Positions 1 to 64,000 of a DNA stretch of 64,000 nucleotides are shown in pieces. This DNA comes from Pseudaquabacterium terrae (GTDB lineage: Bacteria; Pseudomonadota; Gammaproteobacteria; Burkholderiales; Burkholderiaceae_C). The position numbers and the translations under genes are program-made. Every line of letters starts with the position of its first letter. Within the stretch, counting starts at the first letter, position 1. The stretch is taken from positions 1 to 64,000 of the forward strand of contig NZ_JABRWJ010000016.1 of the NCBI RefSeq assembly GCF_013266755.1, in the 5' to 3' direction. The notes below the pieces were generated by a model. The model saw only the letters and a list, made by a program, of their open reading frames with translations. It was not told the origin of the DNA and ran no database searches.

Positions 1-264
1 GCAGCGCAGCGGGCGCGGGTCGGCGACCGAAGGGAGCTGGGCGGACGTGTCTGAGGCCCTGTACTCGGGGCCGAGTTGTCCGCCCATCCCGCGTCCGCGA
101 GCAGCGCAGGGCAATCGGCCCCCCAGGGCCGATCGCGGTCTCCGCCCGGCCAGCGTGCCCGCCGCCGGCTTTGTCGCTCCGACCGTCGCACGCGAAGCAA
201 ATGTCCGCAGCGGGCCGCAAACAGCCAGACGAGAACGGTATGAGCGTGTGGGTCGTTTCATCCT
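1..264. other. left-edge segment without a convincing gene
   Basis: No reading frame here looks like a protein family. The minus-strand frame that would continue from nosR (ATG at 261) reads as low-complexity Arg/Ala/Gly-rich sequence with no signal peptide or beta-helix pattern of the kind expected for NosD, so a directly following nos gene is not supported. A perfect 8-bp stem with a 4-base loop lies at 114-133 (ATCGGCCC/GGGCCGAT). It has no T-run and is only weakly terminator-like. Confidence 0.5.
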
Positions 265-2430
265 TCAGTCCTTGACCGCAATGATCGGGATGAAGTAGCC
301 GTCGCGATTGATGCGCGTCAAGGGAAGGCCCGCGCGTTCGCGGCGTTTGCGTTCCTTGGCCAGCGGCGGGCAGGCATGGGTGTCGGTGTAGAGCACCATG
401 CAGTCCAGGCAGTGCAGGCATTCGCGCTGGTCGATGCGGCCATGCTCGTCGATCGCCTGCGCGCCGCAGCCGACGGCGCAGGCCTTGCACGTGCTGCACT
501 CCTGCTTGCGGCGCAGGCCGAACCAGCGGAAGGTCGACGGCATCGCCAGCGACGCGCCGAGCGGGCACAGGTACTTGCAGAACGGCCGCTCGACGAAGAT
601 CGACACGCCCAGCACCGCGGCAGCAAAGAGCGTGTACGGCCACGGGCGCTGGAACCAGCCGACCAGGAAGGTCGTCTTGAACGGCTCCACCTCGGCCAGC
701 ACTTCGGCCAGCGGCATCGAGAACATCGACACCGCGAGCAGGCCGAAGAAGATGCCGTACTTGACCCACTTCAGCCGGTCATGCAGCCAACGCGGCAGCG
801 CGCGCTGGAAGCGGCGCAGGCCGAGCGCCCCGCCCGCCTTGTAGAGCAGCTCCGACAGCGAGCCGAACGGGCACAGCCAGCCGCAGAAGAGGCCCCGGCC
901 CCAGACGAAGACGGTGATGCCGATGAAGACCCAGAACAGGAAGACGAACGGGTCGCTCAGGAACAGCGCCCAGGTCCAGTGGAACAGCAGCGCATGGAAC
1001 CAGGTCAGCACCTGCGTGATCGACGGCTGCGCCATCAGCCCGAAACCGGCGAAGACGATGCTCGCCAGCCAGGCGCTGTACTTGAAGACGTTGACCGGCC
1101 ACTTGTTCTTGCGTGTGGCGCGTCGCGTCAGCGGATCGCGCAGCGCATAGACCACGGCCACCGCGATCAGCAGCGCGGCGAAGGCCGCGATCTGCGGCGC
1201 GCGCGCCCTCCACACCTTCTGCCAGGCGGCCTCGGGTTCCTCGATCACCGGGCGGCCGCCTTCGAGCCGCTCGGCCGGCAGCCAGACCTCGGCGTCGAAG
1301 TTGGTGAAGCTGCGCGCGCCGGTCGCGCGGTCGACGCGGTTGCCCAGGAAGGCCAGCTTCCACGGGTAGGCGGCCGAGAAGGCCTTCGAGCGCACGATGA
1401 AGATCGCCGACTCGGTGGCCGCCGGTGCGCCGGCGGCAGCCAGGCCATAGAGGTTCACGTAGTCGAGGTCGCGGAATGTGAACGTGTCCATGCCCTGGCG
1501 CACGTGCACGCGGTCGTAGAGGCCGCCGCGCACGAAGCCCGAACCCTTGAACGATTCGCTGCCCGCCGTGCGCACGACGAAGATCGCGTGCTCGCCCGGC
1601 GCCAAACGCTCGCGCAGGCCTTCCCACGCGGTGTCGCCGAGCAGCGCGCGGCCGACGTCGGGATGGTCGAGGCCGCCGAACCACAGCTCGATGAACGGCG
1701 TGCTGCCTTCGAGCCCGACCTGCGCCGGCATCACCGCCAGGCGGCGCACGCTGCCTTCGTCGACGAGTTGGCGCCAGCTCGGCCGGTCGCCGCGAACGGC
1801 ATGTTTGGCCGGCGCACGCACTGTCGGCGCGAGGATGCCGGTCTGCCGCGCGACCGCGGCGCCCGAAGTCATCATCACCTGGTTCTGCGCGATCACCGTC
1901 ACGGTGGCGCCGGAGATCGCGTCGAGCCCGATCACGCCTTCATCGGGCCGCGAGCGGCCGATCTCGATCTTGTCGCCGACGAAGCGGCCGAGGTACTGGT
2001 CGTTGAACTTCGTCAGCGCGCTCTCGGGAATGCCGAGCAGCAGGATCGGCTCGGAATGCTTCAGCACCTTCACGCCGACGAAGCGGCCAGCGGTGTCCAT
2101 GCCGATCAGCGTCACCACCGGCTTGCCGGAATACGCCGGCGTGTCGGTGATGTCGGTCGACAACATCACGTAGCCGGCGAGCTTGTCGCCAACATGGGCT
2201 TCGACATAGGGCGGCTGGCCCTTGCGCTCGGAGAACGACGTGGCGCCCGGGAAGACCTCCTTGCACGGCGCGATGTCGCACAGGCGCTTCGCACTGTGGA
2301 TCGCGTCGGGCAGCTCGGCTTCGTAGGCGCCGGCGCGCGCGGCCAGGGTGGCGATCAGCAGCGCGAGCGCCAGGAGCCAATGAAAAAGCCCCGCGGGCCC
2401 GCAAGCGCCGCGGGGCAATCGGTCGAACAT
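265..2430 (-). CDS. nosR: NosR, membrane flavo-iron-sulfur protein for nitrous-oxide respiration
   Basis: Polytopic inner-membrane protein of 721 residues, the usual NosR length, needed for nosZ expression and for keeping N2O reductase active by electron delivery. An N-terminal hydrophobic segment (about 17-33) is followed by a periplasmic FMN-binding domain with the flavinylation motif SGATVT at 173-178, whose final Thr is the expected FMN attachment site. Several membrane helices follow, with CGWLCPFG and CKYLCPLG cysteine motifs, then a C-terminal pair of 4Fe-4S motifs (CSTCKACAVGC and CLHCLDC). It follows nosZ by 24 bases on the same strand, so gene order is nosZ then nosR. The ApbE-type flavin transferase at 4894 is the probable enzyme that attaches its FMN. 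A terminator-like hairpin overlaps its first codons. Confidence 0.95.
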   Translation of the reverse strand: MFDRLPRGACGPAGLFHWLLALALLIATLAARAGAYEAELPDAIHSAKRLCDIAPCKEVFPGATSFSERKGQPPYVEAHVGDKLAGYVMLSTDITDTPAYSGKPVVTLIGMDTAGRFVGVKVLKHSEPILLLGIPESALTKFNDQYLGRFVGDKIEIGRSRPDEGVIGLDAISGATVTVIAQNQVMMTSGAAVARQTGILAPTVRAPAKHAVRGDRPSWRQLVDEGSVRRLAVMPAQVGLEGSTPFIELWFGGLDHPDVGRALLGDTAWEGLRERLAPGEHAIFVVRTAGSESFKGSGFVRGGLYDRVHVRQGMDTFTFRDLDYVNLYGLAAAGAPAATESAIFIVRSKAFSAAYPWKLAFLGNRVDRATGARSFTNFDAEVWLPAERLEGGRPVIEEPEAAWQKVWRARAPQIAAFAALLIAVAVVYALRDPLTRRATRKNKWPVNVFKYSAWLASIVFAGFGLMAQPSITQVLTWFHALLFHWTWALFLSDPFVFLFWVFIGITVFVWGRGLFCGWLCPFGSLSELLYKAGGALGLRRFQRALPRWLHDRLKWVKYGIFFGLLAVSMFSMPLAEVLAEVEPFKTTFLVGWFQRPWPYTLFAAAVLGVSIFVERPFCKYLCPLGASLAMPSTFRWFGLRRKQECSTCKACAVGCGAQAIDEHGRIDQRECLHCLDCMVLYTDTHACPPLAKERKRRERAGLPLTRINRDGYFIPIIAVKD
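2383..2416 (-). terminator. intrinsic-terminator-like hairpin inside the nosR N-terminal codons
   Basis: Read on the minus strand, GCCCCGCGG (2416-2408) pairs perfectly with CCGCGGGGC (2396-2388) around an 11-base loop and is followed directly by TTTTT (2387-2383). This is the layout of a rho-independent terminator. It lies just after nosZ, but within codons 5-16 of nosR if that gene starts at 2430. No start codon exists in frame shortly downstream, so the hairpin probably works as a partial terminator or attenuator between nosZ and nosR. The effect is inferred; the structure is seen. Confidence 0.65.
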
Positions 2431-2454
2431 GGTGGCGTCAGGACATCGGAGAAA

Positions 2455-4365
2455 TCAGGCCTCGACGACCATGCGGCTGCGCATCTCGAGGTGCAGCGCA
2501 TGGCAGAAGTGCGTGCAGTAGGCCCAGTAGACGCCGGGCTTGTCGGCGATGAAGGTCACCGACGCCGTCTCCTGCGGATTGACGATGAAGTTGACGTTGT
2601 ATTTCGGGATCGCGAAGCCGTGCGTCAGGTCCTGCACCTTGTCCAGGTTGGTCAGGATCAGCGTGACCTCGTCGCCCTTCTTGACCCTGAACTCGCGCAG
2701 GCTGAACGCCGGCGCCTGCGACGTCATCTTCACCGTGACCTTGCGGCCCTGGCGGAAGACGCCGGTTTCCTTCGGGTCCTTGATCGCATTCGGGAACTCG
2801 TCGAGCGCATAGACCGGCTTCGGCTTCAGCAGCTCGCGCTTGAAGATGATGAAGTCGTGCGGCTCGCCACGCACCGGGTGGTCGGCCATCAGCACCATCT
2901 TGTCGCCCGAGATGTCGATCATCTGCTCGTTCTCGGGGTGCAGCGGGCCGGCCGGCAGGAAGCGGTCCTTCGCGAACTTGCATCCCACCGCCAGCCACTT
3001 GCCGTCGGCGGCCTTGGTCTCCGATTGCGAGGCGTTCAGGTGGCCCGGCTGGTACTGCACGTCGAGGCGGTCGACCACGTATTTCGCGTTCTTGTCGCCG
3101 GCGGCGAACTTGATCGCCGCATCGACATTCCACTTGACGACCTGGCTGTCGAGGAACAGCGTGGTGTAGGCGTTGCCGCGGCCGTCGAACGCGGTGTGCA
3201 GCGGACCGAGCCCCAGCTCCACCTCGGCGGCGATCGACTGGTCGATCTTCTCGAGCTTGCCGTCGAACCAGGCCAGCACCTTCGCGAGGTCGATCACCGT
3301 CGCGGTCGGCGACAGCTTGCCGGCGCAGATGAAGTACTTGCCGTCGGGACTGGCGTTGACGCCGTGCGGATTCTTGGGGACGCTCACATAGGCCGTCAGC
3401 GCCGTCTTCGGGTCCTTGTTGGCGTCGCGCGTGCCGTCGACCACCGGCACCTTCGAGTCGCCGATGGTCTTGAACTGGCCGGCCTTCACGGCGGCTTCGA
3501 TGCGCGCCACGTTGAAGAACAGGCACGCGTCGCGCTCGGCGGACATCATGTCCTCGTACTTCACGCCGCCTTCGACGTTGTACTGGTTGGTCGCCGCCAG
3601 CTTGCCGTCGTACGACGTCGCGGTGAGGTCGCAGTTGCCGTCGATCAGCACCTGCCAGCGCACCTGCATGCTCTCGGCGTCGACGCAGGTGAAGAGCGAG
3701 CGGTACTTGTCGTGCTTGTCGAGGTCGCCCGCCGTCAGCGGCACCTGGAACTCGGCGCCGCAGAAGACGCGCGTGGTGTGGTTGATCGCCGGGTCGACCG
3801 GATCGCGCTTGTCCGGGAAGATGCCGTGGAAGCCCTGCACGTTGGGCAGCTCGGTGATCTTGTCGCAGACGAAGTAGTCGAGCCGGATGCGCGCGATGCG
3901 CGAATTGATCTTGTCGTTGATCCAGGCGTAGCGGCCGTCGTAGTTGCCGTCCTTGTAGGAGGCATGCACATGGTGGCTGTCGGCGACGGTGTACTTCAGG
4001 CTGCCGTCGGCCTTCTGGCCCATGATCTTCTTGGACTCGTTGGTGATGCCCCAGCCGACCAGCGCATCGGGCACGAAACACGGAATGCGCGTGATCTCGC
4101 GGCCTGACGGCAGGCCCAGCACGCGCATGTCGCCGGTGTGGCCACCGCTCCACAAGCCGTAGTAGGTGTCGAGCTCGCCCGGCTTCAGGTGCACGGAAGC
4201 GTGCTCGCCGGGATTGGCCAGTGCCGGCGCCGAGGCCTTGGCGGCGGCGGTCGCGGTGGCGGGCTTGTCGGAGCACGCCACCAGGCCCGCACCGGCCAGG
4301 CCGGCCGCGGCGGCGGTGTTCAGGAAACGGCGGCGCGCGGGCGCCTGGTGCTCGTTCGAATTCAT
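2455..4365 (-). CDS. nosZ: nitrous-oxide reductase NosZ (clade I, TAT-exported)
   Basis: Periplasmic multicopper enzyme reducing N2O to N2, the last step of denitrification; 636 residues. A twin-arginine signal (RRRFLNTAAAAG, from residue 11) places it in clade I. The beta-propeller part carries the CuZ-type histidines (for example DSHHVHASY), and the C-terminal cupredoxin domain has the complete CuA motif: C617, C621, H625 and M628 within WAYCTHFCHALHLEM. The frame is open for another 129 codons upstream, but that part reads as antisense of the neighbouring cytochrome gene; the ATG at 4365, preceding the TAT signal, is the start. It is divergent from the cytochrome c gene across an FNR-like box and is followed by nosR. 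Confidence 0.97.
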   Translation of the reverse strand: MNSNEHQAPARRRFLNTAAAAGLAGAGLVACSDKPATATAAAKASAPALANPGEHASVHLKPGELDTYYGLWSGGHTGDMRVLGLPSGREITRIPCFVPDALVGWGITNESKKIMGQKADGSLKYTVADSHHVHASYKDGNYDGRYAWINDKINSRIARIRLDYFVCDKITELPNVQGFHGIFPDKRDPVDPAINHTTRVFCGAEFQVPLTAGDLDKHDKYRSLFTCVDAESMQVRWQVLIDGNCDLTATSYDGKLAATNQYNVEGGVKYEDMMSAERDACLFFNVARIEAAVKAGQFKTIGDSKVPVVDGTRDANKDPKTALTAYVSVPKNPHGVNASPDGKYFICAGKLSPTATVIDLAKVLAWFDGKLEKIDQSIAAEVELGLGPLHTAFDGRGNAYTTLFLDSQVVKWNVDAAIKFAAGDKNAKYVVDRLDVQYQPGHLNASQSETKAADGKWLAVGCKFAKDRFLPAGPLHPENEQMIDISGDKMVLMADHPVRGEPHDFIIFKRELLKPKPVYALDEFPNAIKDPKETGVFRQGRKVTVKMTSQAPAFSLREFRVKKGDEVTLILTNLDKVQDLTHGFAIPKYNVNFIVNPQETASVTFIADKPGVYWAYCTHFCHALHLEMRSRMVVEA

Positions 4366-4447
4366 GGTGTCCTCAGGGTTGGCACGGCCGGTCACGTGAC
4401 CTCTTTGCCGTGTGCCGAAATGATCGCGACAGAAGCCGAAGGTGTAT

Positions 4448-4461
4448 TTGCGATCCATCAA
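4448..4461. promoter_or_regulatory. FNR/DNR-type box between nosZ and the cytochrome gene
   Basis: TTGCGATCCATCAA matches the FNR/DNR/NNR consensus TTGAT-N4-ATCAA at TTG of the left half and at all five bases of the right half. It lies in the divergent region between nosZ (start 4365) and the cytochrome gene (start 4517), so it could serve both. Activation by an oxygen- or NO-sensing Crp/Fnr regulator would fit what is known for nosZ promoters. No such regulator is encoded close by. Confidence 0.6.
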
Positions 4462-4516
4462 ATGCTCGACATCGCGCTTGCCGAAAAATCCGCTGCAACC
4501 GCAACGAGGACAAACC

Positions 4517-4897
4517 ATGAGACTGCTGACTGTCACGACCCTCACCACTGCCCTGCTGCTCGCCGCCTGCGGCAAGCAGGACGCCCCGGCCCCGGCCCCC
4601 ACACCCGCCGCTGCACCGGCACCTGCACCCACCACGGTCGCCGTCAACGAAGTCGGCAAGTCGGCATTCGGCAAGGCCTGTGCGCTGTGCCACGCCGCCG
4701 GCGTCGGCGGCGCGCCGAAGCCCGGCGACAAGGCCGACTGGGGTCCGCGCATCGCGCAAGGGGCCGACCTGCTCTACAAGCACGCGATCGAGGGCTACAA
4801 CGGCGCCAAGGGCGCGATGCCGCCGAAGGGCGGTTCGGCGCTGCCCGACGCCGACGTCAAGGCCGCCGTCGACTACATGATGTCGCTGTCGAAGTGA
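4517..4897 (+). CDS. c-type cytochrome lipoprotein next to nosZ
   Basis: Small mono-haem cytochrome c (126 residues), probably anchored to a membrane on the periplasmic side and a plausible electron donor to NosZ. It has a lipoprotein signal with lipobox LLAAC near residue 19, then an Ala/Pro-rich linker, one haem-binding motif CALCH, and a later GAMPPKGG segment supplying the likely Met ligand, as in cytochrome c5-type proteins. The ATG at 4517 is chosen over the upstream in-frame start at 4442 because the lipoprotein signal begins there. Its stop overlaps the GTG start of the apbE-like gene by four bases. Small cytochromes of this type occur in nos clusters (sometimes called NosC), but a specific name is not certain. 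Confidence 0.88.
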   Translation: MRLLTVTTLTTALLLAACGKQDAPAPAPTPAAAPAPAPTTVAVNEVGKSAFGKACALCHAAGVGGAPKPGDKADWGPRIAQGADLLYKHAIEGYNGAKGAMPPKGGSALPDADVKAAVDYMMSLSK

Positions 4898-5913
4898 ACA
4901 CCGCCCTGCCCGATCGCTTGGCTCGGCGCCGCCTGCTGCTCGGCGGCGCCGCCCTGCTGGCCGGCTGGGCCGAGCCGGCACGCGCCGCGCAGCAGCGCCG
5001 GCGCGACGTGCGCGCACTGATGGGCACACAGGTCCGCATCGCGGCGCTCGGCGAGCCGGACATCGTGGCGCCGGCGATCGACGCGGCCTGGTGCGAGATG
5101 GCACGCCTGGCCGCTCTTTTCAGCCACTACTCAGCCACCAGCCAGGTCGCGGCGATCAACCTCGCGGCCGGGCTGCAACCGGTGCCGGTGGCTGCCGAAC
5201 TGCTCGATGTGCTGGCGATGGCGGGCGAGGTATCGCGCCGCAGCGAAGGCGCGTTCGACCTCACCGTCGGCTCGCTCGGCCGCTGGCACTTCGACCCGGC
5301 GGCACCGGCGATGCCCGCGCCGGACGAGATCCGCGCCGGGCTGGCGAACATCGACTGGCGCGAGCTGTGGCTCGACCGAAGTGCCGGCACTGCGATGCTG
5401 GCGCGGCGCGGCATGCGCATCGACAGCGGCGGCATCGCCAAGCTGCCGATCCTGCAGGCCGGCCTGCACACGTTGCGCTCGCACGGCGTGGCGACCGCGC
5501 TGATCGATGGCGGCGGCGACGTCGTTGCCGCGACCGCGCCCTGTGCGCAGCCCTGGCGCGTCGGCATCCGCGATCCGCGCATGCCGTCGCGGCTGGCAGG
5601 TGCACTGCAGATCACGCATGGCTTCGTCGCCTCGTCGGGCGACTATGAACGTTGCTTCGTCCGCGACGGCCGCAAGTATCACCACGTGCTGGACCCGCGC
5701 ACCGGCTATCCGACCACCGGTCCGCACGGCGTGACGCTGGTGGCCGACTCGCTCGAGGCGGTCAACGGCATCGGGACCGCGCTGATGGTGCTGGCGCCGG
5801 GCGCGGGCGCAGCGCTGCTGCGCGCGAGCGGCGTCGACAACGCGCTGGTCGGTGGCCGCAACGGCCGGCTGCAGGTGACGCCCGCGCTGCAGCGCCGGTT
5901 GATCGCCGCATAG
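4894..5913 (+). CDS. apbE: ApbE/NosX-type FAD:protein FMN transferase
   Basis: Periplasmic flavin transferase that covalently attaches FMN to Thr in a D-x-[S/T]-G-A-x-x-T motif; 339 residues. The N-terminus has a twin-arginine-type signal (ARRRLLLGGAALLAG). Family landmarks follow: MGTQVRI, DLTVGSLGRWHFDP, the conserved DSGGIAK segment, LIDGGGDV and the C-terminal HVLDPRTGYPT. NosX, the nos-cluster ApbE homologue, flavinylates NosR, and NosR in this window has the acceptor motif, so this is probably NosX. The GTG at 4894 is taken as start: it begins just before the signal and overlaps the cytochrome stop (GTGA), implying translational coupling. The frame stays open far upstream without protein-like features. 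Confidence 0.9.
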   Translation: MNTALPDRLARRRLLLGGAALLAGWAEPARAAQQRRRDVRALMGTQVRIAALGEPDIVAPAIDAAWCEMARLAALFSHYSATSQVAAINLAAGLQPVPVAAELLDVLAMAGEVSRRSEGAFDLTVGSLGRWHFDPAAPAMPAPDEIRAGLANIDWRELWLDRSAGTAMLARRGMRIDSGGIAKLPILQAGLHTLRSHGVATALIDGGGDVVAATAPCAQPWRVGIRDPRMPSRLAGALQITHGFVASSGDYERCFVRDGRKYHHVLDPRTGYPTTGPHGVTLVADSLEAVNGIGTALMVLAPGAGAALLRASGVDNALVGGRNGRLQVTPALQRRLIAA

Positions 5914-6049
5914 ATCCATGATGGCCGACGCCAGCGCGGCGTGGGCCGCCCGGCTCGGGCCGGGACCGCCCGCCGCCTGAGCGGCCCGGATCCAGCCGCC
6001 CCGGCTGGACGACCCACCGACCGCAGGTCAGCGCTCTACACTGCCCGGC

Positions 6050-7039
6050 ATGCAGATCGGCCGCCAGACCCTGGAGGTCTTCAGTGGCGCCCTGATGGAC
6101 CTGGCCACGCTGCCGCCTTCCACCTCCCCTTCACGCCTGATGAGCCAGGGCCTGGCCGCGCTGGCTGCGCTGGTGCCGCACGACGCGGCGTGGTGGGGTG
6201 AATGTTCCGGCGGCATCGACGGGCTCGCACCGCGCAACTGGCTCAGCGGCCGCGTGAAGCTCGGCCCCGACTTCGCGCGCGAGTGGAACCGCATCGGCGC
6301 CTCGGACCGCTTCGCGCTCGATTCGATCGGCCGGCTCGACACCGTCGTGTGCAGCCACGGCTTCGAGGACCCGGTGCCCGCCGTCGAGGCGTTCGCGCGC
6401 CGGCACGACCTCTTCAGCGCGATGGCGATCACCCGCGTGCTTCCCGGCAGCGGGCTGCTGCAATTCATCTCGCTGTATCGCGGCGCGGCCTCGCCGCCGT
6501 TCGAGGCGGCGCATCGCGTGGTGTTCAAGCACTTCAGCGCCCACCTGATGCAGCGCTGGAGCGCGCGCATTGCCGAACTCCTTGCCGGGAGCGACCTGCC
6601 CGGCAGCGATGCGCAGGGCCTGGTGGACGCTCGTGGCGAGTTTGCTTACCTGGGCGCGCGCCTGGCGCTGCTGCTGCGCGAGCGCTTCCCGCAATGGAAC
6701 GGCACCAGCCTGCCCGATGAGTTGGCCGAGGCGGCGGAACGCCGGCCGAACCAGCTCACCGTCGGGCGCCGTCGCCTCCTGGTCCAGCCTTGCGGCGACC
6801 TGCTGCTGCTGAGCCTGCAGCCGCAGCGGCGTGCGGCCATCCTGCCGCCGCGCGAGCTCAAGGTGGCCCGGCAGTACGCCGAGGGTCATTCGTACAAGCA
6901 GATCGCGCGCGACACCGGGCTGAGCCCGGCTACCGTGCGCACCTATGTACGCGATGCGTACCTGCGGCTGGGCGTCTCGGACAAGGTGGCGCTGGGCCGG
7001 GTGCTGAACGGTCCGCGCGCCCGCCGGCGCACCGGCTGA
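6050..7039 (+). CDS. LuxR-family transcriptional regulator
   Basis: Regulator of 329 residues. The C-terminal part (about 266-320) is a LuxR/FixJ-type helix-turn-helix: PPRELKVARQYAEGHSYKQ, then IARDTGLSPATVRTYVRDAY and LRLGVSDKVALGRVL. The first 250 residues do not match an autoinducer-binding, receiver or ATPase domain that I recognise, although the GRVKLGPDF and ASDRFALDS segments suggest a PAS/GAF-like sensory fold. No partner kinase or LuxI is nearby. The gene stands alone between apbE and an amidohydrolase gene, and its target is unknown. Confidence 0.85.
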   Translation: MQIGRQTLEVFSGALMDLATLPPSTSPSRLMSQGLAALAALVPHDAAWWGECSGGIDGLAPRNWLSGRVKLGPDFAREWNRIGASDRFALDSIGRLDTVVCSHGFEDPVPAVEAFARRHDLFSAMAITRVLPGSGLLQFISLYRGAASPPFEAAHRVVFKHFSAHLMQRWSARIAELLAGSDLPGSDAQGLVDARGEFAYLGARLALLLRERFPQWNGTSLPDELAEAAERRPNQLTVGRRRLLVQPCGDLLLLSLQPQRRAAILPPRELKVARQYAEGHSYKQIARDTGLSPATVRTYVRDAYLRLGVSDKVALGRVLNGPRARRRTG

Positions 7040-7121
7040 GCCTTCCGCATCTGCAGAGGGGCGGCGAAGGCGCGCGCCGCTAACTTCGCACCAGCCCATG
7101 ACGGGCGATGCGAGGAGACAC

Positions 7122-9074
7122 ATGCGGGCGTGGAACTGGAAGGCAACCCTGGCAGCGGCCGCGGTGGCGGCGAGCGTGGTGGTCGGATGCGGGGGCGATT
7201 CGGCACCGGAGCCGGCCGACGTGGTGCTGCGCGGCGGCAAGGTGGTGACGATGGATGCACAGCGCGGCACCGCGCAAGCCGTGGCGGTGCGCGACGGCCG
7301 CATCAGCTTCGTCGGATCGGATGCCGAAGCGTCGCGGCGCATCGGAGCGTCGACCCGCGTCGTCGAGCTCGGCGGGCGCATGCTGATGCCGGGCTTCATC
7401 GACGCCCACCTGCACGCGATGGCCGGTGGGCGCGCCCTGCTGCTGTGCGACCTGGCGTACGCGCCGCTGAGCCGCGCGCAATTGGCCGCGAAGCTGCAGG
7501 CCTGCCTGGACGCGACCGCCGATGCCGAGCCCGACCGCTGGCTGGAGGCTGTCAACTGGGACCGCCAGTCCACGGCCTCGCTCGACGCCGACCCGACGCG
7601 CGCCGTGCTCGACGGCCTGAAGACACGCCGTCCGATCGTGGTGACCTCGAGCGACTTCCACGCCGTGCTCGCCAATTCGCGCGCCTTTGCGCTGGCCGGC
7701 ATCCAGGCCTCGACGCCGGACCCCGCCGGCGGCAGCTTCCTGCGCGATGCGAGCGGCCAACCCACCGGCATCTGCGTCGATGCCGCGGGCTTCCAGGTGA
7801 AGGCCGCCATCCCGCCGGACTCCGAGGCCGACCAGCTGACGCAGGGCCGTGCCGCGCTGGCGGCGCTGCGCGCGCAGGGCATCACGAGCTTCATGGACGC
7901 GGCGGCAGACGCCACGCACCTGCGCGTCTTCAAGGCGCTGCGCGACAAGGGCGAGTTGACCGCGCGCGTTCAACTCGCCCTCAATGCCGACCCCGCAGTG
8001 GCGAATGCGGATCCCGCGCGCAGCATCGCCGATGCCAAGGCAGTGGCCGCCGGCGCCGACGCGGGAGCGCCCTCGCCCGCGCCGGGCGTGTTCGCGCGCG
8101 TCATCAAGGTGTTCCTGGACGGCGTCGTGAACGCGCCCGCGGACAACGGCGCGCTGCTCACGCCCTACTTCGAGAACGCCGGCACGGAGGCCGCGCCGCA
8201 GTGGCTGCCGGGCACCAACCTCGGCCAGCTCTACTACGGCGCCGATGCGCTGAAGGCCCTGATGCTGGCGGCGGTGGACGCCGGCTTCGACATGCACCTG
8301 CACGCCACCGGCGACCGCGCCGTGCGCAGCGCGCTCGATGCGGTGGCGGCCGCGCGCCAGGCGCGGCCGCAGGGAGACTTCCGCCCGGCGCTGGCCCACG
8401 TCGAGACGGCCGCGGTCGCCGACCTCGCGCGCTTCGCCGCGCTGGACGTGACGGCCACGATGTCGTTCCAGTGGGCGCAGCGTGCGCCCTACTCCATCGG
8501 CGAGACGGAGAACCACCTCGGCCCCGAGCGTTTCGCCCGCATGGAGCCCTCCGGCAGCCTGCGCCGCGCCGGCGCGCGCATCGCGCACGGCAGCGACTGG
8601 CCGATCGATCCGTTCGACACGTTCCTGGCACTCAAAGTGGGCGTCACTCGTTCGGGCGACCCGGCCAATCCGCACAGCGCGGCCAGCCTCGCGCCGATCT
8701 TTCAGGGCCGGCTCAATGCCGAGCCCGGCTTGAGCCGCGACGACGCGCTCGCCGCCATCACCATCAACGCCGCGCACCAGCTGCGCCTGGAGCGGCACCT
8801 GGGCAGCATCGAGCCCGGCAAGCTCGCCGACCTGATCGTGCTGGAGCGAGATTTCCTGACCGTTCCCGAGGAGGAACTCGGACGCAACCGCGTGCTGTTG
8901 ACCATGGTGGGCGGCAGGATCGTGGCCGCGCTGGATCCGTTCGGCACGCTGCTGGCCACGCCGCAGCAAGCGCTGAACGCCCGGGCGCGGGTATTGAGCC
9001 CGCGCGGCTCCACCGGGCATGCAACAAGCGCCCACGCAAGCGGCACACCGCGCGGGGACGGTCACCGGCACTGA
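7122..9074 (+). CDS. amidohydrolase-3 family (YtcJ-like) lipoprotein
   Basis: Metal-dependent hydrolase of the amidohydrolase superfamily, YtcJ/amidohydrolase-3 branch; 650 residues. It begins with a lipoprotein signal (lipobox VVGC), then the N-terminal beta-sandwich DVVLRGGKVVTMDA, the metal-binding HxH in FIDAHLHAM, a HATGDRAV motif, and the final metal Asp in HGSDWPIDPFDTF. The C-terminal GKLADLIVLERD closes the sandwich domain. The start at 7122 is preferred over 7098 because GAGGAGA-like sequence (GAGGAGACAC) sits directly upstream. The substrate is unknown; family members act on amides, N-acyl compounds or esters. It is followed on the same strand by another lipoprotein hydrolase. Confidence 0.9.
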   Translation: MRAWNWKATLAAAAVAASVVVGCGGDSAPEPADVVLRGGKVVTMDAQRGTAQAVAVRDGRISFVGSDAEASRRIGASTRVVELGGRMLMPGFIDAHLHAMAGGRALLLCDLAYAPLSRAQLAAKLQACLDATADAEPDRWLEAVNWDRQSTASLDADPTRAVLDGLKTRRPIVVTSSDFHAVLANSRAFALAGIQASTPDPAGGSFLRDASGQPTGICVDAAGFQVKAAIPPDSEADQLTQGRAALAALRAQGITSFMDAAADATHLRVFKALRDKGELTARVQLALNADPAVANADPARSIADAKAVAAGADAGAPSPAPGVFARVIKVFLDGVVNAPADNGALLTPYFENAGTEAAPQWLPGTNLGQLYYGADALKALMLAAVDAGFDMHLHATGDRAVRSALDAVAAARQARPQGDFRPALAHVETAAVADLARFAALDVTATMSFQWAQRAPYSIGETENHLGPERFARMEPSGSLRRAGARIAHGSDWPIDPFDTFLALKVGVTRSGDPANPHSAASLAPIFQGRLNAEPGLSRDDALAAITINAAHQLRLERHLGSIEPGKLADLIVLERDFLTVPEEELGRNRVLLTMVGGRIVAALDPFGTLLATPQQALNARARVLSPRGSTGHATSAHASGTPRGDGHRH

Positions 9075-9253
9075 GCCCGGGCCACACGACGTCGAAACGG
9101 TTCAGTTGATCGCGGCACGTCTCCTCAATGAACGCCGAAGGTGGCCTCAACCAAATGCGAATGGCACGGCGTATCGCGATGGCCGACGATGCAACGGCGA
9201 GACAACAACTCCGGAGACGAGCATTGGAAAGACACGCTGACCCAGGGTGGAAT

Positions 9254-11254
9254 GTGCGCTGTCGGATCGCGATCATCGCGCCGCTGGTTGCCGTGCTTCT
9301 TGGATGCGCACAGGCGCCCAACTCGGGCCGCACGCCCGCAGTGGTCGAACGGCTGCTGATCCGCGAGCGCCAGCCGGCCTTCGCGGGCAGTTCCTTCGGC
9401 GATGCCGGGCCGTACGAGCGCGTGGTGGCACAGGCCGAGGTGGCCCTCGACCCGGCGCATCCTGCCAATCGAGACATCGTCGACGCAGCGGCTGCCGCGT
9501 CGGCCGACGGCCTGGTGCGTTATCGCGCCGACGTCGTCATCCTGCGGCCGCGCGATGCCGGCAAGGCCTCGGGAACCTGGGTGCTGGACGTCGCGAATCG
9601 CGGCCGCAAGCTGATGCTCGAACGCGTCAACGGGGGCAGCCTTCAAACCGAGCGCGCCAACGACGCCGGCACCGGCTGGCTGATGCGCCAGGGCCATGTG
9701 CTGCTGTGGGTAGGCTGGCAGGGCGACGTCCCGGTCGACCCGACGGGCCGCACCGTCGGCCTGGCGCTGCCGACGGCCAGGCAAGGCGGGCAAGTGATCA
9801 CCGGCACGGCGCTCGAGGAAATCGTGTTCGACGCGCCTGGCAGCCGCGGCACCCTGGCGCTGAGCTACCCGGCGGCGACGCTCGACGCCTCCGCCGGCGA
9901 GCTGACCGTGCGCGCGCGGCCCGACGCACCGCCCGCCGTGATCGGTGCGCAGCAGTGGCGCTACAAGGACGCGAGCACGATCGAATTCGAGCGGCCGGCC
10001 GGCTTCGACGCAGGCGCGATCTACCAGTTCAGGTACACCGCCCGCGACCCGCGCCCGATGGGCCTGGGCATGGCGTCGCTGCGAGACATCGTCTCGCACC
10101 TCAAGACGGGCCTGCCCGATGCCGCCGGACAAGGCAGTCCGCTGGCAGACCTCAGCCCCAAGGCGACGGTGGCCATCGGTGTCTCGCAATCAGGACGCTT
10201 CCTGCGCGACTGGGTGTGGCAGGGCTTCAACGCAGGCCCGGGCGGCCAGCGTGTGTTCGACGGCATGGTCGCAACCATCGCGGGCTCCCGCAAGACGTAC
10301 ACCAATGTGCGCTGGGCCCAGCCCGGCCGCTACTCGCGCCAGCACGAGGACCACCTCTTCCAAGGCGATCAGTTCCCGTTCACGTATGCGACGACCACCG
10401 ACCCGGTGAGCGGCAGGCGCGACGGCCTGTTCGCGCGTTGCGACCTTGACCGCACGTGTCCGAAAACCTTCCATCTCGACAGCAGCCTCGAGTACTGGCA
10501 GGCCCGCGCAGGACTGGTCGTGACCGACGGCGCAGGCCGCGATATCGCGCTTCCCGACGATGTGCGGGTGTACCTGATGTCGTCGACGCAACACGTCGGG
10601 GCACTCAAGCCGACCGCCGGCATCTGCAGTGCGCTGAACAATCCGGCGCAGCAACAACCCGTCTATCGGGCACTGGTGGCGCGCATGATCGAGTGGGTGC
10701 GCGACGGCAAGGCGCCGCCCGCGAGCCGCTACCCGACCGTGCGCGATGGCACCTTGGTGGATGCGGCTGCCGCTGCCCGTCGGTTCCCCGACCTCTCTGC
10801 GCTCGGCATGACGTTTCCCGCTTCCGCGAACCGTCTCGCCCTGAACGACCACAGCACCGTGCCCGCCAAGGCCGATCCCGCCCGCCAGTACACGGTGCTT
10901 GTGCCCAGGACCGACCCCGACGGCAATGACGAGGCCGGCGTCCGCCTGCCCGATGTGGCGGTGCCGTTGGCGACCTACACCGGCTGGAACCGGCGCAAGG
11001 CGGGTTACGCGCCAGGACAGTTGTGCGGCCTCAATGGCAGCTATCTGCCCCTGCCGGCGGATGCCGGCGAGCGCACCGCCAGGCGTGACCCGCGGCGCTC
11101 GATTGCCGAGCGTTATCCCAGCCGTGCGGAATACCTGCGGCAGGTGCGAAGCGCGGTGCAGGGCTTGCAGGCAGACGGCTTGATGCTCGCCGAGGATGCC
11201 GAGCGCTGGATGCAGGACGCCGCGTCGGATGCCCGCGTCACCGCGTTGCCGTAG
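9254..11254 (+). CDS. alpha/beta hydrolase domain (Abhydrolase_10 type) lipoprotein
   Basis: Large secreted or lipid-anchored alpha/beta hydrolase, 666 residues from the GTG at 9254. This start puts a lipoprotein signal (VRCRIAIIAPL then lipobox LLGC) at the N-terminus; an ATG at 9128 would add 42 residues ahead of it and is less likely. The nucleophile elbow is GVSQSGRFLRDW, followed by GMVATIAGSRKTY and a conserved HEDHLFQGDQFPF segment, all typical of this family. A His-containing LNDHSTVPAKADP block occurs near the C-terminal part. Family members occur near tannase and aromatic-ester genes but remain poorly characterised, so the substrate is not known. Confidence 0.85.
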   Translation: MRCRIAIIAPLVAVLLGCAQAPNSGRTPAVVERLLIRERQPAFAGSSFGDAGPYERVVAQAEVALDPAHPANRDIVDAAAAASADGLVRYRADVVILRPRDAGKASGTWVLDVANRGRKLMLERVNGGSLQTERANDAGTGWLMRQGHVLLWVGWQGDVPVDPTGRTVGLALPTARQGGQVITGTALEEIVFDAPGSRGTLALSYPAATLDASAGELTVRARPDAPPAVIGAQQWRYKDASTIEFERPAGFDAGAIYQFRYTARDPRPMGLGMASLRDIVSHLKTGLPDAAGQGSPLADLSPKATVAIGVSQSGRFLRDWVWQGFNAGPGGQRVFDGMVATIAGSRKTYTNVRWAQPGRYSRQHEDHLFQGDQFPFTYATTTDPVSGRRDGLFARCDLDRTCPKTFHLDSSLEYWQARAGLVVTDGAGRDIALPDDVRVYLMSSTQHVGALKPTAGICSALNNPAQQQPVYRALVARMIEWVRDGKAPPASRYPTVRDGTLVDAAAAARRFPDLSALGMTFPASANRLALNDHSTVPAKADPARQYTVLVPRTDPDGNDEAGVRLPDVAVPLATYTGWNRRKAGYAPGQLCGLNGSYLPLPADAGERTARRDPRRSIAERYPSRAEYLRQVRSAVQGLQADGLMLAEDAERWMQDAASDARVTALP

Positions 11255-11332
11255 GCAGGAGACTGCGGCGACTCTTTGGCAACCTGTCGCTAGCACGAAA
11301 TAGAAGCGGCCGTGTCGTTTGCCAACCCGAAT

Positions 11333-11359
11333 GGCCGGCGAACGAGCCATCCGCCGGCC
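11333..11359. terminator. hairpin between convergent genes
   Basis: GGCCGGCG (11333-11340) pairs perfectly with CGCCGGCC (11352-11359) around an 11-base loop, in the gap between the convergent hydrolase and redoxin genes. There is no T-run on either side, so an intrinsic terminator is only possible. Confidence 0.35.
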
Positions 11360-11372
11360 GGGCCGCCTGACG

Positions 11373-12038
11373 TCAGTGCGTGTCGCCCAAGTCGCGCGCG
11401 GCGGCCAGGATCACGTCGTCCGAGGGCATCTTGCCCAGGCCGGCCAGGCCCTCGGTGCCGCATTCGATGTACGCCCAGCGCACGATGCCGCGGCGATCGA
11501 TCAGGAACTGGCCCTTCAGCTGGGGCCACTGGCGCTCGACGTCGGCCTGGTCGGTCGGCGTGTACTGGTAGCCGTCGCGCTTCTGCATCAGCGCGCCCAG
11601 TTGGGCCGGCGGCAGCGGCTCGGGAAAATCGCCGAACGGATTGACCCGCACCGTCTCCATCGCCGACAGCAGCGCCGGCGTGACCTCGGGCTTGGGCACG
11701 CCGTAGGCGCGGTGCGTCGCCAGCATCGGGTCGGACGCGAGCGTCAGCGTCGTCGGCCTGAAGCGGAAGTAGAGCTGCGCGTTGTCCGGCGGCGTCGCCA
11801 CGACCGCGAGGCTCTGCACGCCCATCGCCTTGAGCTTGTCGTCGACGCTGGCCAGCTGCACCAGCTGGCGGCGGCAGAACGGGCACCACAGCCCGAGCAT
11901 CAGCGCCAGGAACAGCGGGCTGCGGTCGCGGTAGTCGTCCAGCGTGACGAGACGATCCGGCCGGGCCACGGCCGGCAGTGCAAACGATGGCGCCGCTTCG
12001 CCGGGACCGACGGGCGATCGCTGAGCAGTGGTCGACAT
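11373..12038 (-). CDS. AhpC/TSA (redoxin) family thioredoxin-fold protein
   Basis: Cytosolic thioredoxin-fold protein of 221 residues; no signal peptide. The redox motif is a CPFC in LGLWCPFCRRQ, followed by the redoxin core (SLAVVATPPDNAQ, LASDPMLATHRAYGV) and GQFLIDRRGIVRW near the end. This is the layout of peroxiredoxin-like AhpC/TSA proteins, with a CxxC that suggests disulfide-reductase or peroxidase chemistry. The ATG at 12038 has a good ribosome-binding site (AAGGAGC), while the frame continues much further upstream as a shadow of the cyclase gene. It follows the cyclase gene by 29 bases on the same strand and may be cotranscribed with it. Confidence 0.88.
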   Translation of the reverse strand: MSTTAQRSPVGPGEAAPSFALPAVARPDRLVTLDDYRDRSPLFLALMLGLWCPFCRRQLVQLASVDDKLKAMGVQSLAVVATPPDNAQLYFRFRPTTLTLASDPMLATHRAYGVPKPEVTPALLSAMETVRVNPFGDFPEPLPPAQLGALMQKRDGYQYTPTDQADVERQWPQLKGQFLIDRRGIVRWAYIECGTEGLAGLGKMPSDDVILAAARDLGDTH

Positions 12039-12067
12039 GAGGGGCTCCTTGGGCGGGCGAGTGGCAC

Positions 12068-15000
12068 TCAACACAGGAACGGCAGCAAGGTCAGCGCGTC
12101 GGGATCGAGGCCGGCGCGCTCGCAGACCGCCTGTGCCTGCGACAGGTAGACCTCGGCGCTGGCCGCGTCGCCCGCATCGAGATGCAGGGTCGCGAGGCCA
12201 TCGTAGCAAGGGAACAGCAGTTGTGGCTCGCCGATGCGCTCGGCCAGCGCCAGTGCTTCGCGGTAGCAGGCGAAGGCGTGCTCGCGGTCGCCATGGCACT
12301 GCTGGATCTGGCCCAGCACGATCAGCGGCACCGCCAGGTGATCGAGCAGGCCGAGCCGTCGATCGAGCTGCACCGCGGACTGCGCCGCCTCGATGCCTTC
12401 GGCCTCGCAGCGGTTCGTCAAGGCGCAGTAGGCGACCGCGAGGTTCGCGTACAGGTTCGCCTGGAAACCGAGATCGCCGACCTGGCGGGCGAGCGCGAGC
12501 CCGCGCTGGCAGGTCTCGATGCTGCGCTGCGGATCGAGCGACGCGCACAGCACGCCGAGGTTGGCATGGCCGCGGCACGCGGCCTGCAGCAGCTGGTGGC
12601 GTTCGGCCAGCGCGATGCTGCGCTCGATCTCGGCCACCGCGTCGGCCGGCCGGCCGGTCCGCGCGAGCGCGATGCCCAGCGTATTGCGGGCCTGCACCTC
12701 CACGATCGCGGCTTCGCGACCGGCGACCCCGGCGACGGCTTGCAGTGCGCGCTCGGCCAGCGCGATGGCCACGGCGTTCTCGCCGGCGCGGAAGGCCAGC
12801 CGGCCGCGCTCCTGCAGCAGCCCCGCGCGCTCGACGGCGGCGGCGACCGAGCCTTCGTCGCCGAGGGCGGCCAGGCCCGCATCGAAGCAGGCCAGCGCCT
12901 GGTAGCGATCGCCGGCTTCCCACTGCAGGCCGCCGATCTTGCGCTGCAGCCGCGCCGCGCGAATGCGATTCCCATCACCGTCTGCCCGCGCCAGCAGCCC
13001 GCCGTAATGCTGCAGCGCGTCGTCGCGGCGCCCGACGAGGCCGCACAGGTCGGCCAGTGCTTCGCGGGCAGACAGCGCCTCGGGCAGGGCCGACGCCGCA
13101 TCGCCCACGGTGGCCAGCGTGCGCAGCACGCGCTCGAAGTGCCGCATCGCGTCATCGTTCGCGTACAGCGCGCGCGCCCGTTCCCCGGCCGCCAGCAGAT
13201 AGCCTGCGCCCTTGCGCGGATCGTCCGACAGGCTCCAGTGGTGGCCCAGCGCCTCCAGCTCGGCCAGTCGCTGCGGCTCTCCACCGGCGAGCACCTCGAG
13301 CGCGCAGCCGATGCGCCGGTGCAGCTCCGAGCGCCGCGCCAGCAGCAGGTTCTGGTAGACCACCTCGTGCAGCAGCGCGTGGGTGAAGCGCCAGCGGGCG
13401 CCGCCCGCCGGCTGCAGCAGGTCGGACTGCACCAGGGCCTCGAGCGGGCGCTCGACCGCCGCTTCCACGCGCCGCAACAGCGCCGCATCGAACTCGGCAC
13501 CGAGCGCCGCCGCCACCTGCAGCAGCTGCCGCGCCGGTGCGTCGAGCCGGTCGATGCGCGACAGCAGCAGGCCGTGCAGCGTGGCCGGCACATCGGCTTG
13601 CTCGAACGCCGGCGCGCCACGCCAGCCGCCAGCCGGATCGCGTGCCAGCCGGCCGTCGGCGATCAGGCTGCGCAGGATTTCCTCGACGAACAGCGGGTTG
13701 CCGCCGGAGCGGCCCGCCACGAAAGCCTGCAGGCGCTCGTCGGCAGCGTCGCCGAGCAAGGCACCCACCAGCGCGCGCGCCTGCGTGAGCGGCAGCGCCT
13801 CCAGCAGCAGGCGGGTCTCGCCCGCGGCCGGCGCGCGCAAGGCTCGCGCCTCGGGCCGCTGCGTCACCAGCAGCATCAGCGGTCGCCCCGCCAGCTGGTC
13901 CAGCACCGCGCCGAGCAGGTCGACCGACGCCGCATCGGCCCAGTGCAGGTCCTCCACCACCACCAGCAGCGGCTGCAGCTGCAGCCGGCGCTCGACCAGC
14001 GCGCCGGCGGCCAGCACGATCTGGCGCTGCAGCTGTTCGGGATCGATGTCGGCCGCGTCGACCGGCGCCAGCCCGAGCAGGTGCTTCAGCACGCCGGCGA
14101 TCGATGCCGCCTCGTCGGCCTGCGCGCCCTGCGCACGCAGTCCGGCATCGAGCTTGTGATGCGCCGTGGCCAGCGAGTCGGCCTGCTCGACCCGGTAGGC
14201 CTCGCGGAACAGCGCCGCGAACACGCCGTAGGTCGGCTCGCCGAGCGACGAGCACGCCACGCGGCGCAGCGTGACGGCGGCCCGGCGCTCGGCGTCGAGG
14301 CCGGCGAGCCACTCGGCGAGCAGGCGGGACTTGCCGCTGCCGGCCTCGCCCGCCACCACGACCAGCTGCGCGCGCCCGGTGAGCATGCGCTCGAAGGCCT
14401 CGCGCAGCTGCCCGAGCTCATGGCCCCGGCCCACCAGCGGCGCGACCAGCCCGAGCGCCGCGAGCCCACGCGCGCTGGCCGGCTCGTCCAGCGGCCGCAG
14501 CAAGGTGTGTGCGCGCACCGTGCGCGCCTTGCCGCGCAGCTCGAGCTCGATCGCCGGCGCGAAGGCGAAGCGATGACGCGCGAGGCGCTGCGTCGCCTCG
14601 GACACCAGCACCGTGCCCGGCTCGGCGGCCGACAGCAGCCGCGCGGTCGTATTCACCGTGTCCCCCGTCACCGCGTAGGCACTGCCGGCCCCCGCACCGA
14701 GGTGGCCGGCGACGACGGGACCGGTGTGCACGCCGATGTGCAGCTGCACGCTGCGGCCCAGGCGCGCGGCCCAGCGCGCGGCCAGCTCGGCCATGCCCTG
14801 CTGCATCGCCAGCGCCGCAGCCAGCGCGCGGACCGGGTCGTCCTCGTGCGCGACCGGTGCGCCGAAGACCGCCATCACCGCGTCGCCGACGAACTTCTCG
14901 ACGAAGCCGTCATGGCGCTCGATCGCCTCGGCCAACATCGTGAACAGCGCGTTCTGGAAGGCGCGCACGTCCTCCGGATCCAGCGCCTCGGACAGCGACG

Positions 15001-15208
15001 TGAAGCCGGTGAGGTCGGCGAACAGCACGGTGACGGGGCGACGGTCGGCAGCGTCTGCAACCGCGGCGGGCGGTGGTAGTGGCGCCTCGACAGCGACGTC
15101 GACGGTGGCGGATGTGGGCGCCGCTCCGGCCAGCCGTTGCCCGCACTGCGGGCAGAACGCGAAGGCCGGTGAGGGCTCGAAACCACAGCCGCTGCAGCGC
15201 ATGACCAT
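12068..15208 (-). CDS. class III adenylate/guanylate cyclase - AAA ATPase - TPR protein
   Basis: Large cytosolic signalling protein of 1046 residues. Order: an N-terminal zinc ribbon (CSGCGF and CPQCGQ, residues 5-23); a class III cyclase domain (about 57-240); an AAA/STAND-type ATPase with Walker A GEAGSGKS at 287-294 and Walker B LLVVVEDLHWAD; then a long TPR-like helical C-terminus. The cyclase keeps the residues needed for activity: metal Asp in FADLTGF (D65) and VGDAVM (D109), Lys in EKFVGD and the Asn/Arg pair in VNTTAR. The start at 15208 puts the zinc ribbon at the N-terminus; the 57-codon upstream extension would run into the divergent gene. It is divergent, 100 bases apart, from a cyclic-nucleotide-binding protein that may sense its product. 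Confidence 0.9.
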   Translation of the reverse strand: MVMRCSGCGFEPSPAFAFCPQCGQRLAGAAPTSATVDVAVEAPLPPPAAVADAADRRPVTVLFADLTGFTSLSEALDPEDVRAFQNALFTMLAEAIERHDGFVEKFVGDAVMAVFGAPVAHEDDPVRALAAALAMQQGMAELAARWAARLGRSVQLHIGVHTGPVVAGHLGAGAGSAYAVTGDTVNTTARLLSAAEPGTVLVSEATQRLARHRFAFAPAIELELRGKARTVRAHTLLRPLDEPASARGLAALGLVAPLVGRGHELGQLREAFERMLTGRAQLVVVAGEAGSGKSRLLAEWLAGLDAERRAAVTLRRVACSSLGEPTYGVFAALFREAYRVEQADSLATAHHKLDAGLRAQGAQADEAASIAGVLKHLLGLAPVDAADIDPEQLQRQIVLAAGALVERRLQLQPLLVVVEDLHWADAASVDLLGAVLDQLAGRPLMLLVTQRPEARALRAPAAGETRLLLEALPLTQARALVGALLGDAADERLQAFVAGRSGGNPLFVEEILRSLIADGRLARDPAGGWRGAPAFEQADVPATLHGLLLSRIDRLDAPARQLLQVAAALGAEFDAALLRRVEAAVERPLEALVQSDLLQPAGGARWRFTHALLHEVVYQNLLLARRSELHRRIGCALEVLAGGEPQRLAELEALGHHWSLSDDPRKGAGYLLAAGERARALYANDDAMRHFERVLRTLATVGDAASALPEALSAREALADLCGLVGRRDDALQHYGGLLARADGDGNRIRAARLQRKIGGLQWEAGDRYQALACFDAGLAALGDEGSVAAAVERAGLLQERGRLAFRAGENAVAIALAERALQAVAGVAGREAAIVEVQARNTLGIALARTGRPADAVAEIERSIALAERHQLLQAACRGHANLGVLCASLDPQRSIETCQRGLALARQVGDLGFQANLYANLAVAYCALTNRCEAEGIEAAQSAVQLDRRLGLLDHLAVPLIVLGQIQQCHGDREHAFACYREALALAERIGEPQLLFPCYDGLATLHLDAGDAASAEVYLSQAQAVCERAGLDPDALTLLPFLC

Positions 15209-15308
15209 CGCGTGATCATCACCCCAAATTGGCGATTCCACCGACGCAGCCTCGGTGATCAGCTCGGGTTGCCTGGGAGCACAATCATTCGCGCCATCCC
15301 GCCACACA

Positions 15309-16793
15309 ATGCCGAAGATCGTCAGGTCCGACGTCGTCATCCCGAACAAGCTCGACGCCGCCGCGCGGCAAGGGTTCATCGACGCGCTCTACAAGGTCCA
15401 CTGTGAGGTCTTCGACGGCGTCACCCGCGACTCGTTCGCGAAATACGTGGTCGAGTCCCGGGCCGAGCAGACCTGGATCAACGTGCACCGCAACCACGCC
15501 GGCGAGATCGTCGGCTACTTCGCGCTGCACATCTTCGAGCGCGAACTGGACGGCAAGGCGAGCGCCATCTTTCGTGCGGAGGCCGGCACGATGCGCACTT
15601 ACCGGGGTGGCAATACCAACACCCGCTTCGGCCTCAGGCTCGCCCTGCCTTACCTGCTGCGCTACCCCGGGCGGCGCGTCTACTACCTCGGCTCGCTGGT
15701 GCACCCTTCGAGCTATTGCCTGTTTGCCAAGCTCTTCGATGTGATCTGGCCGAGCATCCGGCATCCGCCGCCGCCGGCCGTGCTCAACTTCATGGACGAG
15801 CTGGCGAACTCGTTCGGCCTCGAGCGCGTGAGCGCCGACAACCCGCTCACTCGCCACGTGCACTGGATCACGCGCGACTCCGAGGTCGAGCGCCACTACT
15901 GGCGCCAATGCGACAAGCCCGCGGCACGCTTCTTCATCGAGGCCAACCCCGGCTACGGCGAAGGCGACGGTCTGGTCACCCTGGTCAGGGTCGACGCGCA
16001 CAACCTCTGGCACCTGATCTCGACCTTCTTCGCCGAGCGCTATGCGCGGCGCAAGGAGGGTTTGATGGTGATGCTGTACCACCTGCCCATCGGCGGCCAG
16101 CTGCTACAGCCCGCCGAGGTCATCCGGCGTCTCGAGGCGACCGCCCTGTTCGGCTCATTCGACGCACCCAGCCTGGCCACGCTGGCACGCAGCGCGCAGA
16201 TCGTCGTGCTTCCCGCGGGAAAAACGGTCTTCCGGGCCGGCGACCCGGGCGACGAGCTCTACGTGATCGCGCGCGGCGCCGCCTACGTGCTGTCCGAAGG
16301 CGGGGGCGAAGACGAAGACGAAGACCACATCATCGACGAGCTGGCCACCGGCGACTCGTTCGGCGAGATCGCCATGCTCAGCGGCGAACGGCGCAGTGCC
16401 TCGGTGCGCACCGCCACCGCCACGCTGCTGATCCAGATCTCGCGCCCGGCGCTGTTCTCCATCCTCGAAGCGCACCCCGGCTTGAGCGAGATTGTCTGGA
16501 AGAACTTCGCGGCGCGGCGCTTCGACGACTGCGTGCGCGGCCTGCCGGCGTGGAAGACGATGCAACGCGCGGCGCGGCTGGCGGTCGTCGACGCGGGGCA
16601 GCACCGGACGCTGGGCGCGGGCGAGCGCGCCGACCTTCGCGCCGGGGAGATCCTGCTCGTGCTGCTGGGCAGCGTGCAGGTCGAGCAGGCGGGCACATCG
16701 ACCGTCGTGCGTGCGCCCGCCTTCTTCGATACGAAGCAGGCGATGGCAGTGACCGCCAGCGGCGCGGCGCGCATCGTGCGCATCGCGCGCTGA
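15309..16793 (+). CDS. cyclic-nucleotide-binding protein with an N-terminal acyltransferase-like domain
   Basis: Protein of 494 residues without signal peptide. The C-terminal half has a Crp-type cyclic-nucleotide-binding domain (about 275-400): LFGSFDAPSLATLARSAQ, VFRAGDPGDELYVIARG and the phosphate-binding cassette GDSFGEIAMLSGERRSASV. An acidic run EDEDED, from three GAAGAC repeats at 16308-16325, interrupts a loop. No helix-turn-helix follows; instead a degenerate second beta-roll (LRAGEILLVLLGSVQVEQ) ends the protein. The first 250 residues have GEIVGYFALHIFER, then TYRGGNTNTRFGLRLA, resembling a GNAT acyl-CoA-binding region, but this is a weak assignment. The divergent cyclase gene suggests a ligand-maker/ligand-sensor pair. 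The chosen ATG is 15309 because the 15255 alternative precedes conserved-looking sequence by 18 unremarkable residues. Confidence 0.8.
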   Translation: MPKIVRSDVVIPNKLDAAARQGFIDALYKVHCEVFDGVTRDSFAKYVVESRAEQTWINVHRNHAGEIVGYFALHIFERELDGKASAIFRAEAGTMRTYRGGNTNTRFGLRLALPYLLRYPGRRVYYLGSLVHPSSYCLFAKLFDVIWPSIRHPPPPAVLNFMDELANSFGLERVSADNPLTRHVHWITRDSEVERHYWRQCDKPAARFFIEANPGYGEGDGLVTLVRVDAHNLWHLISTFFAERYARRKEGLMVMLYHLPIGGQLLQPAEVIRRLEATALFGSFDAPSLATLARSAQIVVLPAGKTVFRAGDPGDELYVIARGAAYVLSEGGGEDEDEDHIIDELATGDSFGEIAMLSGERRSASVRTATATLLIQISRPALFSILEAHPGLSEIVWKNFAARRFDDCVRGLPAWKTMQRAARLAVVDAGQHRTLGAGERADLRAGEILLVLLGSVQVEQAGTSTVVRAPAFFDTKQAMAVTASGAARIVRIAR

Positions 16794-16813
16794 TGGGCCC
16801 GGCCTGCGTCGCG

Positions 16814-18391
16814 CTACAAGGCCTCCTCCGACACCAGCAACGATTGCAGCCACAGCACGAAATCGAGCCACAGGCTCGCGTGCGGCTCTTCGCGCCGCAC
16901 CTGGGCCTCGCCGTTTTCGCCGCGCAGATGCCATTCGATCGATTGGCCGTCTTGGCCAAGCTGCAGCCGGTACATGCCGCCGAAGGCATCGGCGCGCAGC
17001 AGCCCGAGCGCCTGCTGCGTGAGTGCCGCGCAGTCGATCGTGACGCCCAGTTCGGTATTCAGTGTCGCCGAGCGAAGATCGAGGTTGACCGAACCCACCA
17101 CCATCCACCGCCGATCCACGCCCGCCACCTTGGCGTGCAGGCGCGGCGTGGATTTGCCGAAGAAGCCGAAGGTGCTCGACCGCCGCACCAGGTCGGGACC
17201 GAACTCGTACACCTGCACGCCCAGCCGCAGCATGTCGACGCGGTAGCGCGAGTAGGCGCGGTACACCAGCGGCTCGTCGGTGGACCCGAGCGAGTTGGTG
17301 ACGATCAGCACACGCGTGCCGCGCTTTTGGGCTTCACCCATCATGCGCAGGCCGACCGGACCGGGCAGGAAGTAAGGGTTGACGATGACCACTTCCTCGC
17401 GCGCGGCGGCGATCACGTCGAGCTTGGCACGCATCGCCGGGCTGGCCTTGTTCGGGTCCGCGGGTTGCAGCACCTTGTCGGGCGGGTCGTCGTGCACGCG
17501 GGCACTGCCGGCCAGCAGCTGCAACCGGCCCTCCGCGATCTGCTCGCGCACCGTGCTCTGGCCCAGGTAGTCCTTCGGCGGCACGTTCGGCGGCGGGCCG
17601 GCGAGTTCTTTCAGGCGCAGGTCGAAGTCGGCGCGCCGCTCGGCGGGATTCATGGCGCGTTCCAAAGCGTGCAGCCGCTGCTCCAGCGCCCACACCTGTT
17701 CGCTGTTCCAGTAGCGGTCGAAGCTCGCCGACAGCTCGCGCACGACGGCGCCAGCGGAGAGCACGTCGAGGTCGATGAAGTTGGCCTCGCCGTGGCGCGT
17801 GAAATATTCGTCGGCGAGATTGCGCCCGCCATAAACGGCGAACTGGTTGTCGGCGACGAAGAGCTTGTTGTGCATGCGCCGGTTGACACGCGTGAATTCG
17901 TGCAGCGACAGCAGCAGGCGACGGATCGGCGTGCCGTAGCGAACCGGCAGCGGGTTGAACAGGCGCACTTCGACGTTCGGAAACGCGGCCAGGCCACGCA
18001 GCAAGAGGTACAGCTCGCCGGCGTAGTAGTCGTCCACCAGCAGCCGCACGCGCACGCCGCGCACCGCGGCATCCCGCAGCGCCGCCAGGAAGGCTGCGCC
18101 GGCGGTGTCGGCATGCACGTGGTAGTACTGCGCGTCGATCGAGCGTGTGGCCGCCTCGGCCAGCGCGAGGCGCGCATCGAAGGCCATCTCGCCGCTCGGC
18201 AGCAGCCTGAAGCCCGAGTCGCCGCCAGGTGCATCAGCCAGGCTCGCCGCGGCAATGCGCCCGAGGGGCGTGCCGCCGGTATCGGCGATCGCACTGCTGA
18301 CAGGTTGCGCGATGCGCGGCGGCAGCGTTGTGCAGCCGGCGAGCAGCAGCAGCAGCTGTAGCACGAAGAGAGCGGTGAACCAGCGTCTCAT
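16814..18391 (-). CDS. phospholipase D-family lipoprotein (cardiolipin synthase-like)
   Basis: Membrane-anchored PLD-superfamily protein, 525 residues. It has a lipoprotein signal (MRRWFTALF..., lipobox LLAGC), then two HKD catalytic motifs: MHNKLFVADNQFAVYGGRN with a downstream acidic residue, and RLHAKVAGVDRRWMVVGSVN followed by LDLRSATLNTELG. This two-HKD lipoprotein layout resembles ClsC/YmdC-type cardiolipin synthases, acting on phospholipids by phosphatidyl transfer; hydrolysis is the alternative. The start at 18391 is chosen for the signal; the upstream extension lacks features. It lies alone between the convergent cyclic-nucleotide-binding gene and the tannase-porin-Bug operon. Confidence 0.9.
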   Translation of the reverse strand: MRRWFTALFVLQLLLLLAGCTTLPPRIAQPVSSAIADTGGTPLGRIAAASLADAPGGDSGFRLLPSGEMAFDARLALAEAATRSIDAQYYHVHADTAGAAFLAALRDAAVRGVRVRLLVDDYYAGELYLLLRGLAAFPNVEVRLFNPLPVRYGTPIRRLLLSLHEFTRVNRRMHNKLFVADNQFAVYGGRNLADEYFTRHGEANFIDLDVLSAGAVVRELSASFDRYWNSEQVWALEQRLHALERAMNPAERRADFDLRLKELAGPPPNVPPKDYLGQSTVREQIAEGRLQLLAGSARVHDDPPDKVLQPADPNKASPAMRAKLDVIAAAREEVVIVNPYFLPGPVGLRMMGEAQKRGTRVLIVTNSLGSTDEPLVYRAYSRYRVDMLRLGVQVYEFGPDLVRRSSTFGFFGKSTPRLHAKVAGVDRRWMVVGSVNLDLRSATLNTELGVTIDCAALTQQALGLLRADAFGGMYRLQLGQDGQSIEWHLRGENGEAQVRREEPHASLWLDFVLWLQSLLVSEEAL

Positions 18392-18470
18392 GGCTCCGGT
18401 TCCGAACAACCTCGGCTGGGACCGAGCACGCCACGCATTCTGCATTTTTTGAAGAGGCCTGCGCCGGGCA

Positions 18471-19448
18471 TCACTCCCAACGGATGCCCAGCGTCCGGAC
18501 CAGGGTCGCCGCCCGGGTACTTTCCTGCTGCAGGAAGCTGCCGAATGCCGCCGGCGTGCTGACGACCGCTTCCGCGCCTTCCTGGTCGATCTTGCCGGCG
18601 ACTTCCGGCAGGCGTACCGCCTGGGCAATGGCGTCTCTGAGTTGCGCGAGCAGCGCGGCCGGTGTGCCCGCCGGCGCGACCATGCCGTGCCAGTTTGCGA
18701 TCGTGAACCCGGGGAGGCCGGCCTGCGCTGCCGTCGGCACGGCGGGCAGTTCGCTCACCCGCGCCGGACCCGCGACGGCCAGCGCGACGAGGCGACCGGT
18801 CGCGATGTGCGTCCGCACGAGCGTGATGTCGGACACCATGATCTCCACCTGCCCGGCCAGCAGGTCGTTCAGCGCCGGCCCCGAGCCCTTGTAGGGCACG
18901 TGCACGATGTCGATGCCTGCCTCTCGCTTGAGCAGCTCGCCCGCGAGATGCGGGACCGTTGCGTTGCCTGCCGAGGCGAAATTCAGCCGGCCGGGCTGCG
19001 CCTTGGCCTTGGCGATGAGCGCCTGCAGCGTCGGCGTCGCGACGCTCGGGTGAACGACCAGGATCTCGGGGACCGAGACCACCTGCGTCAGCGGCGCCAG
19101 GTCCTTCAGGGGATTGAAGGGCATGGCTTTGGCGATGTGCGGTGCGACTGTCAGGGCGCCCGCCAGCGAATAACCGAGGGTGTAGCCGTCCGGCTTGGCC
19201 TTCACGACTTCCGCCAGCCCGGTGAGGCCACCGGCGCCCGCGCGGTTCTCGACAATCACCGGTTGGCCCAGCACTCTGGCGAGTCCGTTGCCGATCAGGC
19301 GGCACATCGCGTCGGCCGAGCCACCCGGCGCCAGCGGCACGATGATCCGCACCGGCTTGTTCGGGAAGGCATTGCTGGCCCAGCTGGCGGCCGGGCAGGC
19401 GGCGAGCGCAGCGGCGCCGGCGAGCAGGGAACGACGTTGTCGGTTCAT
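18471..19448 (-). CDS. Bug-family (TTT) extracytoplasmic solute-binding protein
   Basis: Periplasmic binding protein of 325 residues from the Bug family, which captures carboxylic acids and related ligands for tripartite tricarboxylate transporters. It has a TAT-like or Sec signal (MNRQRRSLLAGAAALAA), then family landmarks FPNKPVRIIVPLAPGGSAD, VENRAGAGG, FASAGNATVPHLAGELL and HVPYKGSGPALNDLL. The ATG at 19448 has an AAGGAC ribosome-binding site; a farther start at 19469 would overlap the porin gene. No TctA/TctB membrane genes are nearby, as is common for Bug proteins. It is third in a probable operon after the tannase and porin, so an aromatic acid released by the tannase is a plausible ligand. 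Confidence 0.92.
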   Translation of the reverse strand: MNRQRRSLLAGAAALAACPAASWASNAFPNKPVRIIVPLAPGGSADAMCRLIGNGLARVLGQPVIVENRAGAGGLTGLAEVVKAKPDGYTLGYSLAGALTVAPHIAKAMPFNPLKDLAPLTQVVSVPEILVVHPSVATPTLQALIAKAKAQPGRLNFASAGNATVPHLAGELLKREAGIDIVHVPYKGSGPALNDLLAGQVEIMVSDITLVRTHIATGRLVALAVAGPARVSELPAVPTAAQAGLPGFTIANWHGMVAPAGTPAALLAQLRDAIAQAVRLPEVAGKIDQEGAEAVVSTPAAFGSFLQQESTRAATLVRTLGIRWE

Positions 19449-19458
19449 GGAAAGGTCC

Positions 19459-20553
19459 TTAGAAGACATGCTTGATGCCGGTGGCGATCAGCGAGGTCGA
19501 CGCGCCAGGGGTCACGCCGGAATAGGCGGTCGTGGCATCGGACACCGAGTAGCTGGATGCCCGTTCGTTCCTGAGTCGCGAATAGCCTGCGTACAGGTCC
19601 GTGCGCCGCGAGAGCGAATAGACGTAATTGACGCTGAACTGCGTGGCGTCGAAATCGCGGGCCGTGCGATCGTCGTAGCGCTTGAGCGAGGCATTCACCT
19701 TGCCCACGTCGCCGGCACGCACGGAGCCGCCGATGAGGTAGCTGCGGTACGAGCGACTGAAGATGCTGGTTGCGCTGGAAGGGGCGGCTGCGGTGCGCGA
19801 TCCTTCCCAGGCGCCCGACTGCACGATCGCCGCCAATGAGAACGCGCCGAAGTCGTGGCTCGCACCGACGGTGGTCGCGCGGTCGTGGTCGCTGTTGGTG
19901 GCATTGGCGACGCGCGTGTGCGAAAGCCCGGCGATCGTCTTGCCGCTGCGGTACAGCATATTGACACCCTGCGCATTGCGGCTGCCGTTGTTGCCGCGCT
20001 CGCCGGCCGCGACCTGCAGTCGAATGGTCAGGCCGCCCCAGGTCGGCGACAGCAGGTTCATCGCGTTGTCATTGCGCGCCGCCGTGGTGCTCGCGGCACC
20101 GGTCCAGATCGTGCTGCTGGCCGTGCCGATGCCCAGCGCCATCGGGTCGATCGGCTGCACCACGTAGAAGGCGGGCGCATAGTCCCGTCCCAGCTCGACG
20201 GCGCCCCAACCGCCGCTCAACGACACCAGCGACTTGCGGCCGAACATCCGACCGCCCTGCCCCAGCATGCCGTTGTCGATCGTCAGGCCGCTTTCCAGCG
20301 TGAACGATGCGCGCAGGCCCCCGCCGAGATCCTCCGTCCCGCGGAAGCCCAGGCGCGAGCCGTAGAGGCAACCGCTGTTCAGGCCGTTGATGCGGTCGGT
20401 GCCGAGATCGGCGCTCGTCACGCAGGCATCCATCAGGCCGTAGATCGTTACGCTGCTGCCAGGCACTGCCTGTGCCCACGCTCCGCTCGCCGCGCACATG
20501 CCGAGCGCGAGTGCGGCGTGCGCGAAGGCAGTGGCGGTTCGTTGTCTGCTCAT
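19459..20553 (-). CDS. Gram-negative (Burkholderia-type) general porin
   Basis: Outer-membrane beta-barrel of 364 residues. It has a Sec signal ending GAWAQA, then the typical porin start SSVTIYGLMDACVT, SRLGFRGTEDLGGGLRASF, the FGRKSLVSLSGGWGAVELGR strand region, and a C-terminal strand ending in HVF with the terminal Phe that outer-membrane proteins need. This is the trimeric porin family common in Burkholderiales. The internal ATG at 20553 is preferred over 20571 because the signal peptide starts there. It sits 26 bases after the tannase gene and 10 before the Bug gene, and probably brings small organic acids into the periplasm for that system. Confidence 0.92.
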   Translation of the reverse strand: MSRQRTATAFAHAALALGMCAASGAWAQAVPGSSVTIYGLMDACVTSADLGTDRINGLNSGCLYGSRLGFRGTEDLGGGLRASFTLESGLTIDNGMLGQGGRMFGRKSLVSLSGGWGAVELGRDYAPAFYVVQPIDPMALGIGTASSTIWTGAASTTAARNDNAMNLLSPTWGGLTIRLQVAAGERGNNGSRNAQGVNMLYRSGKTIAGLSHTRVANATNSDHDRATTVGASHDFGAFSLAAIVQSGAWEGSRTAAAPSSATSIFSRSYRSYLIGGSVRAGDVGKVNASLKRYDDRTARDFDATQFSVNYVYSLSRRTDLYAGYSRLRNERASSYSVSDATTAYSGVTPGASTSLIATGIKHVF

Positions 20554-20579
20554 GTTGTCGCTTTCGATCATGTGAGGAA

Positions 20580-22211
20580 TCAGGGTGCTTCGCAGCGGAA
20601 ATTCGCGGCATCGTCAACGCTGCCCGAACCGGTATAGCGGGCGATCAGTGGATAGGCGCAGACGGGACGTGCCCGACCAGGGAAACTGCTGCCGGTGGCG
20701 AGCAGCGTCGTCGGCGCCACCCCCTTCTCCACCCAGTCGTAGAGCGCTGTCACCGGATCGAATCGGTCCAACGCCCGGCCCCCGCTGCAGTGCTCCATGC
20801 CCGGCACGTTGAAGAAGCGAGCGAAGCGCTGCGTGGCTTCGAGTCCGCCATTGGCCGCGACCAGGTTCCGATACCAGCGGTTGACACCTGCCGGATTGAC
20901 CAGCGAATCGCTGATGCCGGTATAGACGATGGTCTTGCCACCGCGCGCCTTGAAGCCTTCGTAGTTGGTGCCGCTGGTCGTCGTGAACGCCGCTGACGCC
21001 TGCATCGATGGGGGGTCCCGATCGAAGTCGAACTTCATGTAGTCGAAATCAGGCGCGGGTGGCGTCATGAAGACCAACCGAATGGACTGGTTCGTATACT
21101 TTGCGGAATTGGGTACGGCCGTGGTGGACGTGCCAAGCTGATTGCCGCGCCACCCCGCGATACCTGTATCCCATGGATAGGGCGGATAGAGCTGTTCGCC
21201 TTTCGAGTTGCGAGGGCCCTGCATCACTCGGGTGAAGGCGCCGACCTGGGCTTCCGACAGACAGCTGTCCTGCTTGGCACCAGTGCACTGCAGCGCCTTC
21301 ACGTCGTAGCTGCAGGCACCGTAGTTCTCGATCAGCCCGTCACGCGCGCCGTCCAGTGCGTCGCACTTCGCCAGCACGCCATCAGCGACGAGCTTGAGGT
21401 CGGAATCCGAGAACGCGCGGCTCAGGATCTTCGCGCCGCTCTCGTCGGCAGGCGCGATCGCCTGGAACTCTTGCAGGATCTGCATCGATGCCACCTGAGC
21501 CGCGTGCTGCTCGAGGATGGGCGCGCCAGACACCACGCCGTCGAAGTAGGTCGGGAAGCGCTGTGACATCATCATTCCCTGGCGTCCCCCGCCCGAGCAG
21601 CCGACGTAGTACGAATAGGACGGTGCCTTCCCGTAGAAACGCGTCACAACGTCCTTGGCCATTACCGTGACCTTGTCCATCGCGTTGTAGCCCCAGTCGA
21701 TGCGGGCTTGCGGGTCGACGCCGAATGAGGCGTCGCGGGTGCTCGTGCCCGTGTGTCCCATGTTGCTGGTGACAACCGCGGCACCTTGCGACAGGGCCGG
21801 CACGACGCCGTCGCGAAGGGTGCCGAAGGCCAGCGGGATGGTGCCGTCGACACCACCACCGCCCTGGAACTGGAAGCGGCCGTTCCAGGCCATGGGCATG
21901 CGCAGTTCAAATCCAATGCCGTAGCGCACGCCATTGACGCCGATGCGCGGGGCGATCTCGCCCGTCACGAGGCAATGGGCCGGCATGCGAACGCTCGTCG
22001 TGCCTGCCGCGCCCTGATCGACGAATATGGCGCTCTGGATCACCGTGTTGGGATGGGCAAGCTTCTGAATAGCCGTGCAATCCGGCGCCAGTGCGGCAGA
22101 GGTCGGGGCTGCCGGTGAAGGCTCGCTGACATCGTCGCTGCCGCCGCAGGCCGACAAGGCGAGGAACGCGGCGCACGCCATTGCCACGGCATTCAGTTTC
22201 GTGTTGCGCAT
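20580..22211 (-). CDS. tannase/feruloyl-esterase family lipoprotein
   Basis: Secreted or lipid-anchored serine esterase of the tannase family (543 residues), which hydrolyses esters of gallic, ferulic or related phenolic acids. The N-terminus is a lipoprotein signal (lipobox ALSAC). The nucleophile elbow is VGCSGGGRQGMMM with the neighbouring Cys that forms the family's catalytic disulfide; NVPGMEHCSGG near the end holds the catalytic His and paired Cys. The ATG at 22211 has GGTGG at a proper distance; an ATG at 22223 would add four residues. The conserved C-terminal block CAYPLIARYTGSG is present. It leads an operon with a porin and a Bug binding protein. A second tannase-family gene lies at 33.1 kb. 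Confidence 0.92.
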   Translation of the reverse strand: MRNTKLNAVAMACAAFLALSACGGSDDVSEPSPAAPTSAALAPDCTAIQKLAHPNTVIQSAIFVDQGAAGTTSVRMPAHCLVTGEIAPRIGVNGVRYGIGFELRMPMAWNGRFQFQGGGGVDGTIPLAFGTLRDGVVPALSQGAAVVTSNMGHTGTSTRDASFGVDPQARIDWGYNAMDKVTVMAKDVVTRFYGKAPSYSYYVGCSGGGRQGMMMSQRFPTYFDGVVSGAPILEQHAAQVASMQILQEFQAIAPADESGAKILSRAFSDSDLKLVADGVLAKCDALDGARDGLIENYGACSYDVKALQCTGAKQDSCLSEAQVGAFTRVMQGPRNSKGEQLYPPYPWDTGIAGWRGNQLGTSTTAVPNSAKYTNQSIRLVFMTPPAPDFDYMKFDFDRDPPSMQASAAFTTTSGTNYEGFKARGGKTIVYTGISDSLVNPAGVNRWYRNLVAANGGLEATQRFARFFNVPGMEHCSGGRALDRFDPVTALYDWVEKGVAPTTLLATGSSFPGRARPVCAYPLIARYTGSGSVDDAANFRCEAP

Positions 22212-22429
22212 CTCATCCACCATTTCGCTGATTGGGATGAGGCAGTCTAGGAACTACATCAGGCTGGAGCCAGAGAACGTGACGCAAAGCTGCCATGGCA
22301 GTATTCGCATACCGCGGCACGTTCCGGGCATTGCGGCGCTTGCATAGCAGCCTTGGCGCTGGCGGACTGGTGCGGCGCCTGGTCTCGTCCTAGACTGATC
22401 CGATTCCCCATCCATCCGCAGGAGAACCC

Positions 22430-23206
22430 TTGGACGATCTGACGCAACTGAAGGTGGCCATTGCCAACCACGTGGCGACGCTCACGCTGAACGCACCGCC
22501 GGTCAATGCGCTCACGCGCGTGCTGAACGACGAGCTCACGCTCGCGCTCGATCGCATCTCGGAACTCGACGACGTGCGCGCGGTGGTGCTGACCGGCGAG
22601 GGCAAGGTGTTCTGCGCCGGCGCCGACCTGAAGGGTCGTGCCGAGGTCATCAAGGGCCCCGGCGACCTGCCGGCGCATTCGCGCCGCACGCGCGAGTGCT
22701 TCCACGCGATCCGCGAGTGCGCGAAGCCGGTGGTCGTGGCGATCAACGGCGCGGCGCTCGGTTCGGGGCTGGCGATGGTGGCCTCGGCAGACATCATCGT
22801 CGCGTCGCAGAAGGCCTCGCTCGGATTGCCGGAAGTGGACGTCGGGCTGCTCGGCGGCTGCCGCCACGCGATGCGCCTGTTCAGCCATTCGCGCCTGCGC
22901 CGCATGGCACTGACCGGCCTGCGCGTCGACGGCGCCGAGCTGTATCGCCTGGGGGTTGCCGAAGCCTGCGTTGCACCGGAAGACCTGATGCCCACTGCCA
23001 TTGAGATCGCGAGGACGATCGCCTCCAAGAGCCCCGTCTCGACGCGCATGGGCAAGCACACGCTGAACGTCATCGAGGACATGAGCCTGCGCGACGGCTA
23101 CCGCTACGAGCAGGACATGACCGCCATCATCGGCAAGACCGAGGACGCCAAGGAAGCGCAGCTGGCCTTCAAGGAGAAGCGCTCGCCGGACTTCAAGGGC
23201 CGCTGA
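22430..23206 (+). CDS. enoyl-CoA hydratase/isomerase family protein
   Basis: Cytosolic crotonase-fold enzyme of 258 residues. It shows NAPPVNALT at the start, oxyanion-hole segments CAGADLKG and GAALGSGLAMVASAD, and LPEVDVGLLGG with a Glu at the first catalytic position. The second acid position of classical hydratases is Gly here, so isomerase, hydrolase or decarboxylase activity is also possible. It begins with a TTG codon, placed by a strong ribosome-binding site (AGGAG six bases upstream); no ATG fits. It stands alone, divergent from the tannase operon and convergent with the thiolase operon, separated from the latter by a strong terminator. Confidence 0.9.
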   Translation: MDDLTQLKVAIANHVATLTLNAPPVNALTRVLNDELTLALDRISELDDVRAVVLTGEGKVFCAGADLKGRAEVIKGPGDLPAHSRRTRECFHAIRECAKPVVVAINGAALGSGLAMVASADIIVASQKASLGLPEVDVGLLGGCRHAMRLFSHSRLRRMALTGLRVDGAELYRLGVAEACVAPEDLMPTAIEIARTIASKSPVSTRMGKHTLNVIEDMSLRDGYRYEQDMTAIIGKTEDAKEAQLAFKEKRSPDFKGR

Positions 23207-23220
23207 ACGCCATCAGTCGA

Positions 23221-23261
23221 AACGCCGAGGGGGCCGCGCAGCGCGGCCCCCTCGGCGTTTT
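23221..23261. terminator. strong bidirectional intrinsic terminator
   Basis: A perfect 19-bp inverted repeat (23221-23239 with 23241-23259) with a minimal loop, followed by TTTT on the plus strand and preceded by AA on that side. It lies between the stop codons of two convergent genes (crotonase and thiolase) and should stop transcription of the plus-strand gene, probably also of the minus-strand operon. Confidence 0.9.
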
Positions 23262-23266
23262 GCTGT

Positions 23267-24484
<1,218 letters not shown>

Positions 24485-24502
24485 GAAGAGGCTCCGAGTG
24501 AA

Positions 24503-25297
24503 TCAAGGGGACAGCGGCCGCAGCGTGCCGGCCCAGGCGGCGATGGCATCGGCGACCGCCGCGGGTTGTTCGGGTATCAGCGCGTGGCTGGCACCGGCGA
24601 TCGTGCGGACGGTGACGCGTTCCTCGCCGAGGCAGTCCTTCAGCTCGTCGCGCGTGGCCGGCGGACGCCACGGATCCTGCGCGCCCTGCAGGTCCAGGAT
24701 CGGCGCGTGCGTCACCGGCCACCAGCGATCCTTGGCCGGAACCGCTGCCGCGCGTCGATAAAGCTCGCGCAGCTGTGGATGCCAGCCTTCGAGCCAGACC
24801 GAGGCATCGTTGCCGGGGGCGAAGAAGGCCTTGCGCAGGCTTTGCAGCCGCCGCTCACGCGCTTGCGTCGGATCCGCGGCAATGTCGAGTGCCTGGCTCA
24901 ACCCGGGCGGAAAGCTGCGGGCCGCGCCCGCAAGCACGATCACGCCGCGCACCCGCGCTGGATGGTCGAGATCGGTGACACGCGCAATGAAGTGGCCGAA
25001 GGCGTGTCCTGCAACGAGGGCCGGCCCCGCGACGACAGCCTCGATCGCCTGCGCGACGTCAGCGGCCAACGTGTGCAGCGTGAAATCGGGCGGCGGCGGG
25101 CTGCTGCGGCCCATGCCGCGCGGTTGCGGTCGTAACACTCGAAAGCCGTGGCCGACGAGCCGCTGCACCAGCTCGTCGAAGTCCAGCGAATCGCGCTGCG
25201 ACGAGGGCAACAGCACGAGGCCCGGATCGCCGGCCCGGCCGTCGACCAGCACCTCGAGCTGCGCACCGTCCGCCGTGTCCAGCAGGTGGGAGGCCAT
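24503..25297 (-). CDS. alpha/beta hydrolase-fold protein with Ala in the nucleophile elbow
   Basis: Cytosolic alpha/beta hydrolase-fold protein, 264 residues. The core strands are clear (LEVLVDGRAGDPGLVLLPS, FRVLRPQPRGMGRSS, PVTHAPILDLQGAQDPW), and a late His (GASHALIP) fits the catalytic His. The nucleophile elbow reads VAGHAFGHF where active members have G-x-S-x-G, so Ala replaces the Ser. It may be a non-hydrolytic or atypical member rather than a functional esterase. Position in the operon with a muconate-lactonizing-like enzyme and a PcaF-like thiolase corresponds to that of an enol-lactonase (PcaD), but the missing Ser argues against simple equivalence. Gaps of 18 bases on both sides imply cotranscription. 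Confidence 0.85.
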   Translation of the reverse strand: MASHLLDTADGAQLEVLVDGRAGDPGLVLLPSSQRDSLDFDELVQRLVGHGFRVLRPQPRGMGRSSPPPPDFTLHTLAADVAQAIEAVVAGPALVAGHAFGHFIARVTDLDHPARVRGVIVLAGAARSFPPGLSQALDIAADPTQARERRLQSLRKAFFAPGNDASVWLEGWHPQLRELYRRAAAVPAKDRWWPVTHAPILDLQGAQDPWRPPATRDELKDCLGEERVTVRTIAGASHALIPEQPAAVADAIAAWAGTLRPLSP

Positions 25298-25315
25298 GAG
25301 CAGCGCTTGCCGCTG

Positions 25316-26278
25316 TCACTCGGCGGTCGCGCCGGACCGCTTCACGATCTCGGCCCACTTCGGCAGCTCGCTGCGCATCAGGGCAGTGAATTCCTCCGGC
25401 GTGCCGAAAGTCGGCTCGATGCCCAGCGCGACCAGCGGCTGCCGCAGCGCCGGCGACGCCATCACGCGGCCCAGCGCCGCATGCAAGGTCGCGATCACGT
25501 CCTTCGGCGTGCCGGCCGGCGCGAGCACGCCGAGCCAGTTCGACACGTCGTAGCCCTTCAGCCCCGCCTCGGCGATCGTCGGCACCTGCGGCAGCAAACC
25601 CATGCGCGCCTTCGAGGTCACGCCCAGTGCGCGCACCTTGCCGTTGCGGATGTGCTCCTCGTACACGGTGTAGGAATCGAAGGTCATGTCGATGCGGCCT
25701 GCGAGCACGTCGACCAGCAGCGGCGAGCTGCCCTTGTACGGCACGTGCACCATGTCGACGCCGGCCAGCGCCTCGAACAGCGCGCCCGAGAGGTGGCTGG
25801 AGCTGCCGTTGCCGGCCGAGCCGTAGGTGAGCGCACCCGGCTTGGCCTTCGCCAACGCGATCAGCTCGCCGAGGTTCTTCGCTGCGACCGAGGGCCCCAC
25901 CACCAGCACGCGCGGCGTGATGTGGGTCAGGCTGATCGGCGCGAAGTCCTTCAGCGGGTCGTAGCGCAGTTTCGGGTACAGCGCGGGGTTGATCGCCTGC
26001 GTGCCCATGGTGCCGAAGAACAGCGTGTAGCCGTCGGGCGCCGACTTGGACACGGCCTCGGCCGCCGGCGCGCCGCCGGCGCCGCCGCGGTTGTCGACGA
26101 TGACCTGCTGGCCGAGTTCGGTGCCCAGGCGCTGCGCCAGGCCGCGCGCCATCGTGTCGGCCGCGCCGCCGGCCGGGAACGGCACGATCAGCCGCAGCGG
26201 CTTGTCGGGAAAGGCAGCCGAGGCCAGGCCCGAGACGGCCAGCAGACCGGCGGCGATGGCCTTGCTCAAGAGTTTCAT
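25316..26278 (-). CDS. Bug-family (TTT) extracytoplasmic solute-binding protein
   Basis: Periplasmic binding protein of 320 residues with a Sec signal (MKLLSKAIAAGLLAVSGLAS) and Bug landmarks: FPDKPLRLIVPFPAGGAAD, VDNRGGAGGAPAAEAV, YGSAGNGSSSHLSGALFE, HVPYKGSSPLLVDVL and LGVTSKARMGLLPQVPTIAE. Its start overlaps the stop of the preceding muconate-lactonizing-like gene by four bases (ATGA). It is the second Bug protein in this operon, so the operon may take up two ligands or a range of acids. TctA/TctB genes are not in the window. Confidence 0.92.
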   Translation of the reverse strand: MKLLSKAIAAGLLAVSGLASAAFPDKPLRLIVPFPAGGAADTMARGLAQRLGTELGQQVIVDNRGGAGGAPAAEAVSKSAPDGYTLFFGTMGTQAINPALYPKLRYDPLKDFAPISLTHITPRVLVVGPSVAAKNLGELIALAKAKPGALTYGSAGNGSSSHLSGALFEALAGVDMVHVPYKGSSPLLVDVLAGRIDMTFDSYTVYEEHIRNGKVRALGVTSKARMGLLPQVPTIAEAGLKGYDVSNWLGVLAPAGTPKDVIATLHAALGRVMASPALRQPLVALGIEPTFGTPEEFTALMRSELPKWAEIVKRSGATAE

Positions 26279-27375
26279 GTCGCTTCCTTGGAACTGTGCA
26301 ATGCCGATTCGTCGGCCAGCGTCACGCCGCAGCCGGGACCCGTCGGCAGCGCGATGCGCCCCCGCTCGACCGCGAGCGGCGTGAAGGGATCGTCCAGCAG
26401 ATGCTGGTGCTCGGAGAGCTCGCAGGCGAAGGGCAGCGCCTTGATCACGCTGGCGGCCTGCAGGCTCATCGCCTGCATCAGCGCCGGCCCGAAGGCCGCA
26501 CCGACGCGGCAGCCGACGCCGCCGGCTTCGCAGATGCGCACCGCCTGCAGGAAGCGCCGCAGTCCGCCGAGCTTGGTGACCTTCAGGTTGATGACGTCGA
26601 CCACCCGCTCCGACACCAGCCGGAACACGTCGTGCACCGTCTGCGCGCTCTCGTCGGCCTCGATCGCGACCGGCAGGCTGCGCGTCAGCAGCGCCAGGCC
26701 GGCCCAGTCCGCCGCCGGCACCGGCTGCTCGATGAGCGCGATGTCGTGGCGCTCCATGCGCGCGAAGGCCCGCATCATCTGCTTGGCGTCGTAGGACTGG
26801 TTCGGATCGAGCGTCAGCTTCACCTCGGGCCCGGCGGCGGCGCGCACCGCGGCGATGCGCTCGACATCGAGCGTGGTGTCGCCCGACAGCTTCAGCTTGA
26901 GCTGGCCGTAGCCCTCCTCGACCAGCTCCGCCGCCTTGGCGGCCATCTCGGACGGCGTCTTGATCGGCAGGATGCGCGACTGCGCGATGCCCTCGTGCAA
27001 CCGGCCGCCCAGCAGCACATGCACCGGCACGCTCAAGCGGCGCGACAGCAGGTCGTGCAGCGCCATGTCGATGCCGGCCTTGACGCTGGGCTGGAAGGCC
27101 AGCGAGGCATCGATCTCCTCGACGATGCCGGCCAGGTCGTCGACGCGCCGGCCGACCAGCCGCGGCGTCAGCATCTGCAGCGCAGCCTGCGCGCCGGCGC
27201 CATGCGTGGAGATCGCCGGAATCGCATGCACGTAACCCAGGCCGCGGTGGCCCAGCTCGTCGGTCAGCGCGAGCACGTGGCCCTCGAGCTGCGGCACGGT
27301 GGCGCGGGCGAACTTCCAGCTCGGGTCACGCAGCCGCTGCGTGCAGGACAGGATTCGAACGTCGACGATCTGCAT
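26275..27375 (-). CDS. enolase-superfamily protein (muconate lactonizing / mandelate racemase type)
   Basis: Cytosolic enolase-superfamily enzyme of 366 residues. It has the capping domain, then the barrel with a K-x-K motif (QLKLKLSGD), three metal ligands in LDPNQSYD, IEQPV and EADES, and the second-side Lys in VINLKVTKLGG; together these match the muconate lactonizing enzyme subgroup. Chemistry is proton abstraction next to a carboxylate, giving cycloisomerisation, racemisation or dehydration. Neighbouring PcaF-like thiolase makes muconate-type cycloisomerisation attractive, but a racemase or dipeptide epimerase cannot be excluded. The long frame upstream is a shadow of the Bug gene; ATG at 27375 is 5 bases after that gene's stop. 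Confidence 0.88.
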   Translation of the reverse strand: MQIVDVRILSCTQRLRDPSWKFARATVPQLEGHVLALTDELGHRGLGYVHAIPAISTHGAGAQAALQMLTPRLVGRRVDDLAGIVEEIDASLAFQPSVKAGIDMALHDLLSRRLSVPVHVLLGGRLHEGIAQSRILPIKTPSEMAAKAAELVEEGYGQLKLKLSGDTTLDVERIAAVRAAAGPEVKLTLDPNQSYDAKQMMRAFARMERHDIALIEQPVPAADWAGLALLTRSLPVAIEADESAQTVHDVFRLVSERVVDVINLKVTKLGGLRRFLQAVRICEAGGVGCRVGAAFGPALMQAMSLQAASVIKALPFACELSEHQHLLDDPFTPLAVERGRIALPTGPGCGVTLADESALHSSKEAT

Positions 27376-27380
27376 GCGGC

Positions 27381-28352
27381 TCACTCCAGCGTGATCTTTC
27401 CCTTGGTCACGACCGCCTTCCACTTCTCGAACTCGGCCTGCATCAGGCCCTTGTATTCCTGCGGCGTCGAGGTCACCGGCACGGCGCCCTGCTTCAGCAG
27501 CTGCTCCTTCATGTCGGGCGCGCTCACCGCCGCGACGACCGCGTCGCGGAAGCGCTTCTGCACCTCGGCCGGCACGCCGGGCGCGCCGATGACGCCGTAG
27601 GTCGTGTCCATCAGCACGCCCGGATAACCGGCCTCCTTCGTGGTCGGCACGTCGGGCGCCTGCGGTGCGCGGCTGGCACTTGCCACCGCCAGGATCTTCA
27701 GCTTGCCGGCGGCCACGTGCTGCATCACCGGCAGCAGGTCGACCATCACCATCTGGATCTCGCCGCCCAGCAGCGCGGTGACCGCCGGCGCGGCGCCCTT
27801 GTACGGCACGTGCGTGAGCTCGATGCCGGCCTCCTGCCGCAGCAGTTCGGCGCCGATGTGCGGCGACGTGCCGGGACCGGCCGAGCCGTAGTTCAGCGTG
27901 CCCGGCGCGGCCTTGGCCTTCTTCACCAGGTCGGGCAGGCTGGCGATGCCGGCGTCGGCGCGCACGACGATGACCGCCGGGATGCGCGCGACCAGGGTCA
28001 GGTACTGCACGTCGGCCAACGCATACGGCACCTTCATCAGGTTGGGCATGCCGGCCAGCGGGCCGGGCGCCGCCAGGGCGAAGGTGTAGCCGTCGGCGGG
28101 CGCCTTCAGCGCGGCATCGACGCCGATGGTGCCGCCCGCGCCGGCCTTGTTGTCGACGATCACCGGCTGGCCGATCGCCGTCTCGACCTTCTTCGCGACG
28201 AGCCGCGCGACGACATCGGTCGGCCCGCCGGCGGCATAGGGAACGATCAGGCGCACGGGCTTGGTGGGCCAGGCCTGGGCCTGCACGGAGGCAGCGGTGC
28301 AGGTCAGGGCTGCGGCCAGTCCAAGGCCCAGCAGGGGGCGTCGCGTCAGCAT
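27381..28352 (-). CDS. Bug-family (TTT) extracytoplasmic solute-binding protein
   Basis: First gene of the five-gene minus-strand operon; periplasmic binding protein of 323 residues. Signal peptide MLTRRPLLGLGLAAAL ends near VQAQA; Bug landmarks are WPTKPVRLIVPYAAGGPTD, VDNKAGAGGTIGVDAAL, YGSAGPGTSPHIGAELLRQ and HVPYKGAAPAVTALLGG. Start at 28352 is set by the signal; the 460-codon upstream extension is a shadow of the CoA-transferase gene on the other strand. The 225-base divergent region before the CoA-transferase gene probably carries both promoters. It holds a 7-bp inverted repeat (GCCTTGC at 28496, GCAAGGC at 28518) that could bind a regulator. Confidence 0.92.
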   Translation of the reverse strand: MLTRRPLLGLGLAAALTCTAASVQAQAWPTKPVRLIVPYAAGGPTDVVARLVAKKVETAIGQPVIVDNKAGAGGTIGVDAALKAPADGYTFALAAPGPLAGMPNLMKVPYALADVQYLTLVARIPAVIVVRADAGIASLPDLVKKAKAAPGTLNYGSAGPGTSPHIGAELLRQEAGIELTHVPYKGAAPAVTALLGGEIQMVMVDLLPVMQHVAAGKLKILAVASASRAPQAPDVPTTKEAGYPGVLMDTTYGVIGAPGVPAEVQKRFRDAVVAAVSAPDMKEQLLKQGAVPVTSTPQEYKGLMQAEFEKWKAVVTKGKITLE

Positions 28353-28577
28353 GGGAAGTCTCCAGTGAAAGGCGGTGTTCGGCGGTGTGAACACAGTCTC
28401 GTCGCCGGGGGGGCCGGCAGCAAGGCACCGCAGCGGCAACGCAGCTATGCAGCGCATGCAAGTCGGCCGTGCGGTATGCGCCGAGGTGCATGCCAGCCTT
28501 GCGCCTTCGGGCCGTAGGCAAGGCGTGCGCCGGCGCCTAGAGTCTTCGTCAACGCATCGAACCCGAGAGCCCAGCAG

Positions 28578-29807
28578 ATGAACGCTTCCAACGGCCCCCT
28601 GTCCCACGTCAAGGTGCTCGACCTGAGCCGCATCCTCGCGGCCCCCTGGGCGGGCCAGATCCTCGCCGACCTCGGCGCCGAGGTGACCAAGGTCGAGCGC
28701 CCGGGCGCCGGTGACGACACGCGCTCGTGGGGGCCGCCCTTCCTGAAAGGCGCCGACGGCAAGGACACCCAGGAGGCCGGCTACTACCTCGCGGTGAACC
28801 GCGGCAAGCGCTCGATCACGGTCAGCCTGGACAAGCCGGAAGGCCAGCGCATCGTGCGGGAGCTCGCTCTGCAGGCCGACATCGTGCTGGAGAACTACAA
28901 GGCCGGCACGCTCGAGCGCTACGGCCTCGACGAGGCCTCGCTGCGCAAGATCAACCCGAAGCTCATCTACTGCTCGGTGACCGGCTTCGGCCAGACCGGC
29001 CCGCGGCGCGACCAGCCGGCCTACGACTTCCTGATCCAGGCCATGGGCGGCCTGATGAGCGTGACCGGCGAGAAGGACGGCCGCCCCGGCGGCGGCCCGC
29101 AGAAGGTCGGCGTTCCGATCGTCGACCTGATGACCGGCATGTACACCGCGGTCGCCGTGCTGGCCGCGCTGGCGCGCCGCAACGAGACCGGCCGCGGCGA
29201 CCATGTCGACATCGCGATGCTCGACGTCCAGGTGGCGACGCTGTCGAACCAGGCGATGAACTACCTGGTGTCGGGCAAGGTGCCCAAGCGCAACGGCAAC
29301 GCGCATCCGAACATCCAGCCGCAGGACGTCTACGCCTGCGCCGACGGCGACGTGATCCTGGTGTGCGGCAACGACGGCCAGTTCGCCAAGCTCGCCGAGG
29401 TGCTGGGCCGACCCGACTGGATCGCGGACGAGCGCTTTGCGAGCAATGCGCAGCGTGTGCGCAACATCGGCGAGCTGTCGGCGCAGCTGCGCGACCTCTT
29501 CGGCGAGTGGGAGCGCGAGCGGCTGATCGCCGCGCTGGATGTGGCCGGCGTGCCCTGCGGCCCGATCAACACCGTGGCCGATGTCTTCAAGGACCCGCAG
29601 GTGAAGGCGCGTGGCCTGCTGCGGCAGGTGCCGCATCCGAGCGGCGTCGACGTGCCGCAGGTGATCAGCCCGATCCGCTTTGCCGAGGCCTCGATGGAGC
29701 TGCGTCCGCCGCCGCCGCTGCTCGGTCAGCACAGCGACGACATCCTGGCCGAGCTCGGCTACGCGGCCGCGGACATCGCTGCACTGCGCAGCTCGGGAGT
29801 GGTGTGA
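28578..29807 (+). CDS. CaiB/BaiF (class III) CoA-transferase
   Basis: Cytosolic family III CoA-transferase, 409 residues. Landmarks: VKVLDLSRILAAPWAGQILA, LGAEVTKVERP, GDDTRSWGPPFL, NRGKRSITVSLD, YCSVTGFGQTGP and the active-site Asp in VPIVDLMTGMY. The enzyme moves CoA between carboxylic acids, such as succinyl-CoA to an aromatic or branched acid, activating it without ATP. It overlaps the downstream GST-like gene by one base (TGATG). Divergent from the Bug/MLE/thiolase operon, it may activate an acid taken up by those proteins. A paralogue lies at 58.0 kb. Confidence 0.92.
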   Translation: MNASNGPLSHVKVLDLSRILAAPWAGQILADLGAEVTKVERPGAGDDTRSWGPPFLKGADGKDTQEAGYYLAVNRGKRSITVSLDKPEGQRIVRELALQADIVLENYKAGTLERYGLDEASLRKINPKLIYCSVTGFGQTGPRRDQPAYDFLIQAMGGLMSVTGEKDGRPGGGPQKVGVPIVDLMTGMYTAVAVLAALARRNETGRGDHVDIAMLDVQVATLSNQAMNYLVSGKVPKRNGNAHPNIQPQDVYACADGDVILVCGNDGQFAKLAEVLGRPDWIADERFASNAQRVRNIGELSAQLRDLFGEWERERLIAALDVAGVPCGPINTVADVFKDPQVKARGLLRQVPHPSGVDVPQVISPIRFAEASMELRPPPPLLGQHSDDILAELGYAAADIAALRSSGVV

Positions 29808-30412
29808 TGCGGCTGCACTGGTCCCCGAAGTCGCCCTACGTGCGCAAGGTGATGATCTGCGCGCACGAGGTCGGCGTTGCCGACCGCCTGGAGCTCGTGC
29901 GCTCGGTCGCCGCGATGCTGAAGCCGAACGCGCGGCTGATGCAGGACAACCCCTTGTCGAAGATCCCGACGCTGGTGCTCGACGACGGCTTCACGCTGTT
30001 CGACTCGGTCGTCATCTGCGAGTACCTGGACGAGCTGGGCCAGGGCACGCTCTTTCCCCGCCAAGGCCAGGACAAGTGGCAGGCCCTGCGCTGGCACGCG
30101 CTGGGCGACGGCATGCTCGACGCAGCAATCCTGTGGCGCAATGAACGCGAGCGTGCGGCAGCGCTGCCCGCGCTGATGGAGGCCTTCGAGCTGAAGATGC
30201 GGGCCGCGCTGAAACAGCTCGACGACGAAGTGCAGGCGTTGGCGGAAACGCCGTTTGGCATCGGCCACGTGGCGATCGGCTGCGCGCTGGGCTACCTCGA
30301 CTACCGCTTCGACGCCTTCGGCTGGCGCCGGATCGCACCTCGCGTGGCCGAGTGGGAGGCCGAGCTGCGGCAGCGCCCGTCCTTCAAGCTGACGGAGCCG
30401 ATCGATGGCTGA
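29807..30412 (+). CDS. glutathione S-transferase family protein
   Basis: Cytosolic GST-fold protein of 201 residues: thioredoxin-like N-domain (WSPKSPYVRKVMICAHEVGV, NPLSKIPTLVLDDG, LFDSVVICEYLDE, the last containing the glutathione-binding ES/DS-type motif) and an all-helical C-domain with GHVAIGCALGYLDYRF. Such proteins are common beside aromatic-degradation genes, acting in conjugation, isomerisation or thiol chemistry. The start ATG overlaps the CoA-transferase stop by one base, so the two are translationally coupled. The specific reaction is unknown. Confidence 0.88.
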   Translation: MRLHWSPKSPYVRKVMICAHEVGVADRLELVRSVAAMLKPNARLMQDNPLSKIPTLVLDDGFTLFDSVVICEYLDELGQGTLFPRQGQDKWQALRWHALGDGMLDAAILWRNERERAAALPALMEAFELKMRAALKQLDDEVQALAETPFGIGHVAIGCALGYLDYRFDAFGWRRIAPRVAEWEAELRQRPSFKLTEPIDG

Positions 30413-30448
30413 GCGCATGCAATCGCCCGCCGCGGACGCGCAGAAGCA

Positions 30449-30478
30449 GCCGCTCAGCTATCTCGTAACCTGAGCGGC
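30449..30478. terminator. inverted repeat between convergent genes
   Basis: GCCGCTCAG (30449-30457) pairs perfectly with CTGAGCGGC (30470-30478) around a 12-base loop, in the 79-base gap between the convergent GST and amidohydrolase genes. No T-run follows, so it is a terminator-like hairpin rather than a classical intrinsic terminator. Confidence 0.45.
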
Positions 30479-30491
30479 CACCGACGACGCG

Positions 30492-31310
30492 TCAGGCGTA
30501 AAGGGCCGCCGGGTTGGCGACCAGGATTTGCGTGGCCAGCGCCTCGTCGCCGGTCCAGCGGCGGAACGTCGCCAGCAGTTCGGCCGCGTCCGGCGCAGGC
30601 TCGACGCGCAGGTGCGGCCAGTCGCTGCCCCACAGCAGGCGCAGCGGGTTCGCGGCCAGCAGCGCCTCGTGAAAGACACGTCCCGCTTCGAAGTCCGGCC
30701 GACCGAGCAGGTTGCGGTAGGCGCACAGCTTCACCCACGCGTGACCGCTCTCCACCAGCTTCAGCAGCGTGCGGAAACCCGGCTCGTCGACACCCGCCGA
30801 GGCATCGAAGCCGCCCATGTGGTCGATGACCACCGGCACCGGCAGCGCGCGCAGCCGCGGCGCCAGCTCGGGCAGCGCCCGGCAGTCGGTCCACAGCTCG
30901 GCATGCAGTCCCGCGTCGGCGAGCGCGGGGGCCAGGGCCAGCAGGTCGTCGAACGACGCGCTGCCGGCGAAGTTCCCGGCCGCCCCGCTGCGGTGGCTGA
31001 AGCGCGCGGCGCGCACGCCACGGTCGCGCAGTCCGGCCAGCGCCGGCTGCTGTTCGGCTCGCAGCACCATCACGCCGCGCAGGCGCTCATGCGAGGCCAG
31101 GACGTCGAGCAGCAGCGAGGCGTCGTCGCCGTAGGCACTGGGATGCACCAGCACGCCGTGCGACAGGCCCAGGCGGTCCAGCAGCGCGAGGTACTGCGCG
31201 ACGGTGGCCTCCGGCGGGGTGTAGCTGCGCTGCGCGGCCAGCGGGTAGCGTTCATAAGGTCCGAAGACGTGGGCGTGGCAGTCCCAGCCGGCGGGCGTCG
31301 GCAGCGCCAT
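30492..31310 (-). CDS. amidohydrolase-2 family (lactonase-like) protein
   Basis: Cytosolic TIM-barrel hydrolase of 272 residues. It has the N-terminal DCHAHVFGPYERYPL (HxH motif), YTPPEATVAQYLALLDRLG, VIDHMGGFDAS and the C-terminal metal Asp in LLWGSDWPHLRVEP. This pattern fits the 2-pyrone-4,6-dicarboxylate lactonase (LigI)-like branch that opens lactones or hydrolyses dicarboxylates. Its start overlaps the preceding carboxymuconolactone-decarboxylase-like gene by one base (TGATG), so the two are coupled. The substrate is not certain; the pairing suggests a ring-cleavage lactone. Confidence 0.88.
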   Translation of the reverse strand: MALPTPAGWDCHAHVFGPYERYPLAAQRSYTPPEATVAQYLALLDRLGLSHGVLVHPSAYGDDASLLLDVLASHERLRGVMVLRAEQQPALAGLRDRGVRAARFSHRSGAAGNFAGSASFDDLLALAPALADAGLHAELWTDCRALPELAPRLRALPVPVVIDHMGGFDASAGVDEPGFRTLLKLVESGHAWVKLCAYRNLLGRPDFEAGRVFHEALLAANPLRLLWGSDWPHLRVEPAPDAAELLATFRRWTGDEALATQILVANPAALYA

Positions 31311-31876
31311 CAGGCGCTCCGGTGCGGCAGCGGGAACGCCGGCGCGACGCCCTCGGGCAGCGGGATCTCGTGTGCGTTGAGCGTCAACGCGACCATCGTG
31401 TAGTAGCCGACCAGCGCCGTCAGCTCGACCACGGTGCGCTCGCCGAAGCGAGCCAGCGCATCGGCATAGGTGGCGTCGGACACCGACTTCGTGCGGTTGA
31501 GCTCGTCGGCGAAGCGCACCACCGCGGCGTCGTCGGCGGACAGCGCAGGCGGCTCGGCGTCGGTGAGGATGGCCTCGATGATCCCTGCCTCGATGCCGAG
31601 TTTCTCGGCCTCCAGCCGATGCGCGTACCACTCGAACGGCGAGCGGCAGGCGCGCCCGGTGATGAGGATCGCCAGCTCCGACTGTCGCGGCGTCAGCGTG
31701 GTGTCGTAGCGCAGCAGCGCACCCAGCGCCTGCCAGCGATCGGCCAGCTCCGCGTTGTGCAGCACGGCACGCAGGGGCCCCTGGATCTTGCCGCGGGGGC
31801 CGGAGACGATCTTGTCGTGGACCCGGCGCTGCTCGGGGCTCATCGTGTCGGGCGAAGGAAGCGTGACGCGGGGCAT
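31310..31876 (-). CDS. carboxymuconolactone decarboxylase (AhpD-fold) family protein
   Basis: All-helical protein of 188 residues in the CMD/AhpD fold: GKIQGPLRAVLHNAEL, ALLRYDTTLTPRQSELAILI, the conserved WYAHRLEAEKLGIEA region (usual E-x-x-H-area) and VELTALVGYYTMVALTLNAH. AhpD-type CxxC is absent, which favours the decarboxylase or a related lyase rather than the peroxidase branch. The ATG at 31876 has a good AGGAGA site 8 bases upstream. It is 89 bases after the LysR gene on the same strand and coupled to the lactonase-like gene, forming a small module for ring-cleavage products. Confidence 0.88.
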   Translation of the reverse strand: MPRVTLPSPDTMSPEQRRVHDKIVSGPRGKIQGPLRAVLHNAELADRWQALGALLRYDTTLTPRQSELAILITGRACRSPFEWYAHRLEAEKLGIEAGIIEAILTDAEPPALSADDAAVVRFADELNRTKSVSDATYADALARFGERTVVELTALVGYYTMVALTLNAHEIPLPEGVAPAFPLPHRSA

Positions 31877-31965
31877 GGAAGTCGTCTCCTGTGAACGCCG
31901 CGAGCTTAAGCGGCGCACCCCCGCTGACCTACACCCGCAGGCGCATCGCTGTTATGCCGCCGCCG

Positions 31966-32934
31966 TCACGACGATTCGCTGGGGCGCCACATGCCGGCGC
32001 GCGCCATCTCCTCGACCAGCTCGACGATCAGCGCCGCGACCGCGGTGACGGCGCGTGCCGGGCCCTTGGACTTCGACATGGCCATCGAGATCGTGCGCTG
32101 GAACGGCGGCTCGACGATGCGTGCGGCCTGCAGCCGACGTTCGGCCACTTCGCTCCACACCGCATGCAGCGGCAGCACCGTGTACAGCCGCTCGCTCGCG
32201 ACCAGACCCCGCTGCAGCGGCAGCGAGTCGGCTTCGATCACCGGCGCCAGCGTGATGCGCTGGTGCCGCGCCATCGCGTCGAGTGCCGTGCGCAACCCGT
32301 TCGGCGCGCTGGGAAGGATGAACGGCAGGTCGTGCAGTTCCTCGAAGCGCACCTCCTTCGCATCCGTGACCCGATCGCCCGGCGGTCCGATCAGGTAGCT
32401 GTCGACGACGGCGAGCGACTGCTCCATCTCAGGCAGCGTGGGTCCGTAGCGGTACAGGATCGCGATGTCGACGCGGGCATCGGCAAGCCACTCCTCGACC
32501 TGACCGCTCGAGCCCTCGAGCACCTTCAGGCTCACCGCGGCGAAGCGCTGCCGCAGCGCCGCGAACAGCCGCGCGACCAGCGGCTGCCCGATCGACGGCA
32601 GCAGGCCCAAGGTGACGCGCCCGCCGGGTTCATGCGATTCGCCGCGGATGTCGCTCTCCAGCCGCTCGGCATCGGCCAGCAGCGACTGCACCCGCGGAAA
32701 GAGCCGCGCCCCGACCTCCGACAGCTCGACGCCGCGCCCCGTGCGATTGAACAGCCGCGCCCCGCACTCGCGTTCCAGCGCATTGAGCTGCCGGCTCAAC
32801 AGCGACTGGTTGCTGTCGAGGAAGAGCGCCGCGCGCGTCAGGCTGCCCAGCTCGCCGATGGCGACGAAGGCCCGCCACTTGTGAAGGTCGGCGGTGAGCT
32901 CGATCTTGAAGTCGGATGCTTTGGGGGAAGTCAT
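31966..32934 (-). CDS. LysR-family transcriptional regulator
   Basis: Regulator of 322 residues: N-terminal winged HTH (KWRAFVAIGELGSLTRAAL, then FLDSNQSLLSRQLNALERECGARLFNR split over about residues 22-70) and a C-terminal inducer-binding domain with VTLGLLPSIGQPLVARLF and VTDAKEVRFEELHDLPFIL. The ATG at 32934 is the only start that fits this layout; the upstream 47 codons are not conserved-like. It is divergent from the tannase at 33.1 kb (about 160 bases) and upstream of the CMD/lactonase pair, so it may control either. I found no clear T-N11-A box in the divergent region. Confidence 0.9.
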   Translation of the reverse strand: MTSPKASDFKIELTADLHKWRAFVAIGELGSLTRAALFLDSNQSLLSRQLNALERECGARLFNRTGRGVELSEVGARLFPRVQSLLADAERLESDIRGESHEPGGRVTLGLLPSIGQPLVARLFAALRQRFAAVSLKVLEGSSGQVEEWLADARVDIAILYRYGPTLPEMEQSLAVVDSYLIGPPGDRVTDAKEVRFEELHDLPFILPSAPNGLRTALDAMARHQRITLAPVIEADSLPLQRGLVASERLYTVLPLHAVWSEVAERRLQAARIVEPPFQRTISMAMSKSKGPARAVTAVAALIVELVEEMARAGMWRPSESS

Positions 32935-33095
32935 GGCCAGGTCATCGATCGATGCAGGTGATTCTGCGCTCGCGGGCGCGTCGCCGGGCCGTCCCGCATA
33001 GCAGGTATATCCCGCTGCCGATTGCTCGGCGCTGCACGCAAACCTAGATTCCTCGGGACGCCAGCCACCGTGCACAGCACACCCCAGGAGACATG

Positions 33096-34829
33096 ATGCC
33101 TACTCGTTCGACCACGCCCGATGCCACCGCGGCCACGCTGGCCGCCAGCTTGTTGTTGGTGAGCGCCTGTGCCTCGGCCAACCCGCCCGGGCGCGACAAC
33201 GCCGCGCGGCCGGTGCTGACGCCGATCACGCCCTGTGCAACGCTGACCGGCCTCGTCCTCCCCGTTTCGGCCATCGACCTGCCGACCTCGGGCGCGACGA
33301 TCACCTCCGCGACGTTGGTCGCGGCGACGCCCGAGATCGTCGGCACGAGCGCTGTCACGCATGCGGTGCCCGAGCACTGCAGCATCCTCGGCAGCATCCA
33401 TCCGGTCGACCCGGCTGCGCCGCCCATCAACTTCCAGGTCAACGTGCCGACGCAGTGGAACCAGAAGACGATCCAGGTCGGCGGCGGTGGACTGAACGGA
33501 TCGATTCCGCGCAACCTGGCCGTCGTCGCGTCGTCGGGCTCGCCGATCAGCGCCGCGTTCCCGCCGGATGCCGAGTACCCGATCTCGCGCGGCTACGCGA
33601 TGTTCGGTGGCGACTCGGGCCACCAGGACCCCAGCAACAACGCGACCTGGGCCCTGAACGCCGAGGCCTGGCAGAACTTCGGCCATGCCGCATTGAAGAA
33701 GACCCACGACGCGGCCTTCGCGGTGATTCGCACGCTGTACGGCAAGAAGCCGAAGCTCAGCTACTTCATGGGCCAGTCGCAGGGTGGCCGCGAGGCGATG
33801 GAGGTGGCGCAGCGCTACCCCAAGGACTACGACGGCGTGGTCGCGACCGCACCCCTGATCGGCTACACGGCCCACGTGGTGCACAAGACGCTGCTTGCCA
33901 CCGTGCAGACCGGCGCCGGTTGGATCGCGCCCGCGAAATACGGTGCTGTCGCAGCCGAGGTGATGCGTCAATGCGATGCACTGGACGGACTCAGCGACGG
34001 CGTCATCAGCAACTACCCCGGTTGCGCAGCGCGTTTCGATCCGCTGAAGGTGGCGCAGCCCTTCGCGGCCATTCGTTGCGCGGGCGGCGCCGATACCGGC
34101 AACACCTGCGTCTCCGACGCGCAGATCGCGACGCTGAACCAGATGCACGCGCCAACCAGCTTCGGATACCCGCTTGCCAATGGCTGGACAACGTTTCCGG
34201 GTTATGGCGTCGGCCGCGAAGCCTTCTCCGGCTGGCTGACGATTGCTCCCCAGCCGAGCCCGGCGACGCAGCCCGCGCTCGGCCAGCCGGGCGCCACGCT
34301 GAACTACGGCATCCTGAAGGACCCGTCGTTCAACCTCGTGCACTTCGACGTCGCGACATTCGCCAACCAGGTCCAGGCCGCCTCGGCCGTCATCGACTCG
34401 ACCAATCCCGACCTGAGTGCGTTCTTCGCCCACGGCGGGCGACTCATCATCAAGACCCAAAGCTCGGACTACTCATCGAATCCGCACACGGTGATGAAGT
34501 ACTACGACGCGCTGGTTTCGAAGTTCGGGCAAGCCAAGGTCGATCGGCACGTACGGCTGTATGTGTTGGCCAACGGCGACCACGGCGGCTCAGGCCAAAG
34601 CACGACAACCGGCGAGGCACTTCCGCAGTTCGTCGACCTCGTGACGATGTCGACGGACTGGGTCGAGAACGGTGCGACGCCGCCTGACGCGCCTGAATTG
34701 AGCGCGAAGCTTCGCCTGCCGCCGTACACCACGCTCGCCACTCGGCCGCTGTGCCGCTACCCCCTGTTCCCGCGCTACGCGGGCGGCGACGTGAAACTGG
34801 CGGGAAGCTTCCGCTGCAGCGTGGATTGA
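33096..34829 (+). CDS. tannase/feruloyl-esterase family protein
   Basis: Second tannase-family esterase, 577 residues, secreted or lipid-anchored (signal with LLLVSAC). The nucleophile elbow is MGQSQGGREAMEVA with Ser as nucleophile, followed by RYPKDYDGVVATAPLIGYT, GGRLIIKTQSSDYSSNP and a YVLANGDHGG segment holding the likely catalytic His. It ends with CRYPLFPRYAGGD, the same closing block as the other tannase. Unlike that protein, the Cys beside the nucleophile is missing (GQSQGG versus GCSGGG), so it is a divergent branch. Two ATGs (33093 and 33096) are possible; AGGAG at 33086-33090 is spaced better for the second. Divergent from a LysR gene that may regulate it. Confidence 0.9.
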   Translation: MPTRSTTPDATAATLAASLLLVSACASANPPGRDNAARPVLTPITPCATLTGLVLPVSAIDLPTSGATITSATLVAATPEIVGTSAVTHAVPEHCSILGSIHPVDPAAPPINFQVNVPTQWNQKTIQVGGGGLNGSIPRNLAVVASSGSPISAAFPPDAEYPISRGYAMFGGDSGHQDPSNNATWALNAEAWQNFGHAALKKTHDAAFAVIRTLYGKKPKLSYFMGQSQGGREAMEVAQRYPKDYDGVVATAPLIGYTAHVVHKTLLATVQTGAGWIAPAKYGAVAAEVMRQCDALDGLSDGVISNYPGCAARFDPLKVAQPFAAIRCAGGADTGNTCVSDAQIATLNQMHAPTSFGYPLANGWTTFPGYGVGREAFSGWLTIAPQPSPATQPALGQPGATLNYGILKDPSFNLVHFDVATFANQVQAASAVIDSTNPDLSAFFAHGGRLIIKTQSSDYSSNPHTVMKYYDALVSKFGQAKVDRHVRLYVLANGDHGGSGQSTTTGEALPQFVDLVTMSTDWVENGATPPDAPELSAKLRLPPYTTLATRPLCRYPLFPRYAGGDVKLAGSFRCSVD

Positions 34830-34869
34830 ACAGCTGCCGAATCGGCTCTGAAGCCGCGAACGCCAAGCC

Positions 34870-35907
34870 TCAGCCCCGGCCCAGCGCTGCGGCCAGCATC
34901 CAGCCGGCGATCCACAGCGCGCAGCCGACCATCAGCACCACCGGCCGCCAGCCGCAGCGGGCCAGGGCCGGCAGCGAGGTCTTGGCGCCGAGCGCGCAGA
35001 CGCCGATCAGCAGGCAGCCGCGCGCGGCGTTGTCCAGCAGCGTGACTGCCGCGGTCGGCAGCAGGCCGAGCGAACGCAGCGTGACCAGGCTGGCGAAGAG
35101 GCCGAGGAACCACAGCAGCGGCGGTGGGCGCTTGCCGGGCGCTTCGATGCGGCCACCCCGTGCGACGGCCAGTGCCACCGCCGCGACGACCAGCGTCAGC
35201 AGCGCGACGCGCATCAGCTTGACCAGCATCGCGGTGTCGCCGGTCGGTTGGCCCAGCGCATAACCGGCGACCACCACCTGCGCAACGTCGTGAATGCTGC
35301 CACCGACGAAGAGCCCCGCAGCCTGCGGCGGCAGCGCCAGAGCGCGGGCGAGCAGCGGGTACAGCAGCATCGCGATCGTCGACAGCAGCGTCGCGAGCAC
35401 GACCACCGTCAGCACCTCGCGCTCGCTGCGCTGATGCCGCGGCAGCACTGCGGCGAGTGCCAGCGCGGCCGAGGCGCCGCAGATCGCGCTGGCGCCACCG
35501 GCCAGCACGCCGAGGCTGCGCGGCAGCGCAAGCAGCCGCGCGCCGAGCAGGCCGACCAGCAGCGTCGTCGCCACGCCGCCGGCGATCAGCGCCGCCGTCG
35601 CCGTGCCGAGCCCGGCGAGTTGCTCGACGGTGATGCGCGCGCCGAGCAGGCCGACGCCCAGCCGCAGCAACGTGCCCGCCGACCAGGCGATGCCGGGCGC
35701 GCTGCGCGGCTCTTCGCTCTGGTAGTGGAAGGCGGTGCCGAACAGCAGCGCATACAGCATGACCGGCCCCCGATGCAGCCCGGCGACGAAAGTAGCGGCA
35801 GCGGCCAGCGCGGCGCAGAGGGCGATGCCGGGCCAGTGGCGCTGAAGGCTCAGCAGCCAAGCGACGAGTCCCGCATCACTTGTCGACGAAGGTGCGTTCG
35901 ATGCCAT
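34870..35907 (-). CDS. YeiH-family putative sulfate/sulfite exporter-type membrane protein
   Basis: Inner-membrane protein of 345 residues with about ten hydrophobic helices. Family landmarks: GVGLLGARITVEQL, the glycine-rich ASAICGASAALALAAVLP, GLFVGGSIHDVAQVVVAGYAL and LIGVCALGAKTSL. These match the YeiH (putative sulfate exporter) family, for which transport of sulfonate- or sulfite-type anions has been suggested but not settled. The start at 35907 lies inside the preceding DUF971 gene (32-base overlap) and removes an upstream extension that belongs to that gene's strand neighbour. It is the last gene of the operon running from the GntR gene, and may export an inorganic sulfur product. Confidence 0.85.
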   Translation of the reverse strand: MASNAPSSTSDAGLVAWLLSLQRHWPGIALCAALAAAATFVAGLHRGPVMLYALLFGTAFHYQSEEPRSAPGIAWSAGTLLRLGVGLLGARITVEQLAGLGTATAALIAGGVATTLLVGLLGARLLALPRSLGVLAGGASAICGASAALALAAVLPRHQRSEREVLTVVVLATLLSTIAMLLYPLLARALALPPQAAGLFVGGSIHDVAQVVVAGYALGQPTGDTAMLVKLMRVALLTLVVAAVALAVARGGRIEAPGKRPPPLLWFLGLFASLVTLRSLGLLPTAAVTLLDNAARGCLLIGVCALGAKTSLPALARCGWRPVVLMVGCALWIAGWMLAAALGRG

Positions 35908-36211
35908 TCCCGGTCTCCAGCGCCAGCTCGCGCAGATAGGCCCAGGGAAAGAGCCCACGCTCGTGTCCGTCGCTGAAGTGCAGCTGCAGGCCGAACTCGC
36001 CGACCGGGTCGATGCGCTCCAGGCGCACTGCCGCATCCGGCTGCGGCGGCTGGCCGTGGCGCCGGCCTTGCTCACAGCCGGCGCAGCGGCAGGCGGCGCG
36101 CAGGCGCGGGCCGCTCAGCAGCTGCTCGCCGAGATCGGCCCAGCCGAGCGCCAATGCGCCGGAGCGCGCATGCAGCATGACCTGCTGCGGCCACAGCTCT
36201 CGCGTGCTCAC
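35876..36211 (-). CDS. DUF971 (GBBH-like N-terminal domain) protein
   Basis: Small protein of 111 residues matching the DUF971 / gamma-butyrobetaine hydroxylase-like N-terminal domain: WPQQVMLHARSGALALGWAD, RCAGCEQGRRHGQ (with three Cys including the upstream CRCAGC), VGEFGLQLHFSDGHERGLFPWAYLRE split across about residues 70-95. Such domains bind a metal in some proteins and occur alone in many bacteria with no fixed role. Start overlaps the ATPase stop by four bases, and its end overlaps the YeiH-like gene by 32 bases, so it is tightly embedded in the operon. Function is unknown. Confidence 0.85.
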   Translation of the reverse strand: MSTRELWPQQVMLHARSGALALGWADLGEQLLSGPRLRAACRCAGCEQGRRHGQPPQPDAAVRLERIDPVGEFGLQLHFSDGHERGLFPWAYLRELALETGNGIERTFVDK

Positions 36212-37095
36212 AACATGGCTCCCACGCCTTGCGGCCCGACATCGGTCGCCAGCCCCGCCAGGCCGCCGTCCTTCAACTCACCACCCATCGCCGCCAGGCT
36301 CTCTTCGCGAATCAGCGACTTCAGCTGCTGCACCATGGCCAGGAACGCCGCCGAACTGGTCATCTCCGGCGTGCGCGGCCGCGGCAGCGGCACCGTCAGT
36401 TCAGCCTTGATGCGCCCCGGGCGCGCGGTCATCACGAGGATGCGGTCCGACAGGAACACCGCCTCGTCGATGTCGTGCGTGACGAAGAGCACCGAGATGC
36501 GCAGCCGCTGCCACATGTTGGTCAGGATTTCCTGCATCACGATGCGCGTCTGCGCATCGAGCGCCCCGAACGGTTCGTCCATCAGCAGCACGCGCGGGCC
36601 GGTGGCCAGTGCGCGCACGATGCCCACGCGCTGCTTCATGCCGCCGGAGAGCTGGTCGGGGTAGTGGTGCTCGAAGCTCAGCAAGCCCGCCAGGCCGAGC
36701 AGCGTGCGCGCGCGCGTCTCGCGCTCGGCGCGCGGCACGCCCTGCATCTTCAGCCCGAACTCGACGTTGCGCCGCACCGTCATCCACGGGAACAGCGAGT
36801 ACTGCTGGAACACGACGCCGCGGTCCGAGCCCGGGCCGTCGATGAATTCGCCGTCGAGCAGCGCTTCGCCATCGCTGGGCGCGAGGAAGCCGGCGGCGAC
36901 GTTCAGCAGCGTCGACTTGCCGCAGCCCGACGGGCCGATCAGCGAGACGAATTCACCCGGCTGCACCTGCAGGCTGACGTCGTCGACGGCGTCGACCGAG
37001 CGGCCCTTCAGCGCGAAGCGGATGCCCAGGTGGCGCAGCTCGACGTGGCCGCCCTGCGCGGCACCGCGGTGCAAGGGCATGACGACGTCAGTCAT
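36208..37095 (-). CDS. ABC transporter ATPase (nitrate/sulfonate/taurine type)
   Basis: Cytosolic ATPase subunit of 295 residues: Walker A GPSGCGKST, Q-loop in VFQQYSLFPWMTV, signature LSGGMKQRVGIVRAL, Walker B VLLMDEPFGALD and the H-loop THDIDEAVFLSDR. The sequence is of the SsuB/TauB/NrtD group. It works with the permease at 37166 and the binding protein at 38110. A 70-base gap containing a hairpin-rich repeat separates it from the permease gene, the longest internal gap in the operon apart from that after gntR. Confidence 0.95.
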   Translation of the reverse strand: MTDVVMPLHRGAAQGGHVELRHLGIRFALKGRSVDAVDDVSLQVQPGEFVSLIGPSGCGKSTLLNVAAGFLAPSDGEALLDGEFIDGPGSDRGVVFQQYSLFPWMTVRRNVEFGLKMQGVPRAERETRARTLLGLAGLLSFEHHYPDQLSGGMKQRVGIVRALATGPRVLLMDEPFGALDAQTRIVMQEILTNMWQRLRISVLFVTHDIDEAVFLSDRILVMTARPGRIKAELTVPLPRPRTPEMTSSAAFLAMVQQLKSLIREESLAAMGGELKDGGLAGLATDVGPQGVGAML

Positions 37096-37100
37096 GTGGC

Positions 37101-37157
37101 CCCCCAGGCCCTTCGGGCCGGCCCCCCGAGGGGGCGCGAGCGCCTTCGGAACGGCCG
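37101..37157. repeat. GC-rich intergenic hairpin repeat, copy 1
   Basis: The gap between the permease and ATPase genes holds two short hairpins (GGCCC-TTC-GGGCC at 37107-37119 and a CCCCC/GGGGG pair around 37123-37134), then CCTTCGGAACGGCC at 37143-37156. The same 14-base segment, with the same C/G-run neighbour, occurs inverted at 45193-45206. These resemble the dispersed palindromic elements common between genes in Burkholderiales; a role in mRNA stability or partial termination is inferred. Confidence 0.6.
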
Positions 37158-37165
37158 CGCGGCGC

Positions 37166-38113
37166 TCATGTCCGGCCCCCGGTCGCCGAATGCGCCTGCC
37201 ACGGCATCACCAGCTTCGCCAGCAGCCGGATGCCGCCGCTGCAGGCCAGGCCCAGCACGCCGATCGTGATCATGCCCAGCGCGATCTCCGCATAGGCGAT
37301 CAGCGAATACGCTTCCCAGGTGAAGTAGCCGATGCCGAACTGGCCCGAGATCATCTCGGCGGCGATCAGCGAGACCCACGCCACGCCCATGCCGACGGCC
37401 AGCCCGGTGAAGATGTGCGGCAGCGCACCCGGCAGCACCACCTGCGCGAGCACGCTGCGCTCGCCCGCGCCGAGCGAGCGTGCCGCGCGCAGCAGCACCG
37501 GGTCGATCGCCTCGACGCCGTGGATCGTGTTCAGCAGGATCGGGAAGAAGGCGCCGAGGAAGGTGATGAAGACGATGCTGACCTCGTTGTCCGGCCACAG
37601 CATGATCGACATCGGCACCCAGGCGATCGCCGGGATCGGGCGGAACACCTCCAGCGCCGGAAAGCTCAAGCGCCGCACCCAGCGATAACGCCCGATCAGC
37701 ACGCCCAGCGCCACGCCGAGCAGCGTCGCGACGGCGAAGCCGAGCAGGATGCGGCGCAGGCTGATGCCGATGTTGGCGACGAACTTCGGCGACTGGTTGA
37801 CCTCGAGCACCTTGTCGAACACCGCCGCCGGCGCCGGGATGTTGTTGAAGCGGACATAGGCGTCGAGCTTGTAGTGCGTCGCCAGGTGCCAGGCCAGCAG
37901 CACGGCGCCGATCGACAGCAGGCCGCACAGCCAGGCCATCGCGCTGCCGTGCACCCAGGCCGGTGCCGTGCGGCGCCGGCGCGGTGCCGACGCGGGGCGC
38001 GCGGCCGGCGCGCTCAGCGGCAGCGTCGCAACGCTGGCGCTGCGCACCGGCGCAGCGAGCGGTACGCGCTCGAAGGCCGCGTCATTCAGGGGTTGGGCGG
38101 CCTGCATGCTCAT
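37166..38113 (-). CDS. ABC transporter permease (nitrate/sulfonate/taurine type)
   Basis: Inner-membrane permease of 315 residues. A cytosolic, Ala/Pro-rich N-terminus of about 60 residues is followed by six hydrophobic helices and the binding-protein-dependent transport motif AARSLGAGERSVLAQVVLPG (EAA loop), with LEVFRPIPAIAWVPMSIMLW typical of the SsuC/TauC group. Start ATG overlaps the stop of the binding-protein gene by four bases. The chosen ATG (38113) is the only one compatible with that gene's end; the longer frame upstream is a shadow. Confidence 0.93.
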   Translation of the reverse strand: MSMQAAQPLNDAAFERVPLAAPVRSASVATLPLSAPAARPASAPRRRRTAPAWVHGSAMAWLCGLLSIGAVLLAWHLATHYKLDAYVRFNNIPAPAAVFDKVLEVNQSPKFVANIGISLRRILLGFAVATLLGVALGVLIGRYRWVRRLSFPALEVFRPIPAIAWVPMSIMLWPDNEVSIVFITFLGAFFPILLNTIHGVEAIDPVLLRAARSLGAGERSVLAQVVLPGALPHIFTGLAVGMGVAWVSLIAAEMISGQFGIGYFTWEAYSLIAYAEIALGMITIGVLGLACSGGIRLLAKLVMPWQAHSATGGRT

Positions 38114-39552
38114 TTCCCGGCAACCGTGAGCTTGGGCGCGGCGAGGCCCAGCGCTTCGGCGTAGGTGGCCAGCCTGCCGCCGGACTGCGCGGCCAGTGCT
38201 TCGGCATCCTTCTTCAGCAGGAAGGGCACGGTCTGCGGATTCTTCGGGTCCTTGGTGTCGACGGCGTAGAAGGCCTTGTCGGCGAAGACCTTGATGCCGA
38301 GCGCCTTGTCGAAGACGTAGGCCACGGCCACCTTGCGGCCGGCCGACTCGTACTGCCGGATGCCGGCCAGCGTGCAGGTGGGCGAGCTGGTGGACACGAT
38401 CTCGCCATCGGCCAGCCAGATCTCGCCGGCCTCCTTCGGCCGCGTCACCGCGGTCCTGCACACCGGGTCCTTGCCCTCGATGTCGTAGTTGGCCAGCGTC
38501 TGCTTCTGCGCGTCGTAGTCGAGCCCGCGTTCCTTGAAGGCCTGGCGCACGTAGCTTTCGTTGACCCAGGCGTCGATGTTGAATTCCTTGACGCGGCCTA
38601 ATCTGTTCAACACGCCGAAGGCGGTCCTGATCGTTTCCAGCCAGCGCGGCTTGATCGTCGGGTCCAGCGTGTGGATGCCGCCGGGGCCCAGGAAGATGTA
38701 GGCCACTTCCTTCTCGATCTTGGTCCACTGCTCGATCTTCTGCGCCGCCTCCTTCGGGTTCTTGCGCACCCAGTCGTTGGCCTCCATCAGCGCCTTGACG
38801 TAGGCGACCACGGCCTCCGGATACTTGTCCGCGAAGTCCTTGCGCACGACGACGCCGTGAAAGGTCGGGATCTTGGTCTGCGCGCCATCGAAGATCTTGC
38901 GCGCGAAGCCGCGGTAGGGCAGCAGCTCGGCGAAGGGCACGAAATCGCCGTGGCCGTCGATCTTCCTTTCCTGCAGGTTGGTGGTGCCGACCTCGGGACT
39001 CTGGCTGACCAGGTTCCAGAAGCCGTCAGGCCAGCCGCGCTCCTGCATCGCCTGCAGCATCATCCCGTGCGCCGCCGAGCCGAAGGGCACCGAGACGGTC
39101 TTGCCCTTCAGGTCCGCCAGCTCGTAGTACGGGCTGTCCTTGTGCACGACCACGCCATTGCCCGCGCCGAAGGCGTTGTAGGCGATCACCGCGACCAGCT
39201 GCGTCTCGTTGCCCTTGTTCTGCTGGCCGGTCGCGCCATTCACCAGCAGCGGGTAGTCGCCCATCATGCCGATCTGCAACTTGCCGGCGACCATGCCGTT
39301 GGTGACCGGCGGGCCGGAGGTGAAGTTCTGCCAGTCGAGCTTCCACTCGACGTCCTTGTACTTGCCGGTCTTCGGCAAGTGCTTCTCCAGCAGCTTCAGC
39401 TCCTTCAGCACGATGCCGCCGGTGACGGTGTTGGTGGTGGTGTTCTGCGTGCCGATGCCGATCGTGATGACCTGCTTGCCCTGCGACCAGGCCAGCGCGG
39501 GAAGCAGCGCCAGCAGCGCGACCAGGCTCGATGGAAGACGGGGAATGTTCAT
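38110..39552 (-). CDS. ABC solute-binding protein with a C-terminal NosL/YHS-like domain
   Basis: Periplasmic binding protein of 480 residues, longer than typical NrtA/SsuA-type proteins. After a Sec signal (ends ALAWSQG), residues to about 365 form the SBP part: VITIGIGTQNTTTNTVTGG, KLQIGMMGDYPLLVNGATG, LADLKGKTVSVPFGSAAHG and FHGVVVRKDFADKYPEAV. The last 110 residues begin with a cysteine motif GKDPVCRTAV, have a second Cys (SSPTC) and continue AVAYVFDKALGIKVFADKAF, TVPFLLKKDAEALAAQSGG. This resembles NosL-type or YHS-type metal-binding domains, an unusual addition. The copper-ligand Met of NosL is not obvious. It overlaps both neighbours by four bases (HEAT gene upstream, permease downstream). 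Confidence 0.85.
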   Translation of the reverse strand: MNIPRLPSSLVALLALLPALAWSQGKQVITIGIGTQNTTTNTVTGGIVLKELKLLEKHLPKTGKYKDVEWKLDWQNFTSGPPVTNGMVAGKLQIGMMGDYPLLVNGATGQQNKGNETQLVAVIAYNAFGAGNGVVVHKDSPYYELADLKGKTVSVPFGSAAHGMMLQAMQERGWPDGFWNLVSQSPEVGTTNLQERKIDGHGDFVPFAELLPYRGFARKIFDGAQTKIPTFHGVVVRKDFADKYPEAVVAYVKALMEANDWVRKNPKEAAQKIEQWTKIEKEVAYIFLGPGGIHTLDPTIKPRWLETIRTAFGVLNRLGRVKEFNIDAWVNESYVRQAFKERGLDYDAQKQTLANYDIEGKDPVCRTAVTRPKEAGEIWLADGEIVSTSSPTCTLAGIRQYESAGRKVAVAYVFDKALGIKVFADKAFYAVDTKDPKNPQTVPFLLKKDAEALAAQSGGRLATYAEALGLAAPKLTVAGK

Positions 39553-40496
39553 CGCGGTACTCCGTTCAACTGCAGGGAAGCCAGCGCCAGCTTGGCGAGC
39601 TTGCGCACGTCGGGATCGCTGTCGGCCAGTGCCCGCTCCAATGGCGTGATGGCCCGTGCGTCGCCCAACTCGCCGAGCGCGATCACCGCTTCCTTGCGCA
39701 GGTTGCTGATCGGGTGCTGCAGCGCCTCGACCAGCGCCGGCAGCGCGGCGCGCGCCTTCTGCTTGCCGAGGCTGCGCGCGGCCTTCAGCCGCACCTGCCA
39801 GTACGCGTCGGCCAGCGCATGGATCAGCTCGCCGACGGCGACCGCACCGCGCAGCTTGCCCAGCGTCGTCGCGGCTTCCTCGCGCACCTGCCAGGCGCCA
39901 TCGGACAAGGCCCGCGTCAGCGCCGGCTGCACGCTCAGGCCGGCCGATTCGTGCGCGAAGCCCAGTGCGCCGACTGCCGCCCGCCGCACGTCGGCTTCCG
40001 GGTCGTGCGCGGCCAGCTCGGTCAAGGCGCCGATCGCCCGCGTGTCCTTCAGATAGCCGAGCACGCCGACTGCTTCGCGCCGCACCAGCGCGTCGGCATC
40101 GGCCAGCGCAGCCAATGCCGGCAGGAAGGCGTCCGGCACGCGCAGCGCCTTGACGGCGCGCAGCGCGGCGGCTTTCACCGTGGGCGTCGGCTGTGCAATC
40201 CACGGCAACACGAAGGCTGCCGATGCCGGTTGCTTCAATTCGGCCAAGGTCGCCGCAGTGGCGTCGCGCACGGCCGCATCGGCATCGGCAAGCTTCGGCA
40301 CCAGCGCGCGCAGCACCTCGGGCTCCTCGAAGCCTTCGAGCGCCTTGGCCGCTTCGAGCCGCACGCCGGCATCGGCATCGGCGAGTGCCGCGACCAGCAG
40401 CGGTGCGATGTCGTCTTCCTCGTCGCTGTACGGCAGGTCGAGCACCGCGACGCGGCGCACCGCCGGGTCGGGGCTGTTCAATCGCTGATGAATCAT
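39549..40496 (-). CDS. HEAT-repeat protein
   Basis: Cytosolic protein of 315 residues made of about nine HEAT/PBS-lyase-type repeats of roughly 30 residues, for example ALADADAGVRLEAAKALEGF, LADADALVRREAVGVLGYL and LADSDPDVRKLAKLALASL. Such solenoids act as scaffolds or as maturation factors for cofactor proteins. Its position between the ferredoxin and the transporter, with an overlap of four bases to the binding-protein gene and two bases after the ferredoxin gene, suggests a role in assembling or docking the flavoprotein-ferredoxin pair. This is inference; no catalytic residue is visible. Confidence 0.88.
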   Translation of the reverse strand: MIHQRLNSPDPAVRRVAVLDLPYSDEEDDIAPLLVAALADADAGVRLEAAKALEGFEEPEVLRALVPKLADADAAVRDATAATLAELKQPASAAFVLPWIAQPTPTVKAAALRAVKALRVPDAFLPALAALADADALVRREAVGVLGYLKDTRAIGALTELAAHDPEADVRRAAVGALGFAHESAGLSVQPALTRALSDGAWQVREEAATTLGKLRGAVAVGELIHALADAYWQVRLKAARSLGKQKARAALPALVEALQHPISNLRKEAVIALGELGDARAITPLERALADSDPDVRKLAKLALASLQLNGVPR

Positions 40497-40498
40497 GG

Positions 40499-40732
40499 TC
40501 AACGCACCAGGTAGGGGATGTTCACGTGCACCGCGCCGGTGGGGCAGTCCTTCTCGCAGGGCATGCAGTACCAGCATTCGTCGAACTTCATGAAGGCCTT
40601 GTTCTTCACCAGGTCGATGGCCAGCACGTCGAGCGGGCAGACGTCGACGCAGACGGTGCAGCCCTTGTCGGCGATGCATTTGTCCTCGTCGACGACAACC
40701 GGCGCCTGGGTACGGGTGAGGGCGATGGTCAT
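40499..40732 (-). CDS. two-cluster [4Fe-4S] ferredoxin (AprB-like)
   Basis: Small ferredoxin of 77 residues with two 4Fe-4S motifs: CIADKGCTVCVDVCP, with an extended spacing between the first two Cys as in AprB, and CWYCMPCEKDCP. A tryptophan next to the second cluster is also an AprB trait. It follows the AprA-like flavoprotein gene by 27 bases and is probably its electron partner. A general ferredoxin is the alternative. Confidence 0.92.
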   Translation of the reverse strand: MTIALTRTQAPVVVDEDKCIADKGCTVCVDVCPLDVLAIDLVKNKAFMKFDECWYCMPCEKDCPTGAVHVNIPYLVR

Positions 40733-40759
40733 GGCGGTCCTCTCTCGCGGGGCTATGGA

Positions 40760-42505
40760 TCAGGCGGCCTGCGCCGGGCGGTTCAGCGCGGCGCCGGCGA
40801 CGCGCAGGCGCTGGTAGGCGGTGCGCTCCTCGTCGTTGAGCTCGACGACATAGGGCTCGACCGCACGCTTGCGAAAAACGGGCCGGCCTTCGTCATTCCC
40901 CCGCACATTGGTGTGGCAGAACCACTCGGCATCGTTCTTCTCCGGGTGGTCGACGCAGAGGTGATAGAGGCCCCAGCGGCTCTCGGTGCGGAACAGCGAG
41001 GCGCGCGCTGCGAGCTCGGCGCAATCGCGGATCGCATGCGCTTCCATCGCGCGCATCAGTTCGTGCGGGTCGGCGGCGCTCAATTGATCGAGGTCGCCGC
41101 GGATCTCGTCGAAGCGCTCGAGCGCGATCTGCATCTTGCGCGTGACCTTCGGCGGCTGCAGGTAGTCGTTGACGATGCGGCGCGTCTTGTATTCGACCTG
41201 GAACGGCGTCAGGCCTTCGCTGCGCTTCAATGGCGCCTCGATGCGCGCGCGCTCGGCGTCGATGCGCGCGCTGTCGACCTGCGGCGCCGCGGCATCGGCC
41301 AGGTACTGCGCCGCGTTCTCGCCGCAGAACTTGCCGTAGACGAAGGCGCCGAGCATGTAGTTGTGCGGAATGCTGGCGCAGTCGCCGGCCGCATACAGCC
41401 CGGGGATCGAGCATTCGCCGCGGTGGTTGGTCCAGATGCCCGACGCGCTGTGCCCCGAGCAGAAGCCGATCTCCGAGATGTGCATCTCGACCATGCGCTT
41501 GCGGTAGTCAGTGCCGCGCTGCTCGTGGAAACGGCCGCGGCTGGGCCGCTCGTTCGTGTGCAGGATGTGCTCGATCTCGCCGATGGTCTCTTCGGCCAGG
41601 TGGTCGAGCTTCAGGAACACCGGGCCGCGGCCGCCTTCGAGCTCGTTGAAGAACTCGAGCATCATCTGGCCGCTCCAGTAGTCGCATTCGATGAAGCGCT
41701 CGCCGCGCGCATTGGCGGTGTAGCCGCCGAACGGACCGGTCACGTAGGCGCAGGCCGGGCCGTTGTAGTCCTTGATCAGCGGGTTGATCTGGAAGCACTC
41801 CAGGTTCGTCAGCTCGGCGCCGGCGTGGTAGGCCATCACATGGCCTTCGCCGCAGTTGGTCGGGTTTTCGTAGGTGCCGAACAGGTAGCCCGACGCCGGC
41901 AATCCGAGCCGGCCCGCCGCGCCGGTGCACAACACGACGGCGCGCGCGCGGATGACGTAGAAGTCGGCCGTGCGGCAGTCGAAGCCCATCACCCCGGCGA
42001 TCTCGCCGTCGACGCCGGTGATCAGCCGCGTCGCGACGACGCGGTTGGTGATCTCGACGCGGGCGCGCTTCAATTGCCGATAGAGCACCCGCTTCATGTG
42101 GTGGCCTTCGGGCATCGGCAGCACGTAGCTGCCGAGGTGGTGCACCTTGCGCACCGCGTAGTCGCCGGTCTCGTCCTTCTCGAACTTGACGCCCCAGCGG
42201 TCGAGCTCCTGGATCATTGCGAAGCTGTTCGACGCGTAGGCGTAGACGCCCTGCTGGTCGACGATGCCGTCGTTGGCGACGGTGATTTCCTTGGTGTATT
42301 GCTCGGGCGTCGCGTGGCCGGGGATCACGGCATTGTTGAGCCCGTCCATGCCCATCGAGATCGCGCCGCTGCGCTTGACATGGGCCTTGTCGAGCAACAG
42401 CACGCGCAGCTTCGGATTCGCCTCCTTCGCCTTGACCGCGGCCATCGGGCCACCCGTGCCACCCCCTACGACGACGAGGTCGTACTCCAGTTCGATCGTG
42501 TTCAT
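40760..42505 (-). CDS. AprA-like flavoprotein (fumarate reductase/succinate dehydrogenase fold)
   Basis: Cytosolic FAD-dependent oxidoreductase of 581 residues. The N-terminal dinucleotide fold is YDLVVVGGGTGGPMAAVKA; RSGAISMGMDGLNN, an FAD-contact region, and GFCSGHSASGIWTN with LYAAGDCASIPHNYM are closest to the adenylylsulfate reductase alpha subunit (AprA) pattern within the fumarate reductase superfamily. It probably forms a complex with the AprB-like ferredoxin at 40499. APS reductase itself would normally sit with sat and qmo genes, which are absent, so a different sulfur or organic substrate is likely. The start at 42505 is preferred over 42508 because GGAGG is then spaced by 5 bases. 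Confidence 0.88.
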   Translation of the reverse strand: MNTIELEYDLVVVGGGTGGPMAAVKAKEANPKLRVLLLDKAHVKRSGAISMGMDGLNNAVIPGHATPEQYTKEITVANDGIVDQQGVYAYASNSFAMIQELDRWGVKFEKDETGDYAVRKVHHLGSYVLPMPEGHHMKRVLYRQLKRARVEITNRVVATRLITGVDGEIAGVMGFDCRTADFYVIRARAVVLCTGAAGRLGLPASGYLFGTYENPTNCGEGHVMAYHAGAELTNLECFQINPLIKDYNGPACAYVTGPFGGYTANARGERFIECDYWSGQMMLEFFNELEGGRGPVFLKLDHLAEETIGEIEHILHTNERPSRGRFHEQRGTDYRKRMVEMHISEIGFCSGHSASGIWTNHRGECSIPGLYAAGDCASIPHNYMLGAFVYGKFCGENAAQYLADAAAPQVDSARIDAERARIEAPLKRSEGLTPFQVEYKTRRIVNDYLQPPKVTRKMQIALERFDEIRGDLDQLSAADPHELMRAMEAHAIRDCAELAARASLFRTESRWGLYHLCVDHPEKNDAEWFCHTNVRGNDEGRPVFRKRAVEPYVVELNDEERTAYQRLRVAGAALNRPAQAA

Positions 42506-42602
42506 CATTCCTCCGGCAGTGTGTGAGGGCTGGGCAGCTTCGCCAACGAAGCGAAACGCCGATGCTTCTGCGGCCACCGCATGTGGGCGACGATTGGCCG
42601 CG

Positions 42603-43421
42603 TCATTTGCGAGGCAGCGCGCTGCGATCGACGCGCACCTTGTACTGGAAGGCATCGCCGCGGTAGAAGAGGTGCTCGTGGTCGATCGGCGTGCCGTCGG
42701 CCAGGTGGGTGGTGCGCTCGATCTGCAGTACCGGCGCGCCCTCCTCGACGCGCAGCTGCGCGGCGAGCGCCTCGTCGGCCAGCGTCGAGCCGATCTGCAG
42801 GTCGGCATGGCCGAGCGCGAGGCCGTAGTCGTTCTCGAGGATCACGAAGACGTCGCGCGTCGCCAGGTCTTCCTTCGCCAGGCGCTGGCCGATGTGCAGC
42901 GGCAGGTAGCTCACGTCGAGCGAGATCGGCTCGCGGTTCAGGAAGCGCAGCCGCTTCAGCTCGGTGGCCTTGCCGCGCTTCGGGATCTGCAGGCGCTCGG
43001 CCACGGCCTGAGGCGGGGTGATCCGCTCGATCGACAGCACGCGGTTGAAGCTTTCGTAGCCGCGCTCGCGCATCGCCTCGCCGAAACCTTGCAGCCGGCC
43101 CAGGTCCTGGAAGGCCTTCGGCTTCGAGACGAAGCTGCCCTTGCCGTGCAGCTTGAAGATCAGGCCTTCGTTCTGCAGATCGGCCAGCGCCAGGCGAACC
43201 GTGATGCGGCTGACCCCGAAGCGGGTCATCATCTCGGCCTCGGAGGGCATCTGCTGGTGCGGCTGGTAGCTGCCGTCGAGGATGCGTTCGCGCAGCAGCT
43301 GCTTGATCTGCGCATACAACGGGCCCGGCGATTGCGCGGCCAGGTCGGCGGCGAGGTCAGGCGCGGATGCGGGATGCAAGGGAAGGATCCTCGCGCCGGC
43401 GGGCTTGGGTGACGTGGCCAT
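42603..43421 (-). CDS. GntR-family (HutC/UTRA) transcriptional regulator
   Basis: Regulator of 272 residues: winged HTH at about 45-105 (LYAQIKQLLRERILDGSYQP, MPSEAEMMTRFGVSRITVRL) followed by a UTRA ligand-binding domain (LGRLQGFGEAMRERGYESFN, LNREPISLDVSYLPLHIGQ, VDRSALPRK at the end). HutC-type regulators respond to small metabolites. It lies just upstream of the flavoprotein gene (97 bases) on the same strand and is probably first in the operon. Palindromic sites directly ahead of its start suggest autoregulation. Confidence 0.93.
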   Translation of the reverse strand: MATSPKPAGARILPLHPASAPDLAADLAAQSPGPLYAQIKQLLRERILDGSYQPHQQMPSEAEMMTRFGVSRITVRLALADLQNEGLIFKLHGKGSFVSKPKAFQDLGRLQGFGEAMRERGYESFNRVLSIERITPPQAVAERLQIPKRGKATELKRLRFLNREPISLDVSYLPLHIGQRLAKEDLATRDVFVILENDYGLALGHADLQIGSTLADEALAAQLRVEEGAPVLQIERTTHLADGTPIDHEHLFYRGDAFQYKVRVDRSALPRK

Positions 43422-43431
43422 CGCGGTGCAA

Positions 43432-43452
43432 CTCGTTATGACGAGTCATGAC
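43432..43452. promoter_or_regulatory. palindromic operator candidate for the GntR regulator
   Basis: Ten bases ahead of the regulator start are CTCGTTATGACGAG (43432-43445, arms CTCGT/ACGAG) and an abutting perfect palindrome GTCATGAC (43445-43452). HutC-type regulators bind short GT-N-TA-N-AC-like palindromes, and the location overlaps the expected promoter, so autoregulation is plausible. Confidence 0.5.
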
Positions 43453-43620
43453 AAGCATGCGCCGTGCCAGGCGGAATCACCGCTCAATCGTGGTTCAGGG
43501 AGCCATTGCAGGGCGCGTGTGCGCGCCGCTGGTGCAACTCAGGTCGATCTCGCGTCAGGGCGCGCAACTTGCGTTGGTGCGGCGCTGGCCCGCTGCGCCG
43601 TCGCAGCATGGTCGTAGAGG

Positions 43621-44403
43621 CTACAGCGCCGTGTACGCCCCGCCGTCCACCGGAATGATCTGCCCGGTGACGAAGCGCATCAGGTCGCTGCACAGCGCGA
43701 CCACCGCGCCGCCGATGTCCTCGCGCATGTCGCCCATGCGGCGCAGCGCGATGCTGCCGAGCAGCTGGTCGCGGACCTGCGGGTTGCGCTCGAAGTAGGC
43801 CTCGGTCGCATCGGTGCCGGCCGCCGGCGCGATGGCGTTGACGGTGATGCCGTGCGGCCCCCATTCGCGCGCCAGCGCCTTGGCCATGCCGCGCTGCGCG
43901 TTCTTCACCGCGGCATACACCGGGTTCATTGCGCCGCCGTGCAGCGCCTGCGCCGAGCTCAGGATGATGAAGCGGCCGCGGCCGCTTGCGTGGAGCGGCT
44001 CGAACGCGGCCTGCGCCAGGTGGAACGCCGCGTCGAGCGCCACGCCGCATTGCTCGTCGAACCCGGCGTCGGTGATGTCCTCGCACGGCATGGGCTGGCC
44101 GGACAGGCCGCTCGATGCGTTGTGCACGACGATGTCGAGCCCGCCGAAGTGCTGCAGCGCCGCATCGACCGCGCGCTGCACCGCCGCGCGCTCGGCCACG
44201 TCGCCGGCGCAGCAGATCGCGCGGCCACCCTCGGCCTCGATCAGCGCACGTGTCTCGTCCCCGGTCTCGGCGCGCCGCGCGGCGATCACCACGTTCGCGC
44301 CCGCGCCGGCCAGCGCCAGTGCCAGGCCGCGCCCGATGCCGCCGCCGGCGCCGGTGACCAGCGCCGTGCGGCCCTGCAGCAGCGAAAACATCGTCTTGCT
44401 CAT
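43621..44403 (-). CDS. short-chain dehydrogenase/reductase
   Basis: Cytosolic SDR of 260 residues with a complete active site: cofactor motif TGAGGGIGRG, NAS-type segment VVHNASSG, catalytic Ser in ILSSAQAL and Tyr/Lys in YAAVKNA. Closing block FVTGQIIPVDGGAYTAL is typical of FabG-like enzymes. It follows the SDR-like gene at 44462 by 58 bases on the same strand and may form a mixed oligomer with it. A role as 3-hydroxyacyl-CoA dehydrogenase in the neighbouring acyl-CoA pathway is inferred. The ATG at 44403 has GGAGGT upstream. Confidence 0.92.
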   Translation of the reverse strand: MSKTMFSLLQGRTALVTGAGGGIGRGLALALAGAGANVVIAARRAETGDETRALIEAEGGRAICCAGDVAERAAVQRAVDAALQHFGGLDIVVHNASSGLSGQPMPCEDITDAGFDEQCGVALDAAFHLAQAAFEPLHASGRGRFIILSSAQALHGGAMNPVYAAVKNAQRGMAKALAREWGPHGITVNAIAPAAGTDATEAYFERNPQVRDQLLGSIALRRMGDMREDIGGAVVALCSDLMRFVTGQIIPVDGGAYTAL

Positions 44404-44461
44404 AGGGCAACCTCCGGCCTGGCGGCCTCCGGTGTGTTCGCCTTGGGAACGGCCCGGCGGC

Positions 44462-45181
44462 TCACGGCACCATCCATTCGCCGCCATCGGCCATCAGCGT
44501 GGCGCCGGTCAGCGCGCGCCCGTCCGGGCTGCCGAGGTAGTCGACCACGCCAGCGAGACCTTCATCGAGCGCCGGCCCGCGGCCGAGCGCGACCATCACC
44601 GCGTCGGGCTTGACCGGCAGCGGCAAGGTCTCGAACAGCGGCGACAGCGCACGCGGCGCCGCCGCGACCCAGTTCACCGTGAGGCCGCGCCGGCCCCACT
44701 GGCGCGCCGCGGACTTCACCAGCCCGCGCTGGCCCTCGACCGCCGCCGACAGCGCGACCAGCTGCCCGGCACCGGGCAGCGACAGCGCCGGCCCCAGCGC
44801 GACCACCGAGCCGCCGCGTTCGCCCAGCTGCGTGAAGGCCGCCTGCAGCACGTGCATCAGCGCCTTGATCGCCTCGCGACAGGTCGCATGCCATTGCTTC
44901 AGGTCCAGCGATTGAATCTCTCGGGCCTGCAGCGCCGCCATCGGCAGCACGCTCACCGCCACCTGGTCCGGCGGCCCGCAGCGCGCCACGGCCTCGACGA
45001 AGGCCGCTTCCAGCACCGCGCGCGTACCGAAGCTGCAAGGCACGCGCTCGACGCCGGCCGGCGCCTCGGCGCCACCATCGTCGAGCAGCGCCACGCGGTG
45101 GCCGCGCGCTGCCAGCCCACGCGCCAGCGCCGAGCCGACGTTCACGCCGCCATTGACCACGAACACCGTGCGCCGATCCAT
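44462..45181 (-). CDS. SDR-like protein lacking the catalytic Tyr and Lys
   Basis: SDR-fold protein of 239 residues in which key sites are lost. The cofactor loop reads VNGGVNVGSALARGL instead of TGxxxGxG, and where active SDRs have Y-S-A-S-K the sequence is LSAAVEGQRGLVKSAARQW, so both Tyr and Lys are missing. The surrounding fold is kept (LTVNWVAAAPR, LTGATLMADGGEW), so it is not simply decaying. It precedes the intact SDR in the same operon, a layout like BbsC/BbsD of anaerobic toluene degradation, where one partner is a pseudoenzyme. The start at 45181 is chosen over 45259, which would add a segment lying in a dispersed repeat. Confidence 0.8.
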   Translation of the reverse strand: MDRRTVFVVNGGVNVGSALARGLAARGHRVALLDDGGAEAPAGVERVPCSFGTRAVLEAAFVEAVARCGPPDQVAVSVLPMAALQAREIQSLDLKQWHATCREAIKALMHVLQAAFTQLGERGGSVVALGPALSLPGAGQLVALSAAVEGQRGLVKSAARQWGRRGLTVNWVAAAPRALSPLFETLPLPVKPDAVMVALGRGPALDEGLAGVVDYLGSPDGRALTGATLMADGGEWMVP

Positions 45182-45259
45182 CAGGACCGCCCGGCCGTTC
45201 CGAAGGTCCTGAGCGCCCCCGGGGGGGGGCAGCGAACGAAGTGAGCTTGGGGGCATCAT
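45182..45259. repeat. GC-rich intergenic hairpin repeat, copy 2
   Basis: Contains GGCCGTTCCGAAGG (45193-45206), the inverse of the segment in copy 1 at 37143-37156, followed by a run of C and nine G, then a segment that on the minus strand reads GCCCCCAAGCTCACTTCGTT. This last part is a common piece of Burkholderiales intergenic palindromic elements. A shorter related piece (TTGGGAACGGCCCGGCGG) lies at 44443-44460 between the two SDR genes. Confidence 0.55.
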
Positions 45260-45260
45260 T

Positions 45261-45277
45261 ACCTAGTCTACGTAGTT
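45261..45277. promoter_or_regulatory. operator-like site, copy A (SDR / DUF1302 divergent region)
   Basis: ACCTAGTCTACGTAGTT, an imperfect dyad CCTAG-N4-CGTAG. Fourteen of 17 bases match the site at 60855, and the match extends into ATCT after it. It lies in the divergent region of the SDR-like and DUF1302 genes. A TetR- or similar dimeric repressor site is inferred. Confidence 0.6.
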
Positions 45278-45333
45278 ATCTATGTTGCTGCGATTCAGTA
45301 CAAACCCCATTGAGCACCTTATATCACTACGAT

Positions 45334-45350
45334 AACTTAGCTAACTATCT
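45334..45350. promoter_or_regulatory. operator-like site, copy B (inverted)
   Basis: AACTTAGCTAACTATCT, which on the minus strand matches the site at 60855 in 13 of 17 bases. It lies in the same divergent region as copy A, 73 bases away. Confidence 0.5.
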
Positions 45351-45424
45351 CGGAGGCCTTGCTGCAGTGCTGCGCAAGCGGCGCACCCGAGTGGCTGCAT
45401 GATTCAAACCACTGGAGACAACGC

Positions 45425-47143
45425 GTGAGCAGACACCGCCCCCCCCTGACAGGCACCCCGACGCCGCGCCCCTGGCGGCGCGCCGTGGGCACCTTGTCGC
45501 TCGCCGGACTGTGCCTGCCGGCGCTGGCCTTCAAGATCGACGCCGGATCGACCGACCTGGCCCTGTCGCTGGACACCACCGTGCGCTACAACGCGGCGAT
45601 GCGCACCAAGGACCAGGAGCCGGCGCTGATGCGCAAGTTCGGCATCGGCGGCGGCGATTCGCTGTTCGACAAGAACGAGCTCGCGCTGTCGCGGCTCGAC
45701 CTCTATTCGGAGTTCGACCTCGCGTACAAGGGCAACCTCGGGCTGCGCATCAGCGCCTCGGCCTGGTACGACCACAACTTCCCCGACCGCAATCCGAACG
45801 TGGTCACCAGCTCGAGCTACCCGGGCAATGAGTTCAACGGCTACGTCAAGCGCTACTACCAGGGCCCGAGCGCCGAGTTCCTCGATGCCTTCGCCTGGGG
45901 CAACTTCAAGCTCGGCAGCACCGAGCTGAACCTGAAGGCCGGCCGCCTGGCCTGGTTGCCGGGCGAGTTCCTGATGTCCAACGGCAACGGCCTGTCGTAT
46001 TCGATGGCGCCGGCCGATGGCCAGAAGGGTGACTTGAGCCCCGGCGCGTCGGCCAAGGAAACCGCGCTGCCGATCGCGCAGCTGGCCGCCACCTGGCAGT
46101 TGAGCCCCGAGCTGACGCTGCTCGGCCAGACCACGCTCGAGTTCCGCTCCTCGCGCATCTCCGAAGGCGGCACCTTCTTCAATGCGCAGGGCGACACGGT
46201 GCTGCGCGGCCCGGGCTTCGTCGTGCCCGGCACGGTGCGGCGCATCGACGCGTTCGAGGGCGAGAAGGGCGACATCGGTGTCGGCCTGAAGTGGACGCCG
46301 CCCTGGTCCGATGGCGCCTTCAGCGCCTGGTACCGGAAGTTCGACGACAAGAACCCGAGCTGGCCGAACCAGATCTACGCCACCGCCTTCATCAGCCCGG
46401 CGCCGGGCGTCACGCTGCCGCAGGGCACGGCGCGCGCGGTCTACGCGAAGGACATCGAGCTGATCGGCGTGGCCTACAACGGCGTGCTCGCCTCGTGGTC
46501 CACCGGCTTCGAGCTGAACCGCCGCCGCAACATGCCGTTGAACACCACGGGCCTCTACGGCAGCATTCCGCGCGCGACCGTCAACGACCCGACGCTCGAA
46601 GGCGCGCGCGGCGACACCTGGCACGCGCTGGTGAGCGGCGTGCGCACGCTGAACAAGAACCCGCTCTTCGACTCGGGCGTGATCGTGCTGCAGCTCGACT
46701 ACACGCGCCTCGAGAAGATCACGAAGAACGCCGCGATGTTCAATGGCGCCGCCAGCGGCGTGGCCAACCGCTGCGTCGACAACGAAGTGCTGCGCGGCTG
46801 CTCGACGAAGGACGCGCTCAGCATCGGCGCGGTCTTCACCCCGACCTGGCAGCAGGTATTCCCGAGCATGGACATCTCGATGCCGCTCGTGGCACTTTAC
46901 GGGCTGAAGGGTGTGGCCGCGGCGCAGAACACCTCGATGGTTCCGGAGAAGTCCTACCTCTTCAAGGGCGGCGCGCGGCTCGAATGGGTGATCGGCCGGA
47001 TGAAGCACCAGTTCGACCTGGCCTACACCACGCGCGGCGGCCCGACCGGCGTGCTGCCGGGGCAGACTGCGCTCACGCACACCGGCCTCGCGAACTTCCG
47101 CGACCGCAACTACGTTTCCTTCACCTACCAAACCGCATTCTGA
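45425..47143 (+). CDS. DUF1302 outer-membrane-type protein
   Basis: Exported beta-strand-rich protein of 572 residues in the DUF1302 family, predicted to form an outer-membrane barrel. A signal peptide (VSRHRPPLTGT... to LPALAF) is followed by LALSLDTTVRYNAAMRTK, LALSRLDLYSEFDLAYKGN and aromatic-rich strands, ending in SFTYQTAF with terminal Phe. The GTG at 45425 has GGAGA seven bases upstream; an in-frame TTG at 45359 has a site too close. It begins a four-gene plus-strand unit with DUF1329, YCF48-like and MMPL proteins, a set often found together and thought to move hydrophobic compounds across the envelope. Confidence 0.88.
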   Translation: MSRHRPPLTGTPTPRPWRRAVGTLSLAGLCLPALAFKIDAGSTDLALSLDTTVRYNAAMRTKDQEPALMRKFGIGGGDSLFDKNELALSRLDLYSEFDLAYKGNLGLRISASAWYDHNFPDRNPNVVTSSSYPGNEFNGYVKRYYQGPSAEFLDAFAWGNFKLGSTELNLKAGRLAWLPGEFLMSNGNGLSYSMAPADGQKGDLSPGASAKETALPIAQLAATWQLSPELTLLGQTTLEFRSSRISEGGTFFNAQGDTVLRGPGFVVPGTVRRIDAFEGEKGDIGVGLKWTPPWSDGAFSAWYRKFDDKNPSWPNQIYATAFISPAPGVTLPQGTARAVYAKDIELIGVAYNGVLASWSTGFELNRRRNMPLNTTGLYGSIPRATVNDPTLEGARGDTWHALVSGVRTLNKNPLFDSGVIVLQLDYTRLEKITKNAAMFNGAASGVANRCVDNEVLRGCSTKDALSIGAVFTPTWQQVFPSMDISMPLVALYGLKGVAAAQNTSMVPEKSYLFKGGARLEWVIGRMKHQFDLAYTTRGGPTGVLPGQTALTHTGLANFRDRNYVSFTYQTAF

Positions 47144-47156
47144 AGAGGCTGCCACC

Positions 47157-48512
47157 ATGCTGAACAAGGCGATCATCGCGGCCGCTGCGGCGGCCCTCAT
47201 CGGGGCTGTCTCCGGCGTCCACGCACAAGAAGGCGAACGCCTGCCCTGGGGCGCGCTGAAGGCGGGCAACAAGGAAGGCAGCATTCCGGCCTATGCCGGC
47301 GGGCTGCCCACCAACACCAACCCGCCGGGCTTCAAGAAGGACTCGGGCTTCTGGGCCGACCCTTTCGCCAGCGACAAGCCGCTGTACACGGTGACCGGCA
47401 AGAACGCCGACCAGTACGCCGACAAGCTGAGCGACGGCACGAAGGAGATGCTCAAGCGCTTCCCGAGCTTCAAGCTCGACGTCTATCCGACGCGCCGCAG
47501 CGCCGCCTTCCCGGACTGGGTGGTGGAGAACATGAAGAAGAACGCCGCCGGCCGCTGCAAGCTGATCGAGAACGGCGAGGCGATCGAAGGCTGCTTCGGC
47601 GGCACGCCGTTCCCGGTGCCGAAGAACGGCAACGAGCTGATGTGGAACCTGATGCTGAACTACAAGGGCAAGTCGGCCTGGTATTCCGCCGAAGGCTGGT
47701 ACAGCGACGCCACCGGCAACCAGGTGCTGGTCAATGCCATCTCGAACCGCGGCGACAGCCCGTACTACGACAAGGACCTGACGCCCGAGGCCTTCTACAA
47801 GGCCGGCGGCCCCTACTTCAACAACAGCAATATCTACTCCGCGCCGGCGCGCATCGCCGGCGAAGGCAACCTGCTGCGCAAGTGGGCCAACCCGATCGCG
47901 AACCCCGACAAGACCTGGAACTACTCGCCCGGCCAGCGCCGCGTGCGCCTGTCGCCCGACGCGGCCTACGACTTCCCGATCGCCAGCTCCGGCGGCGTGG
48001 CCAACTACGACGAGATCTTCATGTTCTCGGGCCGCCTCGACCGCTACGACTGGAAGCTGCTGGGCCAGCGCGAGATGCTGGTGCCCTACAACACCTACCG
48101 CTTCTACAACAGCAAGCCGAGCGAGGTGCTGGCCAAGCAGCACATCAACCCGGACGTGCTGCGCTGGGAGCTGCACCGCCTGTGGGTGGTCGAGGGAACG
48201 CTCAAGAACGGCGCGCGCCACGTGGTGGCCAAGAAGCGCTTCTACCTCGACGAGGATTCGTTCAGCGCCGGCATGTACGACGGCTTCGACAACGCCGGCA
48301 AGATCTCGCGCGGCTACTGGCAGTTCATGATGCAGCTGTACGACAAGCAGATCCCGTTCGGCACCTCGAGCTGGCAGATCGACTTCGCGACCAACGTCAA
48401 CTACTACCCGTCGATCTACGGTGGCAGCAAGGGCATCCTGATCGAGACCGACCAGGTCGAGATCGACCGCTTCTACTCGGCCGAGGGTCTGGCCCGGCGT
48501 ACGCAACGTTGA
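47157..48512 (+). CDS. DUF1329 outer-membrane-lipoprotein-sorting-like protein
   Basis: Periplasmic or outer-membrane-associated protein of 451 residues in the DUF1329 family. It has a Sec signal ending GVHAQ, then NKEGSIPAYAGGLPT, WNLMLNYKGKSAWY, GQRRVRLSPDAAYDFP and the conserved YNTYRFYNSKPSEVL and GMYDGFDNAGKISRGYWQ segments. The fold is related to LolA/LolB-type lipid carriers, consistent with carrying a lipid-like substrate. It is separated by 13 bases from the DUF1302 gene and almost abuts the next gene. Confidence 0.9.
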   Translation: MLNKAIIAAAAAALIGAVSGVHAQEGERLPWGALKAGNKEGSIPAYAGGLPTNTNPPGFKKDSGFWADPFASDKPLYTVTGKNADQYADKLSDGTKEMLKRFPSFKLDVYPTRRSAAFPDWVVENMKKNAAGRCKLIENGEAIEGCFGGTPFPVPKNGNELMWNLMLNYKGKSAWYSAEGWYSDATGNQVLVNAISNRGDSPYYDKDLTPEAFYKAGGPYFNNSNIYSAPARIAGEGNLLRKWANPIANPDKTWNYSPGQRRVRLSPDAAYDFPIASSGGVANYDEIFMFSGRLDRYDWKLLGQREMLVPYNTYRFYNSKPSEVLAKQHINPDVLRWELHRLWVVEGTLKNGARHVVAKKRFYLDEDSFSAGMYDGFDNAGKISRGYWQFMMQLYDKQIPFGTSSWQIDFATNVNYYPSIYGGSKGILIETDQVEIDRFYSAEGLARRTQR

Positions 48513-48513
48513 C

Positions 48514-49620
48514 ATGGTGGTCCCACGCTTGACGGGCAGACACGTCGCGCAGCTCACGGCGGCGACGATCTGCGCGGCGACGTTCGCGGCCTTCGCCGCC
48601 GACTTCGCCGACCCGATCGCCACGCCGGCGCGGCTGACCGAGCGCGCACTGGGCGCGCCGGTGTTCGCGCTGGCCGAAAGCGCGGGCGTCACGCTGGGCG
48701 TCGGGCCGCGCGGCCACATCCTGCGCAGCACCGACACCGGCCGCAGCTGGCAGCAGGTGCCGAGCCCCGTGTCGTCGGACCTGGTCGCGGTGGCCTTCGC
48801 CGGGCCGCGCGCGGCCTGGGCGGTGGGCCACGATGGCGTGATGCTGCACAGCACCGACGCCGGCGCGAGCTGGCACAAGCGCCTCGACGGCCACGGCCTC
48901 GGCAAGCTGATGGTCGCGCACTACGAAAAGCTCGCCGCCGCGCAACCCGGCGAAGCCGTGCAGCGCGCGCTCGACGAAGCGCGCAAGGCCGCCGGCGGTG
49001 GGGCCGCGCTGTCGCTGCTGACAGTGTGGTTCCGCGATGAACGCGAAGGCTTCGCCGCCGGCCAGTTCAACCTGCTGCTGCACACCAGCGACGGTGGCGC
49101 GAGCTGGCAGCCCTGGCTCGAGCGCACCGACAACCCAGACACCTATTCGCTGCACGCCATCGCCGGCGACGCCAGCCAAGTGTGGATCGCCGGCGAGCTT
49201 GGCCTGGTGCTGCGGCTGGTGCGCGGCGGCGCCGGCGCCGCCGACCGCTTCGAGCGCATCGCGTCGCCGTACAAGGGCTCGTGGTTCGGGCTGGACGTTT
49301 CCCAGTCCAGCGTGCTCCTCTACGGCCTGCGCGGCAACGCCTGGCGCAGCGACGACGGCGGCGCACACTGGCGCCGCCTCGACACCGGCACCGACCAGGC
49401 GATCAACGGCGGCCTGCTGCGTCCGGACGGTGGCGTGGCGCTGCTCACTGGCCGCGGTCTTCTGCTGTTAGGAAGCCGCGACGGCGCGCTGGCGCGGCAG
49501 CCGCGCGGCGCCGATGCGCCGGCCGCCGGCTACGCACTGCTGCCGCTGGGCCCGCGCCGCCTGGCGCTGGGCACGCGCGAGGGCGTGCGCGCGCTCGAAC
49601 TGGCCACACCGGCCCCCTGA
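48514..49620 (+). CDS. YCF48-related beta-propeller protein
   Basis: Exported protein of 368 residues with repeated BNR/YCF48 blades: ILRSTDTGRSWQQVPSP, MLHSTDAGASWHKRL, LLHTSDGGASWQPWLERTD and AWRSDDGGAHWRRLDT, all with the S-x-D-x-G-x-x-W signature. A signal-like N-terminus (residues 10-29) directs it to the periplasm. In this gene context such propellers accompany DUF1302/DUF1329/MMPL proteins and may be an adaptor of the envelope complex. It starts one base after the DUF1329 stop. Confidence 0.9.
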   Translation: MVVPRLTGRHVAQLTAATICAATFAAFAADFADPIATPARLTERALGAPVFALAESAGVTLGVGPRGHILRSTDTGRSWQQVPSPVSSDLVAVAFAGPRAAWAVGHDGVMLHSTDAGASWHKRLDGHGLGKLMVAHYEKLAAAQPGEAVQRALDEARKAAGGGAALSLLTVWFRDEREGFAAGQFNLLLHTSDGGASWQPWLERTDNPDTYSLHAIAGDASQVWIAGELGLVLRLVRGGAGAADRFERIASPYKGSWFGLDVSQSSVLLYGLRGNAWRSDDGGAHWRRLDTGTDQAINGGLLRPDGGVALLTGRGLLLLGSRDGALARQPRGADAPAAGYALLPLGPRRLALGTREGVRALELATPAP

Positions 49621-49638
49621 CCTCTCCTCGAAACCTCC

Positions 49639-52128
49639 ATGGCCCCAGCATCCGACGACACCGACCGCTTCCCGGTCGTGCCCACCCGCGAGGCCTTCGA
49701 CGACACGTCGGGCAATGCCTTCGAGCGCCTGATCTTCAACCACCGCGGCCTGCTGCTGCTGCTGTTCGCGCTGGTCTCGGCACTGTTCGGCTGGCAGGCC
49801 ACGAAGCTCGAGGTCAGCGCCAGCTTCGAGCGCATGCTGCCGGCGTCTCACCCCTACATCCGCAACTTCCTCGACAACCGCGATGGCCTGCGCGGCCTGG
49901 GCAACCAGCTGCGCGTGGTGGTCGAGAACACCGACGGCGACATCTTCGACACCCAGTACCTCAAGACGCTGGCGGCCGTCAACGATGCGATCTACCTGAC
50001 GCCGGGCGTCGACCGGCCGTGGATCAAGTCGCTGTGGACACCGTTGCTGCGCTGGAGCGAGGTCACCGAGGACGGCATGCGCGGCGGTCCGGTGATGCCC
50101 GAGCGCTTCGACGGCTCGCCGCCCAAGATCGAGGAGCTCCGCCGCAACCTCGCGCTGTCCGGTGCGGTCGGCCGCATCGTGGCCACCGACTTCAAGAGCA
50201 GCCTGATCGTCGTGCCGCTGCTCGACCGCTATGCCGACAGCGGGCAGCCGATCGACTACCTGGCGCTGTCGCGCACGCTGGAATCCAAGGTGCGCGAGGC
50301 CGGCCATCCGAAGGTCCGCATCTACATCGTCGGCTTCGGCAAGCTGATGGGCGACCTGATCGAGGGCCTGCGTGCGGTGCTCGGCTATTTCGTCTTGTCC
50401 GTGACCATCGCGGCGCTGCTGATGGGCCTGTACACGCGCTGCTGGCGCAGCACCACGGTGCTGGTGGCGGTGGCGCTGCTGGGCGTCGTGTGGCTGCTCG
50501 GCTGCATGCGCCTGCTCGGCCGCGCGCTCGACCCCTACTCGGTGCTGGTGCCCTTCCTGCTGTTCGCGATCGGTCTGTCGCACGGCGCGCAGAAGATGAA
50601 CGGCATCATGCAAGACGTCGCGCGCGGCACGCACAAGTACGTCGCCGCGCGCTACACGTTCCGGCGCCTCTTCGTCGCCGGCCTGACCGCGCTGCTGACC
50701 AACGTCGTCGGCTTCCTGGTACTGATGCTGATCGACATCCCGGTGATCCGCGATCTGGCACTGATGACCAGCCTCGGCGTCACCGGGCTGATCTTCACCA
50801 AGCTCGTGCTGATCCCGGTGCTGCTGTCGTACACCGGCGTCAGCGCGCGCGCGGCGGCGCGCACGCTGCAGCAGGACGCGGACGGCCGCCCGACGGCGCG
50901 GATCTGGCAAGCGTTGGTCGCGCTGACCGGCCGGCGCGCCGCGCTCGGCGCGATCGCCGCATCGCTGCTGCTGGTGACGGGCGCCTTCGCGCTGCGCGCG
51001 CAGCTGAAGTTCGGCGACCTCGACGCCGGCGCGCCCGAGCTGCGGCCCGACTCGCGCTACAACCTCGACAACGCGTACATCACGCGTCACTACGGGCTGT
51101 CGAGCGACCAGTTCGCGGTGATGGTGAAGACGCCGCCGTCGCAGTGCGACGGCCACGCGGTGCTGGTGGATGCCGACCGCCTGGGCTGGGAGCTCGAGCA
51201 TGTGCCCGGCGTCAAGGCCGTGGCCTCGTTCGCCGAGCAGATCAAGCGCGTGCAGGCCGCTACGCGTGAAGGTTATTTCAAGTGGGAAACGGTCGCCCGC
51301 GACGACGGCTCGCGCGGCTACACCTCGGCCCGGGTGCTGCAGGACAACCCGGACACGATGAATCCCAGTTGCGCGGTGTTCCCGGTGGTGGCCTACCTGG
51401 CCGACCACAAGGCCGACACGCTGGCGCGCGTGCTGACAGTGGCCGAGACCTTCGCGCTGGCGCACGACCGCCCGGGCGTCGCCTTCCTGCCGGCCGCCGG
51501 CTCGGCCGGCATCGAGGCGGTGACCAACGTCGTCGTGCGCGAATCGCTGTACCGCATGCACCTGCTGCTGTACCTGGCGGTGGTGGCGCTGTGCTTCGTC
51601 ACCTTCCGCTCGTGGCGCGCGGTGGTCGTCGCGGTGATTCCGCTCTTGATCACCTCGCTGCTGTGCGAGGCGATCATGGTGCTGCTGGGCATCGGCATCA
51701 AGGTGGCCACCTTGCCGGTGGTGGCGCTGGGCGTGGGCGTCGGCGTCGACTACGCGCTGTACCTGCTGTCGATCCAGCTGCACTGCCAGCGCCAGGGCCG
51801 CAGCCTGGCCGAGGCCTATGCCGCGTCGCTGGCCTTCACCGGCAAGGTGGTCGCCTTCGTCGGGCTGACGATGGCCGCCGGCGTCATCACCTGGGCCTTC
51901 TCGCCCATCAAGTTCCAGGCCGACATGGGCATCCTGCTGGCCTTCATGTTCCTGTGGAACATGGTCGGCGCGCTGGTGCTGATCCCGGCCCTGTCGCACT
52001 TCCTGCTGAACCCGCGGCAGCACCGCGTCGAGACGGCCGACGGCGCGCTCGCCGGCCCCTCGGCGCCGGCGACGCCGGCAAACGACGATCCGCCGCCGCG
52101 CGCGGCCGATCAGCGCGCGGCGGCCTGA
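49639..52128 (+). CDS. MMPL/RND-superfamily transporter
   Basis: Inner-membrane transporter of 829 residues with the duplicated RND layout: helix 1 (LLLLLFALVSALFGWQA), a periplasmic loop with SASFERMLPASHPYIRNFLD, then a five-helix bundle containing SVLVPFLLFAIGLSHGAQKM, and a second half with a matching loop and helices including GVGVGVDYALYLLSIQLH. The two bundles match MMPL and SSD-like lipid transporters rather than multidrug AcrB pumps. It closes the envelope module and ends convergently with the DUF2889 gene, overlapping it by 19 bases. The likely cargo is the hydrophobic substrate or an intermediate of the acyl-CoA pathway next to it. Confidence 0.92.
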   Translation: MAPASDDTDRFPVVPTREAFDDTSGNAFERLIFNHRGLLLLLFALVSALFGWQATKLEVSASFERMLPASHPYIRNFLDNRDGLRGLGNQLRVVVENTDGDIFDTQYLKTLAAVNDAIYLTPGVDRPWIKSLWTPLLRWSEVTEDGMRGGPVMPERFDGSPPKIEELRRNLALSGAVGRIVATDFKSSLIVVPLLDRYADSGQPIDYLALSRTLESKVREAGHPKVRIYIVGFGKLMGDLIEGLRAVLGYFVLSVTIAALLMGLYTRCWRSTTVLVAVALLGVVWLLGCMRLLGRALDPYSVLVPFLLFAIGLSHGAQKMNGIMQDVARGTHKYVAARYTFRRLFVAGLTALLTNVVGFLVLMLIDIPVIRDLALMTSLGVTGLIFTKLVLIPVLLSYTGVSARAAARTLQQDADGRPTARIWQALVALTGRRAALGAIAASLLLVTGAFALRAQLKFGDLDAGAPELRPDSRYNLDNAYITRHYGLSSDQFAVMVKTPPSQCDGHAVLVDADRLGWELEHVPGVKAVASFAEQIKRVQAATREGYFKWETVARDDGSRGYTSARVLQDNPDTMNPSCAVFPVVAYLADHKADTLARVLTVAETFALAHDRPGVAFLPAAGSAGIEAVTNVVVRESLYRMHLLLYLAVVALCFVTFRSWRAVVVAVIPLLITSLLCEAIMVLLGIGIKVATLPVVALGVGVGVDYALYLLSIQLHCQRQGRSLAEAYAASLAFTGKVVAFVGLTMAAGVITWAFSPIKFQADMGILLAFMFLWNMVGALVLIPALSHFLLNPRQHRVETADGALAGPSAPATPANDDPPPRAADQRAAA

Positions 52129-52907
52129 CCCGGCGTGGCTTCCAGGTCGGCCAGCATCGGCACCCCCGGATCACTGAAGTCGCGCGTCGAGCCGAAGGCG
52201 CGCAGCGCACGTCCGGCGACGCCATCGGCGTACACGTGGCAGGTGCCCAGCACATGCCCGGTGTCGGTGGCGCGCGCCATGGCATCCAGGTCGTGGAAGC
52301 GGTTGCCCGAGACGAACAGCGCGCGCCGCAGCACCCACACCGCCTCGAACAGGTCGCGATCGACGATGCAGGCCTTGGCCCACGGCATCAGCGCCGCCAG
52401 ATCCTGACCCGCAAAAGGCGCGGGCGCGATGATGGCGTTGCGCTCGAGCGTCCAGCGCAGCGTCTCGCGGCCGTCGGTGTGCAGAACCGCATCGCGGCGC
52501 GCGTCCGGATCGAGGCAAGGCGCCTCGGCGTCGTAGTCGCGCTGCGCGATGCCGCGCGCCGCATGCGATGCCGCCAGCCCGGCCAGGTCGAGCAGGTGGG
52601 TGCACTGTGCGCGGCCGTTGACCTGGCGGTAGACCTGCTGCGGGTCCGGCGACAGCTCCATGCCGATCAGCCGATCGAGCACTGCCACCGCCTCGCCGCA
52701 GGCGCTCCACGGCGTGCGCAGCGCGCGGCCCTCGATCGCGCTGATGCGCGTGCCGTCATGGCGCAGCGTCAGGCCGTAGCGATGCGGGTCGTCCTCCAGG
52801 TCGGCGCGCGCCCAGTCCGCACCGGTGCGGATGCGCAGGCGGCGCCGGTAGGTGCCGGGGCGCTGATAGTGGTCCAGCGGAAAGTAGGCGATCGCCCGAT
52901 GCGTCAT
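52110..52907 (-). CDS. DUF2889 family protein
   Basis: Cytosolic protein of 265 residues in the DUF2889 family: the N-terminal YRRRLRIRTGADWARADLED, the middle GRAQCTHLLDLAGLAASHAA with a Cys-x-H pair, and the late WVLRRALFVSGNRFHDLD. Family members are often next to acyl-CoA dehydrogenases, as here, but no reaction is known. Its start overlaps the acyl-CoA dehydrogenase stop by one base (TGATG). It is the last gene of the minus-strand operon. Confidence 0.82.
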   Translation of the reverse strand: MTHRAIAYFPLDHYQRPGTYRRRLRIRTGADWARADLEDDPHRYGLTLRHDGTRISAIEGRALRTPWSACGEAVAVLDRLIGMELSPDPQQVYRQVNGRAQCTHLLDLAGLAASHAARGIAQRDYDAEAPCLDPDARRDAVLHTDGRETLRWTLERNAIIAPAPFAGQDLAALMPWAKACIVDRDLFEAVWVLRRALFVSGNRFHDLDAMARATDTGHVLGTCHVYADGVAGRALRAFGSTRDFSDPGVPMLADLEATPGQAAAR

Positions 52908-54034
52908 CACGCGACCCCTGCCGCAGCGCCCCACAGCGTCTCGGCATCGCCGAGCCACTGGTCCAGCACCATCAGCCGCTTGAAGCAGTGGCCGATCTGG
53001 TATTCGTCGGTCATGCCGATGCCGCCGTGCAGCTGGATCGCCTGCGCGCCGACGAAGCGCCCGTTGCGTCCGGCCAGCGCCTTCGCCAGCGCCAGCGCGC
53101 GCCGGCGCTGCGCACGGTCGGGCTCGTGCAGCGCATGCAGCGCCTGCTGCAGCATCGCGTGCGACTGCTCGACCGCGATCGCCATGTCCGCCAGGCGATG
53201 CCGCAGCGCCTGGAAGCTGGCGATCGCGACGCCGAACTGGCGCCGCTCGAGCAGGTAGTCACGCGTGGTGTGCAACGCGCGGTCCATCACGCCGAGCGCC
53301 TCGGCGATCGCGGCCACGGTGGCCAGCGCGTGCGCATCGTCCAGCGCCGCGAAGGCCTCGTTCGGCGCGCCGAGGCGAGCGGTGGTGTCGAGCAGCAGAC
53401 CATCGAGCTGCAGATCGCAGGCCGTGCTGCCGTCGATCAGCCGGTAGTCGTGACGATGCAGGCCGGCCGCTTGCGCCGGCACCAGGAAGAGCGACAGGCC
53501 GCGCTCGTCGTCGTGGCCGCCGCCTTCGCGGGCCGTCACGACGAAGCTCTCGGCCTGCGGGCCGCCCGGCAGCAAGACCTTGTGGCCCGACAGCCGCACG
53601 CCGCCCGGCACCCGCTCGGCGCGCGTCGCCACCCGCGCCAGCCGCCCTGCCGCGCCCGCCTCATGGTGCGCTGCCACCAGCAGACGATCGCCGGCGCTCA
53701 GCGCGGGCAGCAGCTCGCGGGCGCGCGCGGGATCGGCATGACGCACGATCTGAGCGGCCAGCGTGGCGATGGACGCCACCGGCTCCACGACCAGCGCGCG
53801 ACCCAGGCGCTCGTGCAGCAGCGCCAGCTCCTCGGCGCCACCATCGATGCCGCCCAGCGCATCGGGCAGCGCGGTGCCGAGCCATCCCATCGCGCCGAAG
53901 CGGCGCCACTGCGCCGCATCGAAGCCGCCGGCTGCAACGATGCCTCGCCGCGCCTCGAAGGTGTAGGTCTCGTCCAGGCAGCGCTCGACGCTGTCGCGCA
54001 GCAGCGCCTGGTCTTCGGTCAGTTCGAACTGCAT
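52907..54034 (-). CDS. acyl-CoA dehydrogenase, short subunit-type
   Basis: FAD-dependent acyl-CoA dehydrogenase-fold protein of 375 residues. N-terminal helices (FELTEDQALLRDSVERCLDE), a middle beta domain that is less conserved than in the long partner, and C-terminal RQFGVAIASFQALRHRLADM and AIQLHGGIGMTDEYQIGH. The usual YEG-Glu catalytic base motif is not present. It follows the 389-residue dehydrogenase at 54036 with one base between them, and pairs of this long/short type form mixed tetramers in steroid and alicyclic-acid catabolism. Which subunit is catalytic cannot be decided here. Confidence 0.9.
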   Translation of the reverse strand: MQFELTEDQALLRDSVERCLDETYTFEARRGIVAAGGFDAAQWRRFGAMGWLGTALPDALGGIDGGAEELALLHERLGRALVVEPVASIATLAAQIVRHADPARARELLPALSAGDRLLVAAHHEAGAAGRLARVATRAERVPGGVRLSGHKVLLPGGPQAESFVVTAREGGGHDDERGLSLFLVPAQAAGLHRHDYRLIDGSTACDLQLDGLLLDTTARLGAPNEAFAALDDAHALATVAAIAEALGVMDRALHTTRDYLLERRQFGVAIASFQALRHRLADMAIAVEQSHAMLQQALHALHEPDRAQRRRALALAKALAGRNGRFVGAQAIQLHGGIGMTDEYQIGHCFKRLMVLDQWLGDAETLWGAAAGVA

Positions 54035-54035
54035 G

Positions 54036-55205
54036 TCAGGCCCCGAGCCAATGGCGCGCGATCAGGTTGCGCTGGATCTCGTTGCTGCCGCCGTAGATCG
54101 TCACGGCGCGCCGGTAGAGGAAGTCGGCGGTGATGCCCGGCGCCTGCTCGGGACCGGGCAGCGTGCCGGCGGGCGCGTCCTCCGGGTAGTCGACGATCCC
54201 CCGCTCGGCCAGCGCCTGCACCTGCAGCGCGCCGATCTTCTGCTGCAGCTCGGAGCCCAGCACGTGCAGGATCGAGCCGGCCGGCCACGCGGTGGCGCGT
54301 TCGTTGCCCTGCTCGGCCAGCGCGCGCAGCGTCAGCATCTCCAGCGCGGCGAGCTCGGCCTCGACCTCGGCGATGCGGCGCGCGAAGGCGGCGTCGGGCG
54401 CCAGCGTCGCGGCCAGCGCCTTCAACCGCGCCAGCATGCGCTTGTTGCGCGGCACCTCGGCGCTGAACGCGCGCTCGTTGTCGAGCAGGAACTTGGCGCA
54501 CTGCCAGCCCTGCCCTTCGTCGCCGACGCGCTGGTCCACCGGTACCCACACGTCGTCGAAGAACACCTCGTTGAGGCTGTGCGCGCCGTCGATCGAGATG
54601 ATCGGCCGCAGCGTGACGCCGGGCGAGCGGGCGTCGATCAGCAGGAAGCTGATGCCGCGCTGCGGCTTTGACTCGGTATCGGTGCGCACGAGGCAGAACA
54701 GCCAGTCGGCGTAGTGGCCTTCGGTGGTCCAGGTCTTCTGGCCGTTGACGATGTAGTGGTCGCCGTCCCTCACCGCACGTGTCTTCAGCGACGCCAGGTC
54801 CGACCCGGCGTTCGGCTCCGAGAAGCCCTGGCCCCACCAGGTGTCGCCGCGCAGGATCGGTGGCAGATAACGTTCGATCTGCGCGGCCGTGCCGAAGCTG
54901 TAGATCACCGGCGCCACCAGCATCAAGGCCGACGCGCAGGTCGGCGGCGCGCCGGCGAGCGCACACTCTTCCTCGAACAGGTGGCGCTGCAGCGGCGACC
55001 AGCCCGGGCCGCCATGCTCGCGCGGCCAGTGCGGCGCCGACCAGCCGCGCGCATGCAGGATGCGCGTCCAGCCGAGCATGTCGTCCCGGCTGGCGTGGTA
55101 GCCGCGCAGTGTGCGCGCGGCCATCTCCGGGGGCAGGTGCTCGCGCAGGAAGGCGCGCACCTCGGCGCGGAAGGCTTCGGCCGCGGTGTCGGGTGCGAAG
55201 TTCAT
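54036..55205 (-). CDS. acyl-CoA dehydrogenase, long subunit-type
   Basis: Acyl-CoA dehydrogenase of 389 residues with the FAD-binding signature WWGQGFSEPNAGSDLASLKT, GQKTWTTEGHYADWLFCLVR, and the C-terminal AVTIYGGSNEIQRNLIARH, where Gly stands at the place of the classical catalytic Glu of YEG enzymes. Such a pattern is usual in the FadE-type heteromeric dehydrogenases. It overlaps the 362-residue dehydrogenase at 55202 by four bases and is followed by the short one at 52907, with which it is likely to pair. Substrate is an acyl-CoA not identifiable from sequence. Confidence 0.92.
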   Translation of the reverse strand: MNFAPDTAAEAFRAEVRAFLREHLPPEMAARTLRGYHASRDDMLGWTRILHARGWSAPHWPREHGGPGWSPLQRHLFEEECALAGAPPTCASALMLVAPVIYSFGTAAQIERYLPPILRGDTWWGQGFSEPNAGSDLASLKTRAVRDGDHYIVNGQKTWTTEGHYADWLFCLVRTDTESKPQRGISFLLIDARSPGVTLRPIISIDGAHSLNEVFFDDVWVPVDQRVGDEGQGWQCAKFLLDNERAFSAEVPRNKRMLARLKALAATLAPDAAFARRIAEVEAELAALEMLTLRALAEQGNERATAWPAGSILHVLGSELQQKIGALQVQALAERGIVDYPEDAPAGTLPGPEQAPGITADFLYRRAVTIYGGSNEIQRNLIARHWLGA

Positions 55206-56290
55206 GCGGCCTCCACGAATCCACCGGCGCGCGCCACCGCTGCGAGGTGCTGGTCGCTACCGCCGAACTCGGCCTCCAGCAGCGTCAGGCGCTTGAGCAC
55301 GTGGCCGACCGCGCACTCGTCGGTGACGCCGATGCCGCCGTGCAGCTGCACCGCCTGCTGGCCGACGAAACGCGCGGCGCGCCCGACCTGCACCTTCACG
55401 GCCGACAGGGCGGTCGCGCGCCCGGCGGCGTCGGGCTCATCCAGCATCAGCGCCGCGTACATCGCCATGCTGCGGGTCTGCTCGAGGTTGATCAGCATCT
55501 CTGCCACGCGGTGCTGCAGCGCCTGCTGGCGTGCCAGCGGGGCGCCGAACTGCACGCGCGTCTTCAGGTGTTCCACGGTCAGCTCCAGCGCCAGCTCCAT
55601 CGCGCCGACGGCTTCGGCCGCCAGCGCGGCGATGCCGGCTTGCCGCACCGCGTCGACCACTTCCGACGCGCCGAGCCGCGCATCGTCCGGCACCACGACG
55701 CCGTCGAATCCGATGTCCGCGGCCCGCCGGCCGTCGTGCGTGCGCCAGGCTGCGCGCGTGATGCCGACGCTGCGGGCGTCGACGATGAACAGCGCATCGC
55801 TGCCGGCCTCGACTCGCGCGGCGACCAGCAGCGCATCGGCGCTGTCGCCGTGCAGCACCGCGTCGGCGCTGCCGTCCAGGCGCCAGCCGCCGCCCTGCGG
55901 CCGCGCACGGCAGCCGTACCCGGCCCAGGCCAGCACGCAATCGCCGGCGGCGACGGCAGCGATCCGGCGCGTGCGCTGCGCAGCATCTGCATGCCGCAGC
56001 GCCGCCGCGCCCAGCACCATCGTCGGCAGGAAGGGGTCGAGCGGCAGCGCGCGGCCGAGGGCCTGCATCACCAGCATCACGTCGACCGCGCCGCGGCCCG
56101 AGCCGCCGTCGGCCTCGGGGTAGGCGAGCCCGAGCAGGCCGATGTCCGCCGCCTGCGCCCACAGCGCACGGCTGAATCCCTCCGGCTCCGCGGCATACGC
56201 GCGGCGCTGCTCGAAGCGGTAGTCCTTCGCCACCAGCCGCTGCACCGTGTCCTGCAGCAGGCGTTGATCGTCGTCGAGCGAAAAGTCCAT
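55202..56290 (-). CDS. acyl-CoA dehydrogenase, short subunit-type
   Basis: Acyl-CoA dehydrogenase-fold protein of 362 residues: FSLDDDQRLLQDTVQRLVAK, YPEADGGSGRGAVDVMLVMQ, RVQFGAPLARQQALQHRVAE and VQLHGGIGVTDECAVGHVLK. It resembles the short protein at 52907 in domain layout and probably pairs with the long one at 56293 (two bases apart). The beta domain is shortened and lacks the WxxxxxxEPxxGSD signature. Its start overlaps nothing upstream, and its end overlaps the next long dehydrogenase by four bases. Confidence 0.9.
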   Translation of the reverse strand: MDFSLDDDQRLLQDTVQRLVAKDYRFEQRRAYAAEPEGFSRALWAQAADIGLLGLAYPEADGGSGRGAVDVMLVMQALGRALPLDPFLPTMVLGAAALRHADAAQRTRRIAAVAAGDCVLAWAGYGCRARPQGGGWRLDGSADAVLHGDSADALLVAARVEAGSDALFIVDARSVGITRAAWRTHDGRRAADIGFDGVVVPDDARLGASEVVDAVRQAGIAALAAEAVGAMELALELTVEHLKTRVQFGAPLARQQALQHRVAEMLINLEQTRSMAMYAALMLDEPDAAGRATALSAVKVQVGRAARFVGQQAVQLHGGIGVTDECAVGHVLKRLTLLEAEFGGSDQHLAAVARAGGFVEAA

Positions 56291-56292
56291 GG

Positions 56293-57474
56293 TCAGCCTT
56301 GCAGCAGGTGCTTCGCGAGGATGTTCTTCTGCACCTCGTTGCTGCCGCCGTAGATCGAGGCCGCGCGCAGCGTGAAGTAGGTGGCGGCGATGGTCGTGTC
56401 GGCATCGGCCGCGTCGTCGAACTCGTCGGCGCAGCGCCAGGCGCGCGGCCCGGCGGCCTGCAGCAGCAGCTCGCTGGCGGCCTGGCGCAGCTCCGTGCCC
56501 TTGACCTTGACGATCGACGCGCGCACGTCGGGCCCCTGCCCGTTCTCGCGCATCGCGTCGAGCAGGCGCAGCTGCGTGATCTCCAGCGCCTTCAGCTCGA
56601 TCTCGATGGCCGCCGCCTGCTCGCGAAAGCGCGCTTGATCAGCAAGCGTGCCGTGCTCGGCGGGCACCGACGCGGCCAGCGCCTTCGCGCGTGCGATCAG
56701 CCGCTTGGTCATGCCGATGCGCGCGATGCCGGTGCGCTCATGGCCGAGCAGGTATTTCGTTATGTCCCAACCGCGATTTTCATCGCCAACGCGCAGGTCC
56801 ACCGGCACGCGCACCTCGTCGAGGAACACCTCGTTCACCTCGTGCCGGCCGTCCAGCGTGACGATCGGCCGCACGGTGACACCGGGTGAGCGCATGGGAA
56901 TCAGCAGCATCGTGATGCCGGCCTGCGGCTTGCTCGCCGGATCTGTCCGCACCAGCGTGAACATCCAGTCGGCATGCTGCGCCATGCCCTGCCAGATCTT
57001 CTGGCCGCTGACGACGTAGTGCTGGCCATCGTCGGACAGCACCGCGCGCGTCTTCAGCGCCGCCAGGTCCGAGCCGGCGCCCGGCTCGGAGAAGCCCTGG
57101 GCCCACCAGTCGTCGAGGTTGGCGATGCGCGGCAGGAAGCGCTGCTGCTGCTCAGGCGTGCCGAAGCGGATCAGCACCGGCCCGATCATGTTGACGTTGA
57201 ACGACAGCGGCTCCGGTGCCGGTGCCTGGTGCAGCTCGTCGAGGAAGATGTAGCGCTGCACCGCGCTCCACCCCGGTCCGCCATGCTCGACCGGCCAGCT
57301 CGGCGTGGCCCAGCCGCGCGTATTCAACCGGCGTTGCCAGTCGACGATCTCGGCTTTCGTCAGCGCGCGGTGCTCGGCCAGCTTACGCCGCACCCGCGGG
57401 TCGAGCTCGGTCTCGATGAAGCGCCGCACTTCGGCGCGGAAGGCATGGTCGGCTTCGCTGAAGCGCAGGTCCAT
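56293..57474 (-). CDS. acyl-CoA dehydrogenase, long subunit-type
   Basis: Acyl-CoA dehydrogenase of 393 residues, first of four in a row. Landmarks: WWAQGFSEPGAGSDLAALKT, GQKIWQGMAQHADWMFTLVR, VRPIVTLDGRHEVNEVF, and C-terminal ASIYGGSNEVQKNILAKHLL with Gly at the classical Glu position. It is close in pattern to the long protein at 54036, so the four genes look like two duplicated long/short pairs. The ATG at 57474 has GGAG six bases upstream; an in-frame TTG at 57477 would add one residue. A cupin gene precedes it by 21 bases. Confidence 0.92.
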   Translation of the reverse strand: MDLRFSEADHAFRAEVRRFIETELDPRVRRKLAEHRALTKAEIVDWQRRLNTRGWATPSWPVEHGGPGWSAVQRYIFLDELHQAPAPEPLSFNVNMIGPVLIRFGTPEQQQRFLPRIANLDDWWAQGFSEPGAGSDLAALKTRAVLSDDGQHYVVSGQKIWQGMAQHADWMFTLVRTDPASKPQAGITMLLIPMRSPGVTVRPIVTLDGRHEVNEVFLDEVRVPVDLRVGDENRGWDITKYLLGHERTGIARIGMTKRLIARAKALAASVPAEHGTLADQARFREQAAAIEIELKALEITQLRLLDAMRENGQGPDVRASIVKVKGTELRQAASELLLQAAGPRAWRCADEFDDAADADTTIAATYFTLRAASIYGGSNEVQKNILAKHLLQG

Positions 57475-57495
57475 CAATCGCTCCTGCTTGCCAGC

Positions 57496-58005
57496 TCAGT
57501 CCGCCCCGATCACGCGCGGCTGCGGCAACCCCAGCTTGCGGCAGCGCGAGCGGTAGACCTTCAGCACCAGGCCGGCATCGAGCACCAGCGTGACCTTGCC
57601 CTCGGCATCGAGGTTCAGGTTCGGGCCGCGGATCGCGAACCAGACGTCGGTGACCTCGGTGTTGCTGGCCGGCACGTGCAGCGTGTGCGTCGAGCCGGCC
57701 GGCTCGTAGAGGTAGGAGCCGGCGCGGTTCACCGCGTCGTATTCGAGGTAGCGCCAGGACCCGCTGAGCGTGAACGCATAGACCTCGCCGGCGTGCTTGT
57801 GCGTCGCCAGCGTCGCGCCCGGCTGCATGCGCATGCGCACGACCCACAGGCCGGTGGGAATGTCGACCTGGATCACCTGCATCTCGACGCCGGGCTCGAA
57901 CTCGACGAAGGGCAGCTCGCTCTCGGCGCGGTGCAGCGCCTCGGGCACGCCGTCGGTCGGGAAGCGGAAGGTGGGTTGCGGCGGGGGCAGGACGGTGGAG
58001 GTCAT
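57496..58005 (-). CDS. cupin protein (2,4'-dihydroxyacetophenone dioxygenase-like)
   Basis: Cytosolic single-domain cupin of 169 residues. The metal-binding motifs are readable: MQPGATLATHKHAGEVYAFT (H-x-H with Glu) and the second-motif His in AGSTHTLHVP. The layout and the phrase TGLWVVRMRMQPG match the 2,4'-dihydroxyacetophenone dioxygenase family, which splits a C-C bond in a hydroxyacetophenone using iron. Whether it does so here is unknown; it could instead act on another ketone or on an intermediate of the surrounding CoA pathway. It sits in the operon between CaiB and the dehydrogenases, gaps of 19 and 21 bases. Confidence 0.82.
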   Translation of the reverse strand: MTSTVLPPPQPTFRFPTDGVPEALHRAESELPFVEFEPGVEMQVIQVDIPTGLWVVRMRMQPGATLATHKHAGEVYAFTLSGSWRYLEYDAVNRAGSYLYEPAGSTHTLHVPASNTEVTDVWFAIRGPNLNLDAEGKVTLVLDAGLVLKVYRSRCRKLGLPQPRVIGAD

Positions 58006-58024
58006 CTCGAGTCTCGGTCGGTTG

Positions 58025-59233
58025 TCAGATGACCTTGCGCGCGGCGAGCGCGTCGAGGTCGGCATCGGTGAATCCCAGGCGCTCGCGCAGCACCGCGCGG
58101 GTGTGCTGGCCGAGCGTGGGCGGGGCGGGATAGTCGGTGACCGGTGTCGCCGACAGGCGCAGCGGGCTGGCCAGCAGCGGCAGCGTGCCGGCCTGGGGAT
58201 GCTCGGTCTCGATCAGCAGCCCGCGGTGCCGCACCTGCGGGTTCTCGAAGACCTGCGGCAGCTCGTTGACCGGGCCGGCCGGCACGTCGGCCGCGTCCAG
58301 CAGCGCCAGCCAGTGCGCGCGCGGGTGCTCGCGCAGGCGTTCGCGCAGCAGCGCGAGCAGCGCGTCGCGGTTCACGACGCGCCCGCCCGGATGGTCGAAG
58401 CGCGAATCGGCGGCCCACTGCGGGCGCTCGAGCGTGGCGCACAGCGCGCCGAACTGCCGGTTGTTGCCGGCGACGATGAAGATCATCCCGTCGCTGCAGT
58501 CGAAGGCCTGCGACGGCACGCCGCCGAAGCCGCCGTTGCCGCGCCGCTGCGGCACCTCGCCGGACACCAGGTAGTTCATCGCGAAGTGCGACAGCGCCGC
58601 GACGCCGTTGTCGAGCAGCGCCATGTCGATGACCTGGCCCTCGCCGGACACCCTGTCGCGGTGCGACAGGGCCGCGAGGATCGCGATCGCCGCGTTCTGG
58701 CCGGTGAGGATGTCGACCATGCTGATGCCGATCTTCATCGGCTCGTCGGCATGGCCGTTGGCGCTCATCACGCCGCCCATGGCCTGGAACACGCCGTCGT
58801 AACCGGGGCGCTGCGCGTAAGGGCCGTCCTGGCCGAAGCCGGTGACGGAGCAGTACACCAATCGCGGGTTCAGTGCGCGCAAGGTCGCGGCGTCGAGGCC
58901 GTACTTCGCGAGCGTGCCGACGCGAAAGTTCTCCAGCACCACGTCGCTCTGCATCGCAAGACGCCGCAGGATGTCCTGGCCCTCTGGCGTCGCGTGGTCG
59001 ACGGTGACCGAGCGCTTGCCGCGGTTGCAGGCGAGGAAAAACGCTGCCGTGCCGGTGCTGTGGCCGTCGCGGTCCTTCAGGAACGGCGGGCCGTAGGTGC
59101 GGCCTTCGTCACCCGTGCCGGGCCGCTCGATCTTGATCACCTCGGCGCCCAGGTCGGCCAGCGTCTGTGCCGCCAGGGGCGCGGCCAGCACGCGGCTGAG
59201 ATCCAGTACCTTGATGCCGGACAGCGCACCCAT
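58025..59233 (-). CDS. CaiB/BaiF (class III) CoA-transferase
   Basis: Family III CoA-transferase of 402 residues, paralogous to the one at 28.6 kb: IKVLDLSRVLAAPLAAQTLA, LGAEVIKIERPGTGDEGR, NRGKRSVTVDHATPEGQD, YCSVTGFGQDGPY and active-site Asp in ISMVDILTG. It would load CoA onto the acid that the operon degrades, or recycle CoA from succinyl-CoA. It follows the crotonase at 59234 without a gap, so the two are translationally coupled. Confidence 0.92.
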   Translation of the reverse strand: MGALSGIKVLDLSRVLAAPLAAQTLADLGAEVIKIERPGTGDEGRTYGPPFLKDRDGHSTGTAAFFLACNRGKRSVTVDHATPEGQDILRRLAMQSDVVLENFRVGTLAKYGLDAATLRALNPRLVYCSVTGFGQDGPYAQRPGYDGVFQAMGGVMSANGHADEPMKIGISMVDILTGQNAAIAILAALSHRDRVSGEGQVIDMALLDNGVAALSHFAMNYLVSGEVPQRRGNGGFGGVPSQAFDCSDGMIFIVAGNNRQFGALCATLERPQWAADSRFDHPGGRVVNRDALLALLRERLREHPRAHWLALLDAADVPAGPVNELPQVFENPQVRHRGLLIETEHPQAGTLPLLASPLRLSATPVTDYPAPPTLGQHTRAVLRERLGFTDADLDALAARKVI

Positions 59234-60031
59234 TCAGAGGCCCTTGAACACCGGCTTGCGCTTCTCGGCGAACGCGCGGATGCCTTCGCGGTAATCGGCG
59301 CTGGCGTAACAGGCCTGGAACAGCGCCTCGGACTGGTCCAGCTCGCGCTCGGCCGGGTCGCGCACGATCTGCGCGATCGCGTGCTTGACCTGCTTCAGCG
59401 TCAGCGGCGCGCCGGCAGCGATGCGGTCGGCGAGCTTGGTGATGGCCTCCATGAAGCCGTCCTCGGGCAGCACCTGGCCGACCAGGCCCTTGTTCAGCGC
59501 CTGCTGGGCGTCGAAGGTGGTGCCGCCAATAAGAAGCTCCTTGGTGGCGGCCGGGCCGATCAGGTCCGTCACGCGGCGCAGGCTCTTGTAGCGGTAGCCG
59601 ATGCCGTAGCGCATCGCCGGCTGCGCGAAGGTGGACTTCGGCGTCGCGATGCGCAGGTCGCAGCAGGTGGCCACCGAGATGCCGCCGCCGATGCAGAAGC
59701 CGTCGATCGCCGCGATCGTCGCCTTCTCGGAGTGGTAGAGCATCGACAGGCCGCGCTCGCCGGTGCGTGCGTAGTGCTCGGCGCTGTCCTCGCCCATGCG
59801 CTCTTCCTCGTACTTCGAGACGTCGGCGCCGGCGACGAAGGCCTTGCCGCCGGCGCCGGACAGCACGATCACGCGCACCTCCGGGTCGGCCTCGAAACGC
59901 TCGACGGCGTCGCCCATGCCCTGCCACATCTCGAGCGAGATCGCGTTGAGCCTGTCGGGGTTGTTGAAGACGATGTGCGCGACGGCACCGTCGCGGCGGG
60001 TCAGGATCTTGTCGGTGGTCGTGGAGGTCAT
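59234..60031 (-). CDS. enoyl-CoA hydratase/isomerase family protein with atypical active site
   Basis: Crotonase-fold protein of 265 residues: FNNPDRLNAISLEMWQGMGD, AFVAGADVSKYEEE, GFCIGGGISVATCCDLRIA and FAQPAMRYGIGYRYKSLRR. Where most hydratases have a catalytic Glu (PE in the xxPExxxG motif) this one has Ala, so it is unlikely to be an ordinary hydratase; isomerase, hydrolase or ring-cleaving chemistry is possible. An ATG at 60031 is chosen, and a GTG at 60037 overlapping the previous stop is an alternative. The preceding crotonase gene ends 2 bases upstream of this ATG. Confidence 0.88.
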   Translation of the reverse strand: MTSTTTDKILTRRDGAVAHIVFNNPDRLNAISLEMWQGMGDAVERFEADPEVRVIVLSGAGGKAFVAGADVSKYEEERMGEDSAEHYARTGERGLSMLYHSEKATIAAIDGFCIGGGISVATCCDLRIATPKSTFAQPAMRYGIGYRYKSLRRVTDLIGPAATKELLIGGTTFDAQQALNKGLVGQVLPEDGFMEAITKLADRIAAGAPLTLKQVKHAIAQIVRDPAERELDQSEALFQACYASADYREGIRAFAEKRKPVFKGL

Positions 60032-60033
60032 GT

Positions 60034-60849
60034 TCACTTTCCCGTGAAGACAGGCGTGCGCTTGTCGATGAAGGCGGCCAGCGCCTCGTGGTGGTCGGCG
60101 GTCTCGTGGGCCAGCGCCTGGAACGCGGCCGAGAGCTGCAGCACGTCGTCCAGGCGCGCGTGCTGGCTCTCGCGCAGCAGGCGCTTGACGAGCCGCAGCG
60201 TCTGCGGCGGGTTGACGGCGATGCGCTCGGCCAGCGCGCGCGCGTGGTCCATCAGCTGCTCCGGCGGCAGCACCTGCGAGACCAGCCCGCAGGCCAGCGC
60301 CTGGTCGGCGCTCAGCGCCTCGCCGGTGAACATCATCTCGGCCGCCTTCGACCAGCCCACCGCGCGCGGCAGCAGCCAGGCCCCGCCGTCACCCGGCACG
60401 ATGCCGACCTTGATGAAGCTGGACGCCAGCTTGGCGCCCTGCGCGACCAGGCGGATGTCGCACATGAGGCCCAAGTCGAGGCCGGCGCCGATCGCTGCGC
60501 CGTTGATCGCGGCGATCAGCGGCACCTCGCAATCCCACAGCGCGCGCGGGATGCGCTGGATGCCGCGCTGGTAGTTGTTGCGCGTGGTCAGCGGCGAATG
60601 AAGCGGGCCGATGCCGGTGGCGGCATCGCGCTCGCGCATCGCCTTCAGGTTGCCGCCGGCGCAGAAGGCGCTGCCGGCGCCGGTCAGGATGATTGCTGCG
60701 ACGTCGGGCGCGGCGCCGGCGCGCTGCACCGCGGCCACCAGCGCCTCGCAGTCGGCATGGCTGCCGATCGCATTGCGCTCGTCGGGGCGGTTCAGCGTCA
60801 GCGTGATGACGCGGCCGTGCTGCTCGGTGCGGATGAAGTCGCTACTCAT
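60034..60849 (-). CDS. enoyl-CoA hydratase/isomerase family protein
   Basis: Crotonase-fold protein of 271 residues, first gene of the nine-gene minus-strand operon. Landmarks: LNRPDERNAIGSHADCEALV, FCAGGNLKAMRERDAATGIG, GAAIGAGLDLGLMCDIRLVA and SFIKVGIVPGDGGAWLLPRA. The second acid is Asp (GDGG), with Ile/Lys at the first Glu site. Its start lies six bases from the operator-like sequence at 60855, so repressor binding would block transcription near the start, perhaps on a leaderless mRNA. Confidence 0.9.
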   Translation of the reverse strand: MSSDFIRTEQHGRVITLTLNRPDERNAIGSHADCEALVAAVQRAGAAPDVAAIILTGAGSAFCAGGNLKAMRERDAATGIGPLHSPLTTRNNYQRGIQRIPRALWDCEVPLIAAINGAAIGAGLDLGLMCDIRLVAQGAKLASSFIKVGIVPGDGGAWLLPRAVGWSKAAEMMFTGEALSADQALACGLVSQVLPPEQLMDHARALAERIAVNPPQTLRLVKRLLRESQHARLDDVLQLSAAFQALAHETADHHEALAAFIDKRTPVFTGK

Positions 60850-60854
60850 GGTTG

Positions 60855-60871
60855 ACCTAGTTTACTAAGTT
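60855..60871. promoter_or_regulatory. operator-like site, copy C (crotonase / FadB-like divergent region)
   Basis: ACCTAGTTTACTAAGTT, an imperfect dyad CCTAG-N4-CTAAG. It recurs exactly except one base 43 bases later (60898) and, with three changes, 15 kb away at 45261. It begins six bases upstream of the crotonase ATG. A dimeric repressor (TetR-like) is the simplest explanation. Confidence 0.65.
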
Positions 60872-60897
60872 ATCTCGGCGATCCGCATTCGTAGTTA

Positions 60898-60914
60898 ACC
60901 TAGTTTACTATGTT
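60898..60914. promoter_or_regulatory. operator-like site, copy D
   Basis: ACCTAGTTTACTATGTT, identical to copy C in 16 of 17 bases and in the same orientation, with start-to-start spacing of 43 bases (about four helical turns). It lies upstream of the FadB-like gene and covers the alternative ATG at 60910. Confidence 0.65.
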
Positions 60915-60963
60915 GGCGATCCTCCGCAGAATGCCCCGGATCGAGACTCCAGAGGCCCCCACC

Positions 60964-63075
60964 GTGAGCACAGTCCACTCCTCCCTTCACCGCACCGGCG
61001 CAGGTGCCGTGGCCGTGCTGACGATCGACAACCCGCCGGTCAATGCCATGAGCATGGCGGTGCGCATCGACCTGCTGGCCGCCGTGTGGGACGCCGCGGA
61101 CAACGCCCAGGTGCAGGCGCTGGTGCTGATCGGGGCCGGCGGCAAGTTCATCCCCGGCGCCGACATCCGCGAGTTCGGCAAGCCGCAAGGTGCCGGACCG
61201 GTGATCTCCGGCCGCGAGGTGATCGCCGCGCTCGAGTCCTGCCCGAAGCCGGTGATTGCCGCGCTCGGCGTGCACGCACTGGGCGGCGGGCTGGAGATTG
61301 CGCTCGGCTGCCACTTCCGCGTCGCCACGTCGGACTGCAAGCTCGGGCTGCCGGAAGTCAGCATCGGCCTGTTGCCCGGTGCCGGCGGCACGCAGCGGCT
61401 GCCGCGGCTGGTCGGCCCGGCGCGTGCGCTGGAGCTGATCACCAGCGGCAAGCCGATGACAGCCGCCGACGCGCAGGACAGCGGCGTCGTCGACGAACTG
61501 GTCGACGGCCCGCTGCTGGAAGGCGCTCTCGCTTTCGCGCAGCGCGTGCTGACCAAAGCGCGGCCGCTGCAGCGCGTCAGTGAACGCAATCAGCGTCTGG
61601 CCGGCACCGATGCCGCGCTGTTCACCGAGTTCCGCGCGAAACACGCGAAGAAGTGGCGCGGGCAGATTGCGCCGCAGCGCATCGTCGATTGCATCGAGGC
61701 CGCGTGCACCAAGCCCTTCGCGGAAGCCTATGCCTTCGAGCTCGCCGCGTTCGACGAATGCAAGGCCAGCGCGCAGCGTGCGGCGCTGATCCATGCCTTC
61801 CAGGCCGAGCGCGAGGCAGCGCGCATCCCCGGACTGTCCGCCGACGTCCAGCCGCAGCCGATCCGCTCGGCCGCCGTGATCGGGGCCGGCACGATGGGCG
61901 GCGGCATCGCGATGTGCTTCGCCAATGCCGGTCTGCCGGTGTGGCTGCTCGATGCCAACCCCGAGTCGCTGGCGCGCGGCCGTGCGCTGATCGAGAAGAA
62001 CTACGCCACGTCGGTGGCGCGCGGCAGCCTGTCGCAGGCCCAGGTCGACCGCGCGCTGGCGCTGATCACAGGCACGCTGGAATACGCGGCCATCGGCGAT
62101 GCCGACATCGTGGTCGAGGCCGCCTTCGAGGACCTGGTGGTCAAGAAGCACGTGTTTCAGCAGCTCGACGCGGTGATGAAGCCGAGCGCCGTGCTGGCCA
62201 CCAACACATCGACGCTGGACATCGACAAGATCGCCAACGCCACCGCCCGCCCGGCGCAGGTGATCGGCGCGCACTTCTTCAGTCCGGCCAACGTGATGAA
62301 GCTGCTGGAGGTGGTGCGCGGTGCGGCCACCTCGCCACAAGTCATCGTGACGACGATGGCACTGGCCAAGACCATCGGAAAGACGGCGGTGCTGTCCGGC
62401 AATGCCGACGGCTTCATCGGCAACCGCATCCTCGCGGTCTATGGCCGCGAGTGCGACTTCCTGCTCGAGGAAGGCGCCACGCCGTGGCAGGTCGACCGCG
62501 CGCTGCAGGGCTTCGGCTTTCCGATGGGGCTGTACCTGATGCGCGACATGGCCGGCCTCGACGTCGGCTGGCGCATCCGCCAGTACCGCGAGCAGTTCCG
62601 CGACAAGGCGCTGCGCTACTCGCCGATCGCCGACCGCCTGTGCGAGCGCGGCCGCTTCGGCCAGAAGACCGGTGCCGGCTACTACCGCTACACCGGCCGC
62701 GACGGCAGCCCCGACGCCGACGTCGAGCGTCTGATCGAAGAGGTCTCGCGCGAAATGAAGATCACGCGCCGCGCCGTCAGCGACGACGAGATCGTCAGCC
62801 GCGTGCTGAGCGCGATGGCCAACGAGGGGCTGAAGATCGTCGGCGAAGGCATCGCCCTGCGCGAGGGCGACATCGACGCCGCCTACGTGCACGGCTACGG
62901 CTTCCCGCGCCACCAGGGCGGGCCGATGTACTGGGCCGCGCAGCAGGGCTGGGACATCATCCACGACACGGTGACCCGGCTGCACGCAGCCCAAGGCGCG
63001 CTGTGGGCGCCGGCTCCGCGGCTGGCGGCGCTCGCCGAGCAGGACCGCCAGACCCGCGCCCTCATCCCCGCCTGA
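60964..63075 (+). CDS. FadB/FadJ-like bifunctional enoyl-CoA hydratase / 3-hydroxyacyl-CoA dehydrogenase
   Basis: Cytosolic bifunctional beta-oxidation enzyme of 703 residues. The N-terminal crotonase part has TIDNPPVNAMSMAV, FIPGADIREFG, GGGLEIALGCHFRVA and LPEVSIGLLPGAGG. A linker leads to the NAD-binding domain (VIGAGTMGGGIAMCFANAG, TNTSTLDIDKIA, GAHFFSPANVMKLLEVV) and the C-terminal dehydrogenase domain (GFIGNRILAVYGRE, FPMGLYLMRDMAG). It adds water to a trans-enoyl-CoA and oxidises the hydroxyacyl-CoA. The GTG at 60964 has GAGG upstream and gives the usual N-terminus; an ATG at 60910 lies inside an operator-like repeat. Confidence 0.93.
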   Translation: MSTVHSSLHRTGAGAVAVLTIDNPPVNAMSMAVRIDLLAAVWDAADNAQVQALVLIGAGGKFIPGADIREFGKPQGAGPVISGREVIAALESCPKPVIAALGVHALGGGLEIALGCHFRVATSDCKLGLPEVSIGLLPGAGGTQRLPRLVGPARALELITSGKPMTAADAQDSGVVDELVDGPLLEGALAFAQRVLTKARPLQRVSERNQRLAGTDAALFTEFRAKHAKKWRGQIAPQRIVDCIEAACTKPFAEAYAFELAAFDECKASAQRAALIHAFQAEREAARIPGLSADVQPQPIRSAAVIGAGTMGGGIAMCFANAGLPVWLLDANPESLARGRALIEKNYATSVARGSLSQAQVDRALALITGTLEYAAIGDADIVVEAAFEDLVVKKHVFQQLDAVMKPSAVLATNTSTLDIDKIANATARPAQVIGAHFFSPANVMKLLEVVRGAATSPQVIVTTMALAKTIGKTAVLSGNADGFIGNRILAVYGRECDFLLEEGATPWQVDRALQGFGFPMGLYLMRDMAGLDVGWRIRQYREQFRDKALRYSPIADRLCERGRFGQKTGAGYYRYTGRDGSPDADVERLIEEVSREMKITRRAVSDDEIVSRVLSAMANEGLKIVGEGIALREGDIDAAYVHGYGFPRHQGGPMYWAAQQGWDIIHDTVTRLHAAQGALWAPAPRLAALAEQDRQTRALIPA

Positions 63076-63086
63076 AGGCGCCATCG

Positions 63087-63881
63087 ATGGACCACACCGG
63101 CTACCACCGCCTGCTGATCGAGCGCCGCGACGCGGTGCTGCGCGTGACGCTGAACAACCCCGACAAGCTCAACGCGATCGACTTCGACACCGAGAACGAG
63201 CTGCTGCGGCTGTTCCAGGACCTGCGGCGCGACCGCCGCACCGCGGTGGTGGTGCTCACCGGCGCCGGCCGCGCCTTCAGCGCCGGCGGCGACCTGCAGC
63301 ACACGCTGAGCCTGCTCGACGATCCGCCGATGATCAAGCAGGAGTTCGACTTGGCGCGCCGCTTCGTGAACACGCTGTTGGATGTCGAACAGCCCGTCAT
63401 CGCGCGCATCCAGGGCGATGCCGTCGGCCTGGGCGCGACGCTGGCACTGCTGTGCGACCTGACGGTGATGGCCGAGGGCGCGCGCATCGGCGACCCGCAC
63501 GTGCGCGTCGGCCTGGTCGCCGGCGACGGCGGCGCCGTGGCCTGGCCGCTGCTGGTGGGTTATGCCCGCGCCAAGCGCTACCTGCTGGGCGGCGAGCTGC
63601 TGGGCGCCGCCGAGGCCGAACGCTGCGGGCTGGTCAGCCTGTGCGTGCCGGACAGTGAGCTCGACGCCACCGTGGACCGCTGGGCCGCGCGCTGGAGCAG
63701 CGGCCCGCGCTACGCGCTGCAATGGACCAAGGCCACGCTGAACATCGGCCTGAAGGCGCAGGCGGCCCAGGTGCTCGACGCGGGCCTGGCCTACGAGATG
63801 GTGTCGCTGCAGACGGCCGATCACCGCGAGGCGATCGAGGCCTTTCTGGCCAAACGCGCTCCACAATTCACAGGCCAATGA
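63087..63881 (+). CDS. enoyl-CoA hydratase/isomerase family protein
   Basis: Crotonase-fold protein of 264 residues: LNNPDKLNAIDFDTENELL, AFSAGGDLQHTLSLLDDP, GDAVGLGATLALLCDLTVMA and IGDPHVRVGLVAGDGGAVAW. It has Asp at the second acid site (GDGG) and His where the first Glu usually lies, similar to the protein at 60034 and suggesting shared chemistry. It follows the FadB-like gene by 11 bases and overlaps the ligase gene by four bases (ATGA), forming a plus-strand operon. Confidence 0.9.
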   Translation: MDHTGYHRLLIERRDAVLRVTLNNPDKLNAIDFDTENELLRLFQDLRRDRRTAVVVLTGAGRAFSAGGDLQHTLSLLDDPPMIKQEFDLARRFVNTLLDVEQPVIARIQGDAVGLGATLALLCDLTVMAEGARIGDPHVRVGLVAGDGGAVAWPLLVGYARAKRYLLGGELLGAAEAERCGLVSLCVPDSELDATVDRWAARWSSGPRYALQWTKATLNIGLKAQAAQVLDAGLAYEMVSLQTADHREAIEAFLAKRAPQFTGQ

Positions 63882-64000
63882 ATCACCCCCTGCCCCCTGA
63901 CGACGCCCGCTGTTTCGACCCGGTCGAGACGCTGCCGCGCACAGCGCTGCTGGCGCTGCAGCAGGACCGGCTGCTGCGCATGGTCGAGTACGCCTACGAG
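63878..64000 (+). CDS. phenylacetate-CoA ligase-like protein (N-terminal fragment, runs off the window)
   Basis: Only 41 residues are visible: MNHPLPPDDARCFDPVETLP, then RTALLALQQDRLLRMVEYAY. The ETLPR...LQ.DRL...V.YAYE pattern is the start of phenylacetate-CoA ligase (PaaK)-type AMP-forming ligases, which activate aryl or other acids with CoA. The start overlaps the previous stop by four bases. As a CoA ligase it would supply the acyl-CoA entering this locus. The fragment is too short for certainty. Confidence 0.6.
   Translation, partial: MNHPLPPDDARCFDPVETLPRTALLALQQDRLLRMVEYAYE

Follow-up and report, generated by a model that had tools for sequence, protein, structure and literature searches.

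What does a bacterium do with a flavoprotein and a ferredoxin that resemble the two subunits of APS reductase, when their genes lie together with those of a sulfonate-type transporter? The question is raised by a group of genes in the window, the stretch of 64,000 nucleotides from Pseudaquabacterium terrae that was analysed here.

Organization and conservation of the operon

On the minus strand of the window, a GntR-family regulator gene is followed by eight genes (Table 1). All nine frames are open and have the content that a sequence-only reading of this DNA had assigned to them. Its coordinates were also correct; we put the start of the YeiH gene at 35907, so that it overlaps the DUF971 gene. 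The "many" four-base overlaps of that reading are real at three junctions and absent from the other five of the eight. On the regulator side the spacings are +94 (GntR-flavoprotein), +27 (flavoprotein-ferredoxin), +2 (ferredoxin-HEAT) and -4 (HEAT-binding protein); on the transporter side they are -4 (binding protein-permease), +70 (permease-ATPase), -4 (ATPase-DUF971) and -32 (DUF971-YeiH).

Table 1. Genes of the operon and its putative operator, with positions in the window
Feature	Position	Strand	Evidence
GntR-family regulator with UTRA domain	42603..43421	-	PF00392 75 bits, PF07702 126 bits
AprA-like FAD flavoprotein, PRK08275, 582 aa	40760..42508	-	NF006131 1067.1 bits
AprB-like 2[4Fe-4S] ferredoxin, 77 aa	40499..40732	-	Cys spacing, W54
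HEAT-repeat protein, 315 aa	39549..40496	-	PF13646 164 bits
Periplasmic binding protein, TauA/SsuA-type, with C-terminal NosL-like domain	38110..39552	-	SsuA_fam 123.7 bits
ABC importer permease, BPD_transp_1, NitT/TauT type	37166..38113	-	PF00528 84 bits
ABC importer ATPase	36208..37095	-	PF00005 111 bits
DUF971 / GBBH-like N-terminal protein	35876..36211	-	PF06155 68 bits
YeiH-type putative sulfate/sulfite exporter	34870..35907	-	PF03601 194 bits
Palindromic putative operator ACTYGTNATNACRAGT, here ACTCGTTATGACGAGT	43431..43446	.	9 bases upstream of GntR start

The gene set is a genuine unit, and its arrangement is far beyond chance. In the best 80 named loci listed, which are the closest relatives among the matches listed, the flavoprotein gene is accompanied by a ferredoxin gene in all 80, by a GntR gene in 79 and by a HEAT gene in 77; DUF971 is found in 61 and the transporter in 61-62 of these loci, six of which are incomplete on the downstream side. 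Among 100 genomes of the order, the flavoprotein and the binding protein are above threshold in the same 6 genomes only. A check of co-occurrence showed that the operon genes do travel together in other genomes. Flavoprotein genes of this kind, which carry the database name "fumarate reductase/succinate dehydrogenase", occur in 26 of the 397 genomes that were sampled from the phylum, and relatives are also found in cyanobacteria and in one actinobacterium.

The palindrome at the head of the operon has one match in the window at up to two mismatches, where 0.08 would be expected. Upstream of the relatives it is exact in 35 of 79 loci and within two mismatches in 62 (base-shuffled controls: 0.0 and 0.1), the pattern having been derived from the same upstream regions as those counted; in annotated records it was found at up to one mismatch in just 2 of 12. 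The 8.04-Mb genome contains a single exact site and one more place with one mismatch. The palindrome is a probable binding site of the GntR protein.

The flavoprotein and its family

The flavoprotein scores above the cut-off of the PRK08275 model, NF006131 (1067.1 bits against 587). A literature search found no experimentally tested function for PRK08275 and no occurrence of either PRK08275 or NF006131; PRK13800 had a single occurrence, in a study of mycorrhizal fungi. Among solved structures the closest relative is the alpha subunit of a PAPS reductase, 8a8o (E 1.4e-57). In the tree, from which L088 was left out (L014 was left out of one flavoprotein alignment), the flavoprotein forms a clade with AprA and NF005331, apart from succinate dehydrogenase (SDH) and NadB, with moderate support (88/90), and it does not fall in an SDH or aspartate oxidase clade. 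This grouping, together with the cysteine spacing and the tryptophan of the ferredoxin, bears out the kinship with AprA and AprB that had been proposed. The scores against the AprA model TIGR02061 (154.6 bits, curated cut-off 641.75) and against NF005331 (284.7 bits, cut-off 557) are under the cut-offs. The source genome has no match to NF005331, a PAPS/APS-reductase-type family, at 1e-100, and does contain CysH/CysD-family (PF01507) genes.

In AprA of A. fulgidus, Asn-A74 and His-A398 are reported to contact the sulfate oxygens, and Arg-265 and Trp-234 likewise hold the sulfate (PMC2211403). The AprA numbering was mapped onto the flavoprotein via the alignment of the 8a8o search; internal stop letters in three translations (L014, L040, L063) were written as X for alignment only. 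Asn58 and His353 of the flavoprotein are the equivalents of Asn-A74 and His-A398 and are present in 95/95 family rows, whereas Trp-234 is replaced by Tyr and the catalytic Arg-265 by Leu in all 95. All four AprA residues (Asn-A74, Trp-A234, Arg-A265, His-A398) are found in 11/11 usable Apr/NF005331 rows, two of the 13 (L108 and L110) having been dropped as antisense ORFs. Because Asn and His are kept while Trp and Arg are replaced, the flavoprotein is AprBA-like yet does not match the residues of APS reductase, and as the replacement occurs in every row, the chemistry may differ from that of AprA. On the residue pattern and the model scores under cut-off, membership of the flavoprotein in the PAPS/APS reductases was rejected.

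The segment GFCSGHSASG had been taken as AprA-type. Its His does match a His in all Apr rows, but in that alignment it also matches the His of SdhA and NadB, so that this His alone is not AprA-specific. In the alignment the adjacent Glu346, common to AprA and absent from SDH and NadB, is a better AprA mark. The capping region of the predicted structure has a pLDDT under 50, and the comparison of active sites therefore relies on sequence alone.

Ferredoxin and HEAT partner

Together, the flavoprotein and the ferredoxin resemble AprBA, the PAPS reductase 8a8o and the Ilyobacter NF005331 pair in their composition (an FAD subunit and a 2[4Fe-4S] ferredoxin), in the active-site Asn, His and Lys-Asp, and in the AprB-type Trp. 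In the best 80 loci listed, the cysteine spacing of the ferredoxin is identical in 80/80, and in the second motif a Trp (W54 here) comes after the first Cys, also in 80/80. Judged by the place of the corresponding Trp in the AprB partners (found at 4/12 AprA loci) and, as residue 42, in the partner from Ilyobacter, this Trp would be the equivalent of Trp-B48 of AprB. The electron-transfer Trp of the PAPS reductase is numbered 42 (PMC10322725). The redox processing of a sulfur compound that had been suggested for the locus is supported.

Unlike AprB, the ferredoxin is a protein of 77 residues without the AprB tail, and the pair is joined here by a HEAT partner and a sulfonate-type importer instead. 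In the actinobacterial relative (L097) the HEAT protein is fused to the C-terminus of the flavoprotein. The flavoprotein copies checked by annotation have no adjacent sulfate-activation genes, whereas the Ilyobacter pair has them.

Importer, putative exporters and neighbor genes

The predicted model of the binding protein (pLDDT 81) has TauA (6ssy) as its closest fold, with SsuA also near. Nitrate-, bicarbonate- and thiamine-related proteins are among the fold matches as well, so that the likeness to TauA leaves the ligand unfixed. The importer resembles SsuABC and TauABC in the fold of its binding protein and in the type of its permease and ATPase, and differs from them in the additional C-terminal NosL-like domain (PF05573, 22 bits, cut-off 24) and in scores under the SsuA, TauA, TauC, SsuC and TauB/SsuB cut-offs. 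The binding protein reaches 123.7 bits against SsuA_fam (cut-off 163.5), the permease matches the SaoP, NtrB, TauC and SsuC models and the ATPase the SaoA and TauB models, every one below cut-off. The predicted fold and the importer-type permease and ATPase argue for the sulfonate-type uptake proposed earlier. A dedicated binding protein is absent from 13 loci that have HEAT and DUF971; a weak match lies inside the locus in 5 of these 13, and the three of the five that were scored are all above the SsuA-family cut-off, that of L034 being on the other strand. In Nostoc (L096) the flavoprotein gene is immediately preceded by one that bears the annotation sulfonate binding protein.

YeiH is an optional member of the operon. 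It was found in 7 of the best 80 loci listed (9 with a second query). YeiH genes occupy three different positions if the cyanobacterial copies L094 and L095 are included. The protein encoded in the window scores 124.5 bits against TIGR00698, under the cut-off of 232.6, and matches the broader family PF03601. TauE/SafE genes are present at L094, L095 and L098; three TauE queries gave no hit among the 80 loci. On the basis of this neighborhood, an inorganic sulfur product may be exported, as the sequence-only reading had it. The cyanobacterial copies (L094-L096) have an Mrp/NBP35 Fe-S carrier ATPase after the HEAT gene (by Pfam on L095). Among 91 clustered loci, at least 8 have FdxA, at least 8 a ferredoxin-reductase-like protein and at least 7 a large oxidoreductase of the NAD(P)H type.

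Proposed function

By combining these observations, it is possible to describe how the operon might release sulfite reductively from an imported sulfo compound. The binding protein and the ABC importer would bring in a small compound that bears a sulfo group; a sulfonate is the likeliest candidate. The flavoprotein and the ferredoxin would then act in an AprBA-like manner, and the HEAT protein may keep the two together. Electrons, drawn from NADPH via FdxA and a ferredoxin reductase that are encoded in the cluster in some relatives, would reach the FAD by way of both [4Fe-4S] clusters and the conserved Trp. With Asn58 and His353 holding the sulfo group, N5 of the reduced flavin would attack it, upon which the organic part would depart and sulfite would be set free. 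The sulfite would enter assimilation, and any surplus may leave through YeiH, or through TauE/SafE beside some other copies. Fe-S assembly may be the role of DUF971 and, in cyanobacteria, of Mrp. This function and its mechanism, the likeliest of the readings considered, are put forward tentatively, as slightly more apt to be wrong than right.

The C-S bond of a sulfonate is not activated, unlike the S-O-P bond of APS, which counts against the proposal. The replaced Arg and Trp, the optional nature of YeiH and the oxygenase-type genes beside single copies, listed below, count against it too. We know of no description of sulfonate desulfonation by a flavin N5-sulfite route. Whether PRK08275, ferredoxin and HEAT protein make up a third functional class of AprBA, which would cleave a non-nucleotide sulfo compound, possibly at a C-S bond, reductively and without O2 by flavin N5-sulfite chemistry and so act as a desulfonase, is more doubtful still. 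In favor of the main proposal, the closest solved relative, the AprBA-type PAPS reductase of M. thermolithotrophicus (8a8o), has itself been proposed to act by way of a flavin-sulfite adduct (PMC10322725).

Alternative functions and related systems

The sequence-only reading knew of no named pathway with such a gene set; the asfRABC arylsulfonate system is named and has a similar make-up. In P. putida S-313 asfAB is an electron module working together with ssu (PMC4267179). By analogy, the flavoprotein and ferredoxin might feed a separate, often distantly encoded, sulfonate-cleaving oxygenase, which we regard as unlikely. The part types (reductase, ferredoxin, sulfonate binding protein) and the ecological setting are the same (PMC4267179), an ABC transporter is likewise shared, and oxygenase-type genes of varied families lie beside some copies: NtaA/DmoA-type genes at 6/91 loci, genes for LLM oxidoreductases that follow the ATPase gene in L119, one for a Rieske protein that follows DUF971 in L118, and a TauD-type gene near L093. 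However, no oxygenase was recognized among the ORF clusters found in more than 6/91 loci, and in the source genome the SsuD model gives no more than 49 bits, under its cut-off of 518. AsfAB of C. metallidurans is probably Rmet_4334/5, chosen of two homologs on the replicon as the one with an adjacent ferredoxin. This likely AsfA is 27% identical to the flavoprotein and lies elsewhere in the tree, a place that is unsure because its branch is 7.2; its ferredoxin has Gln instead of the AprB-type Trp. The regulator of asfRABC is LysR-type and that of the present operon GntR/UTRA, and the available text of PMC4267179 names neither HEAT nor DUF971. With the C. metallidurans pair as reference, identity, tree place, the missing Trp and the regulator type led to the rejection of Asf membership.

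The operon had also been thought undescribed, which does not hold, since the flavoprotein has an NCBIfam model and two relatives are in print (PMC12375680, PMC13104710). On an A. caldus plasmid, cargo described as "ferredoxin/APS reductase/GntR" with a NitT/TauT sulfonate transporter was predicted to serve organosulfonate uptake and assimilation (PMC12375680). This module is probably the pTcM1 locus found here, which has GntR, flavoprotein, ferredoxin and HEAT of the PRK08275-type family, with FdxA and a large FAD oxidoreductase in addition and the ABC genes on the opposite strand. The GntR-ABC operon of A. baumannii, published in 2026, was assigned by its authors to drug efflux and peroxide defence (PMC13104710). 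Matched to it by gene order, L117 has GntR, flavoprotein (69% identical to that in the window), ferredoxin, binding protein, permease and ATPase beside a chromate transporter gene; HEAT and DUF971 come after the ATPase. An efflux and oxidative-stress role for the ABC genes is improbable. RT-PCR showed an operon, EMSA was positive with GntR, permease-gene expression was down in the gntR mutant, and the gntR and permease mutants were H2O2-sensitive with modest MIC shifts; these MIC effects, however, were two- to fourfold and covered eight compounds only, and the passages with "sulf" in that paper contain nothing on sulfur nutrition (PMC13104710). The architecture is that of an importer, with a BPD_transp_1 permease and a TauA/SsuA-type binding protein (in the window; in L117 by NCBIfam scores below cut-off). 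Moreover, ferredoxin (80/80) and HEAT (77/80) are steadier companions of the flavoprotein than is the transporter (61-62/80).

Less probable again is a succinate/fumarate-type dehydrogenase acting on an organic acid, as the NCBIfam name, the shared FAD_binding_2 and Succ_DH_flav_C domains and the alignment of His353 with the active-site His of SdhA and NadB would have it: the tree puts the flavoprotein with AprA (88/90), and the E. coli SdhA residues that we take to be H242, T254, E255, R286 and the FAD-linking H45 face other residues, the presumed R399 facing a gap. The least probable reading, a relative of the SAO organometal system that lacks selenocysteine, draws on the best transporter scores (SaoA 275.8 and SaoP 157.1 bits, below the cut-offs of 360 and 295) and on the NosL-like domain of the binding protein, which we take to be MerB-related, and was set aside because the binding-protein cysteines are not conserved (none at 95% in 70 aligned sequences), while the nearby exporters are of the sulfur type and the SaoX model gave 21.5 bits against a cut-off of 300.

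Implications

The novelty of the operon is limited, the A. caldus prediction and the A. baumannii study having come first. New in this analysis are the residue signature, the putative palindromic operator that near relatives share and the cross-phylum core. If the proposal is true, the operon would represent an overlooked organic-sulfur route in soil and plant-associated bacteria, in which the chemistry of APS reductase is reused on non-nucleotide substrates, and the "efflux" label in a pathogen, A. baumannii, would need correcting.

Gene order and spread

The operon is a conserved system resembling AprBA, the dissimilatory APS reductase. All nine genes claimed by the sequence-only reading, a GntR regulator and the eight genes that follow it, were found. 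The flavoprotein belongs to PRK08275 (NF006131; 1067 bits against an NCBIfam cut-off of 587) and is followed, by Pfam and NCBIfam matches, by a two-cluster ferredoxin, HEAT repeats, a NitT/TauT binding protein, an importer permease, an ATPase, a DUF971 protein and a YeiH-type protein. The genes overlap by 4 bases at three junctions and by 32 bases at one, and a gap of 94 bases separates the GntR gene from the flavoprotein gene.

Coordinates of the operon, the putative operator and neighboring features (L-numbers, relatives' loci holding operon copies)
Locus	Positions	Strand	Feature
Window	34870-43421	-	GntR gene and the eight genes following it
Window	43431-43446		Putative operator, 16-base palindrome ACTYGTNATNACRAGT, 9 bases upstream of GntR start
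Window	38110-39552		Binding-protein gene; NosL-like domain at residues ~360-470 of its product
Window	33093-34829	+	Tannase/feruloyl-esterase-like gene, downstream of the operon (assigned by eye)
Window	31966-33075	-	LysR regulator gene, downstream of the operon (assigned by eye)
L094	6388-8424	-	Annotated LysR-type regulator, divergent from flavoprotein gene
L095	6676-8676	-	Annotated LysR-type regulator, divergent from flavoprotein gene
L030	17229-20789		~1190-residue oxidoreductase
L034	6079-9139		NtaA/DmoA-type FMN monooxygenase
L093	7238-8188		TauD-type dioxygenase (annotation)
L118	15767-17557		Rieske protein (annotation)
L119	16314-18677		LLM oxidoreductases (annotation)
L096 (Nostoc plasmid)	8995-16404		HAD hydrolase, methyltransferase, GNAT and VOC genes between flavoprotein and ferredoxin, one gene run
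L117 (A. baumannii)	8229-15440		Operon counterpart

The co-occurrence across Burkholderiales that the same reading looked to was borne out for two of the genes. Of 100 genomes from this order, one of which is that of the window, six carry the flavoprotein (E <=1e-120), and the same six, which come from six families, carry the binding protein (E <=1e-40), on one strand with ~0.4 to 4 kb between the two genes; at these thresholds neither was found in the other 94. The 80 loci closest among the matches listed (flavoprotein identity at least 72%), which are for that reason biased to Burkholderiales and Pseudomonas, contain the ferredoxin in 80, GntR in 79, HEAT in 77, the binding protein in 62, the permease, ATPase and DUF971 in 61 each, and YeiH in 7, six of the loci ending early on the downstream side. 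Two main full gene orders occur, with HEAT ahead of the transporter, as in the window, or behind the ATPase.

In the phylum, 26 of 397 genomes have a PRK08275 match above the cut-off, each with a single copy. Annotated plasmid copies are found in Cupriavidus, Acidithiobacillus, Methylobacterium, Methylocystis, Sinorhizobium (two), three cyanobacteria, Tsukamurella, Aquabacterium, Mesorhizobium, Acinetobacter and Paraburkholderia. In Tsukamurella the flavoprotein and HEAT repeats are joined in one protein, and the incomplete gene table of the Mesorhizobium stretch lists no ABC genes immediately next to the core.

Flavoprotein and ferredoxin

Among solved structures the flavoprotein is closest to 8a8o, the PAPS reductase alpha subunit from M. 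thermolithotrophicus (E 1.4e-57), with A. fulgidus AprA second. In a midpoint-rooted tree of 29 sequences, PRK08275 (own support 77/93), AprA and an Ilyobacter APS-reductase-like protein stand apart (88/90) from SDH, aspartate oxidase and AsfA, the last on a branch of 7.2 that makes its placement unsure. The flavoprotein is thus outside the SDH and aspartate oxidase clades, a place in which would have spoken against the sequence-only reading, and the tree argues with moderate strength for kinship with AprA rather than with these enzymes. Most dicarboxylate-binding residues of SdhA are missing from the aligned flavoprotein, and His353 lines up with the active-site His of SdhA and NadB.

Passages of PMC2211403 assign roles to the active-site residues of A. 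fulgidus AprA, in which an Asn-His pair touches the sulfo group. In the structure-match alignment Asn-A74, Trp-A234 and Arg-A265 correspond to Asn58, Tyr213 and Leu244 of the window; His-A398, beyond the range of that alignment, was matched to His353 via aligned AprA rows. The four positions are N, Y, L, H in 95/95 rows (the window, the 80 closest listed loci and 14 others) and N, W, R, H in all 11 usable rows of AprA and NF005331, the PAPS/APS-reductase-type family (2 of 13 were left out as antisense ORFs). Lys-Asp at 246-247 is common to both sets, and a segment of the AprA capping region aligns against a gap. In the ferredoxin, the Trp following the first Cys of the second motif is present in 80/80 closest listed loci. 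The Ilyobacter partner shares it, as do the AprB partners found by motif search (4 of 12 AprA loci); in the likely AsfB of C. metallidurans the residue is Gln. With Asn, His and the ferredoxin Trp kept and the nucleotide enzymes' Arg and Trp replaced, the two proteins thus appear to be built to bring electrons to FAD beside the Asn-His pair.

Transport and regulation

TauA, then SsuA, is the best fold match of the predicted binding-protein model (pLDDT 81), whose C-terminus carries a weak NosL-like domain (22 bits against a Pfam cut-off of 24). One cyanobacterial and one Pseudomonas relative also have this domain, whose cysteines are non-conserved. Thirteen of the 80 closest listed loci have HEAT and DUF971 and lack a dedicated binding protein; a weak match to it lies inside the locus in five (L034, L040, L043, L046, L083), and the three matches tested (L034, L040, L043) are above the SsuA-family cut-off, the one in L034 being encoded on the other strand. 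The gene immediately upstream of the flavoprotein gene in Nostoc (L096) bears a sulfonate-binding-protein annotation. YeiH, with three copies in the 8.04-Mb window genome, is positioned after DUF971, before GntR or inside cyanobacterial clusters. TauE/SafE genes adjoin the operon in L094, L095 and L098; three TauE queries gave no match in the 80 closest listed loci.

In the stretch from -250 to +60 relative to the start of GntR, the palindrome is exact in 35 and has up to two mismatches in 62 of 79 of the closest listed loci (0.0 and 0.1 in base-shuffled controls), a count that is not independent because the pattern was drawn from these same regions. In seven of the other 17 it lies in the gap from GntR to the flavoprotein, at up to one mismatch. 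At that stringency it is present in two of 12 annotated records (L087, L098) and absent from ten, A. baumannii among them, so it is a feature of near relatives. The whole window genome has a single exact site and one place at one mismatch, and in L065 a one-mismatch site lies just before a large oxidoreductase gene. The A. baumannii GntR protein binds and activates the operon's promoter region, according to passages of PMC13104710. The LysR-type genes of L094 and L095, both cyanobacterial, cluster together; that of L095 combines LysR domains with a weak NMT1-like (SsuA-type) C-terminal domain (Pfam), which hints at a regulator whose sensor part resembles a binding protein.

Possible function

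Gene clustering places FdxA in at least 8 of 91 loci, a ferredoxin-reductase-like protein in at least 8 (the one tested scores 150 bits against a cut-off of 390) and a GltD/FNR-like oxidoreductase in at least 7. The oxidoreductase of ~1190 residues in L024, L030, L038, L055, L065, L077 and L090 is PRK06567-like, though under the PRK06567 cut-off, with glutamate-synthase-beta and FNR-like parts. Together these neighbors point to NAD(P)H-driven electron delivery.

It is possible that the flavoprotein and ferredoxin only pass electrons to a separate oxygenase, as in the arylsulfonate system asf (described in PMC4267179, PMC9694294 and PMC2864759). This alternative stays alive because oxygenase-type genes of several families adjoin single operon copies: NtaA/DmoA-type FMN monooxygenases near six (L034, L036, L042, L050, L064, L087; four proteins above cut-off, the others assigned through clustering), and the LLM, Rieske and TauD-type genes of the table, each near one copy. 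The protein of the window genome that best matches the likely AsfA of C. metallidurans is the operon's flavoprotein, at 27% identity; in the same genome PF01507-family (CysH/CysD-type) genes are present, and no SsuD is above cut-off. The genes between flavoprotein and ferredoxin in L096 are a possible clue to substrate processing.

An A. baumannii operon in PMC13104710, with the gene order of L117 and likewise adjoining a chromate transporter gene, is placed by passages of that paper in the OxyR regulon and called a GntR-ABC efflux system. The importer-type permease and the binding protein in L117 argue against efflux; the peroxide phenotype is real data, for which release of sulfite would account only indirectly. 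L117, counterpart of the operon published as drug efflux, is built like an importer, its binding protein being TauA/SsuA-like, and a TSUP-family gene lies ~6 kb upstream. For the window's operon, the tests made of membership as APS reductase, Asf, SDH or SAO came out against each.

For A. caldus plasmid operons, organosulfonate uptake and assimilation are predicted in passages of PMC12375680, a figure legend of which names ferredoxin/APS reductase/GntR and NitT/TauT sulfonate transporter modules. With substrate, direction and chemistry inferred, and at a little less than even confidence, the most likely work of the operon would be to import a sulfonate-like compound and free sulfite from it by reduction.
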